Position numbers and translations under genes: made by a program. Positions 1 to 64,000 of a stretch of DNA of 64,000 nt are shown one piece after another. This stretch comes from Erythrobacter sp. (GTDB lineage: Bacteria > Pseudomonadota > Alphaproteobacteria > Sphingomonadales > Sphingomonadaceae), in contig DAICXZ010000032.1 of NCBI GenBank assembly GCA_027311945.1, positions 1 through 64,000 of the forward strand, read 5' to 3'. The notes under the pieces were generated by a model. That model searched no databases. It was not told the origin of the DNA and worked only from the letters and a program-made list of their open reading frames with translations. The first letter of the stretch is position 1. The number at the start of each line of letters is the position of its first letter.

Positions 1-66
1 TGGTTCCGGTCCGCGAACTCCCATACGGGCCCGCAGCACCAAAAGCTGCACCAGGAGGCCGGACAG

Positions 67-261
67 ATGGCAGCATCCGACTACGTGCCAAACCTCTCAA
101 AATACCGCTTGCATCCTGCGGGGCGTCCACAGATGGAAAGCAGGCAGCCTTCTTCGGGCGTGCTCGATGATAAAACGGAAATTCGCCGAAGAACGATGCC
201 TCTGCGGATCGATGCAGCAGATGCTTGCGAGTGGGGCCTTGGGCGTCGAATGGATCGATGA
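67..261 (+). CDS. possible small ORF of unknown function
   Basis: A 64-codon open frame that starts with ATG eight bases after a perfect AGGAGG (53-58), which is the only reason to list it. The product is basic and polar, has no signal peptide, membrane segment or motif I recognise, and ends 15 bases before the convergent diguanylate cyclase gene. It may equally be a chance frame or the tail of something starting outside the window. The first 276 bases hold nothing else I can support. Confidence 0.2.
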   Translation: MAASDYVPNLSKYRLHPAGRPQMESRQPSSGVLDDKTEIRRRTMPLRIDAADACEWGLGRRMDR

Positions 262-276
262 CCAACTATGCCGGTT

Positions 277-1242
277 TCAACAGCGGTCAGATTCCCGCGT
301 TCGCCCAAAACTTCTTTTGGTGGCGTAAAGCGCCGTGTCAGCCCTGACGAACAGTTCTTCGGCATCGTAGAAATAGGGATCGGTGGGAAAGGCGATACCG
401 CTTGAGGCGCTGACGGTGAACATGTGCTCCTGCCACAGAATGGGTGCACGCAAGCGGATCAGGGCGCGGTTGACGCGCGCTTCAATCGCCTCTGCTGGCT
501 CATCATTGCCAAGGATCACCGCGAACTCGTCGCCGCCGATCCTTGCGGTCAGCAGTGCATCTGGAAAGAACGAGGACAACCGTTCCGCGAATACCTTGAG
601 GCAGGCATCTCCCGCCAAATGGCCCCATCGGTCGTTGATCCCCTTGAAATCGTTCAGATCGAAAAGAACGAGCGCGCCGAGTGATGTGACGGCTGAGCGA
701 GTGCGCCCCGCATTAAGGAAACGGCTTTCGTAGATAGCGCGGTTGGCGAGGCCGGTAAGCGCGTCGTTCTCAGCCAGGCGCCGCAGCGCCTCCGAACGCA
801 GCTTTTCCTCGGTCACATCCTGCTTCAAGCCATGGAGGATGGGAGCGGCGTCGGCCGGACGGACCATCTCTGCGTGGATACGCATCCACCGCATTTCACC
901 ATCCGGACGCTTAACTTGAGCATCGAGAATGAAGCTGCCGCCTTGATCTATCGCTTCGGAGCGAAGCCTTTCCAGCTCATCGCGGGACTCCTCGGTGTAG
1001 AAATCAAGCACCTGTCGCCGATCGACAGCGGTTTCGTGTGGTAGCCCGAAGATATCGTAGACACCCGTGGTCCACGTCAGTCTGTTGTCGGAAAGGTTGC
1101 AGGACCATGCCCCCACCCTCGCCGAGGCCATGGCACGGTCGAGCAGCGGATCTACCCTGGCAGGCTGGCTTCGCAGCAAGGTGGGCGGTGTCTCGGTTTG
1201 CGCGCGAAAGGGCAGCTCGGCCTGCTGGATAAGCATCGACAT
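277..1242 (-). CDS. PAS-GGDEF diguanylate cyclase
   Basis: Predicted to make the second messenger cyclic di-GMP from two GTP in response to a signal sensed by an N-terminal PAS domain. Residues about 35-145 form a PAS fold with a PAC-like end (GLKQDVTEEK), followed by the typical linker ENDALTGLANR that opens a GGDEF domain. The catalytic motif GGDEF is intact at residues 236-240. The RxxD inhibitory I-site expected just upstream of GGDEF is absent (PDAL occupies that place), so product inhibition is probably lost. No membrane segment is visible, so the enzyme should be cytosolic. It is a single gene facing downstream of the mscS-like gene on the same strand. Confidence 0.88.
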   Translation of the reverse strand: MSMLIQQAELPFRAQTETPPTLLRSQPARVDPLLDRAMASARVGAWSCNLSDNRLTWTTGVYDIFGLPHETAVDRRQVLDFYTEESRDELERLRSEAIDQGGSFILDAQVKRPDGEMRWMRIHAEMVRPADAAPILHGLKQDVTEEKLRSEALRRLAENDALTGLANRAIYESRFLNAGRTRSAVTSLGALVLFDLNDFKGINDRWGHLAGDACLKVFAERLSSFFPDALLTARIGGDEFAVILGNDEPAEAIEARVNRALIRLRAPILWQEHMFTVSASSGIAFPTDPYFYDAEELFVRADTALYATKRSFGRTRESDRC

Positions 1243-1347
1243 GATGTGTCCATATTCGGGTGTGTCTTAAAAGACTGTGTCCAAGGCCTGGGCATTGGCA
1301 TCTCGACGGCGGAACTCGGGCCGCAAACGGACGTCACCAGATAAGCT

Positions 1348-2463
1348 TCAACCTTCCCCACCCATCTGCGCCAGCGCCTCAGCCGAAGGCGCGCCCAGCG
1401 GCTTGCCATCCGCGCCCACCGAGATAACCCGCGAACGCACCAGCGCCTCGGGCATTTCTGCCGCCAGCCATTGGATCAGCGCCTCGCGCACATCGCAGCG
1501 CAGGTCATAGAGCGTGGGCGAATCCTTCGCTGTCATCAGCAGGCGCACCTCGATGGCGTCGCGGGTCAGGTCCGTCACCTGCATGTGCTTCACGCGCCCG
1601 TCCCAGCGTGTGTTGCTCTCCACCAGTTCCAGAAACTTGGCGCGGATCGGGTCGAGTTTGGTTGCCGGATCGACATAGAGATAGACCGTGCCCAGCAATT
1701 GCGCGGTGGTCTTGGTCCAGTTCTGGAATATTTCGTCGAGGAACTTGGAGGTCGGCACCACCAGCCGCCGCTCGTCCCATACCTTCACCACCACATAGGT
1801 GGTGCGGATATCCTCGATCCAGCCCCATTCGCCGCCGATAATCACCGCATCGCCCAGCCGGATCGGCTCGGTCAGCGCCATCTGCACGCCCGCGATCAGC
1901 GACTTCAGCGCCGGTTGCGCCGCCGCGCCCACCGCCAGCGCGGCCAGCCCCGCCGAGGCCATCAGCGTCACCCCGATATCGCGCACGCCGGGGATCGAAA
2001 GCAGCATCAGGCCCACGGTGATGAAGATCACTACGAAGGTGCCGATGCGTGAGAGGATGCGCAGCCGTGTCTGCTTCTGGCGCGCGCGCAGGTTGTCCTC
2101 GGCATCGAGGTCGAGGTGCATTTCGGCCGATTTGACCAATGCATGCAGGATAGCGAGCGCCATCCAGCCGATCAGCGCGGGCATCACGAAACCGGCAATT
2201 TTCTCCCACGCGCTTTCGAGCACAGGCGTCTCGCGCGCCGCCAGAACGAGGCCGAGCGCTGCCATCGACCAGCGCGAAGGGCTGCGTAGCGAGCTGACGA
2301 TCGCGCCGTCGGACAGGCTCTTGCTTGAACGCGTGATGCGGGTGAGAACGCCGAAGATCAGCCAGTGCACGATCAGGGCCACGGTAATGCCGACAGACCC
2401 GTAAATCAGCGCCTCGCCAATCTGCGGCCAGCTTACGGATACCCTGTCGGCTAGCTGTTGCAT
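1348..2463 (-). CDS. MscS-family small-conductance mechanosensitive channel
   Basis: Inner-membrane channel of the MscS family, which opens under membrane tension to release solutes during hypo-osmotic shock. The 371-residue protein has N-terminal hydrophobic segments (about 18-38, 65-80, 90-108, 137-155) and then the pore helix region rich in Gly and Ala (LMASAGLAALAVGAAAQPALKSLIAG), followed by the beta domain motif IRLGDAVIIGGEWGWIEDI typical of MscS. The cytoplasmic C-terminal domain is complete. The start has a GGAG box seven bases upstream. It lies 53 bases after polA on the same strand, so it is probably co-transcribed with it. Confidence 0.9.
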   Translation of the reverse strand: MQQLADRVSVSWPQIGEALIYGSVGITVALIVHWLIFGVLTRITRSSKSLSDGAIVSSLRSPSRWSMAALGLVLAARETPVLESAWEKIAGFVMPALIGWMALAILHALVKSAEMHLDLDAEDNLRARQKQTRLRILSRIGTFVVIFITVGLMLLSIPGVRDIGVTLMASAGLAALAVGAAAQPALKSLIAGVQMALTEPIRLGDAVIIGGEWGWIEDIRTTYVVVKVWDERRLVVPTSKFLDEIFQNWTKTTAQLLGTVYLYVDPATKLDPIRAKFLELVESNTRWDGRVKHMQVTDLTRDAIEVRLLMTAKDSPTLYDLRCDVREALIQWLAAEMPEALVRSRVISVGADGKPLGAPSAEALAQMGGEG

Positions 2464-2516
2464 TGCTCCAAGCTAAGCATGTTGCGTTGCAACATCAACC
2501 CGCGTCGGCCCGCTTG

Positions 2517-5351
2517 CTAGTGCGCCGCATCCCAGCTTTCCCCGTGGCCGATCTCGACCCCGAGCGGAACGCTGATGCTCACCGACGGCGCGGCTGCCCC
2601 CTCCATCACCGCGCGGATGACCTTGCTCGCCGCTTCCACATCGCCTTCTGGCAGCTCGAACACCAGCTCGTCGTGGACCTGCAGCAGCATCCGCACTTGC
2701 GGAAGGCCTGCCTCGGCCAGAGCAGGCAACATCCGCGCCATGGCGCGCTTGATGATATCGGCGCAGGTGCCCTGGATCGGCGCGTTGATCGCGGCGCGCT
2801 CGGAGCCTTGCCGCTCGGCCTGGTTCTTCGAATTGATGCGCGGGAACCACGTTTTTCTGCCGAACAGCGTTTCCGAATAACCCCTCTCGCGCACCCTTTC
2901 GAGCGTCTCGGCGATATAGCGCTGGATGCCGGGGAAGCGCTGGAAATAGCGGTCGATCATGGCCTGGGCCTCGTCGGGTTCGACCTTGAGGCGGCCCGCC
3001 AGCCCCCAGCGCGAGATGCCGTAAAGGATCGCGAAATTGATCGTCTTGGCGGCGGCGCGGGTGTCGCGGGTGACCTCGCCGTACATCTCCTGCGCGGTGC
3101 GGGCGTGGATGTCCTCGCCGTTGGCGAAGGCCTCTTTCAGGGCGGGCACGTCGGCCATGTGTGCAGCGAGACGCAGTTCGATCTGCGAATAGTCCGCCGC
3201 CAGCAGCACATTGCCCTCATCCGCTACGAAAGCCTTGCGGATCTCGCGCCCGATTTCGGTGCGGATCGGGATGTTCTGCAGGTTCGGATCGGTGCTGGAA
3301 AGCCGCCCGGTCTGCGCGCCGACGAGGCTGTAGCTGGTGTGGACGCGGCCCGTGTTTGGCTTGATCGCGGCCTGCAGTGCGTCAGTGTAAGTGGACTTGA
3401 GCTTCGACAGCTGCCGCCATTCGAGCACCTTGTCGGCAATCTCGGCCCCTTCGCCCGAAAGCTTTTCGAGAATGGCCTGATCGGTCGAATATTGCCCGCT
3501 CTTGCCCTTGCGCCCGCCCTTGTAGCCGAGCTTGTCGAACAGGATATCGCCCAGCTGCTTGGGGCTGCCGATGGTGAACTCCTGCCCGGCGAGTTCGTGC
3601 ACTTCGCCCTCGATCCGCGCGATTTCGATGGCGAAGCGTTCGGACAGTTTGGCCAGCGCCGCACGGTCGACTTTGATGCCTTCGCGCTCCATCCCGGCGA
3701 TCACGGCGATCAGCGGGCGGTCCACCCGCTGGTAAATCCGCGTTGCGCCTTCGCCCGGCAGGCGGTGACGCATGATCTGGTGGAGCCGCCAAGTGACATC
3801 GGCATCCTCGGCGGCATATTCCGTCGCCTTGTCGAGCGGGACTTCGCCGAAGGGGATCGCCTTTTTGCCCGTGCCGCAGACGTCCTTGAACTTCATGGTG
3901 GTGTGGCCGAGGTGGCGTTCGGCCAGTTCGTCCATGCCGTGGCCGCCGCCGATCCCGTCTTCGGAGCGGCCTGCGTCCATTGCGAAGCTCATCACCATGG
4001 TGTCGTCGATCGGGGCGACCGTTATGCCGTGCCGAGCGAGCACGGTGAGGTCGTACTTGACGTTCTGCCCGACCTTTAGGACGGCATCGCTTTGGAGCAG
4101 CGGCTTCAGCGCCGCCAGCGCTGGCTCGCGCGAGACCTGTTCAGGCTTTTCGGCGAACATGTCGCTGCCGCCATGGGCGAGCGGGATGTAGCAGGCATCG
4201 TTCGGCCCCAGCGCGAGGCTGACCCCGACGAGGTCGGCCTGCATCGAATCGAGCGCCGAGGTTTCGGTGTCCAACGCCACTTCGCGCGCGGCGAAGGCAC
4301 GAGTAATCCAGTGCTCCAGCCGCTCCATCGTCTGCACGCATTCGTAGGCAGAGCGGTCGACCGCGGGCCATTCGGGCAGCTCCTGCGCATTGCCGATCGC
4401 CGATGAGGCCTCTCCCGCGCGCTCTGCCTTGGCGGGGTTGAGGTTGGTGGGGCGGCCAGGGCTGCCCGCGCCCGCGCCCAGCCGCTTGAGCAGCGAATTA
4501 AACCCGTGCACCCGCAGGAACTCGGCCAAGGGATCGACCGGGATGCCGCTCAGCTTCATGTCTTCGAGCGCTACGGGCAGGGTGCAGTCGCTCTTCAGCT
4601 CGACCAGCTCGCGGCTGAGCATGGCCATGTCGCGGCCCTCGAGCAGCCGCTCCTTGAGCTTCGACGTTTTCATGCCCGGTGCTGCATCGAGCGCGGCGGC
4701 CAGCGAGCCGTTCTCGGCGATCAGCTTGGTCGCGGTCTTCGGGCCGATGCCGTAGATGCCGGGGATGTTGTCGACACTGTCGCCCATCAGCGCGAGCACG
4801 TCGCCGACCAGCTCCGGCCCCACGCCGAACTTCTCTTCCACCTCGGGGATGTAAATCCGCGCGTCCTTCATGGTGTCTAGCATGTCGATGCGAGCGCCGT
4901 TTTCCTCGCCCACCAGCTGCATCAGGTCCTTGTCGGAGGAGACGATGGTCACGTCCCAGCCTTCGCGCTGGGCGGCGCGGGCATAGGAGGCGATCAGGTC
5001 GTCGGCCTCGAACCCTTCCTCCTCGATGCAGGGCAGCGAGAAGGCGCGGGTGGCATCGCGGATCAGGGGGAACTGCGGCTTGAGGTCCTCGGGCGGGGGC
5101 GGGCGATTGGCCTTGTACTGGTCGTAAAGCTCGTTGCGGAACGAGTGGCTCGACTTGTCGAGAATCACCGCGAGATGGGTCGGCCCGTCGGCCTTGTCGA
5201 GATCGTCGGCCAGCTTCCACAGCATGGTGGTATAGCCGTAGACCGCGCCCACCGGCGTGCCTTCGGGATTGGTGAGCGGGGGGAGCCGGTGATAGGCGCG
5301 GAAGATATAGGCCGAACCGTCGACCAGATAGAGATGTTGCTTGTCGGCCAT
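2517..5351 (-). CDS. polA: DNA polymerase I
   Basis: Replication and repair polymerase that removes RNA primers and fills gaps. The 944-residue protein has all three domains: an N-terminal 5' nuclease (about 1-290, with DSVDNIPGIYGIGPKTA), a 3'-5' exonuclease in which the catalytic DxE is kept (D361-T-E363), and the polymerase domain with motif A (LLAADYSQIELR), motif B (KTINFAILYG) and motif C (QVHDELVFE). Proofreading is therefore probably active, unlike in some bacterial Pol I enzymes. The start chosen is the ATG giving MADKQHLYLVDGSAYIFRA, where family similarity begins; an upstream in-frame start would add 29 unlikely residues. The mscS-like gene follows. Confidence 0.97.
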   Translation of the reverse strand: MADKQHLYLVDGSAYIFRAYHRLPPLTNPEGTPVGAVYGYTTMLWKLADDLDKADGPTHLAVILDKSSHSFRNELYDQYKANRPPPPEDLKPQFPLIRDATRAFSLPCIEEEGFEADDLIASYARAAQREGWDVTIVSSDKDLMQLVGEENGARIDMLDTMKDARIYIPEVEEKFGVGPELVGDVLALMGDSVDNIPGIYGIGPKTATKLIAENGSLAAALDAAPGMKTSKLKERLLEGRDMAMLSRELVELKSDCTLPVALEDMKLSGIPVDPLAEFLRVHGFNSLLKRLGAGAGSPGRPTNLNPAKAERAGEASSAIGNAQELPEWPAVDRSAYECVQTMERLEHWITRAFAAREVALDTETSALDSMQADLVGVSLALGPNDACYIPLAHGGSDMFAEKPEQVSREPALAALKPLLQSDAVLKVGQNVKYDLTVLARHGITVAPIDDTMVMSFAMDAGRSEDGIGGGHGMDELAERHLGHTTMKFKDVCGTGKKAIPFGEVPLDKATEYAAEDADVTWRLHQIMRHRLPGEGATRIYQRVDRPLIAVIAGMEREGIKVDRAALAKLSERFAIEIARIEGEVHELAGQEFTIGSPKQLGDILFDKLGYKGGRKGKSGQYSTDQAILEKLSGEGAEIADKVLEWRQLSKLKSTYTDALQAAIKPNTGRVHTSYSLVGAQTGRLSSTDPNLQNIPIRTEIGREIRKAFVADEGNVLLAADYSQIELRLAAHMADVPALKEAFANGEDIHARTAQEMYGEVTRDTRAAAKTINFAILYGISRWGLAGRLKVEPDEAQAMIDRYFQRFPGIQRYIAETLERVRERGYSETLFGRKTWFPRINSKNQAERQGSERAAINAPIQGTCADIIKRAMARMLPALAEAGLPQVRMLLQVHDELVFELPEGDVEAASKVIRAVMEGAAAPSVSISVPLGVEIGHGESWDAAH

Positions 5352-5597
5352 GCGCGCGGTGCTAGCACGCGGCTTGCGGGCGGTCAGCCGCAAAGAATCG
5401 TCAGCAGGCGATTGGCCGAAATCTGCCATTTTTGCCATAATTCCGCCATGTTCGCGGCTCGGCTCGCCGCATTGTTGCCTTATTCTTCTTGCGCGGACCA
5501 GATTGTGGCCTTATTTGGGCAGCCAGAGCGAGCGCTTTGCCGCTCTGGTCCGGCACCTGCCTGGCCATGATTTCTCTGTTTTTGGGGATTTATTATT

Positions 5598-5840
5598 ATG
5601 CGCAAGATCATCCTCGCCGCCGCCGCTGCTGGCGCTGCCCTGACTCTCTCGGCTTGCTCGGAAGGCGCCGACGAAGCCGTCGACAGCTCGATGGCTGACG
5701 CTGAAGCCAATGCCGACGCCGGCATGGAAATGGTTGATTCGGCTGCTGACTCGGCCATGGAAATGGTTGATTCGGCTGCTGACTCGGGCATGGCCGCTGT
5801 GGACTCGGCTGCTGAAGCCGTGGACAGCGCTGCCGAGTAA
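5598..5840 (+). CDS. small acidic repeat-containing lipoprotein
   Basis: An 80-residue exported protein of unknown function. The first 20 residues form a lipoprotein signal peptide ending in the lipobox LSAC, so the mature protein should be lipid-anchored at Cys20. The rest is almost only Ala, Asp, Ser, Glu, Met and Val, built on a repeated unit MEMVDSAADS(A/G), and is strongly acidic and probably helical or disordered. The unit is duplicated at DNA level (see the repeat at 5724-5789). A strong hairpin terminator follows. A GGGGA box lies before the ATG. A second 80-residue acidic lipoprotein of the same design lies at 15678-15920. No family name is recognised. Confidence 0.75.
   Translation: MRKIILAAAAAGAALTLSACSEGADEAVDSSMADAEANADAGMEMVDSAADSAMEMVDSAADSGMAAVDSAAEAVDSAAE
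5724..5789 (+). repeat. 33-bp in-frame tandem duplication
   Basis: Two adjacent 33-base units, 5724-5756 and 5757-5789, each reading ATG GAA ATG GTT GAT TCG GCT GCT GAC TCG then GCC or GGC. They differ at a single base, and a third, shorter and more diverged unit follows (5790-5819). The near identity suggests a recent slippage duplication that lengthens the lipoprotein by 11 residues. Confidence 0.95.
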
Positions 5841-5863
5841 TTTCTTACTCAGCGTGTTACGCG

Positions 5864-5896
5864 AAGGGGCGCGACCTGCGGGTCGCGCCCCTTTTC
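5864..5896 (+). terminator. rho-independent terminator after the small lipoprotein gene
   Basis: A perfect 13-base-pair stem (AAGGGGCGCGACC at 5864-5876 with its complement at 5881-5893) closes a four-base loop and runs into CTTTTC. It sits 23 bases after the lipoprotein stop, between two convergent genes. The T-run is on the plus strand only. Confidence 0.9.
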
Positions 5897-5956
5897 GTTT
5901 GTGCGCCTGATATGTGATTGGGCCAGCCGCACGAGGTGGCGGCCCGGAAAGCCGGA

Positions 5957-6973
5957 TCAGTTGGCGTTCGCCGCGTTGCCGTAGGTGGCGTTGGCGAACT
6001 GGGGACCAGCTGACGAATAGCCATCGTAAATCGCCCGCGCGATCGAGGCGATGCGCTGCTCACGGTTGCCGCGTGAGCCCTGACCGGTAACATAGATTGC
6101 CACCACGTAGGAGCGGCCATCGGGCGCGGTGATAATGCCGATGTCGCTCGAGGTGTTGTTGAGCGATCCGGTCTTGTGCGCCACGCTCACATCGTCGGGC
6201 ATCTGGCCGCGAATGCGGCGCACGCCGGTGCGGCAGCGCGCCATCGCATCGAGGATGACCTCGCGGCTTTCCGCCGACAGCCACCGGCCCTGGTAAAGCC
6301 CGGTCAACAGTTCCACCATCGTTTCGGGCGTGGCGCTGTCGCGCATGTCGATGTGCTGGGCCGGGTCGAATTCGCCGTCGTCGCGCACCAGCGTGGCAAT
6401 ATCGCGGGTCAGTTCGAAATCTTCGAGCCCGGCGCGGCGCACCCAGTCGTTCACCGCATCCGGCCCGCCTACTGCCGCGAGCAAGGCATCGGTCGCAGGG
6501 TTGGAGCTGCGCGTCAGCATCAGGTCAATCAGCTGCAGCGCCGACATGTATTCGCCCTTGCGCACCGGTGCGGTGGAGGTGGAGAACGGGGTCGAGCGGA
6601 CCGACCACAGGAGCGGGAACTCGCTGGTCAGGCTCCATTTGCCTTGCTCCACGCCTTCCATATAGGTCGCGGCGATGGCGATCTTGCTGGTACTGGCCAT
6701 GGGGAAGCGCTGGTCGCCCAGCACGGAAATCTCGCGACCGGTCGAAAGATCCAGCGCAGCAACACCGATACGGCCCGCGCTGCCATCGGCAAGCCGGGCG
6801 ATCTGTTGGGCAAGCGGATCGGAATAGTCGGGGTTGAACTCGCGCGGTGCGCGTATTTCGGTGCCGAAAGCGCTGTCGAACGCGGTCTCGAAATCGTTGG
6901 CCTGCGCCGCCGAGAGCGGAGCGACGGCGAGCGAGGCGATGGCTGCGAGGCGTGTAATCAGGTTTCTGGTCAT
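5957..6973 (-). CDS. class A beta-lactamase-fold serine hydrolase
   Basis: Exported serine hydrolase of the class A beta-lactamase superfamily, 338 residues from the ATG giving a signal peptide MTRNLITRLAAIASLAVA...AQA. The active-site serine motif STSK is at 94-97, an SxN motif (SSN) at 156-158 and KTG at 267-269, all in the right order and spacing. In the omega loop, where classical enzymes carry E166-x-x-x-N170 (ExxLN), this protein reads LTRDIATLV, so the deacylating glutamate appears missing. It may be a poor lactamase, a penicillin-binding or peptidase-like enzyme, or use another base. A longer frame starting at TTG adds 41 residues without a signal and is less likely. Confidence 0.8.
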   Translation of the reverse strand: MTRNLITRLAAIASLAVAPLSAAQANDFETAFDSAFGTEIRAPREFNPDYSDPLAQQIARLADGSAGRIGVAALDLSTGREISVLGDQRFPMASTSKIAIAATYMEGVEQGKWSLTSEFPLLWSVRSTPFSTSTAPVRKGEYMSALQLIDLMLTRSSNPATDALLAAVGGPDAVNDWVRRAGLEDFELTRDIATLVRDDGEFDPAQHIDMRDSATPETMVELLTGLYQGRWLSAESREVILDAMARCRTGVRRIRGQMPDDVSVAHKTGSLNNTSSDIGIITAPDGRSYVVAIYVTGQGSRGNREQRIASIARAIYDGYSSAGPQFANATYGNAANAN

Positions 6974-7133
6974 ATAGGCAGTTTCCACGTTACGCCTTGT
7001 TGATACCTTAACAAGGAGGGACGCAAATCCCACGGTACGACGAATCGAGCCTAAATTTCGTCGGAATGACGGAACTGTCGCAGCAGGGGCCGACAAATTG
7101 CTGTGTATCGGCCCCTTGCAAAGTCATTATGAA

Positions 7134-7541
7134 TCAAGCGCGAGCAATAGCCTGGCCAACCGCTTCAAGGCTTTCGTTGGCGATGGCCTTGTCGATCTCG
7201 CCGATCAGGCAGGCTTGCAGTTCCTTGTGATAGTGCCGCCGCATTTCGCCGAGTGACTTGGGATCGGCAATTACGATGAGCTCACCCAGCTTGCCGTCCA
7301 GCGCCTGTCCATTCAGATATTCAGCCACTGCTGCGGCATGGGCCAGCTCTTCCAGATCGCTGCTGCCACTGCGACGACCGACGTCATCCTGGTCGCGCAC
7401 GCCGGCGCTGTAGTTCGTCGTTTCGAGGCTGGGCGTGGCGACCACGCTCAGCTTTGGTTCGAACGGCTGGCCGTCGTTGCGGGCGAGCACAAATCTCTCG
7501 CCATCCACGAGTGCGACATGGGCCTTGTGCGGACACTTCAT
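7134..7541 (-). CDS. host-attachment-family protein
   Basis: A 135-residue cytosolic protein resembling the family annotated as 'protein required for attachment to host cells' (the AtsE/CMGC-type attachment domain known from Agrobacterium and widespread in free-living alphaproteobacteria). The opening MKCPHKAHVALVDGERFVLARN matches the usual family start, and the C-terminal part LGELIVIADPKSLGEMR-HYHKELQ is also typical. The start is chosen for that reason and for a GGAGAG box ten bases upstream; an earlier ATG would add 13 residues. Its biochemical function is not known. It stands alone between the hydrolase and the methyltransferase-like gene. Confidence 0.7.
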   Translation of the reverse strand: MKCPHKAHVALVDGERFVLARNDGQPFEPKLSVVATPSLETTNYSAGVRDQDDVGRRSGSSDLEELAHAAAVAEYLNGQALDGKLGELIVIADPKSLGEMRRHYHKELQACLIGEIDKAIANESLEAVGQAIARA

Positions 7542-7636
7542 AATCCGGGTCTCTCCTTCGGTCTGCTTTCCCGTATTCAACGATCGGCAGGCCGAAGGGG
7601 TCCGAGATTTTCCGCTTTCCGGCTTTGGTGAGCGTC

Positions 7637-8422
7637 TTATTCGGGCTTGCGCAGGCGCCAGGCGAACTGGTCGGTGTTGCCGCGGATCGCATCGTCGAAG
7701 ACATTGGCCTCGTGCGGATCGCCGGGCTGGGCGTAGAGGTCGCTTTCTTCTTCCAGCACGAAGCCGGCATCGGTCAGCGCCTTGAGCGCCAGTTCGGCGT
7801 CCATCCGGTGCAGCTTTTCTGCTGCATCGAGGCCGCCGCCGTCGGCTGCGACATGGTCGACCACCACCAGGGTGCCACCCGGCTTTAGCGAATCGTAAAG
7901 GTTCGCAATCGCCTTTTCTGCAGTGCCTTCGGGCATTTCAGGAATGAACAGGTCATGCAGGTTCATCACCGTGATGATCGTGTCGAGCGGCTCTGGCCAG
8001 CCTGGCTCGGCAATCGGCGCGCGCAGGGGGAATACGCGCACCGGTTCGCCCTGATCGTTGGCGTAGGGCGCAATCGCGGCATCCTGCTCATCGGCATATT
8101 CGGGGCGGAAGTCGATAAACTCGGTCGGCTGGAAGGCATAGACCTTGCCGTCGGCCCCCACGGCGGTGGCAAGAAGGCGGGTCACATAGCCGCCGCCCAT
8201 GATGTAGTCGCCCACGGCCTCGCCCTTGTCGATCTGCGCGAAGGCGAGCAGCTCGGCTGGCTTGCGCTTCGCATCGTACTGTTGGTCTTCGCTGCGTGAG
8301 ATATCGGTGACGGCCTGCATATACTTGCGGGCCGGGTCTTGCGTAGGCTCGGGCGTTGGCTCTTCACTGCCGCAGGAGGCCAGAGCCGTGGCGGCGAGCG
8401 CCGCGAACATAAGTTTGCGCAT
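7637..8422 (-). CDS. lipoprotein with class I methyltransferase-like fold
   Basis: A 261-residue protein that begins with a lipoprotein signal (MRKLMFAALAATALASC, lipobox LASC) and continues as a Rossmann-type SAM methyltransferase of the COG4798 kind. The glycine-rich nucleotide loop is GDYIMGGGYVTRLLATAVGADGKVYA, and the post-loop motif YDSLKPGGTLVVVDH is clear. The combination is odd because SAM is not expected outside the cytoplasm; related predicted methyltransferases with signal peptides occur in sphingomonads, and their substrate is unknown. An upstream frame of 72 residues is rich in Cys, Trp and Arg and is rejected. The APC permease gene begins 1.3 kb upstream on the same strand. Confidence 0.75.
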   Translation of the reverse strand: MRKLMFAALAATALASCGSEEPTPEPTQDPARKYMQAVTDISRSEDQQYDAKRKPAELLAFAQIDKGEAVGDYIMGGGYVTRLLATAVGADGKVYAFQPTEFIDFRPEYADEQDAAIAPYANDQGEPVRVFPLRAPIAEPGWPEPLDTIITVMNLHDLFIPEMPEGTAEKAIANLYDSLKPGGTLVVVDHVAADGGGLDAAEKLHRMDAELALKALTDAGFVLEEESDLYAQPGDPHEANVFDDAIRGNTDQFAWRLRKPE

Positions 8423-8483
8423 TTCGTATCCCCTCTCGTTGTTGTTGAGGGGGAGGCTAGTCCGAAACAGACAAAGCGCAAGC

Positions 8484-9764
8484 TCAGCGGCGACGGGTGG
8501 CAAGGAAGTATAGCGCGGTGCCAGCCGCCAGCACCCCGAGCGTCGGCAGAGCGGAGGACAGCGGCACTTGCGCCAGCAGCCAGAGGTTAAACACCAGCGC
8601 AAACACCACCAACGCGGACCACACGGCGAGCATTGCACCTTGTGGGCGGTCTTCGCCCGCGCGCCACAGCATCGGTAGCGCCAGCACGGTGAGGAGGATC
8701 ACCAGCGTCTCCAGCGCGACCATATAGGTGGCGAGTGTGGCGAAGGTTCCGCTCAGCGCCAGCGCGAGAACGATCAGGCCATAGGCAACGATGGCCGGGG
8801 CAGGCGTGCCGAAGCGCGGCGAAATCCGCGCCAGCACCGCGGGAAGCAGGCCGCGCGTGGCCATGCCGTAAATCAGCCGGGGCATCGAGACGAAGTAGCT
8901 CAGCTGGTTGGTGCCGGTGGAGAAGATCGCCGCCACGCTGATCAGCGCCACGCCCAGCGAACCAAACACCGCGTCACCCGCCGAGGCGAGCGGGCGGTCG
9001 GCATTCGCCTGCTGCGGGTCGATGGCGATATAGGCCCACTGCACGAAGGCATAGAGCAGCGCGATCACCGCGAGGTTCACGAAGATCGAACGGTAGACCG
9101 TGCGCCGCGCCTCGCGCACCTCACCCGCTACCATGGTGGAGAGCGCACCGCCCGAATAGGCATAGGCGAGCAGCAGCGCGATCGATTCGACCTCGCCGAA
9201 TTCGGGCAGCGCGAAGGTGGTGGGCACCCCGTTGGCGAACAGACCCGCGCCGCAGATCAGCAGGATCGGCCCGAGCTTGAGCAACGTACCCAGCCACAGC
9301 GCGCGGATCGAGCTGCGCGTGCCCACGGCGGCAAGGCTGGTGAACAGCGCGATCAGCGCCGCGATGGTGGCGAGGCGGACGGTGGGATTGTCGAACAGCG
9401 GGAACAGCGCGGCCAGATAGCTCACCAGCACATGGAAGTTGGCAGCGCGCGCGGCGAGGTTCTGGCCGAGCAGAAACCAGCCCGCCTGAAACCCGGCGAA
9501 TGGCCCGAAGGCATGTTCGACATAGAGCTGCGGTCCGCCCGATTGATCGTGCATCGTGCTGAGCCGGGCATAGACCAGCGACGGTCCGGCCACGAGCAGC
9601 GCATAGGCGAGCACCACCAGCGGGGCATAACCGCCCGCTCCGGCATAAAGCAGCGCGGGCAGGGCGAAGATGCCCGAGCCGATCACCCCGTTGAGGTTGA
9701 TGAGCACGGCGCCCGAGAGGCTGATCGCTCGCTGCGGTTGGTGTTGAGTGGAGGCCCCTGTCAT
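8484..9764 (-). CDS. APC-family amino acid permease
   Basis: Inner-membrane transporter of the amino acid-polyamine-organocation superfamily, probably importing or exchanging an amino acid. The 426-residue protein shows about twelve hydrophobic helices and the superfamily hallmark at the first helix (SGAVLINLNGVIGSGIFALPALL), where the GSGIF segment binds the substrate carboxylate. The region EVREARRTVYRSI after helix 6 is the usual cytoplasmic loop. The substrate cannot be read from the sequence. It is followed on the same strand by the methyltransferase-like lipoprotein gene, 61 bases downstream, so the two may be co-transcribed. Confidence 0.88.
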   Translation of the reverse strand: MTGASTQHQPQRAISLSGAVLINLNGVIGSGIFALPALLYAGAGGYAPLVVLAYALLVAGPSLVYARLSTMHDQSGGPQLYVEHAFGPFAGFQAGWFLLGQNLAARAANFHVLVSYLAALFPLFDNPTVRLATIAALIALFTSLAAVGTRSSIRALWLGTLLKLGPILLICGAGLFANGVPTTFALPEFGEVESIALLLAYAYSGGALSTMVAGEVREARRTVYRSIFVNLAVIALLYAFVQWAYIAIDPQQANADRPLASAGDAVFGSLGVALISVAAIFSTGTNQLSYFVSMPRLIYGMATRGLLPAVLARISPRFGTPAPAIVAYGLIVLALALSGTFATLATYMVALETLVILLTVLALPMLWRAGEDRPQGAMLAVWSALVVFALVFNLWLLAQVPLSSALPTLGVLAAGTALYFLATRRR

Positions 9765-9800
9765 CGCCTGACGCTATCGCAAGGCTGGCATGCGGCCAAG

Positions 9801-9833
9801 CAAAAGGGCCCGGCGGATCGCTCCGCCGGGCCC
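9801..9833 (-). terminator. rho-independent terminator of groESL
   Basis: A perfect 12-base-pair G/C stem (9806-9817 with 9822-9833) around the loop TCGC, followed on the minus strand by TTTTG. It lies 55 bases after the groEL stop. Confidence 0.9.
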
Positions 9834-9888
9834 CTGTGTGTCTGTGTTCGGACAGATGGCGAGCCCTTCGACCCGCTCAGGGCAGGGC

Positions 9889-11887
<1,999 letters not shown>

Positions 11888-11923
11888 GTTTGTGACCTTT
11901 CCCAAAAAGGTTGGATGTGTCGA

Positions 11924-11950
11924 TTGGCACTCTCCTCGCGAGAGTGCCAG
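11924..11950. promoter_or_regulatory. CIRCE operator (HrcA binding site)
   Basis: Nine-base arms TTGGCACTC (11924-11932) and GAGTGCCAG (11942-11950) are separated by nine bases, matching the CIRCE consensus TTAGCACTC-N9-GAGTGCTAA with symmetrical changes in both arms. It lies between the -10 box and the groES start, the usual place where HrcA represses groESL outside heat shock. Confidence 0.96.
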
Positions 11951-11957
11951 CGACGCG

Positions 11958-11986
11958 GATATGGTTGGCGGCTGGCGGGCCGTCAA
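11958..11986 (-). promoter_or_regulatory. groESL promoter
   Basis: On the minus strand TTGACG (11986-11981) and CATATC (11963-11958) are separated by 17 bases. The predicted transcription start falls at the edge of the CIRCE element, as in other HrcA-controlled operons. The call is by pattern only; a heat-shock sigma factor site could overlap it. Confidence 0.6.
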
Positions 11987-12015
11987 CACCTTGGGTCAGG
12001 AAAAATTTTGCGCGG

Positions 12016-13416
12016 TCACAAAGCGGGCGGTGCGTAAGTGACCAGCCCGAGCGCCCCACGCCGGTGCCAGCGCCACAAAAGCAGCACCGCCGCGACGCTC
12101 AGCCCCAGCGCAAGCCCATACCACACGCCTTCGCCCTCCAGCCCCAGCGTGAAGGCAAGCCCCATGGCCAGCCCGATGCCGGGCACCCAGTAGGAAAAGA
12201 TCGCGATCCACATCGGCACGCGCGTATCCTTGAGCCCGCGCAGCGCCCCGGCAGCGACCGCCTGCAATCCGTCGGACAGCTGGAACGCAGAGGCGACCAC
12301 GAGGAAGATGCTTGCCTGCGCCACCAGCGCCGCATTTTCGGGCAGGTCGGGGTCGATATAGATGCGCAGCAACAGCTCGGGCGCGCCGATCAGCACCAGC
12401 GCCGAGGGAACGGCGAAGGCCAGACACATCCAAATTGAGGTCCAGCCCGCGCGGCCTACGCCAATCGCATCGCGTGCGCCGTGGAAATAGCCGACCCGGA
12501 TGGTCGCCGCCTGACCGATCCCGAACGGCACCTGAAAGGCGAGCGCCGCGATTTGCAGGGCCAGCGCATGGGCGGCCAGCTGCGCCGCGCCGAACAGGCC
12601 GACCAGAAAGGCTGCGGCCGCGAAGATGCCGCTTTCGGCCATGATCGTCAGCATGATCGGGGTGCCGATCCGCACCAGTTCGCCCAGCCGCTTCCAGTCG
12701 GCGCGCCAGAAGAAGCCGAACACATGATAGCGCGCCAGCCGCGGATCGCGGGCGATGGCGATTACATAGATGACGAAGGTGAGGCTGGTGGTGAGCAGCG
12801 TGGCGATGGCCGCGCCCTGAAGGCCCATCTCTGGCGCGCCCCAGTTGCCGAAGATGAAGGCGTAGTTGGCGGCGGCATTGATGAAGATGCCGAGCCCGGT
12901 GATCGCGGTTGCAAAGAACGGCCGGCCCAGCGTCGCCACGAAGCTGCGCAGGACGCTGCCCGCCACCGCCGGGATCAGCGAGAACAGCAGCAGGTTCATG
13001 TAGCTGCCCGCCAGCGCGGCGATCTGCGGCTCTTGCCCGGTCAGCAGCATGAACGGTTCGGCAAAGGCGCAGAGCACGCTGGCCACCGCGCCCGAGGCTA
13101 TGGCGAGCCACAGCGCCATTCGCACTGCCCGCCGAATCGGCCTCAGCGCCGGGCCGCGTGCGCCAAGCTCGGCCGCTGCCATCGGAGCCACCGCCCCGGT
13201 CAGGCCTGACAGGCTCCACAGCAGGAAGCCGATGATTGCGACGGCCAGTGATGAGGCCGCCAGCTCTTCTGCCCCCAGCCGCGCGATGAAGATCACGTCG
13301 ACCGCATAGGTGAGCATCTGCAGCAGGTTGGCGAGCACCAGCGGCACCGCGAGGCGGAAGGTTTCGGCGCTTTCGGCTTTCCAGCCGGGCGTAGGGGGGA
13401 GGGCAGTTGGCTTCAT
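12016..13416 (-). CDS. MATE-family multidrug/metabolite exporter
   Basis: Inner-membrane antiporter of the MATE family (NorM type), which exports cationic drugs or metabolites in exchange for Na+ or H+. The 466-residue protein has twelve hydrophobic helices in two homologous halves; the first starts RLAVPLVLANLLQMLTYAVDVIFIARLG and the second RIGTPIMLTIMAESGIFAAAAFLVG, both typical of the family. The length is normal. Its stop lies about 130 bases upstream of groES on the same strand, in front of the groESL promoter. It is divergent from the cytochrome c gene. The substrate is unknown. Confidence 0.92.
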   Translation of the reverse strand: MKPTALPPTPGWKAESAETFRLAVPLVLANLLQMLTYAVDVIFIARLGAEELAASSLAVAIIGFLLWSLSGLTGAVAPMAAAELGARGPALRPIRRAVRMALWLAIASGAVASVLCAFAEPFMLLTGQEPQIAALAGSYMNLLLFSLIPAVAGSVLRSFVATLGRPFFATAITGLGIFINAAANYAFIFGNWGAPEMGLQGAAIATLLTTSLTFVIYVIAIARDPRLARYHVFGFFWRADWKRLGELVRIGTPIMLTIMAESGIFAAAAFLVGLFGAAQLAAHALALQIAALAFQVPFGIGQAATIRVGYFHGARDAIGVGRAGWTSIWMCLAFAVPSALVLIGAPELLLRIYIDPDLPENAALVAQASIFLVVASAFQLSDGLQAVAAGALRGLKDTRVPMWIAIFSYWVPGIGLAMGLAFTLGLEGEGVWYGLALGLSVAAVLLLWRWHRRGALGLVTYAPPAL

Positions 13417-13591
13417 GGCAAAACAGCCGGCCCGGATAGGGGAAGATTGTTACAAGCGAAATCGCAAAAGCGCGCCGCCGGGCGAGATTCGTCGGCAAGA
13501 GAGGCTTGTCGGACACAGTCAACGCAGCGCCTCTTGCCCAAGGCGCCACTTGCCCTCTAAGTGCGAACAAACAGTCGGAGGATTCCCGTTG

Positions 13592-14176
13592 ATGCGTATT
13601 TCGATTTCGCTCGCCACCGTTTCGTTTGCGGCGTTGGCGCTTGCTGCCTGTGGCGGTCCGCCTGAGAATGCGAACGAGGCGGAAGTTGAAGAAGTCGCCG
13701 CCGCTAACGGCGCGGTCGACGAGGTTGAACTGACCGAAGCCGCCGAGAGAGCCGAAGCAGCGAACGACGAGACCGCTACAGAGGGCGAGGTCGCGCTCGA
13801 AGAGCCTGCCCCTACCGCGAGCGCGTCCCCCTCGCCCAAAGCGAGCGCTTCAGCCAGCGCCGCGCCGACTCAGGCAGCAGCGGCCGCGGCCGGTCCGCCC
13901 GACAGCTTCGCGATCTGCACGGTGTGCCACTCGCTCTCGCCCGGTCAGAACGGGGTCGGTCCGTCACTTGCAGGTATAGTGGGTCGCAAGGCAGGCAGTG
14001 TCTCGGGCTTCGCTTACAGCGCTGGGATGAAGGGGACGAACATAACCTGGAACGAGGCGAACCTGCGCCGCTATCTGGTCGATCCGCATGCCGTCGTTCC
14101 GGGTGGCTCGATGCCGGCGCCCGGCGTGAATGCGCAGCAGGCTGGCGAAATCGTCACCTATCTGAAGACGCTATAA
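13592..14176 (+). CDS. lipoprotein class I cytochrome c
   Basis: Periplasmic electron carrier anchored to a membrane by lipid. The 194-residue protein has a lipoprotein signal with the cleavage cysteine at residue 20 (ALAAC-GG), a long acidic then Ala/Ser/Pro-rich linker (about 21-100), and a class I cytochrome c domain of about 90 residues. The haem-binding motif is C109-T-V-C112-H113 and the likely axial methionine is M174 in GGSMPAPG. The tether should let the haem domain reach partners while staying membrane-bound. The start is the ATG just before the signal peptide; an upstream extension crosses the promoter region and is rejected. It is divergent from the MATE gene and convergent with rplL. 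Confidence 0.9.
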   Translation: MRISISLATVSFAALALAACGGPPENANEAEVEEVAAANGAVDEVELTEAAERAEAANDETATEGEVALEEPAPTASASPSPKASASASAAPTQAAAAAAGPPDSFAICTVCHSLSPGQNGVGPSLAGIVGRKAGSVSGFAYSAGMKGTNITWNEANLRRYLVDPHAVVPGGSMPAPGVNAQQAGEIVTYLKTL

Positions 14177-14230
14177 CGTCAGGTGCGGCGGCCTTCGGGC
14201 GTCGCATTGCCTTGGTATTGCCAAGGCTGG

Positions 14231-14270
14231 AAACAAAATGGGCGGCACCATCGCGGTGCCGCCCTTTCTG
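14231..14270. terminator. bidirectional terminator between cytochrome c and rplL
   Basis: A perfect ten-base-pair stem (GGGCGGCACC at 14240-14249 with its complement at 14255-14264) is followed by TTTCTGTTT on the plus strand and ATTTTGTTT on the minus strand. It can therefore stop both converging transcripts. Confidence 0.85.
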
Positions 14271-14307
14271 TTTGATCCGCTGGGATCGAAGCGTAATCGC
14301 GGGGCGA

Positions 14308-14682
14308 TTACTTCAGTTCGACGGTACCGCCGGCAGCTTCGATCTTGGCCTTGATCTCTTCGGCTTCCGCCTTGTTCACGGCTTCCTTGATCGGCTTCGG
14401 CGCGCCTTCGACCAGAGCCTTGGCTTCGGTCAGTCCGAGGCCGGTCAGGGCGCGGACTTCCTTGATCACCTGGATCTTCTTGCCACCGTCGCCGGTGAGG
14501 ATGACGTCGAACTCGGTCTGCTCTTCAGCAGCCGGGGCATCGCCACCGGCAGCCGGGCCAGCCACGGCAACAGCAGCAGCGGCGCTAACGCCCCATGCTT
14601 CTTCCAGGGCCTTGGCAAGTTCAGCGGCTTCCATGACGGTCAGCGCGGACAGGTCTTCAACAAGCTTGGCAATATCGGCCAT
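14308..14682 (-). CDS. rplL: 50S ribosomal protein L7/L12
   Basis: Stalk protein of the large ribosomal subunit that recruits translation factors. The 124-residue protein has the N-terminal dimerisation helix ([28 protein letters not shown]), an Ala-rich hinge (about 33-52) and the C-terminal factor-binding domain ([21 protein letters not shown]...[11 protein letters not shown]). It follows rplJ by 75 bases on the same strand. Unusually it is not followed by rpoB: rpoBC lie 3 kb away on the other strand, and transcription ends here at a terminator. Confidence 0.98.
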
Positions 14683-14757
14683 TGTGCTTCACTCCAAATT
14701 GGGCGGGGCGAAAAAAGTACGCCCCAAGATGTTTCGTTTCGAAATGCGAGAAACCGC

Positions 14758-15273
14758 TTATGCGGCGTCCTTGGCGGCGTAGGCGCCGAAGACGCGGGCA
14801 AGCTTCGATGCCGGTTCGCTGATGACGCGCACGACCTTGGTCGCAGGCGCATTGACGAGACCGACAATCTTGCCCCGCAGCTCGTCGAGGCTGGGCATCG
14901 AGGCGAGCGCCTTGACCCCTGCTTCATCGAGCTTCACTGCGCCCAGAGACCCACCGACAATTTCAAGCTTGTCGTTGGTCTTGGCGAATTCCACCGCAGC
15001 CTTGGCAGCTGCAACCGGGTCGGTCGACCAGGCCAGACCAGTCGGGCCGGTGAGATACTCACCAATGCCTTCGTAGTCGGTGTCCTTCAGGGCGAGCTTG
15101 GCGAGGCGGTTCTTCGCAACCTTGTAGGACGCACCAGCATCACGCATCTTGTTGCGCAGGTCGGTGGTCTGATCCACCGACAAGCCGAGGTTACGGGTGA
15201 CAACCACCACGCCGACCTCGTTGAAGACCGTATTGAGCTGGGCGACCGCATCGGCTTTCTGCGAACGATCCAT
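14758..15273 (-). CDS. rplJ: 50S ribosomal protein L10
   Basis: Base of the ribosomal stalk, binding 23S rRNA and carrying L7/L12 dimers on its C-terminal helix. The 171-residue protein opens MDRSQKADAVAQLNTVFNEVGVVVVTRN and contains the typical RNKMRDAGASYKVAKNRLAKLAL segment. In many bacteria L10 represses its own operon by binding the leader mRNA; here the leader of about 250 bases before the ATG is long enough for this, but I cannot assign the structure. rplK and rplA, usually upstream, are not in this position: a lipoprotein gene is. Confidence 0.97.
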   Translation of the reverse strand: MDRSQKADAVAQLNTVFNEVGVVVVTRNLGLSVDQTTDLRNKMRDAGASYKVAKNRLAKLALKDTDYEGIGEYLTGPTGLAWSTDPVAAAKAAVEFAKTNDKLEIVGGSLGAVKLDEAGVKALASMPSLDELRGKIVGLVNAPATKVVRVISEPASKLARVFGAYAAKDAA

Positions 15274-15522
15274 GCCTTACTCCTTCACTATGGCCGCGTT
15301 CCCGCCGAAGCGAAGCCGCGACCGGCTCACGTAACCACGATGCTGATGCACCGTGGGCATTGGTCCGTTGATGGGGAAGGAGGAGCGCGAATGGCGCGAA
15401 CGGGAACAGCCGCAGGGGCTGGCCCGAAAATCTCTGTCCCCGTCTAGGCTGGAAATTAAGACCGGCAGATCCCGGTCACCAACTGTCTCGGACGGATGAC
15501 CGCGCGAGGCGGTCGGGGCGGG

Positions 15523-15550
15523 CTCATAGAGAGATGGCGCAAAAGGTCAA
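15523..15550 (-). promoter_or_regulatory. candidate rplJL promoter
   Basis: On the minus strand TTGACC (15550-15545) and TATGAG (15528-15523) are 16 bases apart, downstream of the lipoprotein terminator and about 250 bases before rplJ. The gene-free stretch 15274-15677 holds this promoter, the rplJ leader and the terminator at 15590-15621; nothing else is seen in it. Confidence 0.4.
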
Positions 15551-15589
15551 GCGATTCGCCTTTGCCCGTCGGGCACCTTCGTCCCGCGC

Positions 15590-15621
15590 AAAAGAAAAAG
15601 GCCCGCCTTCCTGGGCGGGCC
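15590..15621 (-). terminator. terminator of the acidic lipoprotein gene
   Basis: An eight-base-pair stem GGCCCGCC (15600-15607) with GGCGGGCC (15614-15621), six-base loop, followed on the minus strand by TTTTTCTTTT. It separates the lipoprotein gene from rplJ, so rplJL needs its own promoter. Confidence 0.88.
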
Positions 15622-15677
15622 TTCCTCTCCAACGACGTGGCCAGCCGCGACCGGAGAGGCGCGGCTGGCAAATCGGA

Positions 15678-15920
15678 TTACATCTGGTCGGCAGCGTCTT
15701 CCAGCTCTTCGGCCTTGTCTTCGGTGGCCTCAGCCTGAGCTTCCATGCCGGCATCGTCCAGTGCGTCAGCCTGGGCATCGAGTGCCTCTGCCTGCTCGTC
15801 GATCACTTCGCCCTGAGCTTCGATCGCTTCTTCCTGCACGTCTTCGGCCTCTTCGGCCGGCGAACCGCCACAAGCGGCGACAAGCAGAACGGCGGGTGCG
15901 GCAAGCAAAATCTTCTTCAT
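15678..15920 (-). CDS. small acidic lipoprotein
   Basis: An 80-residue protein of unknown function with a lipoprotein signal (MKKILLAAPAVLLVAAC, lipobox VAAC). The mature part is extremely acidic, rich in Glu, Asp, Ala and Gln, with heptad-like spacing (EAQGEVIDEQAEALDAQADALDDAG) that suggests a long helix or coiled coil. It has the same length and design as the lipoprotein at 5598-5840, though the repeated units differ, so common ancestry is possible but not shown. It is a single gene between the CNT transporter and a strong terminator, inserted where rplKA would normally precede rplJ. Confidence 0.72.
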   Translation of the reverse strand: MKKILLAAPAVLLVAACGGSPAEEAEDVQEEAIEAQGEVIDEQAEALDAQADALDDAGMEAQAEATEDKAEELEDAADQM

Positions 15921-16025
15921 CGGGTATTTCCCCCTGAGGTGGTTGGATTGGGGGAGTAACTACCAGGAAAGGCAATCGTTCCGGAAAGAACGGAAATTGG
16001 TGCAGCGCGGGCGGTCAGGCACCTG

Positions 16026-17264
16026 TCATGCGCCGGGCAGGAACAGCCCCGCCAGCGCCGCGCTCATCAGGTTGGCGAGCGATGCGGCGGCGAGCGAGCG
16101 CAGTCCAAGCGCCGCCACATTGGCCCGCTGCGAAGGGGCCAGCACGCCGAAGGCCGCCATCTGGATTGCGATCGAGCTGATATTGGCAAAGCCGCACAGG
16201 GCGAAAGTAACGATAGCCGTGCTGCGCTGGCCGAGTTGTCCGTTCATCGCCTCGAGGCTGAGGAAAGCGACGAACTCGTTGAGCACCACCTTTTGCCCGA
16301 ACAGCCCGCCTGCTGCCGGTGCCTCGCTCCAGGGCACGCCCACGAGGTACATAACCGGTGAGAAGATATGGCCGAGCAGGCGCTCGAAAGTGAGGCCGTC
16401 GATCCCGGCCATCGCGCCCAGCCAGCCGAGCAATCCGTTGGCGAGCGCCACCAGCGACACAAAGGCGAGCAGCATCGCTCCCACGCCCGCCGCCAGTTGC
16501 AGTCCGGTAATCGCCCCGTTGGCGGCCGCCATGATCACGTTGACGGGAGCGTCCTCGTCTTCGGCATCAACCATCACGCGTTCGGGTTCGCTGGGTTCGT
16601 CTTCCTCGTCGGGCACTACCAGCTTGGCCATCAGGATGCCGGCGGGCGCGCTCATCAGCGCGGCGGCAAGCAGGTAGGGCGCAAGTTGCGAGCCGAGCAT
16701 CGCGATATAGGCTGCCATCACCGACCCGGCGACGCTGGTCATGCCCACGGTCATCAGCACAAACAGTTGCGAGCGGGTCATGTTGGCGAGATAGGCCTTA
16801 ACCGCCAGCGGCGCCTCGCCCTGGCCGATGAAGATGTTGGCCGCCGCTCCCAGCGATTCGACCCGGCTGACCCCGGTAATCATGCGGATCGCGCCGCCCA
16901 CCCAGCGCACGATCAGCCCGATGATCCCGATATGGTCGAGCACGGCGACCAGCGAAGCGAAGAAGATGATCACGGTGAGCGCCTGCAGCGCAAAGGAAGC
17001 GCCGCCCAGTTCGGGGTTGGCGAGGTTGCCGAAGATGAACTGTGTGCCCACCCGCGAATAGCCGAGCAGGTTCGAAGCCCCGCGGGTGAGGGCAGCCATG
17101 AAGTCCGCGCCCCACGGGGTGCGCAAGATGACAAGCGACATCGCCGCCTGCATGGCAAAGGCGGCGAGCACCACGCGCAGGCGGATCTTGCGGCGGTTGG
17201 TGGAAATGAGGAGGGCAAGCGCGATCAGCGCAACGATCCCGACAACACTGATAGGCAAGCGCAC
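16026..17264 (-). CDS. CNT-family concentrative nucleoside transporter
   Basis: Inner-membrane nucleoside importer driven by Na+ or H+ (NupC/CNT family). From the GTG at 17264 the protein has 412 residues, the usual family length, and begins MRLPISVVGIVALIALALLIS, the normal first helix. Family motifs include GQGEAPLAVKAYLANMTRSQLF, which contains the substrate- and ion-binding hairpin region, and GQKVVLNEFVAFL followed by FALCGFANISSIAIQ in the C-terminal half. An acidic loop of about 30 residues (EEDEPSEPERVMVDAEDED) sits in the middle. An upstream in-frame start adds 26 Cys/Arg-rich residues and is unlikely. The gene is divergent from rpoB. Confidence 0.9.
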   Translation of the reverse strand: MRLPISVVGIVALIALALLISTNRRKIRLRVVLAAFAMQAAMSLVILRTPWGADFMAALTRGASNLLGYSRVGTQFIFGNLANPELGGASFALQALTVIIFFASLVAVLDHIGIIGLIVRWVGGAIRMITGVSRVESLGAAANIFIGQGEAPLAVKAYLANMTRSQLFVLMTVGMTSVAGSVMAAYIAMLGSQLAPYLLAAALMSAPAGILMAKLVVPDEEDEPSEPERVMVDAEDEDAPVNVIMAAANGAITGLQLAAGVGAMLLAFVSLVALANGLLGWLGAMAGIDGLTFERLLGHIFSPVMYLVGVPWSEAPAAGGLFGQKVVLNEFVAFLSLEAMNGQLGQRSTAIVTFALCGFANISSIAIQMAAFGVLAPSQRANVAALGLRSLAAASLANLMSAALAGLFLPGA

Positions 17265-17368
17265 CCCCGTGCGATGGCAAGGCAGCACGCAGCATGGCGG
17301 CGCTCTGTCCCGGTGGCAACGGCCTTGCGTGGCTGTGCGCACAATTCTCCGCCGCCCACCCTGCTTGC

Positions 17369-17397
17369 TTGACGGCAGCAGGCCTGCGTCCTATATC
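17369..17397 (+). promoter_or_regulatory. candidate rpoBC promoter
   Basis: TTGACG (17369-17374) and TATATC (17392-17397) are 17 bases apart, the optimum for sigma70. It lies about 210 bases before the rpoB ATG in the divergent region 17265-17606, which otherwise holds only the leader hairpins listed next. Having its own promoter fits the separation of rpoBC from rplJL. Confidence 0.55.
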
Positions 17398-17424
17398 GCG
17401 GCCACACTGACAGCTTCGAGCAAG

Positions 17425-17517
17425 GCGCACCTTACGCGGGGGTGCGCATCGGAAGGAAGCTTCGGCAATCCGTGAGACCTGAGGGAACGCTGCAATGCGG
17501 CCACCGATAGCGGTGGC
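17425..17517 (+). other. structured 5' leader of rpoB
   Basis: Downstream of the promoter the leader can form two simple hairpins: GCGCACC (17425-17431) with GGTGCGC (17441-17447), and GCCACCG (17500-17506) with CGGTGGC (17511-17517). Neither is followed by a T-run, so these are not plain terminators. A role in control of rpoBC expression is possible but is inference only. Confidence 0.35.
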
Positions 17518-17606
17518 TGGCCTTGTGGCTTTTCGGCGTCTCATGGCCCTCCCGCCAAATTCGATTTTTTGGCACGAAATTTCAAGGCAAGAGGCACACC
17601 TCCCCT

Positions 17607-21776
<4,170 letters not shown>

Positions 21777-21849
21777 CAGGGAGCGGGCGGCACCGGTTGC
21801 CTCCCACCCCCATCGCCCCCTGTTTTTCCCCTCTCAAGGGAACTGAGAA

Positions 21850-26142
<4,293 letters not shown>

Positions 26143-26169
26143 GTCGTCGGCATCTTCGAACCATTGAAA

Positions 26170-26205
26170 GGCCCCGCTGGAGCGATCCGGCGGGGCTTTT
26201 TCTTT
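26170..26205 (+). terminator. rpoBC terminator
   Basis: A ten-base-pair stem GCCCCGCTGG (26171-26180) with CCGGCGGGGC (26187-26196), containing one G-T pair, runs into TTTTTCTTT. It lies 28 bases after rpoC. Confidence 0.9.
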
Positions 26206-26241
26206 GCGCGGAACGGGTGCTTGCTTCGGCTCTCAACAGCT

Positions 26242-26260
26242 AATGAAAATCATTCGCATT
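26242..26260. promoter_or_regulatory. candidate Fur box 1
   Basis: AATGAAAATCATTCGCATT resembles the classical iron-uptake-regulator site built from GATAAT-like hexamers; AATGA-AAA-TCATT forms an exact inverted repeat. It lies about 55 bases before the small CCC-motif gene, in the -35/-10 region. Confidence 0.55.
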
Positions 26261-26288
26261 GCATCATGAGCAAGGTGCGTTAGGCTGC

Positions 26289-26303
26289 TGCGAATCATTC
26301 GCA
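26289..26303. promoter_or_regulatory. candidate Fur box 2 abutting the RBS
   Basis: A perfect inverted repeat TGCGAAT-C-ATTCGCA, the form often seen for iron-regulator sites in alphaproteobacteria, directly followed by the GGAGA ribosome-binding site and, ten bases on, the ATG of the small CCC-motif gene. Binding here would block transcription or initiation of that gene. Confidence 0.6.
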
Positions 26304-26313
26304 GGAGAACGTC

Positions 26314-26748
26314 ATGCCGAACAACCCATCCTCGACCAGTGCCGCCACGCTCGAACGGGTCGCCCGACTTGCTCAACCGGTGCCGCTCGCCAGCCTTTCG
26401 TGGATCGCATTGCGCACCATCTCAGCCACGCGCCTGATTGCGGTTTGCGCGCGCAGCGGGCGCGATCCGCTGGTGGAGCTGACCCGCCGCCTGGGTGACG
26501 TCACCACCGCGCGGGTGTTCCTGCACTTCGCCAACCTCGTCGGGGCATACTGGCCGGAGGATGTGCAGGTGATGCGGCCCTGCTGCTGCGTGCTCAGCCC
26601 AGACGAGATGACGCTGGCGCTTATGGCGGACTGCGCCTCCACCGGCCGCCGCGAGGAGTTCAGCGCCGTGCTCGAAGGCTTCGTGCGCACCGACCGCCAC
26701 GAGGAGCTGTACGATCGCACCGCGGTGATGATCGCCCATTTGCAATGA
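26314..26748 (+). CDS. small CCC-motif protein, probably iron-regulated
   Basis: A 144-residue, mostly helical cytosolic protein with three adjacent cysteines in RPCCCVLSPDEMTLALM. From memory this resembles a sphingomonad family of about 140 residues with the same CCC-x-x-(M/L)-(T/S)-x-DE pattern (a DUF6628-like family); I am not certain of the name. The cysteine triplet could bind a metal. Two Fur-like boxes in its promoter point to repression by iron and hence a role in iron homeostasis, which is inference. The ATG has a GGAG box at the normal distance. gltX starts 41 bases later and may be partly read from the same transcript. Confidence 0.65.
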   Translation: MPNNPSSTSAATLERVARLAQPVPLASLSWIALRTISATRLIAVCARSGRDPLVELTRRLGDVTTARVFLHFANLVGAYWPEDVQVMRPCCCVLSPDEMTLALMADCASTGRREEFSAVLEGFVRTDRHEELYDRTAVMIAHLQ

Positions 26749-26789
26749 GGCCGTGGCCTCGCCCGCGCGAGGCGCTATAGCGCTGGGCG

Positions 26790-28124
26790 ATGACCACTAC
26801 CCGCTTTGCTCCTTCGCCCACCGGCCGCTTGCACGTCGGCAATATCCGCACTGCGCTCCATAACTGGATGCTCGCCAAACGGGCGGGCGGCAGGTTCCTG
26901 TTGCGGATCGACGATACGGATCAGGCGCGCTCGAAGGAGGACTATGTCGAGGCGATCCGCGCCGATCTCGCCTGGCTGGGGCTGGCGCCCGATGCCGAGG
27001 AGCGCCAGAGCGCCCGGCTGACGATTTATGAGGAGGCCTTCGAACGGCTCCGCGCGGCAGGGCGCGTCTATCCCTGCTACGAGACCGCGCAGGAGCTGGA
27101 AGTTCGCCGCAAGATCCAGCTCGGCCGCGGGCTGCCCCCGATCTACGACCGGGCCGCGCTGGCGCTGAGCGACGATGAGCGCGCCGCGAAAGAGGCCGAG
27201 GGCATCGCCCCGCACTGGCGTTTCCAGCTCGACCATGCCGAGCCGATTGCCTGGGACGATGGTGTGCGCGGGGCGCAAAAATTCGATCCGGCGCTGCTGT
27301 CCGATCCGGTGATCCGCCGGGCCGACGGCTCGTGGCTCTACATGCTGCCGAGCTGCATCGACGATATCGAGATGGGCGTGACGCAGGTGCTGCGCGGGGA
27401 GGACCACGTTTCGAACACCGCCACCCAGATCCAGATGTTCACCGCGCTCGGCGCCACGCCGCCCGCCTTCGCGCATGAGGCGCTGTTGGTGGGCAGCGAA
27501 GGCAAGCTGTCGAAGCGGCTGGGCTCGCTCGGCTGCGATGCCTTCCGCGAGCAGGGGATCGAGCCGGCCGCACTGGTGGCCTTGCTGGCGCGGCTGGGTA
27601 CAAGCCTGGCGGTCGAACCGCTGGCGGACCGGGCCGAGCTGCTGGCCACCTTCGATCTTGCCACCTTCGGGCGCGCCCCCGCGCGGTTCGAGGAGGCGGA
27701 GCTGGCGCGGATCAACCACGGGATCGTCCACCAGCTCTCCTATGGCGAGGTGCGCGAGCGCTTGCCCGATGGGATGGGCGAGGCAGGCTGGCTGGCGATT
27801 CGCTCCAATATCGAAACCGTGGCCGAGGCAGCCGACTGGTGGAGCGTGGTCACCGGGCCGATCGAATCCGGCGATTTAAGCGACGAGGACCGCGCTTTCC
27901 TCGCCCGCGCCGCCGAGTTGCTGACCTGGAGCGAAACGCCCTGGGCCGACCTAACCGCCGCGCTCAAGGTCGAGACTGGGCGCAAGGGCAAGGCGCTGTT
28001 TCTCCCGCTGCGACAGGCGCTTACGGGCCGCGCGCATGGGCCGGAGATGGCCGCGCTGCTGCCGCTGATCGGCGAGGATGCCGCTCGCGCGCGCCTCGCA
28101 GCTGCAGCAAAGCCGCAACACTAG
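26790..28124 (+). CDS. gltX: glutamate--tRNA ligase
   Basis: Class I aminoacyl-tRNA synthetase that charges tRNA with glutamate. The 444-residue protein has the HIGH-type motif as HVGN (15-18, in FAPSPTGRLHVGNIRTAL) and the KMSKS-type motif as KLSKR (about 239-243), with the usual LRGEDHVSNTATQ between them. Alphaproteobacteria often carry two GltX proteins with different tRNA preference; this is the shorter form, so it could charge tRNA-Gln or only some tRNA-Glu. Only one copy is in the window, so this cannot be settled here. Confidence 0.93.
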   Translation: MTTTRFAPSPTGRLHVGNIRTALHNWMLAKRAGGRFLLRIDDTDQARSKEDYVEAIRADLAWLGLAPDAEERQSARLTIYEEAFERLRAAGRVYPCYETAQELEVRRKIQLGRGLPPIYDRAALALSDDERAAKEAEGIAPHWRFQLDHAEPIAWDDGVRGAQKFDPALLSDPVIRRADGSWLYMLPSCIDDIEMGVTQVLRGEDHVSNTATQIQMFTALGATPPAFAHEALLVGSEGKLSKRLGSLGCDAFREQGIEPAALVALLARLGTSLAVEPLADRAELLATFDLATFGRAPARFEEAELARINHGIVHQLSYGEVRERLPDGMGEAGWLAIRSNIETVAEAADWWSVVTGPIESGDLSDEDRAFLARAAELLTWSETPWADLTAALKVETGRKGKALFLPLRQALTGRAHGPEMAALLPLIGEDAARARLAAAAKPQH

Positions 28125-28180
28125 TTCGCAGGCGCAGCGCAAAGAGGGTTGTAAGAGCCAGCGCATAGGCTATGTGGGCG

Positions 28181-28197
28181 ATGTTATAGCATCACAT
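28181..28197. promoter_or_regulatory. candidate Zur box
   Basis: ATGTTAT-AGC-ATCACAT is a seven-three-seven inverted repeat with one mismatch. It fits the zinc-uptake-regulator consensus of proteobacteria (TGTTATANNATAACA type) and lies 19 bases before the start of the TonB receptor with metal-binding-like loops. Confidence 0.65.
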
Positions 28198-28215
28198 AAA
28201 GCCAAGCGAGATCCC

Positions 28216-30384
28216 ATGAAGTCATTCCGGCTAGCCCTCATTCTTTCCGCCGCCTGTATCGCCGCACCCGCCTTGGCGCAGGACGCCAAGCCCTCCGAGG
28301 AAACCGCGCGCGATGACTTCCACAACCGCGACAACGGCCGCGACACCATCGTGGTCAGCGCCGCGGGTCTCGAGCGGCTCGATGTGCTGGGCGGAACCTC
28401 CGTGCTCGAAGGCGAAGCGTTGCTGCGTAATCTCGAAAGCCAGATCGGCGACACCATCGCCAAATTGCCCGGCGTTTCCACCTCGGGCTTTGCCCCCGGT
28501 GCCTCGCGCCCGATCCTGCGCGGCCTTTCGGGAGAGCGGATTCGGGTGCTGACCGATGGCGTCGGCTCGATCGACGCTTCGGCGGTGTCGGACGACCACT
28601 CGGGCACGGTCGATCCGCTGATCGCCAGCTCGATCGAGGTGCTGCGCGGCCCGGCCGCGCTGCTGTATGGCAGCCAGGCCATCGGCGGCGCGGTGAACGT
28701 CATCACCAAGCGTATCCCGCCCTCGGTGCCCGACGAACCGGTGCACTTCGATGGCATCGTGGCCGGCGATACCGCCAGCAACCGCATCGAAGCAGGAGCT
28801 TCGATCGACTGGCGGTTAAGCAGTGAAATGGTGTTCCATATCGACGGCTCGCATCGCGAGACCGATGACCTCGACATTCCCGGCTATGTCGCCACGCCTG
28901 CCTTGCGCGCGCAATTGCTCGATGTGGCGGCGGAAGAGGAAGAAGAAGGTCATCTCGACGAGGCCGAAGAATTCCGTGAAGGAGCCAATAGCTATGGCGT
29001 CCTGCCCAACAGCCAAACCAGCACCTCGACCGCCGGTGCCGGCTTTGCCTGGCATTCGGGGCAGAACATGTTCGGCGTTTCGACCGACTACTACGAGACG
29101 AAATATGGCATACCCGGCCTGCCCGGCGTGGGCCATGTGCATGCGGAAGAGCACGAAGAAGGCGAGGAAGAAGAGGCTCACGAAGAGGAGGGCCCTGTCT
29201 CCATCGGGATGAAACGCGTTCGCGTCGATGTGCGAGGAGCGGCTGACCTCGGCGAGGGCTTCTTCGATCTGGTGCAGGCCAAGCTCGGCTATTCCGACTA
29301 CACGCACACCGAGTTCGAAGGCGTCGAAACCGGCACCAAGTTCGATGTCGAGGGTGTCGAAGGCCGGCTGGAGCTGGTCCAGAGCAACCGCAACGGCTGG
29401 GGCGGCTCGCTCGGCATGCAGTATTCGAACGTCGATTTCCGGGCCGATGGCGAGGAGGCATTCGTCGCCCCCAACACCACCGAGAACTGGGCGCTGTTCG
29501 CGGTGCAGCAGTACGATATCGGCGCGCTGGGCCTTCAGGCTGGCGCTCGCTACGAGCATTCGGCTGTCGATGTGGACTTCACCGACGGCACCAACCTCTC
29601 CCGTGATTTCGACGCCTTCTCCGCTTCGGCGGGTGTCTCCTATGCGCTGATCGAAGGGTTCGAAGACGACCTGAGGATCGGCATCAACGGTTCGCGGGCC
29701 GAACGCGCGCCGGTCGCGCAGGAACTGGTCGCCGATGGCCCGCATGTGGCAACGCAAGCCTATGAAATCGGCGATGCGACGCTGACTACCGAAAAGGCCT
29801 GGGGCCTCGAAGGCTATATCCGAGGGTCAATCGGGCAAGTGCTGGTCAGCGCATCGGTCTATCATACGTGGTTCAATGGTTTCATCTATCTCGACGAGGC
29901 CGACGTAGCGCCGATCGACGGGCTCGAAGTGTTCGAATTCCTGCAGCAGGACGCCAAGCAATTCGGCGTCGAGGGGCAGCTCAAGGTGCCGCTGGTCGAT
30001 GGTGACGGGTTCCGGCTGCTTGGTGAGTTGAGCGGCGACTATGTCCGCGCGACGCTTGACGATGGCAGCCCGGTGCCGCGCATTCCGCCGGTAAGCGGCC
30101 TTGCCGCGCTGGAAGCACAGCTCGGCCACTTCGACATTCGCGGCGAAGTGGAAGCCTATGGCAAGCAGGACCGCGTGTCAGAGCACGAGAGCCCCACCGA
30201 AGGCTTCACCTTCGTTAATGCTTCGGTCGCCTGGCACCCGTTCGAAGGAAACCAGAACCTGACCGTTCTGGCGCAGGTCGACAACATCTTCGATGTCGAA
30301 GGCCGCCGCCACACCAGCTTTACGAAGGAATATACCCCGCTCGCCGGTCGTAACTTCAAGCTGAGTGCCAGAGTGAGTTTCTGA
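28216..30384 (+). CDS. TonB-dependent receptor, ZnuD-like (zinc)
   Basis: Outer-membrane beta-barrel importer energised by TonB. The 722-residue protein has a signal peptide (MKSFRLALILSAACIAAPALA), a plug domain (about 45-170, with LPGVSTSGFAPGASRPILRGLSGERIRVLTDGVGSID and LLYGSQAIGGAVNVITKRI) and a barrel ending in a terminal Phe (ARVSF). Two insertions stand out: an acidic run at about 238-253 and a His/Glu-rich run at about 307-328 (HVHAEEHEEG...AHEEEG), both likely in outer loops and suited to capture metal ions. Neisserial ZnuD has comparable His/Asp loops. Together with the Zur-like box this points to zinc import. An upstream frame overlapping gltX is rejected. Confidence 0.85.
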   Translation: MKSFRLALILSAACIAAPALAQDAKPSEETARDDFHNRDNGRDTIVVSAAGLERLDVLGGTSVLEGEALLRNLESQIGDTIAKLPGVSTSGFAPGASRPILRGLSGERIRVLTDGVGSIDASAVSDDHSGTVDPLIASSIEVLRGPAALLYGSQAIGGAVNVITKRIPPSVPDEPVHFDGIVAGDTASNRIEAGASIDWRLSSEMVFHIDGSHRETDDLDIPGYVATPALRAQLLDVAAEEEEEGHLDEAEEFREGANSYGVLPNSQTSTSTAGAGFAWHSGQNMFGVSTDYYETKYGIPGLPGVGHVHAEEHEEGEEEEAHEEEGPVSIGMKRVRVDVRGAADLGEGFFDLVQAKLGYSDYTHTEFEGVETGTKFDVEGVEGRLELVQSNRNGWGGSLGMQYSNVDFRADGEEAFVAPNTTENWALFAVQQYDIGALGLQAGARYEHSAVDVDFTDGTNLSRDFDAFSASAGVSYALIEGFEDDLRIGINGSRAERAPVAQELVADGPHVATQAYEIGDATLTTEKAWGLEGYIRGSIGQVLVSASVYHTWFNGFIYLDEADVAPIDGLEVFEFLQQDAKQFGVEGQLKVPLVDGDGFRLLGELSGDYVRATLDDGSPVPRIPPVSGLAALEAQLGHFDIRGEVEAYGKQDRVSEHESPTEGFTFVNASVAWHPFEGNQNLTVLAQVDNIFDVEGRRHTSFTKEYTPLAGRNFKLSARVSF

Positions 30385-30388
30385 AGGC

Positions 30389-30679
30389 TTACTCGCTGGT
30401 GACCGAATCGCCGACCTGTTTGACGGTGTCGCCGACCTGATCGGCGGCACCGCTCACCGAGTTGGCGGCATCGGCCACGGCATTGTCCTTCGCTACTTCG
30501 GCGTTGCTCACGTGCGTGAGGAACAAGCCGCCGATCACCAAGGCAACCAACAGCAACAGCGCAATGATCCACACGCCGACGCCGGAACGGTGGGAAGCGT
30601 CCTCCCGCACGTAAGTGGTCGTGTGGCTGTGGGTGTTGCCAGCTTCGTCGGTGGTAATCGTGGTCCGTTCTTCGCTCAT
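30389..30679 (-). CDS. small single-pass membrane protein of unknown function
   Basis: A 96-residue protein with a hydrophilic Thr/His-containing N-terminus (TTITTDEAGNTHSHTTTYV), one transmembrane helix at about 35-56 (VGVWIIALLLLVALVIGGLFL) and a C-terminal tail with amphipathic repeats (AADQVGDTVKQVGDSV). By the positive-inside rule the N-terminus is probably cytoplasmic and the tail periplasmic. I do not recognise the family. It converges with the zinc receptor gene, their stops lying four bases apart. An AAGGAG-type box precedes the ATG. Confidence 0.65.
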   Translation of the reverse strand: MSEERTTITTDEAGNTHSHTTTYVREDASHRSGVGVWIIALLLLVALVIGGLFLTHVSNAEVAKDNAVADAANSVSGAADQVGDTVKQVGDSVTSE

Positions 30680-30739
30680 CGTACAACTCCTTGATTGGAG
30701 GGATGAACGCGGAGCGCGGCCTTCGGTTTCCCGAGGGCG

Positions 30740-31345
30740 TCAGACCTCGTCGTAATGGAACGGCGCGATCACGGCCTTGGGATGCGCCTCGTATTCGAAG
30801 CTGGGCGGCAGGTCCGGCTCCAGACCGTCGATCGAGCGCAGCAGCGGCACGCCGCCCTTGTGCCAGCCCTGCTCGTATTCGGCATAGAAGTTGATCACGC
30901 CGTGCAGCTTGGCGATCCGCCACTTGCTGCCCTCGCGGACATATTCGTTTTCGTAGGTCGCTTCGCCCCAGCGGCCCTCGCGCCCGATCCACCCGATCAT
31001 GATGAAGGTGCGCCAGCGCGCCTTGGCCGTGCCGCCAGCGCTGTCGATATGCAGCACGGGTTGGAGCTGCATGTGGTTGAACACCGCGCCGTCTTCATAG
31101 GCGGGCAGCTGGTGGAGATAGGCGCGCACCCGGTCCTGCCCGACATAGATCCCGCGCCCGGCAATCTCCAGCGTGCCATCTCTGGCGAAAAGGTCGGCCG
31201 CCTTGTCCCACAGTCCCTTGTCGACATAGTAGCCATAGGCGCACTGCAGGTTGATCAGCGCGCGATAGTCGTCGCCCTCCTGCACGCGCGCTTCAAGCGC
31301 CTCGATCCGGCTGAGCAGGTCGCCGAGGGTGGGTTCGTTAGCCAT
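30740..31345 (-). CDS. SnoaL/NTF2-like fold protein
   Basis: A 201-residue cytosolic protein with an NTF2-like alpha+beta cone fold, as in SnoaL-type cyclases, dehydratases and ring-hydroxylating dioxygenase beta subunits. After a short N-terminal coiled coil (LLSRIEALEARVQEGDDY) comes the family pattern INLQCAYGYYVDKGLWDKAADLFARDGTLEIAG, where the Tyr and Asp usually line the pocket. The substrate is unknown. The start follows from this pattern; a longer frame would overlap dcd. It lies 13 bases after dcd on the same strand and is probably co-transcribed with it. Confidence 0.75.
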   Translation of the reverse strand: MANEPTLGDLLSRIEALEARVQEGDDYRALINLQCAYGYYVDKGLWDKAADLFARDGTLEIAGRGIYVGQDRVRAYLHQLPAYEDGAVFNHMQLQPVLHIDSAGGTAKARWRTFIMIGWIGREGRWGEATYENEYVREGSKWRIAKLHGVINFYAEYEQGWHKGGVPLLRSIDGLEPDLPPSFEYEAHPKAVIAPFHYDEV

Positions 31346-31358
31346 TGCTGTTCTCCCG

Positions 31359-31913
31359 CTAGAGCCGGGGCAGGGTGACGCCGCGCTGGCCCATATATTT
31401 GCCCGCCCGGTCGGCATAGGTGACTTCGGGACGCTCGTTGCCCTGCAGGAACAGGAACTGGCACGCGCCCTCGTTGGCATAGATCTTCGCCGGCAGCGGG
31501 GTAGTGTTCGAGAATTCGAGCGTGACGTGGCCTTCCCAGCCCGGCTCCAGCGGGGTGACGTTCACGATGATGCCGCAGCGGGCATAGGTGCTCTTGCCGA
31601 GGCAGATCACCAGCACGTCTTCCGGGATGCGAAAATATTCCACCGTACGCGCCAGCGCGAAGGAGTTGGGCGGAATGATGCAGACCTCGGTCTCGCGGTC
31701 AACGAGGCTGTCGGCGTCGAAGTTCTTGGGATCGACCACCGCCGAGTTGACGTTGGTGAAGATCTTGAACTCGGGCGCGACGCGCGCGTCGTAGCCGAAC
31801 GAGCTGAGCCCGTAGGAGATGCAGCCATCGCGCCGCTGGGCTTCGACGAAAGGCTCGATCATGCCCTCGTTCAGCGCCTTGTCGCGAATCCATTTGTCCG
31901 AAAGAATAGCCAT
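31359..31913 (-). CDS. dcd: dCTP deaminase
   Basis: Deaminates dCTP to dUTP, the precursor for dTMP synthesis. The 184-residue protein has the normal length and opens [22 protein letters not shown]. The conserved segments [16 protein letters not shown], the ring-closing CGKST-like stretch [34 protein letters not shown] (with the catalytic Glu) and the tail [11 protein letters not shown] are all intact. The start chosen gives the usual N-terminus; an upstream ATG adds 12 residues. It stands in a minus-strand series with the metallo-hydrolase gene upstream and the SnoaL-like gene downstream. Confidence 0.96.
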
Positions 31914-31970
31914 GCAGCGAGGGATTCCCGTTTGCGCCAATGCAGGCAAGGGCAGGCGGATTTTTACCCC

Positions 31971-32861
31971 CTATTCGCTCACCCATTCGTAGCGGAAAAG
32001 CTCGCCATCGCGCTGCACATGGCCGGCGCTGGTGCCGCGGAAGTGGGCGGGGAAGCACATGATCTGCTCGTCGGCGGCGCGGGCCATCACCTCCTGCCGC
32101 ACGCGGCTGGCGGCGGCGGGATCGGCGTCGAAGGCGAAGGGCAGGTCGAAGCGGATCATCTGGATCGGGTGATGGATCACGTCGCCCCAGAAAATCGCCG
32201 GAGCGCCATCAGCCTGCGCGTTGACGATCACATTGCCCGGCGAATGGCCGAAGGCGGGTTCGAGCCAGACCCCGTTGCCAATCTCGCGGTGAGCGCAGAA
32301 GTCGGCTTCCACCAGCTCGCCTTGCCCGGCTTCCATCACCGGCAGGATCGAATCCTGAAACGCCTCGAAGTGGACCGCCTCGCCCTCGGGATTGGCCTTG
32401 AAATAGTCGTAGTCGCGCTGCCCGAATATGTAGCGCGCGTTGCGGAAGGTCGGCACCCACTTGCCGTTTTCGAGCCGGGTGTTCCAGCCGATGTGGTCGA
32501 AATGGAGGTGCGTGCACATGACCATGTCGATATCCTCGGGCCGGAACCCTGCGCGCGCGAGGTTGCCGAGATAGTCGGTGTCGAGCTGGTGCACGGCCTC
32601 GATCGAGCGGTTCTTATGGTTGCCGTCGCAGGCGTCGATGAGGATGCGTTTGCCGTCCAGCTCGATCACCCACGAATGGACGCCAAAGGTCATCAGGCAT
32701 TGCTCGGGATCGGGGTGAATCTCGCCCGGCGCATCGTACCAGCGGCGCAGCCGGGCGATGTCCTCCGCAGTAACGCCGGGCAGGTTCATCAGCAGCGGCG
32801 TGGGGCTGTCCATCTCGTGGACCTTGTGCACGCGCATCCGGCCAAGCTCGATTGGCATCAT
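31971..32861 (-). CDS. MBL-fold metallo-hydrolase (lactonase-like)
   Basis: Cytosolic hydrolase of the metallo-beta-lactamase superfamily, 296 residues. The zinc-binding motif THLHFDHIGW matches HxHxDH, and later ligands are likely in EPAFGHSPGN (His) and FWGDVIHHP (Asp). The layout resembles the quorum-quenching lactonase/AttM-like and related MBL hydrolases, but substrate cannot be read from sequence. The second Met could equally be the start (three bases later). It is divergent from the Nmad3-like gene and heads the series with dcd. Confidence 0.85.
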   Translation of the reverse strand: MMPIELGRMRVHKVHEMDSPTPLLMNLPGVTAEDIARLRRWYDAPGEIHPDPEQCLMTFGVHSWVIELDGKRILIDACDGNHKNRSIEAVHQLDTDYLGNLARAGFRPEDIDMVMCTHLHFDHIGWNTRLENGKWVPTFRNARYIFGQRDYDYFKANPEGEAVHFEAFQDSILPVMEAGQGELVEADFCAHREIGNGVWLEPAFGHSPGNVIVNAQADGAPAIFWGDVIHHPIQMIRFDLPFAFDADPAAASRVRQEVMARAADEQIMCFPAHFRGTSAGHVQRDGELFRYEWVSE

Positions 32862-32929
32862 TGGTCTCTCTCTCTCCCGTTTTGCCCGCGAAGCTATCGC
32901 GCGGGGGCGAGCGGCGCTAGGGCTTTGCC

Positions 32930-33577
32930 ATGCGTATCGTGTTCAGCCACAAGGGTTTTGACAGCGCTTCGGGCGGCGGCCCATCGCCGATTGTGGCGGG
33001 GTGTCCGGTGACGCTGCCGATCCCGGCGGGCGAGGGTCTTTCGCACACCACCTATGGCGCGGTAGGTCTGGGTGGTCACGCGGCAAGGGCGAGCCGGGGC
33101 CGCTTGGGTGCCGAGAGCCTGCGCCACCACGATCCGATGTTCTGCGATAATGGGGAGGCGCTGCTCGGCCAGTGTGGCGCGGCGCAGACGCACCTTGCCA
33201 ACCAAGGCGTGGTGGCGGGTGATGTATTCCTGTTCTTCGGCCTGTTCCGCGAGGAGGGCAGCAAGCCGCACCATCGCCTGTTCGGCTACCTGTGGGTGGA
33301 GGAGGTGCTGCCGCTGGCGACGATGGACCCAACCCGCAAGGCTGAGCTGGTTGCGCTGGGTTTCCCCCACGCGCTGGCGCTGCACGCCGGCAATGGCAAC
33401 GACACGCTTTATTGCGGGAGGGGTGGGCAGGCGTCGCGTGCCAGCGATGCCCTGCGGCTGACCGAGGAGGGTGCCTCGCCCACCAATTGGCGGGTGCCCG
33501 AATGGCTGGCCGATGTGGGCCAGCGAGAAGATGCTCTGCGCTGGGTGGCGGCCATCGTGGCCGAGATTGAGCGTTAG
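32930..33577 (+). CDS. Nmad3-family protein (putative nucleotide-modification domain)
   Basis: A 215-residue cytosolic protein whose N-terminus, MRIVFSHKGFDSASGGGPSPIVAG, matches the opening of the 'nucleotide modification associated domain 3' family as I remember it. That family was proposed from phage and bacterial gene contexts to take part in DNA base hypermodification, but no activity is established to my knowledge. Other conserved-looking parts are GDVFLFFGLFRE and RLFGYLWVEEV, followed by a C-terminal helical part. No phage or modification genes are nearby. It converges with the acyltransferase gene, their 3' ends overlapping by four bases. Confidence 0.7.
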   Translation: MRIVFSHKGFDSASGGGPSPIVAGCPVTLPIPAGEGLSHTTYGAVGLGGHAARASRGRLGAESLRHHDPMFCDNGEALLGQCGAAQTHLANQGVVAGDVFLFFGLFREEGSKPHHRLFGYLWVEEVLPLATMDPTRKAELVALGFPHALALHAGNGNDTLYCGRGGQASRASDALRLTEEGASPTNWRVPEWLADVGQREDALRWVAAIVAEIER

Positions 33578-34257
33578 TCGCTGTTCAGGCAGTTGATCGC
33601 GTCGAGCACGCGTGCCTCGATCTCCTCGCGCGGCAGGCCCGGCGCAATCGGCTCACCGAAGTGCAGCGTGATGGTGCCCGGTCGCTTCCAGGTGCGCTGA
33701 TAAAGCGGACCGGAATTAACTGCCACCGGCACCACCGGCAGCTTCAGCATCTTGTAGAGCGCGGCAAAGCCCGATTGGAGCGGGGCGCGCGTGCCGTGTG
33801 GAACGCGGGTGCCCTCGGGGAAGATCACGATCGGGCGACCTTGTGCCAGCGCCGCTTTGGTTTCCTTCATCATGCTGCGCAAGGCGCTGGCCCCGGCATC
33901 GCGGCGCACCTCGATAATGCCATAAACCCGCGCCGCGTGGCCCCAGCCGGGGATCGAGAACAGCTCGGCCTTGGCGAGCCCCGCCGGATAATCGAAGATC
34001 ACCGGCATCTCGATGGCCTCGGCAAAGGCCTCGTGCTTGATCGCGTAGAAGGCCAGCCCTTCAGGCCGCTGACCGGTCTCGACGATGCGAATGCCCAGAA
34101 GCACGAGGCAGCGCCGGTGCCAGCGCCCCCAGCTGTCGCAGATCGCGCGCAAAGCCTTGGGCCGGTCGAGATAGCTCACCAGTACGGCTGCGATCACGAA
34201 GAGCGCCGATCCGCCGTAAAATGCGGCGTAGAATACGATATTGCGCAGGTAGATCAT
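33574..34257 (-). CDS. 1-acyl-glycerol-3-phosphate acyltransferase (PlsC family)
   Basis: Membrane-associated acyltransferase for phospholipid or related lipid synthesis. The 227-residue protein has one N-terminal hydrophobic helix (about 5-28). The first catalytic motif is IKHEAFAE, an HX4E variant of the usual HX4D seen in a subgroup of PlsC proteins, and the second is IVIFPEGTRVPHG, which is canonical. The third region LPVVPVAVNSGPLY is also typical. Its ATG overlaps the ydcF stop by four bases (ATGA), so translation is coupled in the ftsE-ftsX-ydcF-plsC operon. Confidence 0.9.
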   Translation of the reverse strand: MIYLRNIVFYAAFYGGSALFVIAAVLVSYLDRPKALRAICDSWGRWHRRCLVLLGIRIVETGQRPEGLAFYAIKHEAFAEAIEMPVIFDYPAGLAKAELFSIPGWGHAARVYGIIEVRRDAGASALRSMMKETKAALAQGRPIVIFPEGTRVPHGTRAPLQSGFAALYKMLKLPVVPVAVNSGPLYQRTWKRPGTITLHFGEPIAPGLPREEIEARVLDAINCLNSD

Positions 34258-34781
34258 CGGAACGGAGTCAGTACGAAGGCGACGAGGAACTTGTTGTATT
34301 CGAGGAAGAAGGTCCACAGGCTCGCCTCCGAGCGGACCGCATCGCGTACGATCACGATGCCGGGCGGAAGCTGCGCAGCGAGTTCGAGCGCGGCGCGGCG
34401 CATGTGCCAGTCCGCCGTGACCAGAACCAGCGAATCGTGCTCGTGCGTCGACACCCAGTCGGCGGTTTCGAGCGCATTGCCGCGCGTATCCACCGCGATG
34501 TAGCCAAGCGTAATACAGCACTCCATCAGCGGGTGATCGACCCCGTACTCGACCTCGAACTCGCTCTCTTTCACCGCGGCATCGACCCCGGTGACGAGCA
34601 TCTGGTCGACGGCGCCTGCGCGCAGCAGCTCCAGTCCGCGCGGAATGCGCCCACCGCTGCCGGTGGGCACCACCACAGCATCCCCGCGCGCTGCGTTGTC
34701 GGGCTGCGGCAACACGCCTGCAAACCAGACGAAGCCGCCGAGCCAGGCCAGCACCACGAAGGCAATCAACCGCCGGATCAT
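34254..34781 (-). CDS. YdcF/ElyC/SanA-type (DUF218) membrane protein
   Basis: A 175-residue protein anchored by one N-terminal hydrophobic helix (LIAFVVLAWLGGFVWFAGVL) with a periplasmic DUF218 domain. Family features are DAVVVPTGSGGRIPRGLELLRAG, the central MLVTGVD, TRGNALETADWV and VLVTADWHMRRAALEL. Relatives such as ElyC and SanA affect cell envelope integrity; the biochemistry is not settled. It starts ten bases after ftsX and overlaps plsC, so it belongs to the cell-division/envelope operon. Confidence 0.88.
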   Translation of the reverse strand: MIRRLIAFVVLAWLGGFVWFAGVLPQPDNAARGDAVVVPTGSGGRIPRGLELLRAGAVDQMLVTGVDAAVKESEFEVEYGVDHPLMECCITLGYIAVDTRGNALETADWVSTHEHDSLVLVTADWHMRRAALELAAQLPPGIVIVRDAVRSEASLWTFFLEYNKFLVAFVLTPFR

Positions 34782-34791
34782 CGCACCCGCC

Positions 34792-35709
34792 TCATAGCTT
34801 GCGTCGCAAGGCGGCCAGCACCGTAGCGCGGGCGGTGATCATGGCCAGCACCAGCGCGATAACCGGCACCGCGAGCAACAAGGCCCAGTCGCCGAGCGAA
34901 AATCCGCCGCCAGCCACCAGCCCGGAGCCGAGCGCTGCAAATTGCGCGCCGAGCAGCATCACTGCCGCCAGTCCGAGCAACAGCCCGGCGATCCCGCCGA
35001 TGATCGCGTCGATCCCGACCGAGCGCTGGAAGATCGCGGCGATCTGTCCGTCGGTGCCGCCGAGGTGGTGGATCACGTCGATGGTATCTCGGTTGCTGCC
35101 CAGCGCCGTGCGGGCGGCCAGCCACACCGCAGCCGCCGCAGTCAGTGCCAGCAGCGCCACCAGTCCCAGCGCCAGCAGCTTGAGGCTGCGCATTGCATCG
35201 AACACCGGCCCCAGCCAGTTCGCCTGCGCATCCACCTGCGCTGCGGGAGCGATCTGTTCCAGCCTGGCCCGCAGTTCGCGGAGCACCGGCGCGGTGACCT
35301 CACCGTCGAGCTGGGCGTCGATAAGGCTCGGGGTTGCCATCGCATCGTCCTCGAGGGTGCCCGCACCAAGCCACGGTTCGAGCAATTGCGAAAGCTCCTC
35401 CTGCGGCACCTGATGCACCTCGGTCACGCGCGGGTCGCTTTCGAGGAATGCGAGTGCGGCCTGTGTCTGCCGGGTGCGCTCGGCCGGAGCGCCTTCCACC
35501 ACCTGCACGGTGATCCCGCCGGCGATCTCGGCGCGGGCATTGTCGGCCACATTGTCGAGCGCCAGCGCGGCGGCTGCGGCGATAACGGTGAGCGCGACCA
35601 TGATCGCGATAACCCAGGGCATCGGCCCGCCGATCCGTGCCTGCGGCAGGAGCCGCGCCGCTTCGCCCGGCACCAGCCGGCCTGCGCCTTGGAACAATCG
35701 CGAGAGCAT
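34792..35709 (-). CDS. ftsX: cell division protein FtsX
   Basis: Membrane subunit of the FtsEX ABC complex, which couples the divisome to peptidoglycan hydrolase activation. The 305-residue protein has four transmembrane helices: one near 30-52 (MPWVIAIMVALTVIAAAAALAL), a large periplasmic domain, and three C-terminal helices starting near LLALGLVALLALTAAAAVW. The motif DTIDVIHHLGGTDGQIAAIF lies in the cytoplasmic loop. The ATG shares one base with the ftsE stop (TGATG). A much longer frame runs back through ftsE antiphase and is rejected. Confidence 0.93.
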   Translation of the reverse strand: MLSRLFQGAGRLVPGEAARLLPQARIGGPMPWVIAIMVALTVIAAAAALALDNVADNARAEIAGGITVQVVEGAPAERTRQTQAALAFLESDPRVTEVHQVPQEELSQLLEPWLGAGTLEDDAMATPSLIDAQLDGEVTAPVLRELRARLEQIAPAAQVDAQANWLGPVFDAMRSLKLLALGLVALLALTAAAAVWLAARTALGSNRDTIDVIHHLGGTDGQIAAIFQRSVGIDAIIGGIAGLLLGLAAVMLLGAQFAALGSGLVAGGGFSLGDWALLLAVPVIALVLAMITARATVLAALRRKL

Positions 35710-36434
35710 CAGCTCGGCCCCGCTTCGCGCCGCGGCGGATAGCGCAGCGCACCGGTGGGATCGGACAGCCGCCCCTTGTCGAGCCGCATGATCAGCGAAT
35801 CGGGCACCTTGCGCAGCAGGTGAACATCGTGGGTGGCGACCACCACCGTGGTGCCGAGCCGGTTCAGCGCCTCGAACAGGCGCAGCAGCTTCACCGCCAT
35901 TTCCGGGTCGACGTTGCCGGTCGGTTCGTCCGCCACCAGCATTTCCGGCCGGGCGATCACTGCACGGGCGATGGCGACGCGCTGCTGCTCTCCGCCCGAA
36001 AGCGTGGCGGGGTGCGCGTCGGCGCGGTGGTCGAGCCCGACCCATTCGAGCATGTCGGCGACCGGCTTGGTGATCTCGCGCTCGCTCATCCCAGCGATGC
36101 GTAAGGGAAGGGCGATGTTGTCGAAGGCGTTGAGATGGGGGACGAGGCGGAAGTCCTGGAACACCACGCCGATCCGGCGTCGCACATCGGGCAGGCGCTT
36201 GCGCGGCAGCGTGATCATGTCGTTGCCGAACATGCGCACCACCCCGCGCGAGGGGCGCTGCGCACAATAGAGCAGCTTGAGCATCGAGGTCTTCCCCGCG
36301 CCGCTGGCGCCGGTCAGGAAATAGAAGCTGCCGGGATATAGGGTGAAAGAGACATCGGACAGCACTTCGCGGTCGGTGCCATAGCGTAGCCCGACATTGT
36401 CGAATTCGACGATCGATCCCGCGCCCGTGCTCAT
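35709..36434 (-). CDS. ftsE: cell division ATP-binding protein FtsE
   Basis: ATPase subunit of FtsEX. The 241-residue protein has Walker [10 protein letters not shown], the Q-loop [22 protein letters not shown], the ABC signature [14 protein letters not shown] and Walker [13 protein letters not shown], all complete. ATP hydrolysis is expected to drive shape changes in FtsX. It heads the operon ftsE-ftsX-ydcF-plsC and is divergent from the zinc-ribbon membrane protein gene. Confidence 0.95.
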
Positions 36435-36611
36435 GCCCGCTAGCTAGGGCAAGGGCGCGCAAACGGGAAGGGCGATCGGCGCTGGCGGCAGGAGATTCTG
36501 TGCCGGTGCTTGTGGAAAAACGCGGTTGCGAGACAGCCTGCCCTTGCGCACTGGCGTCATCAAGCCAATGCGGTGTATGGAGAAAAATTCGCCGCGAGAT
36601 ATAATGCTTCA

Positions 36612-37430
36612 ATGATTATCCAATGCCCTGCCTGCTCCACGCGCTACGCGGTGCCAGACGATGCCATCGGCATCGACGGGCGCACCGTGCGCTGTGCGAA
36701 GTGCCGGCAGAGCTGGTTTCAGGACGGGCCGGAGCGGTTGGTGGACGATGCCTTGGCGGCGCCATCACCCGCGCCGCAGGAGCCCGAGCCAGCGCCCGAA
36801 GCAGCGTGGGCAGCCGCGCCTGATGCCGAGCCCGAATCACCGCCTGAACCTGCATCGGCGCATGCTCCCGCTGCGGTCTACGAGGATGAGCCGGGCTTCG
36901 TCGAAAAGCCTGCCACGCGCTCTGTCATGCCGCCGGTGGCGCCTTCGTCCTACGGCCAGGGCGAAACCTCGCAGTACGATCGCGAGCCGCCCTTTCGCCG
37001 CCGCCGCAACCCGCTCAAGATGTGGAGCTGGGCTGCTGGCATCTTCGCGCTGGTGGCGGCCGGGCTGATCCTGGCGGTAAGCTTCTATGGCTTGCCCGAG
37101 TGGGTGCCGGTCAACCGGCCGACCTTCGCCATGTCGCCGCCAGACCTGCAGATCGACTTCCCGCCCGAGCAGCAGGAGCGACGCGAATTGCCCAATGGCA
37201 CCGAGTTCTTCGGCGCATCGGGCACGATCACCAATATCGGCACCGAACAGCAGGCCGTTCCCACGCTGCTGATCGTGCTGCGCGATGCGCGCGACCGGAT
37301 CGTCTATTCGTGGGAAGTCCCCCCGCCCAAGCGCGAACTGGCTCCGGGCGAGAGCGTGACAGTGAACGAAGCGGTGACCGATGTGCCGCGTTCGGCGCGT
37401 GTTGCGGAAATCGGCTGGAAGCCAGAATAA
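36612..37430 (+). CDS. zinc-ribbon membrane protein with DUF3426-like domain
   Basis: A 272-residue protein whose N-terminus is an MJ0042-type zinc ribbon: IIQCPACSTRYAVPDDAIG...VRCAKCRQSW, with two CxxC pairs. A Pro/Glu/Ala-rich disordered linker (about 48-115) leads to one transmembrane helix (about 138-158, WAAGIFALVAAGLILAVSFYG) and a periplasmic beta-domain of the DUF3426 kind (SGTITNIGTEQQAVPTLLIVLRDA). This domain order is common in proteobacteria next to ftsE; the function is unknown. The ATG at 36612 begins the zinc ribbon directly; an upstream frame is rejected. Confidence 0.88.
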   Translation: MIIQCPACSTRYAVPDDAIGIDGRTVRCAKCRQSWFQDGPERLVDDALAAPSPAPQEPEPAPEAAWAAAPDAEPESPPEPASAHAPAAVYEDEPGFVEKPATRSVMPPVAPSSYGQGETSQYDREPPFRRRRNPLKMWSWAAGIFALVAAGLILAVSFYGLPEWVPVNRPTFAMSPPDLQIDFPPEQQERRELPNGTEFFGASGTITNIGTEQQAVPTLLIVLRDARDRIVYSWEVPPPKRELAPGESVTVNEAVTDVPRSARVAEIGWKPE

Positions 37431-37523
37431 GCGCGCTTTGCGATTAGGTGCTTGCAGCGCATATCGGGCTTTGCTAGGGGCGCGCTCCTACCCGATGGGG
37501 CTGCGGCCCTTTCTTCCTGATGT

Positions 37524-37610
37524 GCGGTCGTGGCGGAACTGGTAGACGCGCAACGTTGAGGTCGTTGTGGCCGAAAGGCCGTGGAAGTTCGAGTCTTCTC
37601 GACCGCACCA
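37524..37610 (+). tRNA. tRNA-Leu(GAG)
   Basis: An 87-base gene with all arms. The acceptor stem GCGGTCG pairs with CGACCGC and is followed by A and an encoded CCA (37608-37610). The anticodon stem CAACG/CGTTG encloses the loop TTGAGGT, giving anticodon GAG (37558-37560) for CUC and CUU codons. A long variable arm with the hairpin GGCC-GAAA-GGCC marks it as class II, as expected for leucine. Confidence 0.97.
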
Positions 37611-37708
37611 ATCAGACAGGTGGCCCCCCGATCAATCGGCAGCCGCCAAAAGAGCCGGGTGTTGATTCTCCGTAATCGGTTGGTGGCAAAAGCGCGCCTG
37701 CGGCGTGC

Positions 37709-38398
37709 CTAATCGATGTGCATTGCGCGATCGAGCCCGGCGAGGAACCGATGGCCGTTTTCGACATGCCGCCTCATGGCCAACTCGGCTGCATCTGCAT
37801 CGCCAGCGGAAATGGCCTCCATGATCAGGCGGTGGTCTGCAACTGCCTCGTGCAGGCGGTCGCCGCGGTAGAACGTGCCGAACAGCAAGTGATGAACAGG
37901 GGTGCTCAGCCGCTTGACCAGATCCTCGATCACCGTGTTGCCCGCCCCGCGCATCAGCAGCATGTGCCATTGGGCGTTCAACCCGCTGAACTTTTCGGGC
38001 GAGCTGCTGTCGATGCAGGCCTCCATCTCATTGGCCAGACGGGCGAGCTTTTCCCGGTCTGCATCGCTGGCGCGCCTGCAGAAGTCGCGCGCGCAGAGCC
38101 CCTCGAGAAGCGCGCGTGCCTGATAGAGCTGGCGGACCTCGTCCGGGCTGGCGCTGCGCACTGAAGCCCCTCGAAATTCTTCGATGTCGACCAGCCCCTC
38201 GGCCGCCAGACGCTGGAATGCTTCGCGCACCTTGAAGCGACTGCCGCCGGTCTGGCGAATGATGTCGACCTCCACCAGGCGCTGGCCGGGCACCAGCCTG
38301 CTGCTGCGGATTTGGGCGCGAATCCAGTCAGCGATCTCGGCGCTGCTCGGCGCAGCCTTGGAAAGCGAGCGGACCAGCTCTTCAGGATGAGTGGGCAT
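37709..38398 (-). CDS. GntR-family (FCD) transcriptional regulator
   Basis: A 229-residue DNA-binding repressor or activator of the FadR branch of GntR. Residues about 15-80 form the winged helix (EIADWIRAQIRSSRLVPGQRLVEVDIIRQTGGSRFKVREAFQRLAAEGLV), and the rest is an all-helical FCD ligand domain with the usual metal-binding-like histidines (NAQWHMLL, ADHRLIMEAI, MRRHVENG). It faces the TonB receptor and the uptake/CoA operon across a 133-base region that contains an inverted repeat of the FadR type. It most likely controls that operon in response to an acid or CoA-ester. An upstream extension through the operator is rejected. Confidence 0.92.
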   Translation of the reverse strand: MPTHPEELVRSLSKAAPSSAEIADWIRAQIRSSRLVPGQRLVEVDIIRQTGGSRFKVREAFQRLAAEGLVDIEEFRGASVRSASPDEVRQLYQARALLEGLCARDFCRRASDADREKLARLANEMEACIDSSSPEKFSGLNAQWHMLLMRGAGNTVIEDLVKRLSTPVHHLLFGTFYRGDRLHEAVADHRLIMEAISAGDADAAELAMRRHVENGHRFLAGLDRAMHID

Positions 38399-38409
38399 CG
38401 GATTACCTG

Positions 38410-38429
38410 CGAAATTGTCAACAATTTCG
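38410..38429. promoter_or_regulatory. candidate operator for the GntR/FCD regulator
   Basis: A perfect nine-two-nine inverted repeat, CGAAATTGT-CA-ACAATTTCG, between the regulator start (12 bases away) and the divergent TonB receptor. Its core TTGT-N2-ACAA fits the FadR-subfamily pattern of two half sites around a short centre. Binding would repress the regulator and could control the receptor operon. Confidence 0.7.
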
Positions 38430-38531
38430 TCAGTGATAATTCGATTGCTCTCGCTCGTCAAATTTACCACCCAACTATCAACACAGGCCTCGTTCAAAAG
38501 AGGCTGGGGCAAGGGAAGGGATGTTTGCAAG

Positions 38532-41216
38532 ATGGCAAGACTACACTCGAGGTCCACCGCGATCGGTCACTACGCGTCGGTTTCGCTGGCTGTGCTGGCG
38601 GCCTGCCTGTCTGCTCCGGCCTTCGGCCAGGACGCGGCAGCGGACGAAAGCCCGGAGAACCGGATCGTTGTTACCGGCAGCCGCGTGAGCACGGGCGATG
38701 CGCCTGTCGGTGCCACGGCGACGGTGCTTGGCCGCGATGCCATCGTCCAGTCGGGCGCGGCAACGATCGACCGCGTGATCAAGGAGCTTCCGCAGAACTT
38801 CGACCTCGGCGTGTCGGAGAACTCGCGCGGTCAGGCCGGCGGCTCGGGCAACATCACCTATGGCAACACGGTCAACCTGCGCGGGATCGGGCCTTACGCG
38901 ACACTGGTGCTGATCGATGGGCACCGGGTGGTCAACAACAGCCGCTCTACCGATCCTTCGGTCCTGCCCACGCTGGGCGTGGAACGGGTCGAGGTCGTCG
39001 CCAACGGGGCCTCTGCGATCTACGGTTCGGACGCTGTGGCGGGTGTGGTCAACCTGATCCCGCGCCGCAGTCTCGACGGGATCGAGGGCTTTGCGCGCTA
39101 TAACGCCGCCGAAGACGGTGCCTTCGACGAATGGGCCGCGGGTGTAGCCGTCGGCAAGGTGTTCGACCGGGGGCAGGTTATGCTTGCCTACGAACACGTA
39201 TCCCGCAGCAACCTTTCGGGTGACGACCGCGACTTCTTCACTTCCGACCAGCGGCCCTTCGGCGGTGCGGACTATCGCACCAGTCGCTGTGCGCCCGGCA
39301 CACTGGTGATCGGCACCACCACCTATGCCCTGCCTGACCAGTACACGCAGGCCAATGCCGACGCGATCACTGCGGGAACGGCAAGCCTGTGCGACAATCT
39401 CGTGGGGCAGGATCTGTTTCCGCAGCAGTCATACGATTCGGTGAACGGGACGGCCTCCTTCGAGGTGACCGACTGGGCCGAACTTTTCTTCGACGGCTTC
39501 TATTCGCGGCGCGAGTTCGTGCGCCAGGGCGCGGTGCCGACAACGCGCCTGAACGTGCCCGAGACCAATGCGTTTTTCGTGCGCCCCACCGGCTTTACCG
39601 GCAGCAGCTATTCGATCGACTACAGCTTCGTCGGCGATATCCCGCTGGTGAAGACCGAAGGCTATGCCGAGAGCTGGCAGGTTTCGCCCGGCGTGCGCTT
39701 CAAACTGCCGTTCGAATGGGAACTCGAAGCGCTTGTCGCCTATGGCGAGACCAGCGACTTCTCCGGCTCCTACGATGGCACCAACAACGCCGCGCTTGCC
39801 GCCGCGCTCGCCAGCAGCGATCCGGCGACGGCCTTCGATCCCTACGGGCTTGGCCGCACGAGCGATGCGGTTATCGCTGGTATCTTCGACCAGATATTCC
39901 TCGCCCCGACCAACGGCGAGCTGACCTTCTACGAAGTCGGCGCCAGCGGTCCGCTGTTCGAATTGCCGGGCGGGGAAGTGCGCATGGCGGTCGGCTACGA
40001 GCGGCAGGAGTTTGGCGTTGCCCTTGGCTCCGCCCGTGGCGCGCCGACCTCGGAGGTCCGCTTCCGCAACTTCGATCGCAAGGTGGATTCCGGCTATGCC
40101 GAACTTCTGGTGCCGGTCTTCGGTCCGGGCAATGCGACGAGCGGCTTCGAAGAGCTCGAGCTGACCGCCGCCATCCGTCACGACAAGTATTCGGACGTTG
40201 GCAACACCACCAATCCGCAATTCGGCGTGAACTGGGTGCCGGTCGACGGGATCAAGCTGCGCGGCAGCTATGGCACCGCCTTCCGCGCGCCGACGATCCC
40301 CGAGATTTATGGCAACTCGAACAACCTGTTCGTGCAGAACTACCAGAACCCGGCCGGTGGGCCGACGATTACCGGCGTGGCCCTGTCTGGCCCGAACCTC
40401 GATCTTGGCCCGGAAACCGCGACCACCTGGTCGATCGGCGCCGACATCGAACCGGTCGACCGGCTGCGGCTTTCGATCACCTATTTCGATGTCCAGTATG
40501 ACAATCAGGTCAGCGCGAACCTCTCGAACCTCACGATTCTGGGGCAGGAAAGCCAGTTTGCCGGCACTGGCGTGGTGCTGCGCGATCAGGACGCGCGCGA
40601 TCAGGTCAATGCGTTGATCGCTTCGGGCGTGAACGTGATCGGCGCGCTGCCGGGCGGCAGTGTCGATAACCTCACCTTGTTCGTGGACGGTCGATCGCGC
40701 AATCTTGGGATCTCCACCACGCGCGGGTTCGATCTTGCCGCGAACTACATCGCCGACATCGGTGCGAATGATGTGCTGACGCTGACCGCCTCGGCCACCT
40801 ACCTCACCGAATACAAGGTGGCTGTCGCGCCGGCTGCTGACGAGATCGACCAGCTCAACCTGATCTTCCAGCCTCTCAGGTTCAAGGCGCGCGTCGCTGC
40901 AAACTGGGATCACGGCCCGATCTCTGCGCGTGTCGCAGCCACCCATGTGGGAGGCTATACCAACAACCTGATCACACCTGCCGAGCAGGTCTCCTCGTTC
41001 ACTCCGGTCGATTTCGGGCTGACCTGGCGGGTGAGCGATACCTTCAGCGGCGGGATCGATAACTTCGAACTCACCGCCGAGGTGCGCAACCTGTTCGATG
41101 CCGATCCGCCCTATGTTAATCTGGCTCCGGGCGGCAACGGCAGCGGCGGGTACGACGCGACCGTAGGCAACCCGATCGGGCGGCAGTTCTCGATCGGCGC
41201 GCGTATCCGCTTGTAA
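38532..41216 (+). CDS. TonB-dependent receptor of the catabolic island
   Basis: Outer-membrane importer, 894 residues, with a long signal peptide ending AFGQ, a TonB-box-like segment (NRIVVTGSR), a plug domain (about 40-165, with TVNLRGIGPYATLVLIDGHRVV and VERVEVVANGASAIYGSDAVAGVVNLI) and a barrel ending IGARIRL. It is of the large sphingomonad/Caulobacter type that imports plant, algal or aromatic compounds; the substrate cannot be read. It starts the operon: the CapA-like gene begins 28 bases after its stop. The start chosen gives a plausible signal peptide; an earlier ATG overlaps the operator. Confidence 0.88.
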   Translation: MARLHSRSTAIGHYASVSLAVLAACLSAPAFGQDAAADESPENRIVVTGSRVSTGDAPVGATATVLGRDAIVQSGAATIDRVIKELPQNFDLGVSENSRGQAGGSGNITYGNTVNLRGIGPYATLVLIDGHRVVNNSRSTDPSVLPTLGVERVEVVANGASAIYGSDAVAGVVNLIPRRSLDGIEGFARYNAAEDGAFDEWAAGVAVGKVFDRGQVMLAYEHVSRSNLSGDDRDFFTSDQRPFGGADYRTSRCAPGTLVIGTTTYALPDQYTQANADAITAGTASLCDNLVGQDLFPQQSYDSVNGTASFEVTDWAELFFDGFYSRREFVRQGAVPTTRLNVPETNAFFVRPTGFTGSSYSIDYSFVGDIPLVKTEGYAESWQVSPGVRFKLPFEWELEALVAYGETSDFSGSYDGTNNAALAAALASSDPATAFDPYGLGRTSDAVIAGIFDQIFLAPTNGELTFYEVGASGPLFELPGGEVRMAVGYERQEFGVALGSARGAPTSEVRFRNFDRKVDSGYAELLVPVFGPGNATSGFEELELTAAIRHDKYSDVGNTTNPQFGVNWVPVDGIKLRGSYGTAFRAPTIPEIYGNSNNLFVQNYQNPAGGPTITGVALSGPNLDLGPETATTWSIGADIEPVDRLRLSITYFDVQYDNQVSANLSNLTILGQESQFAGTGVVLRDQDARDQVNALIASGVNVIGALPGGSVDNLTLFVDGRSRNLGISTTRGFDLAANYIADIGANDVLTLTASATYLTEYKVAVAPAADEIDQLNLIFQPLRFKARVAANWDHGPISARVAATHVGGYTNNLITPAEQVSSFTPVDFGLTWRVSDTFSGGIDNFELTAEVRNLFDADPPYVNLAPGGNGSGGYDATVGNPIGRQFSIGARIRL

Positions 41217-41244
41217 TCGGCTGGATCGGGCGGAACACAAGGGC

Positions 41245-42357
41245 ATGGCTGATGCGACGATAGAGCTGACGGTAACCGGCGACATGGTTCTCGATGAACC
41301 CGATGCCGGTTACTGGCTATCGGGTATCGCCCCGGTCTTGCGTGCGTCCGATCTTGCCATCGCTCATCTGGAGGTGCCGCACACCGCCAGTCATGACGAA
41401 CTGGAGGGCGATGTTCCTGCACCGGGTGCGCCGCCCGAAAACCTTGCCGCATTGGCCGCAGCCGGAGTGGGCATGGTCTCGCTGGCGGGAAACCACATGG
41501 CCGATTGCGGGGCACAAGGCATTGCCGACACCGTCGCGGGCCTCGATGCCCATGGCGTGCGGCACACGGGCGCCGGGCTGGACCTTGCCGCCGCGCGCCG
41601 TGCAGCTGTTGCATCGGTCAAGGGGCGGCGCATCGCACTTCTGAGCTACAATTGCGTCGGGCCCGAGGCGAGTTGGGCGAGCGAGAGCGAGAGCGGGTGC
41701 GCCTACCTTCCGATGGGAACCGCCGATGGCTCGCCAGTGACACCGCAGAAGGATATCGTGAGCGTGCTTCCCGGCGCTCGGGAAATCCTGGCGCAGGACA
41801 TTGCTGCTGCAAGGGAGCAGGCCGACATCGTGCTGGTCGCCATGCACAAGGGGCTGGTGCACAGGCCTGCGGTTCTGGCTCCTTACGAGCGTCCCGTTGC
41901 GCAGGCGGCGATCGATCTGGGTGCAGATGCAGTGATCGCGCACCACGCGCACATCGTGAAGGGCATCGAGTTTTACTGCGGCAAGCCGATCTTTCACGGG
42001 CTCGGCAATGGCTGCGTGGTGACCTCGGCGCTGTCGCCCGATCAGGATCATCCCGCGCGGGCCGACTGGGCGCACCGGCGCAAGGCCATGTTCGGGTTCG
42101 AGCCCGACCCGGCCTATCGGCTGGCGCCGTTTCACCCTGAGGCAATCAACGCCTTCATGGGGCGTCTGCTTATCGACAAGCATGGCGGCATCGTGGTTGG
42201 GATCATTCCGGTCCACGTGGAGGCACCGGGCCGCCCGGTGCTTGCAGATGCTGCCCGTGGGCGGGAGATTGCCGCCTATGTGGAAAAGATCACCTGCGAG
42301 GCGGGGCTACCGGTGATCACCATAGACGAAGATTACACCGTTAGGGCAGCAGCATGA
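41245..42357 (+). CDS. CapA-family metallophosphatase-like protein
   Basis: A 370-residue protein of the CapA/PgsA family, a branch of the calcineurin-like metallophosphatase fold named after poly-gamma-glutamate synthesis. The expected motifs are present: TGDMVLD (12-17), IAHLEVPH (usually N-L-E), SLAGNHMADCG, LVAMHKG and AVIAHHAHIVKGIE. No signal peptide or membrane helix is visible, unlike in capsule-linked members, so it is probably cytosolic. Its place as first of eight overlapping genes with TRAP transporter and CoA-transferase genes suggests a catabolic hydrolase, not capsule synthesis. This is inference. Confidence 0.82.
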   Translation: MADATIELTVTGDMVLDEPDAGYWLSGIAPVLRASDLAIAHLEVPHTASHDELEGDVPAPGAPPENLAALAAAGVGMVSLAGNHMADCGAQGIADTVAGLDAHGVRHTGAGLDLAAARRAAVASVKGRRIALLSYNCVGPEASWASESESGCAYLPMGTADGSPVTPQKDIVSVLPGAREILAQDIAAAREQADIVLVAMHKGLVHRPAVLAPYERPVAQAAIDLGADAVIAHHAHIVKGIEFYCGKPIFHGLGNGCVVTSALSPDQDHPARADWAHRRKAMFGFEPDPAYRLAPFHPEAINAFMGRLLIDKHGGIVVGIIPVHVEAPGRPVLADAARGREIAAYVEKITCEAGLPVITIDEDYTVRAAA

Positions 42358-42845
42358 GCTTGGCGATGAGGATGATTGTTTTGATCGGAGGCTTCGCCCT
42401 CCTTGCGGCCACAGCGGTGGATACGCTTGCCGTAATCGGGCGCCATGTCGGCCTGCCCATACCGGGCTCGATTGAAATGATGCAGGCAATCGTGCTGGTT
42501 TCGGGCATTGTCGCCATACTGGTCGCCACGATCGAGAGCCGCCACGCCCGGGTCAAGCTGGTGGTGAACCGCCTGCCGCCACACCTGCGCGTGTTGGCCG
42601 ATCGGCTGTCCGATCTGCTGACGTTTCTTTTCATTGCCGCACTTCTCGTCGGCTCAGGCTGGATCGCCTGGGATTTGCGCGACGCTCACGAACAGAGCGA
42701 GTTGCTGGGCATTCCATGGATGGCCCTTCGCATCATCGCCGGGGTGGTGCTGGTTACCTGCTGCTGCGTTCTTGGCAGCCGCGTGATTTCTCCGCAGCGC
42801 CGGGCCGGGCGCGCAGATGACGCTGCGGCGGTGCACGGCGAATGA
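42354..42845 (+). CDS. TRAP transporter small permease (DctQ)
   Basis: Small membrane subunit of a tripartite ATP-independent periplasmic transporter, 163 residues with four helices (about 5-30, 42-60, 84-104, 120-140). The first loop carries IPGSIEMMQAIVLVSGIVAIL, typical of DctQ. It works with the DctM-type permease encoded next and the binding lipoprotein at 48376. Its ATG overlaps the CapA-like stop by four bases, and its own stop overlaps the next start in the same way. Confidence 0.88.
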   Translation: MSLAMRMIVLIGGFALLAATAVDTLAVIGRHVGLPIPGSIEMMQAIVLVSGIVAILVATIESRHARVKLVVNRLPPHLRVLADRLSDLLTFLFIAALLVGSGWIAWDLRDAHEQSELLGIPWMALRIIAGVVLVTCCCVLGSRVISPQRRAGRADDAAAVHGE

Positions 42846-44149
42846 TTTACGCAACGGCGGCAACCGGCCTGATCGGCATTCTTGTCTTGCTCGCGCTCCT
42901 GCTGCTGGGGGCGAGAATTGGCGTGGCACTGGGCTTGGTGGGGTTGGGCGGGCTGGCGCTGATCCTCGGCCCCGAGGCCGCGCTGATCAAGGGCGGCGTG
43001 GTGGTGATCGAGACGCTCACCAAATACGAACTCGGCACCCTGCCGCTGTTCCTGTTCATGGCGCACATCTTCTTCTCGATCGACGCCAGCCGTGATCTGT
43101 TCGATGCAGCGGCCAAGATGATCGGCCATCGGCGCGGCGGCCTGGCCTATGCCGGTGTGGCGGGCTGCGCCGGGTTTGGCGCGATCAACGGGTCGAGCCT
43201 GGCCACCACGGCAACAGTCGGGCTGGTTGCCTATCCGGAAATGAAGCGGCGCGGCTATGACGATACCATTGCCACCGGCAGCATCGCGGCTGGCGGTACG
43301 CTCGGCCAGATGATCCCGCCGTCGGGTGCGCTGATCGTGTTCGGCATCATTGCCGAAACCAGCATCGGCAGCCTGTTCACAGCGGCCATCATCCCCGGCA
43401 TTACGCAGGCGCTGTTCTACGCGGCGGTGATCTTCCTGCTGGTGCGGTGGAAGCCGGGCATCGCTCCGGCGACCGAGCGCACCCCATGGCCGGAGCGGCT
43501 GCGGTCGCTCGGGCGGATATGGGAGATCGTGCTGCTGATCGCCTTTGTGATTGGGGGCATTGCGGCCGGGATCATCAGCCCGCCCGAAGCTGCGGCGGTC
43601 GGTGCCTCCGGCGCGCTGCTGATTGCCGCCTTGCGCCGCAAGCTGACCCGCGCCACGCTGTTCGCGGCTTTCCATGAGACGCTGCGTACGAGCGGCCTGA
43701 TCTACCTCATCATCGTTGGCGCGCTGGTCTTCTCGGTGTTCGTCGGGGTGACTGGCCTTGCCGATGGCGCCGGGGCACTGGTCGAGGCAACCGGGCTCGG
43801 GCCTGTCGGCACGCTCTTGCTGCTTGCACTGATCCTGCTGTTGCTCGGTTCGGTGCTGGATGGGTTGGCGCTTATGCTGCTGACCACACCGATCCTGCTG
43901 CCAATCGTCGAGGCGCAGGGCCTGAGCGCGATCTGGTTCGGCATTTTCATCACCCGCGCGATGGAGATCGGCTTTGTCCATCCGCCGCTCGGGCTCAACC
44001 TTTACATCATTCAGGGCGTGGCGAAGGATGTCTCGATTTCGAAGATCTTTCGCGGCGTGCTGCCCTTTCTGGCGAGCGATTTCGTGCATCTCCTCCTGAT
44101 TATCCTGTTTCCCGCGATGGTCCTCTGGCTGCCGGAGGTGCTGGCGTGA
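42842..44149 (+). CDS. TRAP transporter large permease (DctM)
   Basis: Main transport subunit of the TRAP system, using the Na+ gradient to import a carboxylate. The 435-residue protein has about twelve helices. Family segments are PLFLFMAHIFFSIDASRDLFDAA, GAINGSSLATTATVGLVAYPEM, GGTLGQMIPPSGALIVFGIIAETSIG and the C-terminal VHPPLGLNLYIIQGVAKDVS. The gene overlaps both neighbours by four bases (ATGA before, GTGA after). Confidence 0.93.
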   Translation: MIYATAATGLIGILVLLALLLLGARIGVALGLVGLGGLALILGPEAALIKGGVVVIETLTKYELGTLPLFLFMAHIFFSIDASRDLFDAAAKMIGHRRGGLAYAGVAGCAGFGAINGSSLATTATVGLVAYPEMKRRGYDDTIATGSIAAGGTLGQMIPPSGALIVFGIIAETSIGSLFTAAIIPGITQALFYAAVIFLLVRWKPGIAPATERTPWPERLRSLGRIWEIVLLIAFVIGGIAAGIISPPEAAAVGASGALLIAALRRKLTRATLFAAFHETLRTSGLIYLIIVGALVFSVFVGVTGLADGAGALVEATGLGPVGTLLLLALILLLLGSVLDGLALMLLTTPILLPIVEAQGLSAIWFGIFITRAMEIGFVHPPLGLNLYIIQGVAKDVSISKIFRGVLPFLASDFVHLLLIILFPAMVLWLPEVLA

Positions 44150-45012
44150 TTGCCTCGGTCGGACCCAATCTCCCGCTGGCGGTGCTGCGCGCTTCGGGTG
44201 CCTATGCTGGATCGCTGCCTGTCGATCTCGGCAAGAAGGTGACCGGGGCGAGCGCCTGGATGGAAAGCAAGTTTGCGCCCTGGGCACCGCTTGCGCTGCA
44301 GGCCTGGGCAGACGGCGACTATGATCACCTCGACCGCGTAGTTTTCAGCCGCGCCGACGACACGGCGCAGCGCTTCTACTACTATGTCTGCGAATTGCAG
44401 CGGCGCGGGCTGGTCGGCGGGCCGGAGGCGGTGATGTTCGATCTGGCGATGATCCCGCGCCAGAGCAGCCTTGAGCGCACGGAGCAAAAGGTCAGGGAAC
44501 TGGCGGATCTGCTTGGTGTGAGCGAAGCCGCCATAGATGAGGCGATATCGCCCGCGCCCGCTCCCACTGCCCCCGCCGATCGCCCGCTCTGCCTGATCGC
44601 CGGCTCGCCGCTACCCGATCGCCGCCTGCACCGGGCGGTGGAGAGCGCAGGCTTTGCCGCCGCCGGGCAAACGCTGGCCGATTACTGGGGCGAGGAGGCG
44701 GGCGCGGTCGAGCGCGGCACCGGCAATCCTTGCGCTGCCATTGCCCGTGCCTTGCACGCCAGCACCAGCGGCCCGCGCAGCTTCGCTGATCGTTCGGCCC
44801 TGCTGGCAGAGCGCCTTTCACAATCGGCAGCCAAGGCCGCGATCCTGTGGCGCATCGAGGAGGACGAAGCCCAGGTGTGGCATCTGCCAGCCGAGCGGCG
44901 CGTTCTGGAAGAGAGCGGCGTACCGCACCTCGTGCTGACCCGGCGCGACTGGTTCGCCGAGGATGGAGCGGTCGAGGAAACCTCCCGCTTCCTTGCAGAG
45001 GTTAAGACATGA
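44146..45012 (+). CDS. short 2-hydroxyacyl-CoA dehydratase-like (HgdB-family) protein
   Basis: A 288-residue relative of the D-component (HgdB/FldC/BcrB type) of 2-hydroxyacyl-CoA dehydratases and benzoyl-CoA reductases. The N-terminal match is best: VVFSRADDTAQRFYYYVCELQRRG, and the end GVPHLVLTRRDWF resembles the usual GIPxLxLExD. It is about 90-130 residues shorter than characterised members, and the cysteines that hold the iron-sulfur cluster are not all recognisable (candidates C67-like VCEL, PLCLIAG and GNPCAAIA). It may be a structural partner of the longer protein at 47093. Start is GTG, overlapping dctM by four bases. Confidence 0.7.
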   Translation: MIASVGPNLPLAVLRASGAYAGSLPVDLGKKVTGASAWMESKFAPWAPLALQAWADGDYDHLDRVVFSRADDTAQRFYYYVCELQRRGLVGGPEAVMFDLAMIPRQSSLERTEQKVRELADLLGVSEAAIDEAISPAPAPTAPADRPLCLIAGSPLPDRRLHRAVESAGFAAAGQTLADYWGEEAGAVERGTGNPCAAIARALHASTSGPRSFADRSALLAERLSQSAAKAAILWRIEEDEAQVWHLPAERRVLEESGVPHLVLTRRDWFAEDGAVEETSRFLAEVKT

Positions 45013-47096
45013 AACCACTTTTCGGACACAGTGTCGCCGTGCTTGGCGACATGGCCGAGCGCCCGCTGGCGCGCTATCTCTCCTCGCTTGGCGCAACGCT
45101 TGATGGCGAGGTGGAAAGCGCCAGCTTCGTGATCGACGATCTCGGGTTGGAGGCCACTGCGCACCTGCCGATCCCTGCCAGCGCGGTGCATGTCTCTGTC
45201 ACCCCGTTCGGCTCTGGCGGACCGCGCTCGCACTGGAAGGGCGGGGAACTGGTCGCCTCGGCCATGGGCGGCGCACTGCGGCTTACCGGCGAGCCGGGTG
45301 AGAAGCCGGTCAAGGAGGCGGGCGATGCCTGCACCTTCCATGCCGATATGGTCGCCGGCGCCGGGGCCATGGCTGCGCACTATGCGCGCGGAACGCATGG
45401 TATGGGGCAGCATGTCGATGTGTCGATCCAGCAGGTCGTCATGAGCCGCAATGTCAACGGTGTGCTGGTGTGGCAGTTCGACCGCAAGAAGCTCGACCGT
45501 GCAGGCGGCTGCATCGCTTATGGCCGCGCCAAGGTGCAGGTGATCTGGCGGCTGGCTGACGGCTGGTGCTTCCACGCTTTGATGACCGGGCGGCTGGGCG
45601 CGCCTGCCAACAAGGCGCTGTCCGACTGGATGGACGAAGCGGGCATCGACAACCCGATGCGCGAGGTCGACTGGCTGGCCTACAACCGCTCTACGCTGCC
45701 CGCCGAAACGCGCGCCCGGTGGGAAGCGGCCATGGCGGCGTTCTTCGCTGGCAAGACCAAGCACGAGATCGCCACCGAAGGCCGCCAGCGCGGGATCAAC
45801 GCCTGCGTTGTCAATGAACCCGCCGATGTTCTGGCCGACGAACACCTCAAGGCGCGCGGCTTTCTCGACACGGCGACTGGCCTGCCCGAACGCTTTGCAG
45901 CCATTAGCGAAGGCGCAGCGCGGATCGAACCGCCAGCCATTCATGCGGGCGAGCGGCCGGGGCCGCTGTCGGGGGTGAAGGTGCTCGATTTCGCCTGGGC
46001 GCTGGTCGGGTCGATCACCACCAAGACGCTGGGCGACATGGGCGCCGAGGTGGTGAAGATCGAAAGCCGGGGCCGCCCGGATCTTTCACGCCTCGATGTG
46101 CAGGTGTCCGCCTCCAGCGCCGCAAGTCTCGATGACAAGCCGTGGTTTGCCCATCTCAACTCCTCGAAGAAATCGCTGACGCTCAACCTCAAGGCAGAGG
46201 GTGCGCGCGAGGTGCTCGACCCCCTGATCGACTGGGCCGACGTGGTGGTCGAGAACTTCTCGCCCGGCACCATGGCGCGGCTCGGCCTTGGCTATGACAG
46301 CCTTGCCGCGCGCAATCCGGGCGTGGTGATGGTGTCGGGCAGCGTGTTCGGCCAGACCGGCCCGCTGGCGCAGGAATGGGGCGTCGATGGCACCGGCGGC
46401 GCGCTTTCGGGGCGGACCTTCCTCACCGGCTATCCCGATGGCCATCCGGTGATCCCCGGCGCTGTGCCTTATGGCGATGTGATCGTGCCGTTCGTGATGG
46501 CGGGCCATGTCGCGGCCGCGCTGCAAGCCCGCCGCGAGACGGGGCGGGGCTGCCATATCGATGCCAGCATGTACGAAATCTGCGTCCAGCAGATGCGCGA
46601 CTTCCTCGCCCGTGCGAAGGCTGGCGAACGGCCGCAGCGGCTTGGCAATGCCGATCCCTCGGTGCTGTTCCAGGATGTCTTTCCTGCGGCTGGCCACGAT
46701 CGCTGGGTGGCGATCAGCGTCTTCACCGAAGAGGAAAAGGCGCGGCTGCTGGCAATCACAGGCCCGGATATTGCCGCCTGGACCTCGCAGCGAACCGATC
46801 ACGCAATCGCTGCAGAGTTGCAGCAGGCGGGGATTGCCGCGGGCGCCTTGCAGGATTGCGAAGACCTGATGGGCAACGATCCGCAGATCGCCTCCCGCGC
46901 GGCGCTGGTCACGCTTGATCATGCGGTCCTCGGCCCGTTCGGGCACGTCGCCACACCGCTCGCCTTTTCGCGCGACGCGATGCAGCCCTTCCGCGCGCCG
47001 AGCATGGGCGAACATGCGCATGAAGTTGCGCGCACCATTTCGGGGCTGAGCGAAGAGCGCGTGGACGAACTGGAAGCAATGGGAGTGTTCAAGTGA
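45009..47096 (+). CDS. fused double-domain family III CoA-transferase (CaiB/BaiF)
   Basis: A 695-residue enzyme with two CaiB/BaiF units in one chain. Family III enzymes move CoA between carboxylates through an aspartyl-CoA intermediate. Each unit has a candidate catalytic aspartate in the usual setting: D137 in GMGQHVDVSI and D518 in GRGCHIDASM. The second unit (about 320-695) is complete, with SGVKVLDFAWALVG, DMGAEVVKIES and VVVENFSPGTMARLGLGYD. The first lacks a normal N-terminal Rossmann part and is shorter. It overlaps both HgdB-like genes by four bases and should supply or recycle their CoA-ester. Confidence 0.9.
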   Translation: MKPLFGHSVAVLGDMAERPLARYLSSLGATLDGEVESASFVIDDLGLEATAHLPIPASAVHVSVTPFGSGGPRSHWKGGELVASAMGGALRLTGEPGEKPVKEAGDACTFHADMVAGAGAMAAHYARGTHGMGQHVDVSIQQVVMSRNVNGVLVWQFDRKKLDRAGGCIAYGRAKVQVIWRLADGWCFHALMTGRLGAPANKALSDWMDEAGIDNPMREVDWLAYNRSTLPAETRARWEAAMAAFFAGKTKHEIATEGRQRGINACVVNEPADVLADEHLKARGFLDTATGLPERFAAISEGAARIEPPAIHAGERPGPLSGVKVLDFAWALVGSITTKTLGDMGAEVVKIESRGRPDLSRLDVQVSASSAASLDDKPWFAHLNSSKKSLTLNLKAEGAREVLDPLIDWADVVVENFSPGTMARLGLGYDSLAARNPGVVMVSGSVFGQTGPLAQEWGVDGTGGALSGRTFLTGYPDGHPVIPGAVPYGDVIVPFVMAGHVAAALQARRETGRGCHIDASMYEICVQQMRDFLARAKAGERPQRLGNADPSVLFQDVFPAAGHDRWVAISVFTEEEKARLLAITGPDIAAWTSQRTDHAIAAELQQAGIAAGALQDCEDLMGNDPQIASRAALVTLDHAVLGPFGHVATPLAFSRDAMQPFRAPSMGEHAHEVARTISGLSEERVDELEAMGVFK

Positions 47097-48379
47097 GTAC
47101 GTCGGCCAACCAGCGCAGCCGCAAGACGCTCGCCTGCACCTCGGAGGCGACCGCCTACCAGAAGGCTTTCGGGCAAGAGCTGCGCCGCCGCGTGGTCGAG
47201 GATCGCGAGCCCTATGCCATCGTGCAGGCCGACACGCCGCACGAGCTGTTTCACGCGATGGACATTCCGATCATCACCAACCAGTGGTGGTCGGCCTATA
47301 TCTCGGCCAAGCAGCTTTCGAGCCGTTACTTCGACGCGATGGTCGAGAAGGGCTATCCGGCCAACAGCTGCAAATATTGCTCGCTCGGGCTTGCCTGCAC
47401 GCTTGCCAACGATCCCGAAACCGCGCCCTGGGGCGGCCTGCCGACACCCACGATCATGGTCGCGCGGCTGACCTGCGACTGCATTCAGCACGTGTTCGGG
47501 CAATGGGCCGATGCGCTGGACAGCGAGTTTTTCCCGATGGAAGCCCCCGCCTGGACCGACAAGGACCCGCAGTGGTTTGAACACGCCAAGAGCGACTGGG
47601 AGCGGGTCTATCAGCCCGATCGCATCGCGCTGATGGTGCGAGAAATGGCCGATCTGATCGCCGTCCTCGAAAGCCGTACGGGCCGCAAGTTCGACGAGGC
47701 GAAGTTCCATCACCTGATGGAACAGATCAACGTGCAGGAAGGCTATATCTGGGAAGCGGCGCAGGCGATCGGGGCCGCGCGTCCTTGTCCGGTGTCGATT
47801 GCCGAGCAGATGCCCAACACAATGATCCCGCAATGGCATCGCGGCTCGGACTGGGCGGTCGCCCACGCCAAGAAGTTCCGCGACGAGGTGCTGGGCCGGA
47901 TCGATGCCGGGCTGGGGGCATCGAGCAACGAGAAGCTGCGGCTGATGTGGATCGGCGCTGGCGTTTGGCACGATCCGGGCTTCTATCAGGCGCTGGAGGA
48001 AGATCCCGGTGCGGTCTTCGTCTGGTCGATGTACATGCCCTTTGCCGGGCCGGCCTACATCCGCGATCTCAAGGGCAAGCCGATGGAGGCGCTGGCCAGC
48101 CGCATCGCCAGCATGAACGAGACGCTGCACTTGCCGCCGTGGATGAGCGGCTGGATGGTCTCTGAGGCGAAGCGCTGCGGGATCGATGCAGCGATCATGC
48201 TGCTGCCGCCAGACAACCGTCTCTCGCAGTCGGGCAACAAGCTGACCGCCAGCGCGCTGGAAGAGGCCGGGGTGCCGGTGCTGATGATCGATGCCGACAT
48301 GGTCGATGCGAAGATCTGGGATCATGACCGGATGGTCGGCATGGTCGCGCAGTTCCTTGACGACCGGGGTCTGGCATGA
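47093..48379 (+). CDS. 2-hydroxyacyl-CoA dehydratase-like (HgdB-family) protein
   Basis: A 428-residue full-length member of the HgdA/HgdB/FldB/BcrB family, whose known members bind one [4Fe-4S] cluster and eliminate water from 2-hydroxyacyl-CoA after a one-electron activation. Seen here are SCKYCSLGLACTL (C93, C96, C102) and LTCDCIQHVFGQWADALDSEFFPMEAP (C128 in the typical TCD, C130). In the C-terminal part, where a third ligand cysteine is usual before a GIPxLxIExD motif, the protein reads LPPDNRLSQSGNKL then AGVPVLMIDAD, so that ligand seems lost. The activity is therefore uncertain. Start is GTG with GTGA overlap. Confidence 0.8.
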   Translation: MSTSANQRSRKTLACTSEATAYQKAFGQELRRRVVEDREPYAIVQADTPHELFHAMDIPIITNQWWSAYISAKQLSSRYFDAMVEKGYPANSCKYCSLGLACTLANDPETAPWGGLPTPTIMVARLTCDCIQHVFGQWADALDSEFFPMEAPAWTDKDPQWFEHAKSDWERVYQPDRIALMVREMADLIAVLESRTGRKFDEAKFHHLMEQINVQEGYIWEAAQAIGAARPCPVSIAEQMPNTMIPQWHRGSDWAVAHAKKFRDEVLGRIDAGLGASSNEKLRLMWIGAGVWHDPGFYQALEEDPGAVFVWSMYMPFAGPAYIRDLKGKPMEALASRIASMNETLHLPPWMSGWMVSEAKRCGIDAAIMLLPPDNRLSQSGNKLTASALEEAGVPVLMIDADMVDAKIWDHDRMVGMVAQFLDDRGLA

Positions 48380-49410
48380 GGGCGATTGCCCCCGTTCTGG
48401 CAGCGCTTGCGATGCTGGTCGGCTGCGCGCGTCCTCTGCCCGAGGACGTGACCGAGCTGACCTATGCCACGCCCTATCCCCCCTCGCACCCGTTCAGCCA
48501 GGCCGACCAGCGGTGGATGGACTATGTCAAGCGCGAAAGCGGCGGCAAGCTGCTCATCCGGCCGATCTGGTCGGGCGCATTGCTCTCTGCCGATATGTCG
48601 ATGGAGGAACTGCGCCACGGGGTCGCCGACATCGGCCTGATCACGCCGATCTATGTGCGCGGCGGCACCCATCTGCTCCGCACCCAGACCGGCTTCTATT
48701 CCGGCGCCGATTCGATCGAAAGCCAGACCGCGCTTTATCGCTGCATGGCCGAGCGGATCCCGCAGTTCTCCAACGAGCTGGAGGGATTGGAAGTGCTGGC
48801 GCTGCAAGGCGGATTGCTGCCCGGCATCGTGACCCGTAGCCGCAAGGTAGAGAGCCTCGAGGATCTCAAGGGCTTGCGGATCCGCGCGCCCACCGAATTG
48901 CTCGGCGTGCTGGGCGATCTTGGCGCGGACCCGGTCAACATGCCGATGGGCGAGGTCTATTCCGCCATGGCCAAGGGCGTGATCGACGGCGTGATCGCGC
49001 CGCCCGACACCTTCCGCGCTCTGCACCTGACCGAGGTGGCCGAGTACTACTACGAGCTGAAAGTTCCGCGCGGGGCCTATCCGTCGCGGGCCATGGGGAA
49101 AGAGCGCTGGGAGGCGCTGAGCGCTGCCGATCGCGAATTGCTCGAGCGCAGCAAGCCGGTGTGGGAAGCGGCTCTGGCCGAGGAAATCCGCAAGTCCGAA
49201 CAGGTCGGTCGCGACGCTGCGGCAGGCATCATTGCCGCGTCGCCGGTGAGCGAAGCCGATCAGGCGCATTTCGACGAGATTTACCTGCGCGATGGCGAGG
49301 CGAATGCGCGCAGGCTCGCGCGCTTCGGCATTGATGGCATTGAGGCATACCGCGTGGCCCGCGCCAGCATTGTCGCGCGCGACCAGATACGATGTGAAGG
49401 GAAAAGTTGA
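48376..49410 (+). CDS. TRAP transporter substrate-binding lipoprotein (DctP)
   Basis: Extracytoplasmic solute receptor of the TRAP system, 344 residues. The signal ends in a lipobox (MLVGC, Cys17), so the protein should be lipid-anchored, unlike the soluble receptors of most TRAP systems. DctP-family features are LTYATPYPPSHPFSQADQRWMDYVKRESGGKL, LRHGVADIGLITP, LKGLRIRAPTELLGVLGDLGADPVNMPMGEVYSAMAKGVIDG, with the conserved arginine that grips a carboxylate. It is separated from the permease genes by the CoA genes yet translationally coupled with them. Confidence 0.88.
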   Translation: MRAIAPVLAALAMLVGCARPLPEDVTELTYATPYPPSHPFSQADQRWMDYVKRESGGKLLIRPIWSGALLSADMSMEELRHGVADIGLITPIYVRGGTHLLRTQTGFYSGADSIESQTALYRCMAERIPQFSNELEGLEVLALQGGLLPGIVTRSRKVESLEDLKGLRIRAPTELLGVLGDLGADPVNMPMGEVYSAMAKGVIDGVIAPPDTFRALHLTEVAEYYYELKVPRGAYPSRAMGKERWEALSAADRELLERSKPVWEAALAEEIRKSEQVGRDAAAGIIAASPVSEADQAHFDEIYLRDGEANARRLARFGIDGIEAYRVARASIVARDQIRCEGKS

Positions 49411-50582
49411 TGACGCAACCGCTGGCCGGTTTCCGGGTGGCCGACTTCAGCCATGTGATGGCTGGCCCCTTCGCCAGCCATCTGCTGCGGCTGATGGGCG
49501 CCGAGGTTATCAAGATCGAATCGAAGCGCGGCGACCAGTTCCGCAACTACGGCTCCAACCGCGAGTTCGACGGGATGAGCCCCGCCTTCATTGCCGCCAA
49601 TGTCGGCAAGAAGAGCATTGCGCTCGACCTCAAGGACCCCGCCGACAAGGAGATTGCACGCCGCATCGTGGCGAAGAGCGACGTGCTGCTGGAGAACTTC
49701 CGTCCCGGCGTCATCGGTCGGCTCGGTTTCGGCTACGGCGAGGTGCGCAAGGATAACCCCGGCATCGTGTTCTGTTCGGTCAGCGGCTATGGGCAGGACA
49801 GCCCCCAGCGCGACTGGCCCGCGATCGACAACATCGTGCAGGCCACCAGCGGCATGATGATGCTGAGCGGGGCCGAAGGCGATCCGCCGGTGCGTGTGGG
49901 CTTTCCCATGGTTGATACGCTCACCGGCCAGACCGCTGCCGTCGCCATCCTGGGCGCGTTGCTGCGGCGTGAACGATCGGGCGAGGGCTCTTTCATCGAT
50001 GTCTCGATGCTCGACGCCTCGATGGCCTTCATGACCAGTGCGCTTACACCGTTTCTCGTTACCGGAGAGGCGCTTAAGCGGCTGGGCAACACCGGCTACA
50101 GCGAATTGCCAACCGCCGGGCTGTTCGAAACTGCCGACGATCGGCACGTCTCGCTTGGCGTGGTGCAGGAAAACCAGTTCGCGGCGCTCGCCCGCTTTCT
50201 CGGCCGCGAAGACTGGCTGGACGATGCGAGGTTCGCCACCCCCGATGCGCGCCGCGCCAACTTCGATGCCATGCACGGCCAGCTGGCGCAGATATTCCGT
50301 ACCCGCAAGGCCGAGGAATGGGAGCGCGAGCTGAGCGAAGTCGGTATTCCCTGCGGCATGGTCCGCCGGGTTGATGAGGCTGCCGCGCTGGGTGGTCCGG
50401 GCGCCTTGCTCGACATCGAGATTCCCGGCCTGCCGGTGCCCGGCAAGGTCGCGGTGCCTAACGCCGGTTTCCGCATGACGCCCGATGGCCCCGGCACCGA
50501 TGCGCCGCCGCCGCGGGTGGATCAGGATCGCGACGAAATCCTGGCCTGGCTCGAACGCGAAGAGAGCACCGAACAGGCCTGA
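49410..50582 (+). CDS. family III CoA-transferase (CaiB/BaiF), single domain
   Basis: A 390-residue CoA-transferase of normal length. Features are LAGFRVADFSHVMAGPFASHLLRLMGAEVIKIE at the start, DVLLENFRPGVIGRLGFGYGEV, SVSGYGQDSP and the candidate catalytic aspartate D197 in GSFIDVSMLD. The ATG at 49410 shares one base with the preceding TGA; a TTG codon directly before it is a possible alternative. The product probably activates the imported acid, while the fused transferase handles the dehydrated product, or the reverse; the order is unknown. Confidence 0.93.
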   Translation: MTQPLAGFRVADFSHVMAGPFASHLLRLMGAEVIKIESKRGDQFRNYGSNREFDGMSPAFIAANVGKKSIALDLKDPADKEIARRIVAKSDVLLENFRPGVIGRLGFGYGEVRKDNPGIVFCSVSGYGQDSPQRDWPAIDNIVQATSGMMMLSGAEGDPPVRVGFPMVDTLTGQTAAVAILGALLRRERSGEGSFIDVSMLDASMAFMTSALTPFLVTGEALKRLGNTGYSELPTAGLFETADDRHVSLGVVQENQFAALARFLGREDWLDDARFATPDARRANFDAMHGQLAQIFRTRKAEEWERELSEVGIPCGMVRRVDEAAALGGPGALLDIEIPGLPVPGKVAVPNAGFRMTPDGPGTDAPPPRVDQDRDEILAWLEREESTEQA

Positions 50583-50607
50583 CAATCAGGCAAACGGGAG
50601 AGAGACA

Positions 50608-53193
50608 ATGCCATTTGTACCCTTGCGCACCGCAATCGCCGCTCTGGCTTGTACGGCTCTCACGCTGCCCGCACTGGCGCATGACTATCCGGGCTACGAG
50701 CGCCAGTCGCTCTATGTCCCGGTGCGCGACGGGACACGGCTGGCGATGAACGTCTATCGCCCGGCCGATGCCGATGGCGTGGAGACAGAGCGGCTGCCGG
50801 TGATCTTCGTATTCACGCCCTATCGCGCGCGGTTTGTCGATGCCGATGGCGAGGTGCAGGAAGTGGCACTGGACGACGACCTTGCGCTGCGCAGCCTGTT
50901 GCGGGCTGGCTATGTCGTCGCCGTGGCCGATATTCGCGGCAAGGGTGCCAGCTTCGGTGCGCGGCGCGGTTTTCAGGATCGAACCGAGGCGCAGGACGGG
51001 CACGATCTTGTCCAGTGGCTTGCGCAGCAGCCATGGTCTAGCGGCGACGTCGGCATGGTCGGCTGTTCCTATCTCGGCGGCACCACCACCCATGTGGCAA
51101 GCACTGCGCCGCCCGCTCTGAAGGCGATCTTCACCGGCGCAACCGACTGGGACAAATACGAATTTGTGCGGCGCGGCGGCATCACAGCGCAGTTCAACAC
51201 CCGACCGGACGAGGATCTGTCGGTCGATCTGGCCAGCGTGCCGGTCGATGCCGATCCCGAGGGCGCGCTGTTGCGTGAAGCGGTGGCCATGCATGCCGAC
51301 AATACGCCGATGGCCGGCCTGTGGTACGGGATGCCTTATCGCGACAGCGTGAGCGAGTTCACCGGCAATGCCTTCTGGGACGAGGTGGCAATCTGGAAAT
51401 ATGCCCAGACCATCCGCGAAGCGGGGATCGCCACTTACATGTGGAGCAACTGGAAGGACGAGCCGACCAGCCATATCATCGTTGCCGCCCAGAATCTCGA
51501 TAGCCGATTGCTGGTCGGCCCCGGCAGCCATTGCGTGCCGCCGCCGGGTTTCGACTTTACCGGCGAGATCACCCGCTACTTCGACTATCATCTGAAGGGC
51601 ATCGAGAATGGCTTCGGCCAGGCGCCGCGCGTCACCTACTATCGCGACGAGGGCGACGGCGAGGGCAGCTATGTCACGAGCGACCAGCTGCCCGGCGCAG
51701 CAAGCGAGACGCTAAGCTACTATCTCGGCGCGGATGGGGGCAATGTGCTCGGCGCGCATCCGGTGGGCAGCGGCAGTGCTGGCTTTGCCGTCGATTACGA
51801 TGTCGCCGACGATGCCTATTTCGCTTTCTGGCCCCCCTCGCTCGACGGGCACGGCGTTACCTTTGACAGCGCACCTGCCAGCGAGGCGTTCGACCTGCTC
51901 GGCTATCCGGTAGCGAACATTTCGGTGAGCGCCGACCGGCCCGATGCCGATGTGTTCGTCTATCTGGAGGACGTAGCTGCTGACGGGGAGGTCGAAGTGC
52001 TCTCGTTCGGGCGGCTCAAGCTCTCGCATCGCAAGGTTTCGCAAGCGCCGTGGGATACGCTCGGGATGCCGTGGCATTCGGGCCGTGAGGCTGACGTGGC
52101 GCCGCTGAGCGAGGGTGAACCGGCGATGCTGTCGATCGCCATGATGCCGCTGTCGCATCGCGTGATGCCGGGCCACCGGCTCCGCTTCCTCGTGACCGGC
52201 GCCGATCCGCGCCAGCGCAACCTCGCCGACCTGGTGCAAGACCCGGCTCCGCGAATTTCGGTGCACTATGGTTGGGACGCGGCTTCGCGCATCGACTTGC
52301 CGCTGGCGCGGCATTCCGCAGCGATGCTGCCGCGGCAAATCGGTGGTGCAGCGGGCAGCGGAGACTGGCCTGCGATTGCGCAGGAACTTGCCGGCGCGGA
52401 AGGGTACACCGTCTATCGGCCGCTCAGGCTGCCCGATGCGCCGATGCCTGTCGTGCTCTGGGGCAACGGGGGCTGCCGCGACAACGGCCTCAGCGCCAGC
52501 CATTTCCTGCGCGAGATCGCCAGCCACGGGTATCTGGTCATTGCCAATGGCAAGCCGGGTGAAGAGCGCCCGGTCGCGGCCGAGCTGCCGCCTGCGCCGC
52601 CGCCGCTTGACGGCCCGCCTCCGCCGCCGTCCGATCGCCCCGCCGACGAGACCAGCGTCGCCGGGATGCTGGCAGGGATCGACCTTGCCCTGGCGATGAA
52701 CGCCGACCCGCAAGACCCGCTGCACGGCGCAATCGACCCTGACCGCATCGCCACGATGGGCCACAGCTGCGGAGGCCTTCAGGCCTTGGCCGCAGGAGCC
52801 GATCCCCGCATCGGCACGGTTATGGCGCTGGGCAGCGGGGTCTACAACCGTCCCAATTCCGGCCTGAGCGGTGTGCAAATCGGCAAGGACGACCTGCTCA
52901 AGCTGCACAGCCCGATGGCCTATGTCCTTGGTGGGCCTTCGGATATCGCCTGGGCCAACGGCAACGACGATTTTGCCCGTATCGAACATGTGCCGGTGGT
53001 GCTCGCAAGCCTGCCGGTTGGTCACGGCGGCACCTTTGCGCTCGAAAACGGCGGGCAGTGGGCGAAGTTCGCGGTGAACTGGCTGGATTGGCAGCTGCGC
53101 GCGGATGAGGAGGCGCAAACGGCCATCCTCAACGCCGAATGCCCGCTGTGCAGCGCCGAAGGCTGGACGATAAGCTCCAAAGGGTTCGAATAG
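50608..53193 (+). CDS. exported two-domain CocE/NonD-type hydrolase
   Basis: An 861-residue secreted hydrolase with signal peptide (MPFVPLRTAIAALACTALTLPALA). The N-terminal part is a CocE/NonD (S15 peptidase) alpha/beta-hydrolase with the nucleophile in GCSYLGG (S154) and a jelly-roll domain (about 390-580). A second alpha/beta-hydrolase domain follows (about 600-861), with nucleophile S720 in MGHSCGG and a Pro-rich loop ELPPAPPPLDGPPPPP inside it. The two together could cut two ester or amide bonds in the periplasm. It starts 26 bases after the CoA-transferase stop and belongs to the same operon. Typical CocE proteins end after the jelly roll. Confidence 0.85.
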   Translation: MPFVPLRTAIAALACTALTLPALAHDYPGYERQSLYVPVRDGTRLAMNVYRPADADGVETERLPVIFVFTPYRARFVDADGEVQEVALDDDLALRSLLRAGYVVAVADIRGKGASFGARRGFQDRTEAQDGHDLVQWLAQQPWSSGDVGMVGCSYLGGTTTHVASTAPPALKAIFTGATDWDKYEFVRRGGITAQFNTRPDEDLSVDLASVPVDADPEGALLREAVAMHADNTPMAGLWYGMPYRDSVSEFTGNAFWDEVAIWKYAQTIREAGIATYMWSNWKDEPTSHIIVAAQNLDSRLLVGPGSHCVPPPGFDFTGEITRYFDYHLKGIENGFGQAPRVTYYRDEGDGEGSYVTSDQLPGAASETLSYYLGADGGNVLGAHPVGSGSAGFAVDYDVADDAYFAFWPPSLDGHGVTFDSAPASEAFDLLGYPVANISVSADRPDADVFVYLEDVAADGEVEVLSFGRLKLSHRKVSQAPWDTLGMPWHSGREADVAPLSEGEPAMLSIAMMPLSHRVMPGHRLRFLVTGADPRQRNLADLVQDPAPRISVHYGWDAASRIDLPLARHSAAMLPRQIGGAAGSGDWPAIAQELAGAEGYTVYRPLRLPDAPMPVVLWGNGGCRDNGLSASHFLREIASHGYLVIANGKPGEERPVAAELPPAPPPLDGPPPPPSDRPADETSVAGMLAGIDLALAMNADPQDPLHGAIDPDRIATMGHSCGGLQALAAGADPRIGTVMALGSGVYNRPNSGLSGVQIGKDDLLKLHSPMAYVLGGPSDIAWANGNDDFARIEHVPVVLASLPVGHGGTFALENGGQWAKFAVNWLDWQLRADEEAQTAILNAECPLCSAEGWTISSKGFE

Positions 53194-53327
53194 CAGCAGC
53201 GCGCCAATAGCCGCATGTCTTGTCTCCCGCAGCTCCGGCTGCCGGGAGCCTAGGCTCTTGGGTGACGCTCGCTCCCCCGGCGCAAGAGGCCGAAGCCTCT
53301 CGAAACTGGCGGAAATCCGCGGTTTTA

Positions 53328-53366
53328 TTGATAGAGTCAAAAAGGCTTTATTTTGATTTTGTCAAA
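53328..53366. promoter_or_regulatory. two TTGA-N5-TCAA sites before the second TonB receptor
   Basis: TTGA-TAGAG-TCAA (53328-53340) and TTTGA-TTTTG-TCAAA (53352-53366) lie 12 bases apart, about 95-130 bases before the receptor ATG. The same pattern recurs at 55995-56007. The rest of the 265-base gene-free stretch (53194-53458) holds an imperfect hairpin near 53224-53248 that may end the upstream operon, and nothing else I can name. Confidence 0.55.
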
Positions 53367-53458
53367 TGTATGCTGCGACTCGCGCTGACCACGGCCCGGC
53401 AGCGACGGGGCAACCCGACAATAATCAGATCAGGGCCAGATAAAATGGGGGAGAATCC

Positions 53459-55936
53459 ATGGCATATCGCAATTCTGCGTGGGCTCGTGCGTGCCTGCTC
53501 GCGACCTGTGCGGCCGCAGGCCTGTCCACGCCGGCGTTTGGCCAGGCAGCGTCGGATGGGGCGACATCGGATGAGGCGGGCCAGCAACCGACCTTCGGCA
53601 CCGCCATCGTCGTGACTGCCGAGCGGCGCGCGACCAATCTGCAGGATACACCGCTGTCGATCGTAGCGGTAACCGAGGAATCGATCGAGGCTAAGGGCAT
53701 CGAGGATCTTGAAGATCTGGCCACCTTCACGCCCAACCTCAACATCACCGGTGGGCGCGGTTCGAGCAACTCGAACCCGCAGTTCTCGATCCGCGGCATC
53801 TCCGGGGGCGGAGGCGCGGCGGGCGAGCGCGGGGTCGGGCTCTATCTCGATGGCATCTATATCCCGCGCACCAACGGTTCGGTGCTGCGTGTGCTCGATA
53901 TCGACCGGGTGGAAGTGTTGCGCGGCCCGCAGGGTACGCTGTTCGGCCGCAATTCGACCGGCGGCGCGATCCGCTATTTCACCAAGCGGCCCGAATTCGG
54001 GATGACCAGCGGCTATGTCCGCGCGACCGTGGCCAATATGGACCGCTCCGAAGTGGTGGCCGCGCTCAACCTGCCGCTTGGCGACAGTGCGGCCTTGCGG
54101 GTTCAGGGCGCGCGGCTGGTGCAGGGTGGCTGGGTCCAGCGCGGGACGCAGGATCTCGGGCGCACCAAGGATTATATCGGGCGGGTCGACCTGCGCGTGG
54201 AGCCCAGCTCCGATCTGATGATCGACCTCGGCTTCGTCTATTCGGATTCCGAGGGGACCAGCTCGCCGCAGGTGTTCGAGGAATTCGACATGCGGCCCGG
54301 CATTGGCGAAGGGTTCTGGGAAGGCAACTACGCAGACTGGGTCGGCGATGCGCTGATTGCCGACGGTCAGGAGCGGCTGGCTGCTTACAACGATCCGCGC
54401 ATCGTGGCGGGTGATTTCACCGCACCAAGCATCTGCCTGCTCGACGACTTCGATCCCGACTGGGACGAGGCCTGCGAGCAGTTCACCAACACGACCTATT
54501 ATCAGGGCAGTGCGAACATCGTTTACGACCTGTCGGACACGGCCTCGCTCACCAGCACCACGGGCGTGTCACGACTGGAGAATGAAAGCCGGGTGGACTG
54601 GCAGTTCCTCGGCACCGAGCAGCGCGATGTGGGAATCGAATCGTCGGTGTTCTATCAGGAGCTGCAACTCAACGCAGAGCTGTTCTCGGGCGCGGTCGAT
54701 TTCGTGTTCGGCGGCAGCTACTTCCACGAAAAGTCGTTCAGCGATGCGGAGGTCGACACCCGGCGCGGCACCAGCGATACGCCGCGCGGCGGGCCAAACG
54801 CCAACGTCGGGCAGCCAAACGGCAACACCGATGCCGGGCTGTTTCACCGCGACGACATCGAGACCACGCAGAAGTCGGACTCGATCGGCATCTTCGCCAG
54901 CGCCACCTGGCACATCACCGATCGGCTGAATTTCACCGGCGGGCTGCGCTATGCGCATGACTACAAGAACTACGAAGAGACCGAGTATCCGTCCGCCGAC
55001 TTCACGCCCGTGGCCGGAACCGATTCCACCACCGTCTGGAGCGACCATAGCTGGGACGAGATCGACTGGCGCGGGTCGCTCGACTACCATCTGATGGACA
55101 ATTGGATGTGGTATGCAACCGTGTCCAAGGCCTACAAGGCAGGTTCCTACAGCGGCGTCGGCATCGCTTCGGGTGTAGCAGGCGAACTCCAGAGCGGCGA
55201 TTTCCTCCAGCCGATCGATCCCGAACGCGTGGTGAGCTATGAAAGCGGCATGCGGATCGAGGCCTTCGGCGGACGTGTGCGCTTCAATCCGACTGCATTC
55301 TATATGCAATGGACGAACCGCCAGGCCGCGCGGCAGGTGCAGTGCGGCGGGGAGCCGGATTGTCCTGTTCCGCCGGGATTCCGAGTGGAGGTCTCCAACA
55401 CCGGCGATATCGACATCTTCGGTGTCGAGTTCGATGCGCAGGTCTATCTGACCGAGGACTTCTGGCTGGATGGCTCGTTCGGCTACACCGGCTACGATCT
55501 GATGGACGAGAGCGCGAACGGCGGGCCGAACCTTTATCCCGAGCCGCCGGAATTCACCTACAACGTCGGGGCGAACTATTCGGCTGACATCGGACCGGGC
55601 CAGCTGACGCTGAACGCCAGTTATGCCTACACCTCCGATCAGGCGACCCATCCGACGGAAACCGGGGATTCGGCCTATCGCCTGCCGGCGATCGAACTGG
55701 TCAACGCGCGCCTTCGCTTCCAGCCGCACGATGTGCCGGTCACGATCAGCCTGTTTGCGAACAACCTCTTCGACAACACCTATGCGACCTACGCCACCCG
55801 TTTCGGCGGCGGCTACTGGGATCGCGGTGGCCCGATCCCCGTGCTTCCCCAAGCCGCAAAGTATGAACGTTCGGCGCTGTTCGTGGTGCGCGGGAAGCCG
55901 CGCGAGGTTGGACTGACGCTGCAGTACGACTTCTGA
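53459..55936 (+). CDS. TonB-dependent receptor 2 of the island
   Basis: Outer-membrane importer of 825 residues with signal peptide ending STPAFGQ, a TonB-box-like IVVTAERR, the plug (about 45-165; NLNITGGRGSSNSNPQFSIRGI, YLDGIYIPRTNGSVLRVLDIDRVEVLRGPQGTLFGRNSTGGAI) and a barrel that ends LQYDF with a terminal Phe. It belongs to the large 'FecA/CirA-like' group abundant in sphingomonads that takes up aromatic, terpenoid or siderophore-like compounds. It has its own promoter region with two inverted repeats and is followed by a stem-loop and the secreted-protein genes. Confidence 0.9.
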   Translation: MAYRNSAWARACLLATCAAAGLSTPAFGQAASDGATSDEAGQQPTFGTAIVVTAERRATNLQDTPLSIVAVTEESIEAKGIEDLEDLATFTPNLNITGGRGSSNSNPQFSIRGISGGGGAAGERGVGLYLDGIYIPRTNGSVLRVLDIDRVEVLRGPQGTLFGRNSTGGAIRYFTKRPEFGMTSGYVRATVANMDRSEVVAALNLPLGDSAALRVQGARLVQGGWVQRGTQDLGRTKDYIGRVDLRVEPSSDLMIDLGFVYSDSEGTSSPQVFEEFDMRPGIGEGFWEGNYADWVGDALIADGQERLAAYNDPRIVAGDFTAPSICLLDDFDPDWDEACEQFTNTTYYQGSANIVYDLSDTASLTSTTGVSRLENESRVDWQFLGTEQRDVGIESSVFYQELQLNAELFSGAVDFVFGGSYFHEKSFSDAEVDTRRGTSDTPRGGPNANVGQPNGNTDAGLFHRDDIETTQKSDSIGIFASATWHITDRLNFTGGLRYAHDYKNYEETEYPSADFTPVAGTDSTTVWSDHSWDEIDWRGSLDYHLMDNWMWYATVSKAYKAGSYSGVGIASGVAGELQSGDFLQPIDPERVVSYESGMRIEAFGGRVRFNPTAFYMQWTNRQAARQVQCGGEPDCPVPPGFRVEVSNTGDIDIFGVEFDAQVYLTEDFWLDGSFGYTGYDLMDESANGGPNLYPEPPEFTYNVGANYSADIGPGQLTLNASYAYTSDQATHPTETGDSAYRLPAIELVNARLRFQPHDVPVTISLFANNLFDNTYATYATRFGGGYWDRGGPIPVLPQAAKYERSALFVVRGKPREVGLTLQYDF

Positions 55937-55945
55937 TCACCTCTT

Positions 55946-55981
55946 GCCGGGGGCGCTCTTCCAAGGTTCTCAGCCCCCGGC
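55946..55981 (+). terminator. stem-loop after TonB receptor 2
   Basis: A perfect nine-base-pair stem GCCGGGGGC (55946-55954) with GCCCCCGGC (55973-55981) and an 18-base loop, nine bases after the receptor stop. There is no real T-run, so it may be a weak terminator or an mRNA-stabilising hairpin. Confidence 0.4.
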
Positions 55982-55994
55982 AAACCACTGTTTA

Positions 55995-56007
55995 TTGACG
56001 TTATCAA
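55995..56007. promoter_or_regulatory. TTGA-N5-TCAA site before the secreted-protein operon
   Basis: TTGA-CGTTA-TCAA, the same spacing as the two sites before TonB receptor 2, 45 bases before the TTG start of the next gene. A shared regulator is likely; the MarR gene at the end of this block is a candidate. Confidence 0.5.
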
Positions 56008-56051
56008 AAAGGTTCCCCACAAGGGTGCCGAAAGTTCAACGGGAGTGTCTT

Positions 56052-56966
56052 TTGATCCGCAATCAGCCCCTCGCTGCCCTTCTTCTGGCCAGTGCGCTGG
56101 CCTTCGGCGCAGGCGCGCCTGCCCTGGCGCAGGACGAAGCCGTTCCCGTTCAGCCCGAAGTGACGCGTGAATATGTCCCGCTCTCGCCCGAGCGGCTTGA
56201 GGCCATGGTGCCCAAGCACCCCGGCTACCTCGGCGCGCTCGCCCCGGAAAACCTTGCCAAGGACCGTCCGGCCCCGCCGTTCGACCTGACCGGCACCTGG
56301 TTTATCGATCTGTCGGAGGGCTTTTCCCATTACCTGTTCGGCCCGCCCTATCCGCAGTTCGGGCCGGAAGGGATCGAGGCGCTGATCGAAGCGCCCAAGG
56401 CCCAGGCTCGCAACGAGACATATCGCGATGCCATCGGCCAGTGTTACCCGCCGGGGATGCCGATGATCATGACGCGCGTCTGGCCGCATGCCTTCATCCA
56501 GTTGCCCACCGCGATCTACATGATTTCCGGCTTCAACAATTCGGTCCGCACGATCTTCCTCGACGGGCGCGAGTTCTCCGATCCGGATTTCGTCGTGCCC
56601 GGTTACAACGGCGAAAGCATCGGCCATTTCGAGGGCGATACGCTGGTGGTTCACACCAGGTACCTCGAACCGTCCAACCACTACATCGACCACGGCATTC
56701 CGATTTCCGACCAGTTCGAGATCGTCGAACGCATCCGCTTGCTCGAGGGCGGCACGGTGATGGAGGTCGAATACGAACTGATCGACCCGTTGATGTGGGA
56801 GGGCGAGTGGAAGTCCACCAAGCGCTTCAAACGCGCGGATTACACCGACATCAACGAGAGCAACTGCATCCTTGCCTACAACGAAAACCTGCCCGGCACC
56901 GACCTCGGAAGCGAGGTAGCGGAGGAGCGGGGCCAAAGCGAAATCGAAGGAACAGGTAATGACTGA
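56052..56966 (+). CDS. secreted protein with SIGHFEGDTLVV motif (type A)
   Basis: A 304-residue exported protein of unknown function. The start is a TTG preceded by GGGAG; it gives a signal peptide (LIRNQPLAALLLASALAFGAGAPALA), whereas the only upstream ATG crosses the promoter. The C-terminal half has the pattern TIFLDGREFSDPDF..GYNGESIGHFEGDTLVVHT, followed by YEL-IDP, which is shared with the protein at 57826. Such proteins are common near TonB receptors in sphingomonads and some soil bacteria, without a known activity. It overlaps the next gene by eight bases. Confidence 0.7.
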   Translation: MIRNQPLAALLLASALAFGAGAPALAQDEAVPVQPEVTREYVPLSPERLEAMVPKHPGYLGALAPENLAKDRPAPPFDLTGTWFIDLSEGFSHYLFGPPYPQFGPEGIEALIEAPKAQARNETYRDAIGQCYPPGMPMIMTRVWPHAFIQLPTAIYMISGFNNSVRTIFLDGREFSDPDFVVPGYNGESIGHFEGDTLVVHTRYLEPSNHYIDHGIPISDQFEIVERIRLLEGGTVMEVEYELIDPLMWEGEWKSTKRFKRADYTDINESNCILAYNENLPGTDLGSEVAEERGQSEIEGTGND

Positions 56967-57393
56967 CAAGCTCACGCTGGCCGCTTGCGCCGGTGCAGCT
57001 CTGGCCGTGACGGCGCTCGCCGCGCTGGCCCCGAATTCTGCGCAGGCCCACCACAGCTTCGCCATGTTCGACCAGCGCAAGGTGATGACGATCGAAGGCA
57101 CCGTGCACGAGTTCCAGTGGACCAACCCCCACGCCTTCATCGAGCTGGACACGCGCAACGCGCAGGGCCGCACCACGCGCTATTCGATCGAGCTGAACAG
57201 CCCGAACAACCTCACCCGGCAGGGCTGGCGGCGCAATTCGCTGCGCCCCGGCGAAACGATCAGCCTGCGCATGGCACCGCTGCGCAATGGCAGCCCCGGT
57301 GGGCTGTTTCTCGATCTCACCAAGTCCGATGGCACCGTGCTCGATTCCGGCCTGCCGAAGAATGGCTCCGCCGTGAACGTGCCGCAGCTCTGA
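56959..57393 (+). CDS. DUF6152-like secreted protein (type B)
   Basis: A 144-residue exported protein with signal peptide (to NSAQA) and a single small beta-rich domain starting at the mature N-terminus with HHSFAMFD. Other conserved parts are TIEGTVHEFQWTNPHAFIELD and IELNSPNNLTRQGWRRNSLRPGE. It fits the family I remember as DUF6152, found next to secreted type A proteins. The double His at the start of the mature chain could bind metal. It overlaps the type A gene and is followed by a paralogue 17 bases later. Confidence 0.75.
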   Translation: MTDKLTLAACAGAALAVTALAALAPNSAQAHHSFAMFDQRKVMTIEGTVHEFQWTNPHAFIELDTRNAQGRTTRYSIELNSPNNLTRQGWRRNSLRPGETISLRMAPLRNGSPGGLFLDLTKSDGTVLDSGLPKNGSAVNVPQL

Positions 57394-57410
57394 TCCAAGG
57401 GAAACCGGTC

Positions 57411-57788
57411 ATGAAAAAGTTCGCAATGCTCCTGCCGCTCGCTGTTGCCGCGCTCGCCCCGGCTGCGATCCCGGCCAGCGCGCACCACTCCTATTCGATG
57501 TTCGACATGCAGAAGACCATCGTGCTCGATGCCACGGTCACCCAGTTTCGCTGGCAGAACCCGCATGCCTTCATCGCCATCGAGGTGGAGGAGGATGGCA
57601 CGCCGCAGCGCTGGTCGATCGAGATGACCAGCCCGAACAATCTGGTCCAGAGCGGCTGGCGTCGCACCTCGCTGCGCACCGGCGACAAGATCCGTCTGTG
57701 GGTCCATCCGCTGCGCTCGGGCGCGCGCGGGGCGAGTTATGTCGGCGTGCGCCTGCCCGATGGCAGCACGCTGGGAGAAGTCGGCTGA
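57411..57788 (+). CDS. DUF6152-like secreted protein (type B, second copy)
   Basis: A 125-residue exported paralogue of the preceding protein. After the signal peptide (MKKFAMLLPLAVAALAPAAIPASA) it begins HHSYSMFD and keeps ATVTQFRWQNPHAFIAIEV, IEMTSPNNLVQSGWRRTSLRTGD and a short C-terminal beta part. The two copies share clear identity across the whole mature domain, so they come from a tandem duplication or an old pair. An AAGGGAAA box precedes the ATG. The second type A gene follows. Confidence 0.75.
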   Translation: MKKFAMLLPLAVAALAPAAIPASAHHSYSMFDMQKTIVLDATVTQFRWQNPHAFIAIEVEEDGTPQRWSIEMTSPNNLVQSGWRRTSLRTGDKIRLWVHPLRSGARGASYVGVRLPDGSTLGEVG

Positions 57789-57825
57789 TGGCCATAACGC
57801 CACAGTCTGGGGGAGAGACAAGCCA

Positions 57826-58623
57826 ATGAATAGCCGCCGCGCTGCCCTCGCAGCCTGCATCGCCCTGACCATTGTCCAGCCCGCGTCGGCGCAGCTGGGC
57901 GCAATGCCCGGATCGCCCGTGCCCGAAGGGCTGACCGAGGGCGAGGGCGCACCCTATCCCAAGGGCAATTACGCCGCGCTTGACGAGCTGCCCGACTGGG
58001 GCGGGATCTGGTTTCTCCAGCGCCGCGCGCCCGGCAGCGGGCCGCCGCCGCAGCCGGTGCTCAAGGGCGAGTATGACGAGGCGCGCGAAGCCTGGCGGGC
58101 CGAAGTGTCTGCCAACAATGGGGTGGAGCGGCTCGACCGTTCGAACTGCGCTCCGCCCGGCCTGCCCCGCATCATGCAGCTGCCGCAGTATCCTTACGAG
58201 TTCCTGTTCACGCCGGGCCGCGTCACCATCAACCAGGAAGCCTGGATGCAGACGCGCACGATCTGGACCGACGGGCGCGAGCATCCCGAAGACCCCGATC
58301 CGACCTACCACGGCCATTCGATTGGCCATTGGGAGGACGGCACGCTGGTGGTCGATACGATCGGCATTTCCGACCGGCTCGAAGTGGGAGAGGGTGGCCG
58401 CCATTCGGACCAGTTCCACCTTACCGAGCGGATCTATCTTTCGTCAGAGGATCCCGACACGCTGATCAACGAGATGCGGATGGAAGACCCGGTGGCCTTT
58501 GCCGAGCCGTTCGAGGTCACGCTCAGCTATCGGCGCGATCGCAACGGGACGCTGATCGAGTTCCAGTGCTCGGAGAACGACCGCAACCCGGTCGATGAGA
58601 ACGGAAACACGCTATATCTGTAA
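57826..58623 (+). CDS. secreted protein with SIGHWEDGTLVV motif (type A, second copy)
   Basis: A 265-residue exported protein (signal peptide MNSRRAALAACIALTIVQPASA) related to the one at 56052. Seen are PDWGGIWFLQRRAP, PGRVTINQEAWMQTRTIWTDGREHPEDPDPTYHGHSIGHWEDGTLVVDTIGI and a C-terminal beta part TLINEMRMEDPVAF. The motif set is typical of a secreted family of unknown function. A GGGGGAGAGA box precedes the start. It closes the A-B-B'-A' set. Confidence 0.7.
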   Translation: MNSRRAALAACIALTIVQPASAQLGAMPGSPVPEGLTEGEGAPYPKGNYAALDELPDWGGIWFLQRRAPGSGPPPQPVLKGEYDEAREAWRAEVSANNGVERLDRSNCAPPGLPRIMQLPQYPYEFLFTPGRVTINQEAWMQTRTIWTDGREHPEDPDPTYHGHSIGHWEDGTLVVDTIGISDRLEVGEGGRHSDQFHLTERIYLSSEDPDTLINEMRMEDPVAFAEPFEVTLSYRRDRNGTLIEFQCSENDRNPVDENGNTLYL

Positions 58624-58687
58624 GCAGCCCCCTGCCTGACTGCGCTATACATTGCGTCGCACCATCGGCTCCTCTAGTTTTTGGGCG

Positions 58688-59254
58688 ATGACAGAATTAG
58701 CAGCAGAATCGGTCAGCGACGGCGGCCAGGCGGACCCTTCTTCAGGCGAGGACGATCGCGGCGTAAGTGGTCGCTCTGCCCTCATGCGCGAGCTGGCCTC
58801 GATGCGCATGATCAAGCTCTACAGCCTGTTGCGCCGTTCGGGCACCCTCGCGCGGCGGCGCCAGTTCGGCATGAACGAGACCGACTGGTGGATCGTCGCG
58901 CAGGTGGGCGAATATGCGCCGCTCTCGCTCAACGGCCTGGCCGAGCGGCTGGGGCAGGATCGCGGGCAGCTCAGCCGTGCGGTGAAAAGCCTTGTGCAGC
59001 GCGGCCTGCTCAAGCGCGAGCGCAAGCCCGGCGGGCCCGAGATCGAGATTGGCCTCGCGCCCGAAGGCCAGCGTATTCACCGCGATATGATCGAGCTCGC
59101 CATCGACCGCGACCGCGAGCTGACCGAGGGGTTCGCGCCCGACTCGCTCGAAGTCCTGCGCGGACTGGTCGAGGAGATGATCGTCCGCGCCGAGGCGATG
59201 CTGGCCGAGGAAAAGCGGCTGGCGGCGCTCGATGGCGAGCGCGCCGAAGGATAG
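58688..59254 (+). CDS. MarR-family transcriptional regulator
   Basis: A 188-residue winged-helix regulator. The MarR core lies at about 35-140, with LAERLGQDRGQLSRAVKSLVQRGLLKRERK as recognition helix and wing start. The N-terminal 35 residues are acidic and probably disordered. MarR proteins often bind inverted repeats with TTGA-type half sites and respond to phenolic acids or CoA-esters. It is 64 bases after the secreted-protein operon and may control it and TonB receptor 2; this is inference. The ATG at 58688 is preferred; an in-frame ATG 12 codons upstream exists. Confidence 0.85.
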   Translation: MTELAAESVSDGGQADPSSGEDDRGVSGRSALMRELASMRMIKLYSLLRRSGTLARRRQFGMNETDWWIVAQVGEYAPLSLNGLAERLGQDRGQLSRAVKSLVQRGLLKRERKPGGPEIEIGLAPEGQRIHRDMIELAIDRDRELTEGFAPDSLEVLRGLVEEMIVRAEAMLAEEKRLAALDGERAEG

Positions 59255-59280
59255 AGCGGGATGACTTAGCATCGACTCGC

Positions 59281-59364
59281 AAAGCCCTTCCCCTTGGGGA
59301 AGGGTTGGGATGGGGGGACAGCGTCGAGCCCCCACCCCCAGCCCCTCCCCAAGGGGAGGGGAGC
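59281..59364. repeat. G/C-rich palindromic intergenic repeat, copy 1
   Basis: Two nine-two-nine inverted repeats, CCCTTCCCC-TT-GGGGAAGGG and CCCCTCCCC-AA-GGGGAGGGG, flank a less conserved centre; the inner parts GGGATGGGGG and CCCCCACCCC can also pair, so the whole folds into a branched hairpin. A second copy is at 62645-62740. It lies between the MarR gene and pobA and might act as a terminator or a REP-like element. Confidence 0.85.
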
Positions 59365-59374
59365 GAGGTGGACC

Positions 59375-60544
59375 CTAGACCGGCAGGCCGACGTAGTTTT
59401 CGGCGATGCTGGTCTGCGCGGCGCGGCTTGAGGCGATGTAGTCCAGCTCGGCAACCTGCATGGCGCGCTCGAACGGGCCATCCTCGGGGAAGCGGTGCAT
59501 CAGCTTGGTCAGCGTCCAGCTGAACCGCTCGGACTTCCACACCCGCGCCAGCGCCGTATCCGAATAGGTGACGATGCCCTCGTTGCTGGCCTTGTTGAAG
59601 AACCCGGTCAGCGCGGCAGCTGCATAGTGCACGTCGGAGGCGGCGAGGTTCAGGCCCTTGGCCCCGGTTGGGGGCACGATATGCGCGCTGTCGCCGCACA
59701 GCAGCAGCGAGCCGTGGCGCATCGGCGCGAAGACGTAGGAGCGCAGCGGCGCGATGCTCTTCTCGATTGCCGGGCCGCGGGTGATGTGCGCGGCGGCATC
59801 GGGGCCGAGGCGGATCGCCAGCTCGTCCCACAGCCTCTCGTCGCTCCATTCCTCGACCTTGTCGGTCAGCGGTACATCGACATAGTAGCGGCTGCGCGTG
59901 TTCGAGCGCATCGAGGCGAGCGCGAAGCCGCGTTCGTGGTTGGCGTAGATCAGCTCGTGGTTGCACGGCGGCACATCGGCAAGGATGCCGAGCCAGCCGA
60001 ACGGATAGACCCGCTCGAACTCCTTGCCCACGCTCGCCGGGATGGCCTTGCGGCTGGGGCCGTGGAAGCCATCGCACCCGACGATGAAGCGCGCGTCGAC
60101 GCGGTGGGTGCTGCCGTCCCTGGTGTAGGTGACATAGGGCGCGTCGCTCTCGACATCGTGCAGCGCGGCATCGGCGGCCTCGTAGATCACTTCGAGGTCG
60201 CGTTCAGGGGCGGCGTCCATCAGGTCGCGCGTCAGTTCGGTCTGGCCGTAGACCATCACCCGGTTGCCGACCAGATCGGCCATGTCGATGCGGATCAGCC
60301 GTTCGCCGTCGGCAAGGTTGAAGCCATCGTGCCACAGCCCCTCGGCCTTCATCCGCGCATCGAGCCCGAGCCGCTCCATCAGCGAAACCGTGATCGTCTC
60401 CAGCACACCCGCGCGGATGCGGCCGAGAATATAGTCGGGCGTCTGGCGTTCGAGCACCACGCAATCGACGCCCTCGGCGCGCAGCAGGTGGCCGAGCAGC
60501 AGACCGGCGGGACCGGCACCGATGATGCAGACTTGCGTTTTCAT
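59375..60544 (-). CDS. pobA: 4-hydroxybenzoate 3-monooxygenase
   Basis: FAD-dependent hydroxylase that turns 4-hydroxybenzoate into protocatechuate with NADPH and oxygen. The 389-residue protein has the normal length. It begins MKTQVCIIGAGPAGLLLGHLL (FAD-binding GxGxxG), continues with RAGVLETITVSLMERLGL, the internal DG motif VGCDGFHGPSRKAIP and the second FAD motif LLLCGDSAHIVPPTGAKGLNLA. An in-frame ATG four codons upstream is possible. The divergent AraC-type gene is its likely regulator. A much longer frame through that gene is rejected. Confidence 0.94.
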   Translation of the reverse strand: MKTQVCIIGAGPAGLLLGHLLRAEGVDCVVLERQTPDYILGRIRAGVLETITVSLMERLGLDARMKAEGLWHDGFNLADGERLIRIDMADLVGNRVMVYGQTELTRDLMDAAPERDLEVIYEAADAALHDVESDAPYVTYTRDGSTHRVDARFIVGCDGFHGPSRKAIPASVGKEFERVYPFGWLGILADVPPCNHELIYANHERGFALASMRSNTRSRYYVDVPLTDKVEEWSDERLWDELAIRLGPDAAAHITRGPAIEKSIAPLRSYVFAPMRHGSLLLCGDSAHIVPPTGAKGLNLAASDVHYAAAALTGFFNKASNEGIVTYSDTALARVWKSERFSWTLTKLMHRFPEDGPFERAMQVAELDYIASSRAAQTSIAENYVGLPV

Positions 60545-60655
60545 GACCTGGGGCATCCTTTTTTGCGTTGTTGACGACCTGACTAAGCGGGTGAGCCAAG
60601 GAGCCAAGACCCGATCCAGCAAACAACTTGGACTTTTCACCGAAACTGGCGCAGG

Positions 60656-61546
60656 ATGGCCTGTGTGAACGCCCAGTTGCCGCCCCCTTTCTTCCTTTAT
60701 GGAGAGCCGCCGCGCACGGCTGACCCTGACTTTCTGCATGTCGAGGATCTGGCGGTGCGCTCGCAGCCGAACGGCTGGCGCATCGCCACCCACCGCCACG
60801 CCGATCTCAACCACCTGATCCTGATCACCGAGGGCGGCGGGGCGACGCTTTACGAAGGGCAGGAGCAGAGCTTCACCGCGCCGAGCCTGCTGGTGGTGCC
60901 CGCCGGGACGGTGCACGGCTTTTCGTGGGACCGGGGGACGCAGGGGCGGGTGCTCACCATCGCCACGGTCCAACTCGAACAGGTGCTGAGCCTCTGGCCC
61001 GAGGGCGCGCCGCTGTTCGCCGCTCCGCGTGCCGTTGCGCTGGAGCCCGCCGAAAGCGCGGAGCTGGCCTCCACAGTGGCCCAGATCGCGCGTGAGTGCA
61101 CCTGGCACGCACTTGGACAAAATGCCGCCGTGCAAGCCCTGCTGCAACTGGCGCTGGTACACGCGGCCCGCGCCGCCGAGCGGATCGGTGCGGCTTCGGA
61201 AGCTTCGGGCAGGCAGGTGCGGCTGGTGGCGCGGTTCCGCCAGCTGGTCGAAGAGCGTTACCGGGAGCGCGAGCCGGTTGCCGCCTATGCCCGCGCGCTC
61301 GGCGTCAGCGAGACGGCCCTGCGCGATGCCTGCGCGGCGCAGGGCCTGTCGCCCACGCAGATCCGGGACGAGCGCGCCGTGCTCGAAGCACAGCGGTTGC
61401 TCGCTTTTTCGGCAGTGAGCGTGGCCGAGATCGGGGCCAGCATCGGCCTTGCCGACCCGGCCTATTTCTCGCGCTTCTTCCGCCGTCTGTGCGGAATATC
61501 GCCCGGACAATGGCGCGCCCGCCTCGCCCGGCGCAAGCCCGGCTAG
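60656..61546 (+). CDS. AraC-family regulator, probably of pobA (PobR-like)
   Basis: A 296-residue regulator with an N-terminal cupin-type ligand domain (THRHADLNHLILITEGGGATLYEGQEQSFTAPSLLVVPAGTVHGF) and two C-terminal helix-turn-helix units of the AraC type (VAAYARALGVSETALRDACAAQGLSP and VAEIGASIGLADPAYFSRFFRRLCGISPGQWR). Its position 111 bases from the divergent pobA fits the PobR role of activating pobA with 4-hydroxybenzoate. The start is the ATG at 60656; nearby GTG codons could also serve. Confidence 0.88.
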   Translation: MACVNAQLPPPFFLYGEPPRTADPDFLHVEDLAVRSQPNGWRIATHRHADLNHLILITEGGGATLYEGQEQSFTAPSLLVVPAGTVHGFSWDRGTQGRVLTIATVQLEQVLSLWPEGAPLFAAPRAVALEPAESAELASTVAQIARECTWHALGQNAAVQALLQLALVHAARAAERIGAASEASGRQVRLVARFRQLVEERYREREPVAAYARALGVSETALRDACAAQGLSPTQIRDERAVLEAQRLLAFSAVSVAEIGASIGLADPAYFSRFFRRLCGISPGQWRARLARRKPG

Positions 61547-61648
61547 CCCCGCCAGCAGAATTGCTTGGGGGAAGGGGCGGCGTGGGTTGCTTGAATTGCC
61601 TGCGGGCTGGACCTAGGTCGGGCGATAGGAAAAGGGATTCGAACAGAC

Positions 61649-62620
61649 ATGGCCACCCACACCACCCGCATGCTCATCATCGGTTCCGGCCCGGCCGGCT
61701 ATTCCGCCGCGATTTATGGCGCGCGCGCGGGGATGCAGCCGATCGTGGTGCAGGGGCTTCAGCCCGGCGGGCAGCTCACCATCACCACCGATGTCGAGAA
61801 CTATCCCGGCTTTGCCGATGTGATCCAGGGCCCCTGGCTGATGGAGCAGATGCAGAAGCAGGCCGAGCATGTCGGCACCCGGATGATGTGGGACACTATC
61901 GTCGAGGTCGACCTCGAAAACGGCTCGCCCTTCCGCGCCGTGGGCGACAGCGGCGACGAATATGTCGGCGATGTGCTGGTGATTGCCACCGGCGCGCAGG
62001 CCAAGTGGCTGGGCGTTCCTGGCGAGCAGGAGCTTGGCGGCAAGGGTGTTTCGGCCTGTGCCACCTGCGACGGTTTCTTCTATCGCGGCAAGAAGGTGGC
62101 CGTGATCGGCGGCGGCAACACGGCGGTTGAAGAGGCGCTGTACCTCACCAACCACTCCGACGACGTGACGCTGATTCACCGCCGTGACGAGCTGCGCAGC
62201 GAGAAGATCCTGCAGGACCGCCTGTTCGCCTCCGACAAGATCACGCCGCTTTGGAACAAGGCGGTCGAGAGCTTCGAGGCGGGCGAGGATGGCAAGCTGC
62301 ATCACCTCAACCTCGTCGATACCGTGACCGGCGAGAAATCCACGCTGGAGGTCGACGGGGCCTTCGTCGCCATCGGCCATGCGCCGTCGACCGAGCTGTT
62401 CAAGGGCAAGCTGGAGACCGACGCGGGCGGCTATCTTATCACCGAGCCGGGCACCCCCAAGACCGCGATCCCCGGCGTGTTCGCTGCCGGAGACGTGATG
62501 GACCACACCTATCGTCAGGCGGTGACGGCGGCAGGCACCGGCTGCATGGCCGCACTCGATGCCGAGCGCTTCCTCGCCACGCTGGAACACGCTGCCAAGG
62601 AAGCGCAGGCGGCGGAGTAG
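61649..62620 (+). CDS. trxB: thioredoxin reductase
   Basis: NADPH-dependent flavoenzyme that keeps thioredoxin reduced. The 323-residue protein has the FAD motif GSGPAG (12-17), the redox pair C137-A-T-C140 in SACATCDGFFY, the NADPH motif GGGNTA (154-159) and the C-terminal FAD-contact AAGDVMDHTYRQAVTAAGTGCMAAL. Length and order are standard. It is a single gene followed by copy 2 of the palindromic repeat, which may end its transcript. Confidence 0.97.
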   Translation: MATHTTRMLIIGSGPAGYSAAIYGARAGMQPIVVQGLQPGGQLTITTDVENYPGFADVIQGPWLMEQMQKQAEHVGTRMMWDTIVEVDLENGSPFRAVGDSGDEYVGDVLVIATGAQAKWLGVPGEQELGGKGVSACATCDGFFYRGKKVAVIGGGNTAVEEALYLTNHSDDVTLIHRRDELRSEKILQDRLFASDKITPLWNKAVESFEAGEDGKLHHLNLVDTVTGEKSTLEVDGAFVAIGHAPSTELFKGKLETDAGGYLITEPGTPKTAIPGVFAAGDVMDHTYRQAVTAAGTGCMAALDAERFLATLEHAAKEAQAAE

Positions 62621-62644
62621 GCGAAAGCCTGTTTCACCCTCCAT

Positions 62645-62740
62645 AAAGCCCTTCCCCTTGGGGAAGGGTTGGGATGGGGGTTCCACACGCCGGCCAGCGT
62701 CGATCCCCCACCCCCAGCCCCTCCCCAAGGGGAGGGGAGC
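62645..62740. repeat. G/C-rich palindromic intergenic repeat, copy 2
   Basis: Same outer units as copy 1, CCCTTCCCC-TT-GGGGAAGGG and CCCCTCCCC-AA-GGGGAGGGG, with a centre about ten bases longer. Both copies sit directly after a gene stop in a short gap between convergent genes. The centre diverges more than the arms. Confidence 0.85.
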
Positions 62741-62769
62741 AAGCGGGATAAGACTAATGTCATCCCGCG

Positions 62770-63678
62770 CTAATCGTGATCCTTGCGCCCGAAGTCGGGG
62801 CGCGCATCGTCTTGCCCGATGGCGACGATCCCGCGCCGGATCGCGCGGGTGCGGGTGAACCAGTCGAACATGGTCTCGCCGTCTTCCGCGCGGATCGCCT
62901 CGCGCATCAGCGCCAGATCGGTGAGGAAACGGTCGAGCATTTCCAGCACCGCCTCGCGGTTGTTGAGGAACACGTCGCGCCACATGGTCGGGTCGGAGGC
63001 GGCGATGCGGGTGAAATCGCGGAAGCCACCGGCGGAGAACTTGATCACCTCGCTGCGGGTCACCTGCTCGAGGTCGCTCGCGGTGCCGACGATGGTGTAG
63101 GCGATGAGGTGGGGGATATGGCTGGTGACGGCCAGCACGCGGTCGTGGTGGCTGGCGTCCATCGTTTCGACCAGCGCGCCGAGATCCTCCCAGAAGGTAA
63201 CCAGCGCGGCGACCTTGGCCGGGTCAGCGTCTTGGGGCGGGGTGACGATGCACCAGCGGCGATGGAACAGCGAGGCGAAGCCCGCGTCCGGACCCGATTC
63301 CTCGGTCCCGGCCACCGGGTGCGCGGGGATCACGTGATGGTGCGGCAAGGCTTCGCTCAGTGAAGCGTAGGTCGATTCCTTGGACGAGCCGACATCGCTG
63401 ACGATGGTGCTCTCGCCCAGCGCCGGGGCGATGGCGCGCGCGGCCTCGCCCATCGCGCCCACGGGTACGCACAGGATCACCAGATCGGCTCCCGCTACGG
63501 CCTCCTGCGGATCGTCGGCAACCACCGCGGTGAGGCCCCGCTCGCGGGCTCTCGCACGCACTGCGGGATCGATGTCGTAGCCGGTGGTGGCGACATTGGG
63601 CAGATGTTCCTGCACCGCCAGCCCGATCGAACCGCCGAGCAGGCCGAGGCCGATGATGGCAACGCGCTCGATCATCAT
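62770..63678 (-). CDS. tyrC: prephenate/arogenate (cyclohexadienyl) dehydrogenase
   Basis: NAD(P)-dependent dehydrogenase of tyrosine synthesis. The 302-residue protein begins with a Rossmann motif VAIIGLGLLGGSIGLAV, followed by DLVILCVPVGAMGEAARAI, VSDVGSSKESTY and the substrate region HPVAGTEESGPDAGFASLF, ending with a helical dimer domain (RSEVIKFSAGGFRDFTRIAASDPTMWRDVF). It is of the monofunctional type found in Zymomonas and other sphingomonads, without a chorismate mutase domain. Two tandem ATGs overlap the hisC stop (ATGATG), so the two genes are translationally coupled. Confidence 0.94.
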   Translation of the reverse strand: MMIERVAIIGLGLLGGSIGLAVQEHLPNVATTGYDIDPAVRARARERGLTAVVADDPQEAVAGADLVILCVPVGAMGEAARAIAPALGESTIVSDVGSSKESTYASLSEALPHHHVIPAHPVAGTEESGPDAGFASLFHRRWCIVTPPQDADPAKVAALVTFWEDLGALVETMDASHHDRVLAVTSHIPHLIAYTIVGTASDLEQVTRSEVIKFSAGGFRDFTRIAASDPTMWRDVFLNNREAVLEMLDRFLTDLALMREAIRAEDGETMFDWFTRTRAIRRGIVAIGQDDARPDFGRKDHD

Positions 63679-64000
63679 GTCGCCCCCTCTGCCGCTTGCC
63701 GCAGCGTCGCGGCGATGGCCTGCATCTGATCGGCGGTGCCGATGGTGATGCGCAGCGCCTGCGGCAGGCCCTGCCCCGGCAAGTGGCGCACGGTGAAGCC
63801 GGCTGCGTCGATGGCGGCCATGGCGTCCACCGCCGTCAGCGCCCCCTCGAACAGCACGAGCACGAAGTTGGCCTCGCTCGGCACGACGCGCAGGCCCGCA
63901 TTGCCGAGCGCGGCCAGCTCATCGCAGAAAGCGGCGCGCACGGCGGCGTTATGCTCGCGCGCGGCGGTGATGAAGGCCTGATCGTCAAGCGCGGCCAGAA
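63675..64000 (-). CDS. hisC: histidinol-phosphate aminotransferase, C-terminal part
   Basis: The last 108 codons of a PLP-dependent aminotransferase; the gene runs out of the window, so the start and the PLP lysine are not visible. The frame stays open to the edge and reads LAALDDQAFITAAREHNAAVRAAF, then LRVVPSEANFVLVLFEG, VRHLPGQGLPQALRITIG and a C-terminal helix, all typical of HisC, including the Arg that binds the substrate (ALRITIG). In this lineage it may also serve phenylalanine/tyrosine transamination, in line with its coupling to tyrC. Confidence 0.9.
   Translation of the reverse strand, partial: LAALDDQAFITAAREHNAAVRAAFCDELAALGNAGLRVVPSEANFVLVLFEGALTAVDAMAAIDAAGFTVRHLPGQGLPQALRITIGTADQMQAIAATLRQAAEGAT

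Follow-up and report, generated by a model that had tools for sequence, protein, structure and literature searches.

Two proteins of the HGD-D fold, a TRAP importer, and family III CoA-transferases are encoded together in one operon of Erythrobacter sp., and the question that this locus raises is what chemistry the HGD-D pair performs. The HGD-D superfamily is responsible for some of the hardest and most oxygen-sensitive radical chemistry in biology, and the hosts that carry the operon are, we assume, aerobes. Here, we report a computational analysis of a 64,000-nucleotide window (assembly GCA_027311945.1, contig DAICXZ010000032.1, positions 1 to 64,000, forward strand). A sequence-only reading had proposed a complete import-to-CoA-ester pathway with an FldABC-type step; the coupled operon, the importer, and the CoA-transferases of that proposal stand, and the FldABC-type dehydratase step is not supported. 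On balance, we lean slightly toward an uptake-to-CoA-ester pathway with an HGD-D-fold enzyme that works without ATP-driven radical chemistry.

Operon organization and gene content

Eight open reading frames (ORFs) occupy positions 41245 to 50582 of the plus strand and overlap at 7/7 junctions, with Pfam content, in order, of PGA_cap, DctQ, DctM, HGD-D (weak), CoA_transf_3, HGD-D, DctP, and CoA_transf_3. The fully overlapping eight-gene operon described earlier was thus recovered in its ORFs, coordinates, overlaps, and Pfam content. Four junctions are ATGA and two are GTGA; the seventh, previously given as TGATG (1-base overlap, ATG start at 49410), can also be read as TTGA (4-base overlap, TTG start), so that all seven overlaps of one to four bases hold with one alternative. 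Among related loci from which both genes were extracted, the 4-base stop-start overlap is present in 60/60 for CoaT2/HgdBL and in 59/59 for HgdBL/DctP; these overlaps are therefore not due to chance. The DctP/CoaT1 overlap is present in just 23/55.

The predicted TRAP importer was confirmed by profile matches as a complete set within the operon, comprising the small permease DctQ (42354 to 42845, plus strand; Pfam DctQ), the large permease DctM (42842 to 44149, plus strand; Pfam DctM, TIGR00786 above cutoff), and the solute-binding protein DctP (48376 to 49410, plus strand; Pfam DctP; TRAP_S1, 63.2 bits, cutoff 50). DctP is probably a lipoprotein, judging from an LVGC lipobox found by eye, and its nearest PDB entries are 4n6d, 5im2, 4nap, and 4pgn.

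Pfam supports the two family III CoA-transferase genes, except that the first consists of two fused family III halves. This protein, CoaT2 (45009 to 47096, plus strand), has a BbsE-like half (best match, 9fn0_A) followed by a BbsF-like half (10uh and 9fn0_B), with D490 in 62/62 rows. The single-domain CoaT1 (49407 to 50582, plus strand; Pfam CoA_transf_3, 360 bits) is closest among solved structures to 10uh and YfdE (4hl6), and its presumed catalytic position, D170, is Asp in 59/59 rows.

The first gene encodes a CapA-like metalloenzyme (41245 to 42357, plus strand; PGA_cap, 183 bits), in which no signal peptide was discerned by eye. Among solved structures, it is closest to the lasso-peptide epimerase MslH (8gq9; E value, 7e-19), and D13, E43, N83, H84, D87, H201, and H236 are invariant in 49/49 rows. 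The MslH description (PMC10406935) names metal ligands E44, N87, H259, and H261 and dyads H88/D91 and H295/D11. CapA has aligned equivalents of the E44, N87, H88, D91, H259, and H295 listed there, but the equivalent of H261 is Gly203; D11 falls outside the aligned stretch, and its likely equivalent is D13. The residues that align to MslH may be general to PGA_cap proteins.

Flanking genes

The TonB-dependent receptor placed ahead of the operon by the sequence-only reading was found there (38532 to 41216, plus strand; Pfam TonB_dep_Rec and Plug). Its longest ORF starts at 38391, and the ATG at 38532 is preceded by a purine-rich stretch. The stop codon lies 28 bases upstream of CapA, and the receptor may be cotranscribed with the operon. 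A receptor gene is immediately upstream of CapA in 31/44 loci with room for one; the other 13, including the Steroidobacter and Asticcacaulis loci, have none in that place. A divergent GntR/FCD-type regulator (37709 to 38557, minus strand; Pfam GntR and FCD) has an uncertain start, possibly inside this ORF; a related ORF was called in 18/71 loci with a rough gene caller, and the one that was scanned is GntR/FCD.

Downstream, the exported hydrolase was likewise confirmed (50608 to 53193, plus strand; Pfam Peptidase_S15 and PepX_C; CocE_NonD above cutoff). It has a signal sequence by eye, and its CocE/NonD S15 domain precedes a second part resembling an alpha/beta hydrolase, for which only subthreshold matches were obtained. 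The start at 50608 is more likely than that at 50485, because it lies 25 bases past CoaT1 and has a purine-rich stretch upstream. The CocE-type part was detected in 44/65 loci; matches to the two parts fall in separate stretches in 27/65 and form a single one in 5/65. A hydrolase gene lies between DctP and CoaT1 in some related loci.

For a survey of the flanks, 100 ORFs were hand-picked from 219 candidates (rough gene caller). Raw counts of matches, to be taken as a hint only, were 6 each for FAD_binding_3 and MFS, 5 for Hydrolase_4, 4 each for Aldedh, P450, and Esterase, 2 for MmgE/PrpD, and 1 each for HgmA and tannase. The neighbors of one related locus, L125, include a VanA-type Rieske oxygenase, an aldehyde dehydrogenase, and an enoyl-CoA hydratase.

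Conservation and distribution

Gene order is conserved in relatives: of 65 loci, 18 were too short to be judged, and 41 of the remaining 47 have all eight genes in the same order. The exceptions are L033, L036, L042, L061, L062, and L065, among which L033 and L062 have no copy of several core genes, perhaps through decay or misassembly. Related loci occur in Sphingomonadales, Asticcacaulis, Parvularcula, Steroidobacteraceae, and others, with order and coupling retained; cultured carriers include Novosphingobium subterraneum and Asticcacaulis biprosthecium. A literature search (titles and abstract openings, among the matches listed) found neither a published description of the operon nor an activator-free HGD-D family, in agreement with the earlier suggestion of an undescribed system.

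The HGD-D pair

HgdBs (44146 to 45012, plus strand) is a degenerate HGD-D subunit of the beta type that has no cluster cysteines, and HgdBL (47093 to 48379, plus strand) is an alpha-type subunit. The Pfam HGD-D scores are 23.0 bits for HgdBs, under the cutoff of 28.4, and 163 bits for HgdBL. Structure models (pLDDT, 92 for HgdBs and 87 for HgdBL) give HgdBs a HadC/BzdN fold (best PDB matches, HadC 3o3n_B and BzdN 8s02_B) and HgdBL a full-length HadB/BzdO fold (best PDB matches, BzdO, MbdO, and HadB at 18 to 20% identity). With just this level of identity, the pair was not placed in a characterized family of another role. The window clade splits from canonical proteins with support of 100/100. 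HgdBL, through which the loci were found, has a mean column identity of 77% over 49 rows, and conservation reaches 97% or more at 96 positions across 74 divergent rows. HgdBs varies from 288 to more than 350 amino acids across relatives, given the starts chosen.

Cluster cysteines mark the divergence of the pair. In HgdBs, all three are replaced in 10/10 divergent rows aligned and present in 4/4 canonical rows. In HgdBL, C93 and C128 are kept in 66/66 window-clade rows and the third cysteine in 0/66, its position (N375 here) being N in 60, S in 5, and a gap in 1; all three are present in 13/13 canonical alpha rows. Additional cysteines are found at C96 and C102 (66/66) and C130 (65/66). Both subunits are fused in one protein in six sister loci, where canonical cysteines number 0/6 at each of the three alpha positions; L086, L127, and L128 also have none. 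L125 keeps all three and has Ala at position 102, where the canonical L080a has Cys. Most sister groups have related gene sets, with L127 as an exception.

Search for an activator

The sequence-only reading had noted that no activator ATPase lies in the window, and profile searches with PF01869 and TIGR00241 extend this to the known kind of activator across the whole genome, in which neither model has a match. TIGR00241 also found nothing in 19 divergent-type genomes (this one plus 18 others, that of L125 included) or in 43 named carriers, and matched 4/4 control genomes with canonical pairs; PF01869 adjoins the pair in 12/12 genomes with high-scoring canonical-type pairs. In the 43 carrier genomes (of 65 loci), PF01869 gave matches at an E value of 0.001 in 14, with 8 above cutoff. 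These eight were rejected as activators: their best matches fit only an N-acetylglucosamine kinase model, below its cutoff. The motif C-A/S-A/S-G-T/S/C-G occurs in any frame in 0/8 of the PF01869-matching loci and is present in four canonical-pair control loci. Further above-cutoff PF01869 matches were found in G019 (one) and G020 (two), with no TIGR00241 match in either. PF01869 candidates in G556 (35.5 bits, above cutoff), G637 (115 bits), and G778 (101 bits) were also discarded; TIGR00241 finds none in these genomes, and the latter two lie far from the pair.

Interpretation

An FldABC/HadABC-type 2-hydroxyacid dehydratase, using ketyl radicals with an electron from a nonhomologous activator, would account for the shared HGD-D fold, the family III CoA-transferase partners, the retention of C93 and C128, and the three alpha cysteines of L125. 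We nonetheless consider it improbable, given the absence of TIGR00241 from every divergent-type genome and named carrier, the loss of the beta ligands in all divergent rows aligned and of the third alpha ligand in the window clade, and sister groups devoid of all three canonical cysteines. An electron donor may lie beyond the reach of homology searches. The five cysteines C93, C96, C102, C128, and C130 could instead hold one remodeled iron-sulfur cluster in the window-clade enzyme, serving as an aconitase-like, non-redox Lewis acid on a hydroxyacyl-CoA. C96 and C102 are invariant in the 66 window-clade rows, where the third canonical cysteine is lost, and L125, which has that cysteine, has Ala at 102; yet canonical L080a likewise has Cys at 102, and much of the core is retained in proteins that have no canonical-position cysteines (L086, L127, L128, and the fused group). 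Exposed aconitase-like clusters are, moreover, usually oxygen sensitive. This reading is possible but rather unlikely. Against the favored reading, the window clade keeps these cysteines (C130 in all rows but one) and L125 has all three canonical ones without a TIGR00241 match, so that a cluster may still be bound and used in these proteins; the sister groups may also catalyze another reaction. Finally, the degenerate, length-variable beta subunit would fit a nonenzymatic pair that binds CoA esters and serves the CoA-transferases as a scaffold or sensor, but the conservation of the alpha subunit is that expected of an active site and makes this very improbable.

Under the favored pathway without ATP-driven radical chemistry, exported CocE-type hydrolases would cleave an extracytoplasmic ester or amide. 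Passage of the compound through the outer membrane would depend on the TonB receptor, and import of the freed carboxylic acid would, judging from its families, fall to the TRAP transporter. CapA may epimerize the alpha carbon of the acid, as the distant likeness to MslH faintly suggests. One or both CoA-transferases would load CoA onto the acid and could reclaim it from the product, in which case CoA would cycle. HgdBs and HgdBL likely form a heterodimer, as the subunits are fused in a sister group, with the CoA ester presumably bound in the HadB/BzdO-type cleft of the pair. Conversion would proceed without an ATP-driven one-electron step, because the known activator and the canonical cluster ligands are missing from the sequences, and would probably be an acid-base elimination, hydration, or isomerization. 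Conservation patterns nominate W65, K73, W248, H249, and W311, clade-conserved and different from the canonical majority letters, together with R250, S312, and Y314, clade-conserved and identical to those letters, as residues that may run the reaction; L127 deviates at H249, N63, Q64, and W66.

This chemistry is probably not yet described for the HGD-D enzyme family, as the sequences point to loss of the ATP-driven activator and of much or all of the iron-sulfur machinery. There is about an even chance that an HGD-D branch shed its activator and, in several subgroups, its iron-sulfur cluster and took on an acyl-CoA reaction that tolerates oxygen, within a catabolic operon whose distribution among aerobes is wide but patchy. 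If so, the HGD-D scaffold has been reused, with fold and CoA-transferase partners kept and machinery lost, and the fold alone is a poor basis for annotation as "2-hydroxyacyl-CoA dehydratase" or "benzoyl-CoA reductase." With this range of states, from three canonical cysteines through two to none and from separate to fused subunits, the question is open to a direct test on a small number of purified proteins.

Comparison with known systems

FldABC and HadABC have a family III CoA-transferase as partner. The pair resembles the HadBC, FldBC, and HgdAB dehydratases in its two-subunit HGD-D fold, this partnership, and CoA-ester logic; it differs in that no activator ATPase was found by the profile searches, the beta ligands and the third or all alpha ligands are lost, and the operon joins a fused CoA-transferase, CapA, and TRAP genes. 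Class I benzoyl-CoA reductases (BzdNO/PQ, MbdONPQ, and Bcr) provide the closest folds to HgdBL (8s02_A and 9g87_A; TM score, ~0.8), but at 18 to 20% identity; the canonical cysteines are incomplete or missing in HgdBL, and the genome has no P/Q-type ATPase (BcrAD, BzdPQ). The halves of CoaT2 match both subunits of the benzylsuccinate CoA-transferase BbsEF in the same order, although CoaT2 is one fused chain and a distant relative, and its C-terminal half scores slightly better with formyl-CoA transferase 10uh. By analogy, the operon may resemble the CoA-recycling systems of the DddD, CaiB, and FldA type, in which a CoA-transferase works with a lyase and CoA can cycle; unlike them, the presumed lyase here has the HGD-D fold and would act without an activator.

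Eight open reading frames (ORFs), all on the plus strand, occupy positions 41245 to 50582 and overlap at all seven junctions by four bases (DctP/CoaT1 by one base if the ATG start is taken), matching the fully overlapping operon proposed by the sequence-only reading. Pfam and NCBIfam assign them, in order, to PGA_cap (CapA-like), DctQ, DctM, a weak HGD-D (beta-type subunit, here HgdBs), a two-half CoA_transf_3 (CoaT2), a strong HGD-D (alpha-type subunit, HgdBL), DctP, and a second CoA_transf_3 (CoaT1). A TonB receptor ends 28 bases before the operon, with a divergent GntR/FCD regulator farther upstream, and a CocE/NonD hydrolase lies downstream (Pfam, NCBIfam). The window holds two more TonB-dependent receptors (28078 to 30384 and 53459 to 55936) and adjacent ORFs of 1417 and 1430 codons (17523 to 21776 and 21850 to 26142), which, from their length, could be rpoB/rpoC.

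A single HgdBL scan of the genome collection gave 65 related loci, with carriers including Erythrobacteraceae, Novosphingobium, Sphingobium, Sphingosinicella, Asticcacaulis, Parvularcula, Steroidobacter, and unclassified gammaproteobacterial bins. Gene order in relatives was kept: of the 47 loci that extend far enough to either side, all eight genes stand in the same order as in the window in 41, and the six-gene core from DctQ to DctP is present in 43. The order is not always gapless, as DctP and CoaT1 are 0.5 to 2.5 kb apart in 16 loci, a gap mostly occupied by a hydrolase part. Four-base stop-start overlaps recur at CoaT2/HgdBL (60/60 loci), HgdBL/DctP (59/59), HgdBs/CoaT2 (52/56), DctM/HgdBs (31/55), and DctP/CoaT1 (23/55). 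Of the 44 loci that leave space for a TonB receptor, 31 have one ending no more than 400 bases from CapA. The distribution is patchy: HgdBL was found in 17 of 199 genomes of the family (E value, 0.001; 11 of the 17 at ≥78% identity, own genome counted), 11 of 246 of the order (1e-30 or better; carriers and noncarriers within one genus), and 5 of 398 of the phylum (1e-10). One operon, with HgdBL 74% identical, lies in a metagenome-assembled genome labeled Klebsiella pneumoniae (L042), a label that may be wrong; it groups with gammaproteobacterial bin L047 in the alpha tree. Two loci (L062 and L033) have a recognizable HgdBL with several core genes not found, which may reflect decay or misassembly. 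In Novosphingobium loci L018, L020, L021, L024, L025, and L063 (about 14.4 to 18.0 kb), the operon is followed by a second CapA with 34 to 35% identity to that of the window, accompanied in L018, L020, L021, and L025 by a further CocE-type hydrolase and TonB receptor; in several of these loci, a 342-amino-acid protein without a Pfam match lies nearby.

The predicted HgdBL structure (49 sequences; pLDDT, 87) matches BzdO, MbdO, and HadB along its full length (TM, about 0.8), and that of HgdBs (pLDDT, 92) matches HadC, BzdN, and a double-cubane protein; on these models, the two thus form an alpha/beta pair within the 2-hydroxyacyl-CoA dehydratase/benzoyl-CoA reductase superfamily. Fusion of the subunits into one ORF of 716 to 800 codons in five sister loci (L076 to L079 and L087) and in L126 supports their working together.

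The sequence-only reading saw no activator ATPase in the window, and none was found elsewhere in the genome (99.95% complete) with the broad family model PF01869 or the specific model TIGR00241; HgdBs and HgdBL are the only HGD-D genes found there. TIGR00241 matched 0/19 genomes with divergent pairs (window clade and sister groups; own genome included), 4/4 genomes with canonical (HadBC/BzdNO-like) pairs, and 0/43 named carriers, which may share species with the 19. PF01869 exceeded its cutoff in eight of the 43, where the best match of each fits a kinase model only. A class-wide search found HGD-D in 16 of 337 genomes, 12 of which have two adjacent high-scoring canonical-type genes; PF01869 proteins lie directly beside these in 12/12, so an activator of known kind would probably have been found. 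Two alphaproteobacterial genomes, one of the window's own family, carry canonical pairs with an adjoining activator ATPase (L080, 13254 to 16762; L088, 7636 to 11872) and served as controls.

All three alpha cysteines occur in 13/13 canonical rows (10 from the 12 class-wide genomes, two genomes' alpha rows being left out, and 3 from L080 and L088). In the window clade (HgdBL proteins closest to the window's), all 66 rows have Cys at 93 and 128, and the third ligand position, 375, holds Asn (60 rows), Ser (5), or a gap (1); C96 and C102 are invariant, and position 130 is Cys in 65/66. C102 could be a substitute cluster ligand, since L125 (alpha 56% identical) keeps all three canonical cysteines yet has Ala at 102; Cys at 102 also occurs in one canonical protein, L080a. 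The fused group has Cys in 0/6 at each canonical alpha position, and L086, L127, and L128 have none at any. The three canonical beta positions are Cys in all 4 canonical rows and non-Cys in 10/10 divergent rows aligned, L125 included; at HgdBs position 71, a canonical Cys, 59 rows have Asp (53), Asn (4), or Glu (2). In a maximum-likelihood tree built from 44 alpha rows (L127 and L128 left out), a 100/100 branch separates 31 divergent from 13 canonical rows, and the window clade (97/88) and fused group (100/100) each lie on one side of a branch; L088b and L086 have long end branches, and eight rows have odd letter makeup. Over 74 divergent rows, 96 of 428 HgdBL positions are ≥97% conserved; 36 of these, including R250, S312, and Y314, share the majority letter of the canonical set, and the remainder include W65, W66, K73, W248, H249, W311, and Y322. 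L127 deviates with WSRG for WHRG and AWY for QWW, and L128 at N63. L125 (11.7 to 16.9 kb), alone among the divergent relatives in keeping all three alpha cysteines, adjoins a VanA-type Rieske oxygenase, an aldehyde dehydrogenase, and an enoyl-CoA hydratase.

Two family III CoA-transferase genes had been claimed; the gene count stands, and one of them, CoaT2, is a fusion of two family III halves. Its N half is BbsE-like (best match, 9fn0_A), and its C half best matches 10uh and 9fn0_B. D490 of the C half (62/62 rows) aligns with an Asp of 10uh, and, on our reading of the alignments, the corresponding N-half position is non-Asp, which would suit a noncatalytic half. The catalytic Asp is presumed from its position in formyl-CoA transferase. 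The exported hydrolase (50608 to 53193) is a single ORF in which an S15/CocE domain is followed by a second part, alpha/beta-hydrolase-like and C-terminal, that bears a GHSCGG motif and matches no Pfam family over the cutoff. It is probably a fusion, as its parts match one stretch in 5/65 loci and separate stretches in 27/65 (>400 bases apart in 18 of the 27). MslH is a Ca-dependent epimerase (PMC10406935); six of its eight catalytic/metal residues are identical in the CapA alignment, one is Gly in CapA, and one lies beyond the aligned stretch.

We slightly favor an uptake-to-CoA-ester pathway in which a substrate would be cleaved outside and taken up via the TonB receptor and TRAP transporter, CoA would be transferred onto the acid, HgdBs-HgdBL would convert the CoA ester without ATP-driven radicals, the transferases would recycle CoA, and CapA might epimerize. 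That the window clade, with its two retained alpha ligands and altered third, instead holds a Lewis-acid cluster version of the pair is possible but doubtful. A radical enzyme driven by an unrecognized activator, set beside the activator searches, appears unlikely, and a noncatalytic role for the pair, set beside the conserved positions of HgdBL, more unlikely still. This ranking agrees with the wider TIGR00241 search of named carriers. Tannase and P450 genes flank L048, an FAD monooxygenase and a glyoxalase-superfamily protein flank L017, and a sulfatase and esterases flank L043; counts by family across 100 flanking ORFs are thin. Consistent with these genes and those beside L125, our guess is that the substrate is an acid stemming from an aromatic ester.

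The operon had also been put forward as the best candidate for an undescribed system, and the literature searched, with most subscription papers and all bioRxiv preprints outside its scope, held nothing on the operon or on activator-free HGD-D proteins. Within that literature, the scaffold is known, and the loss of its defining machinery together with the conserved operon is new.
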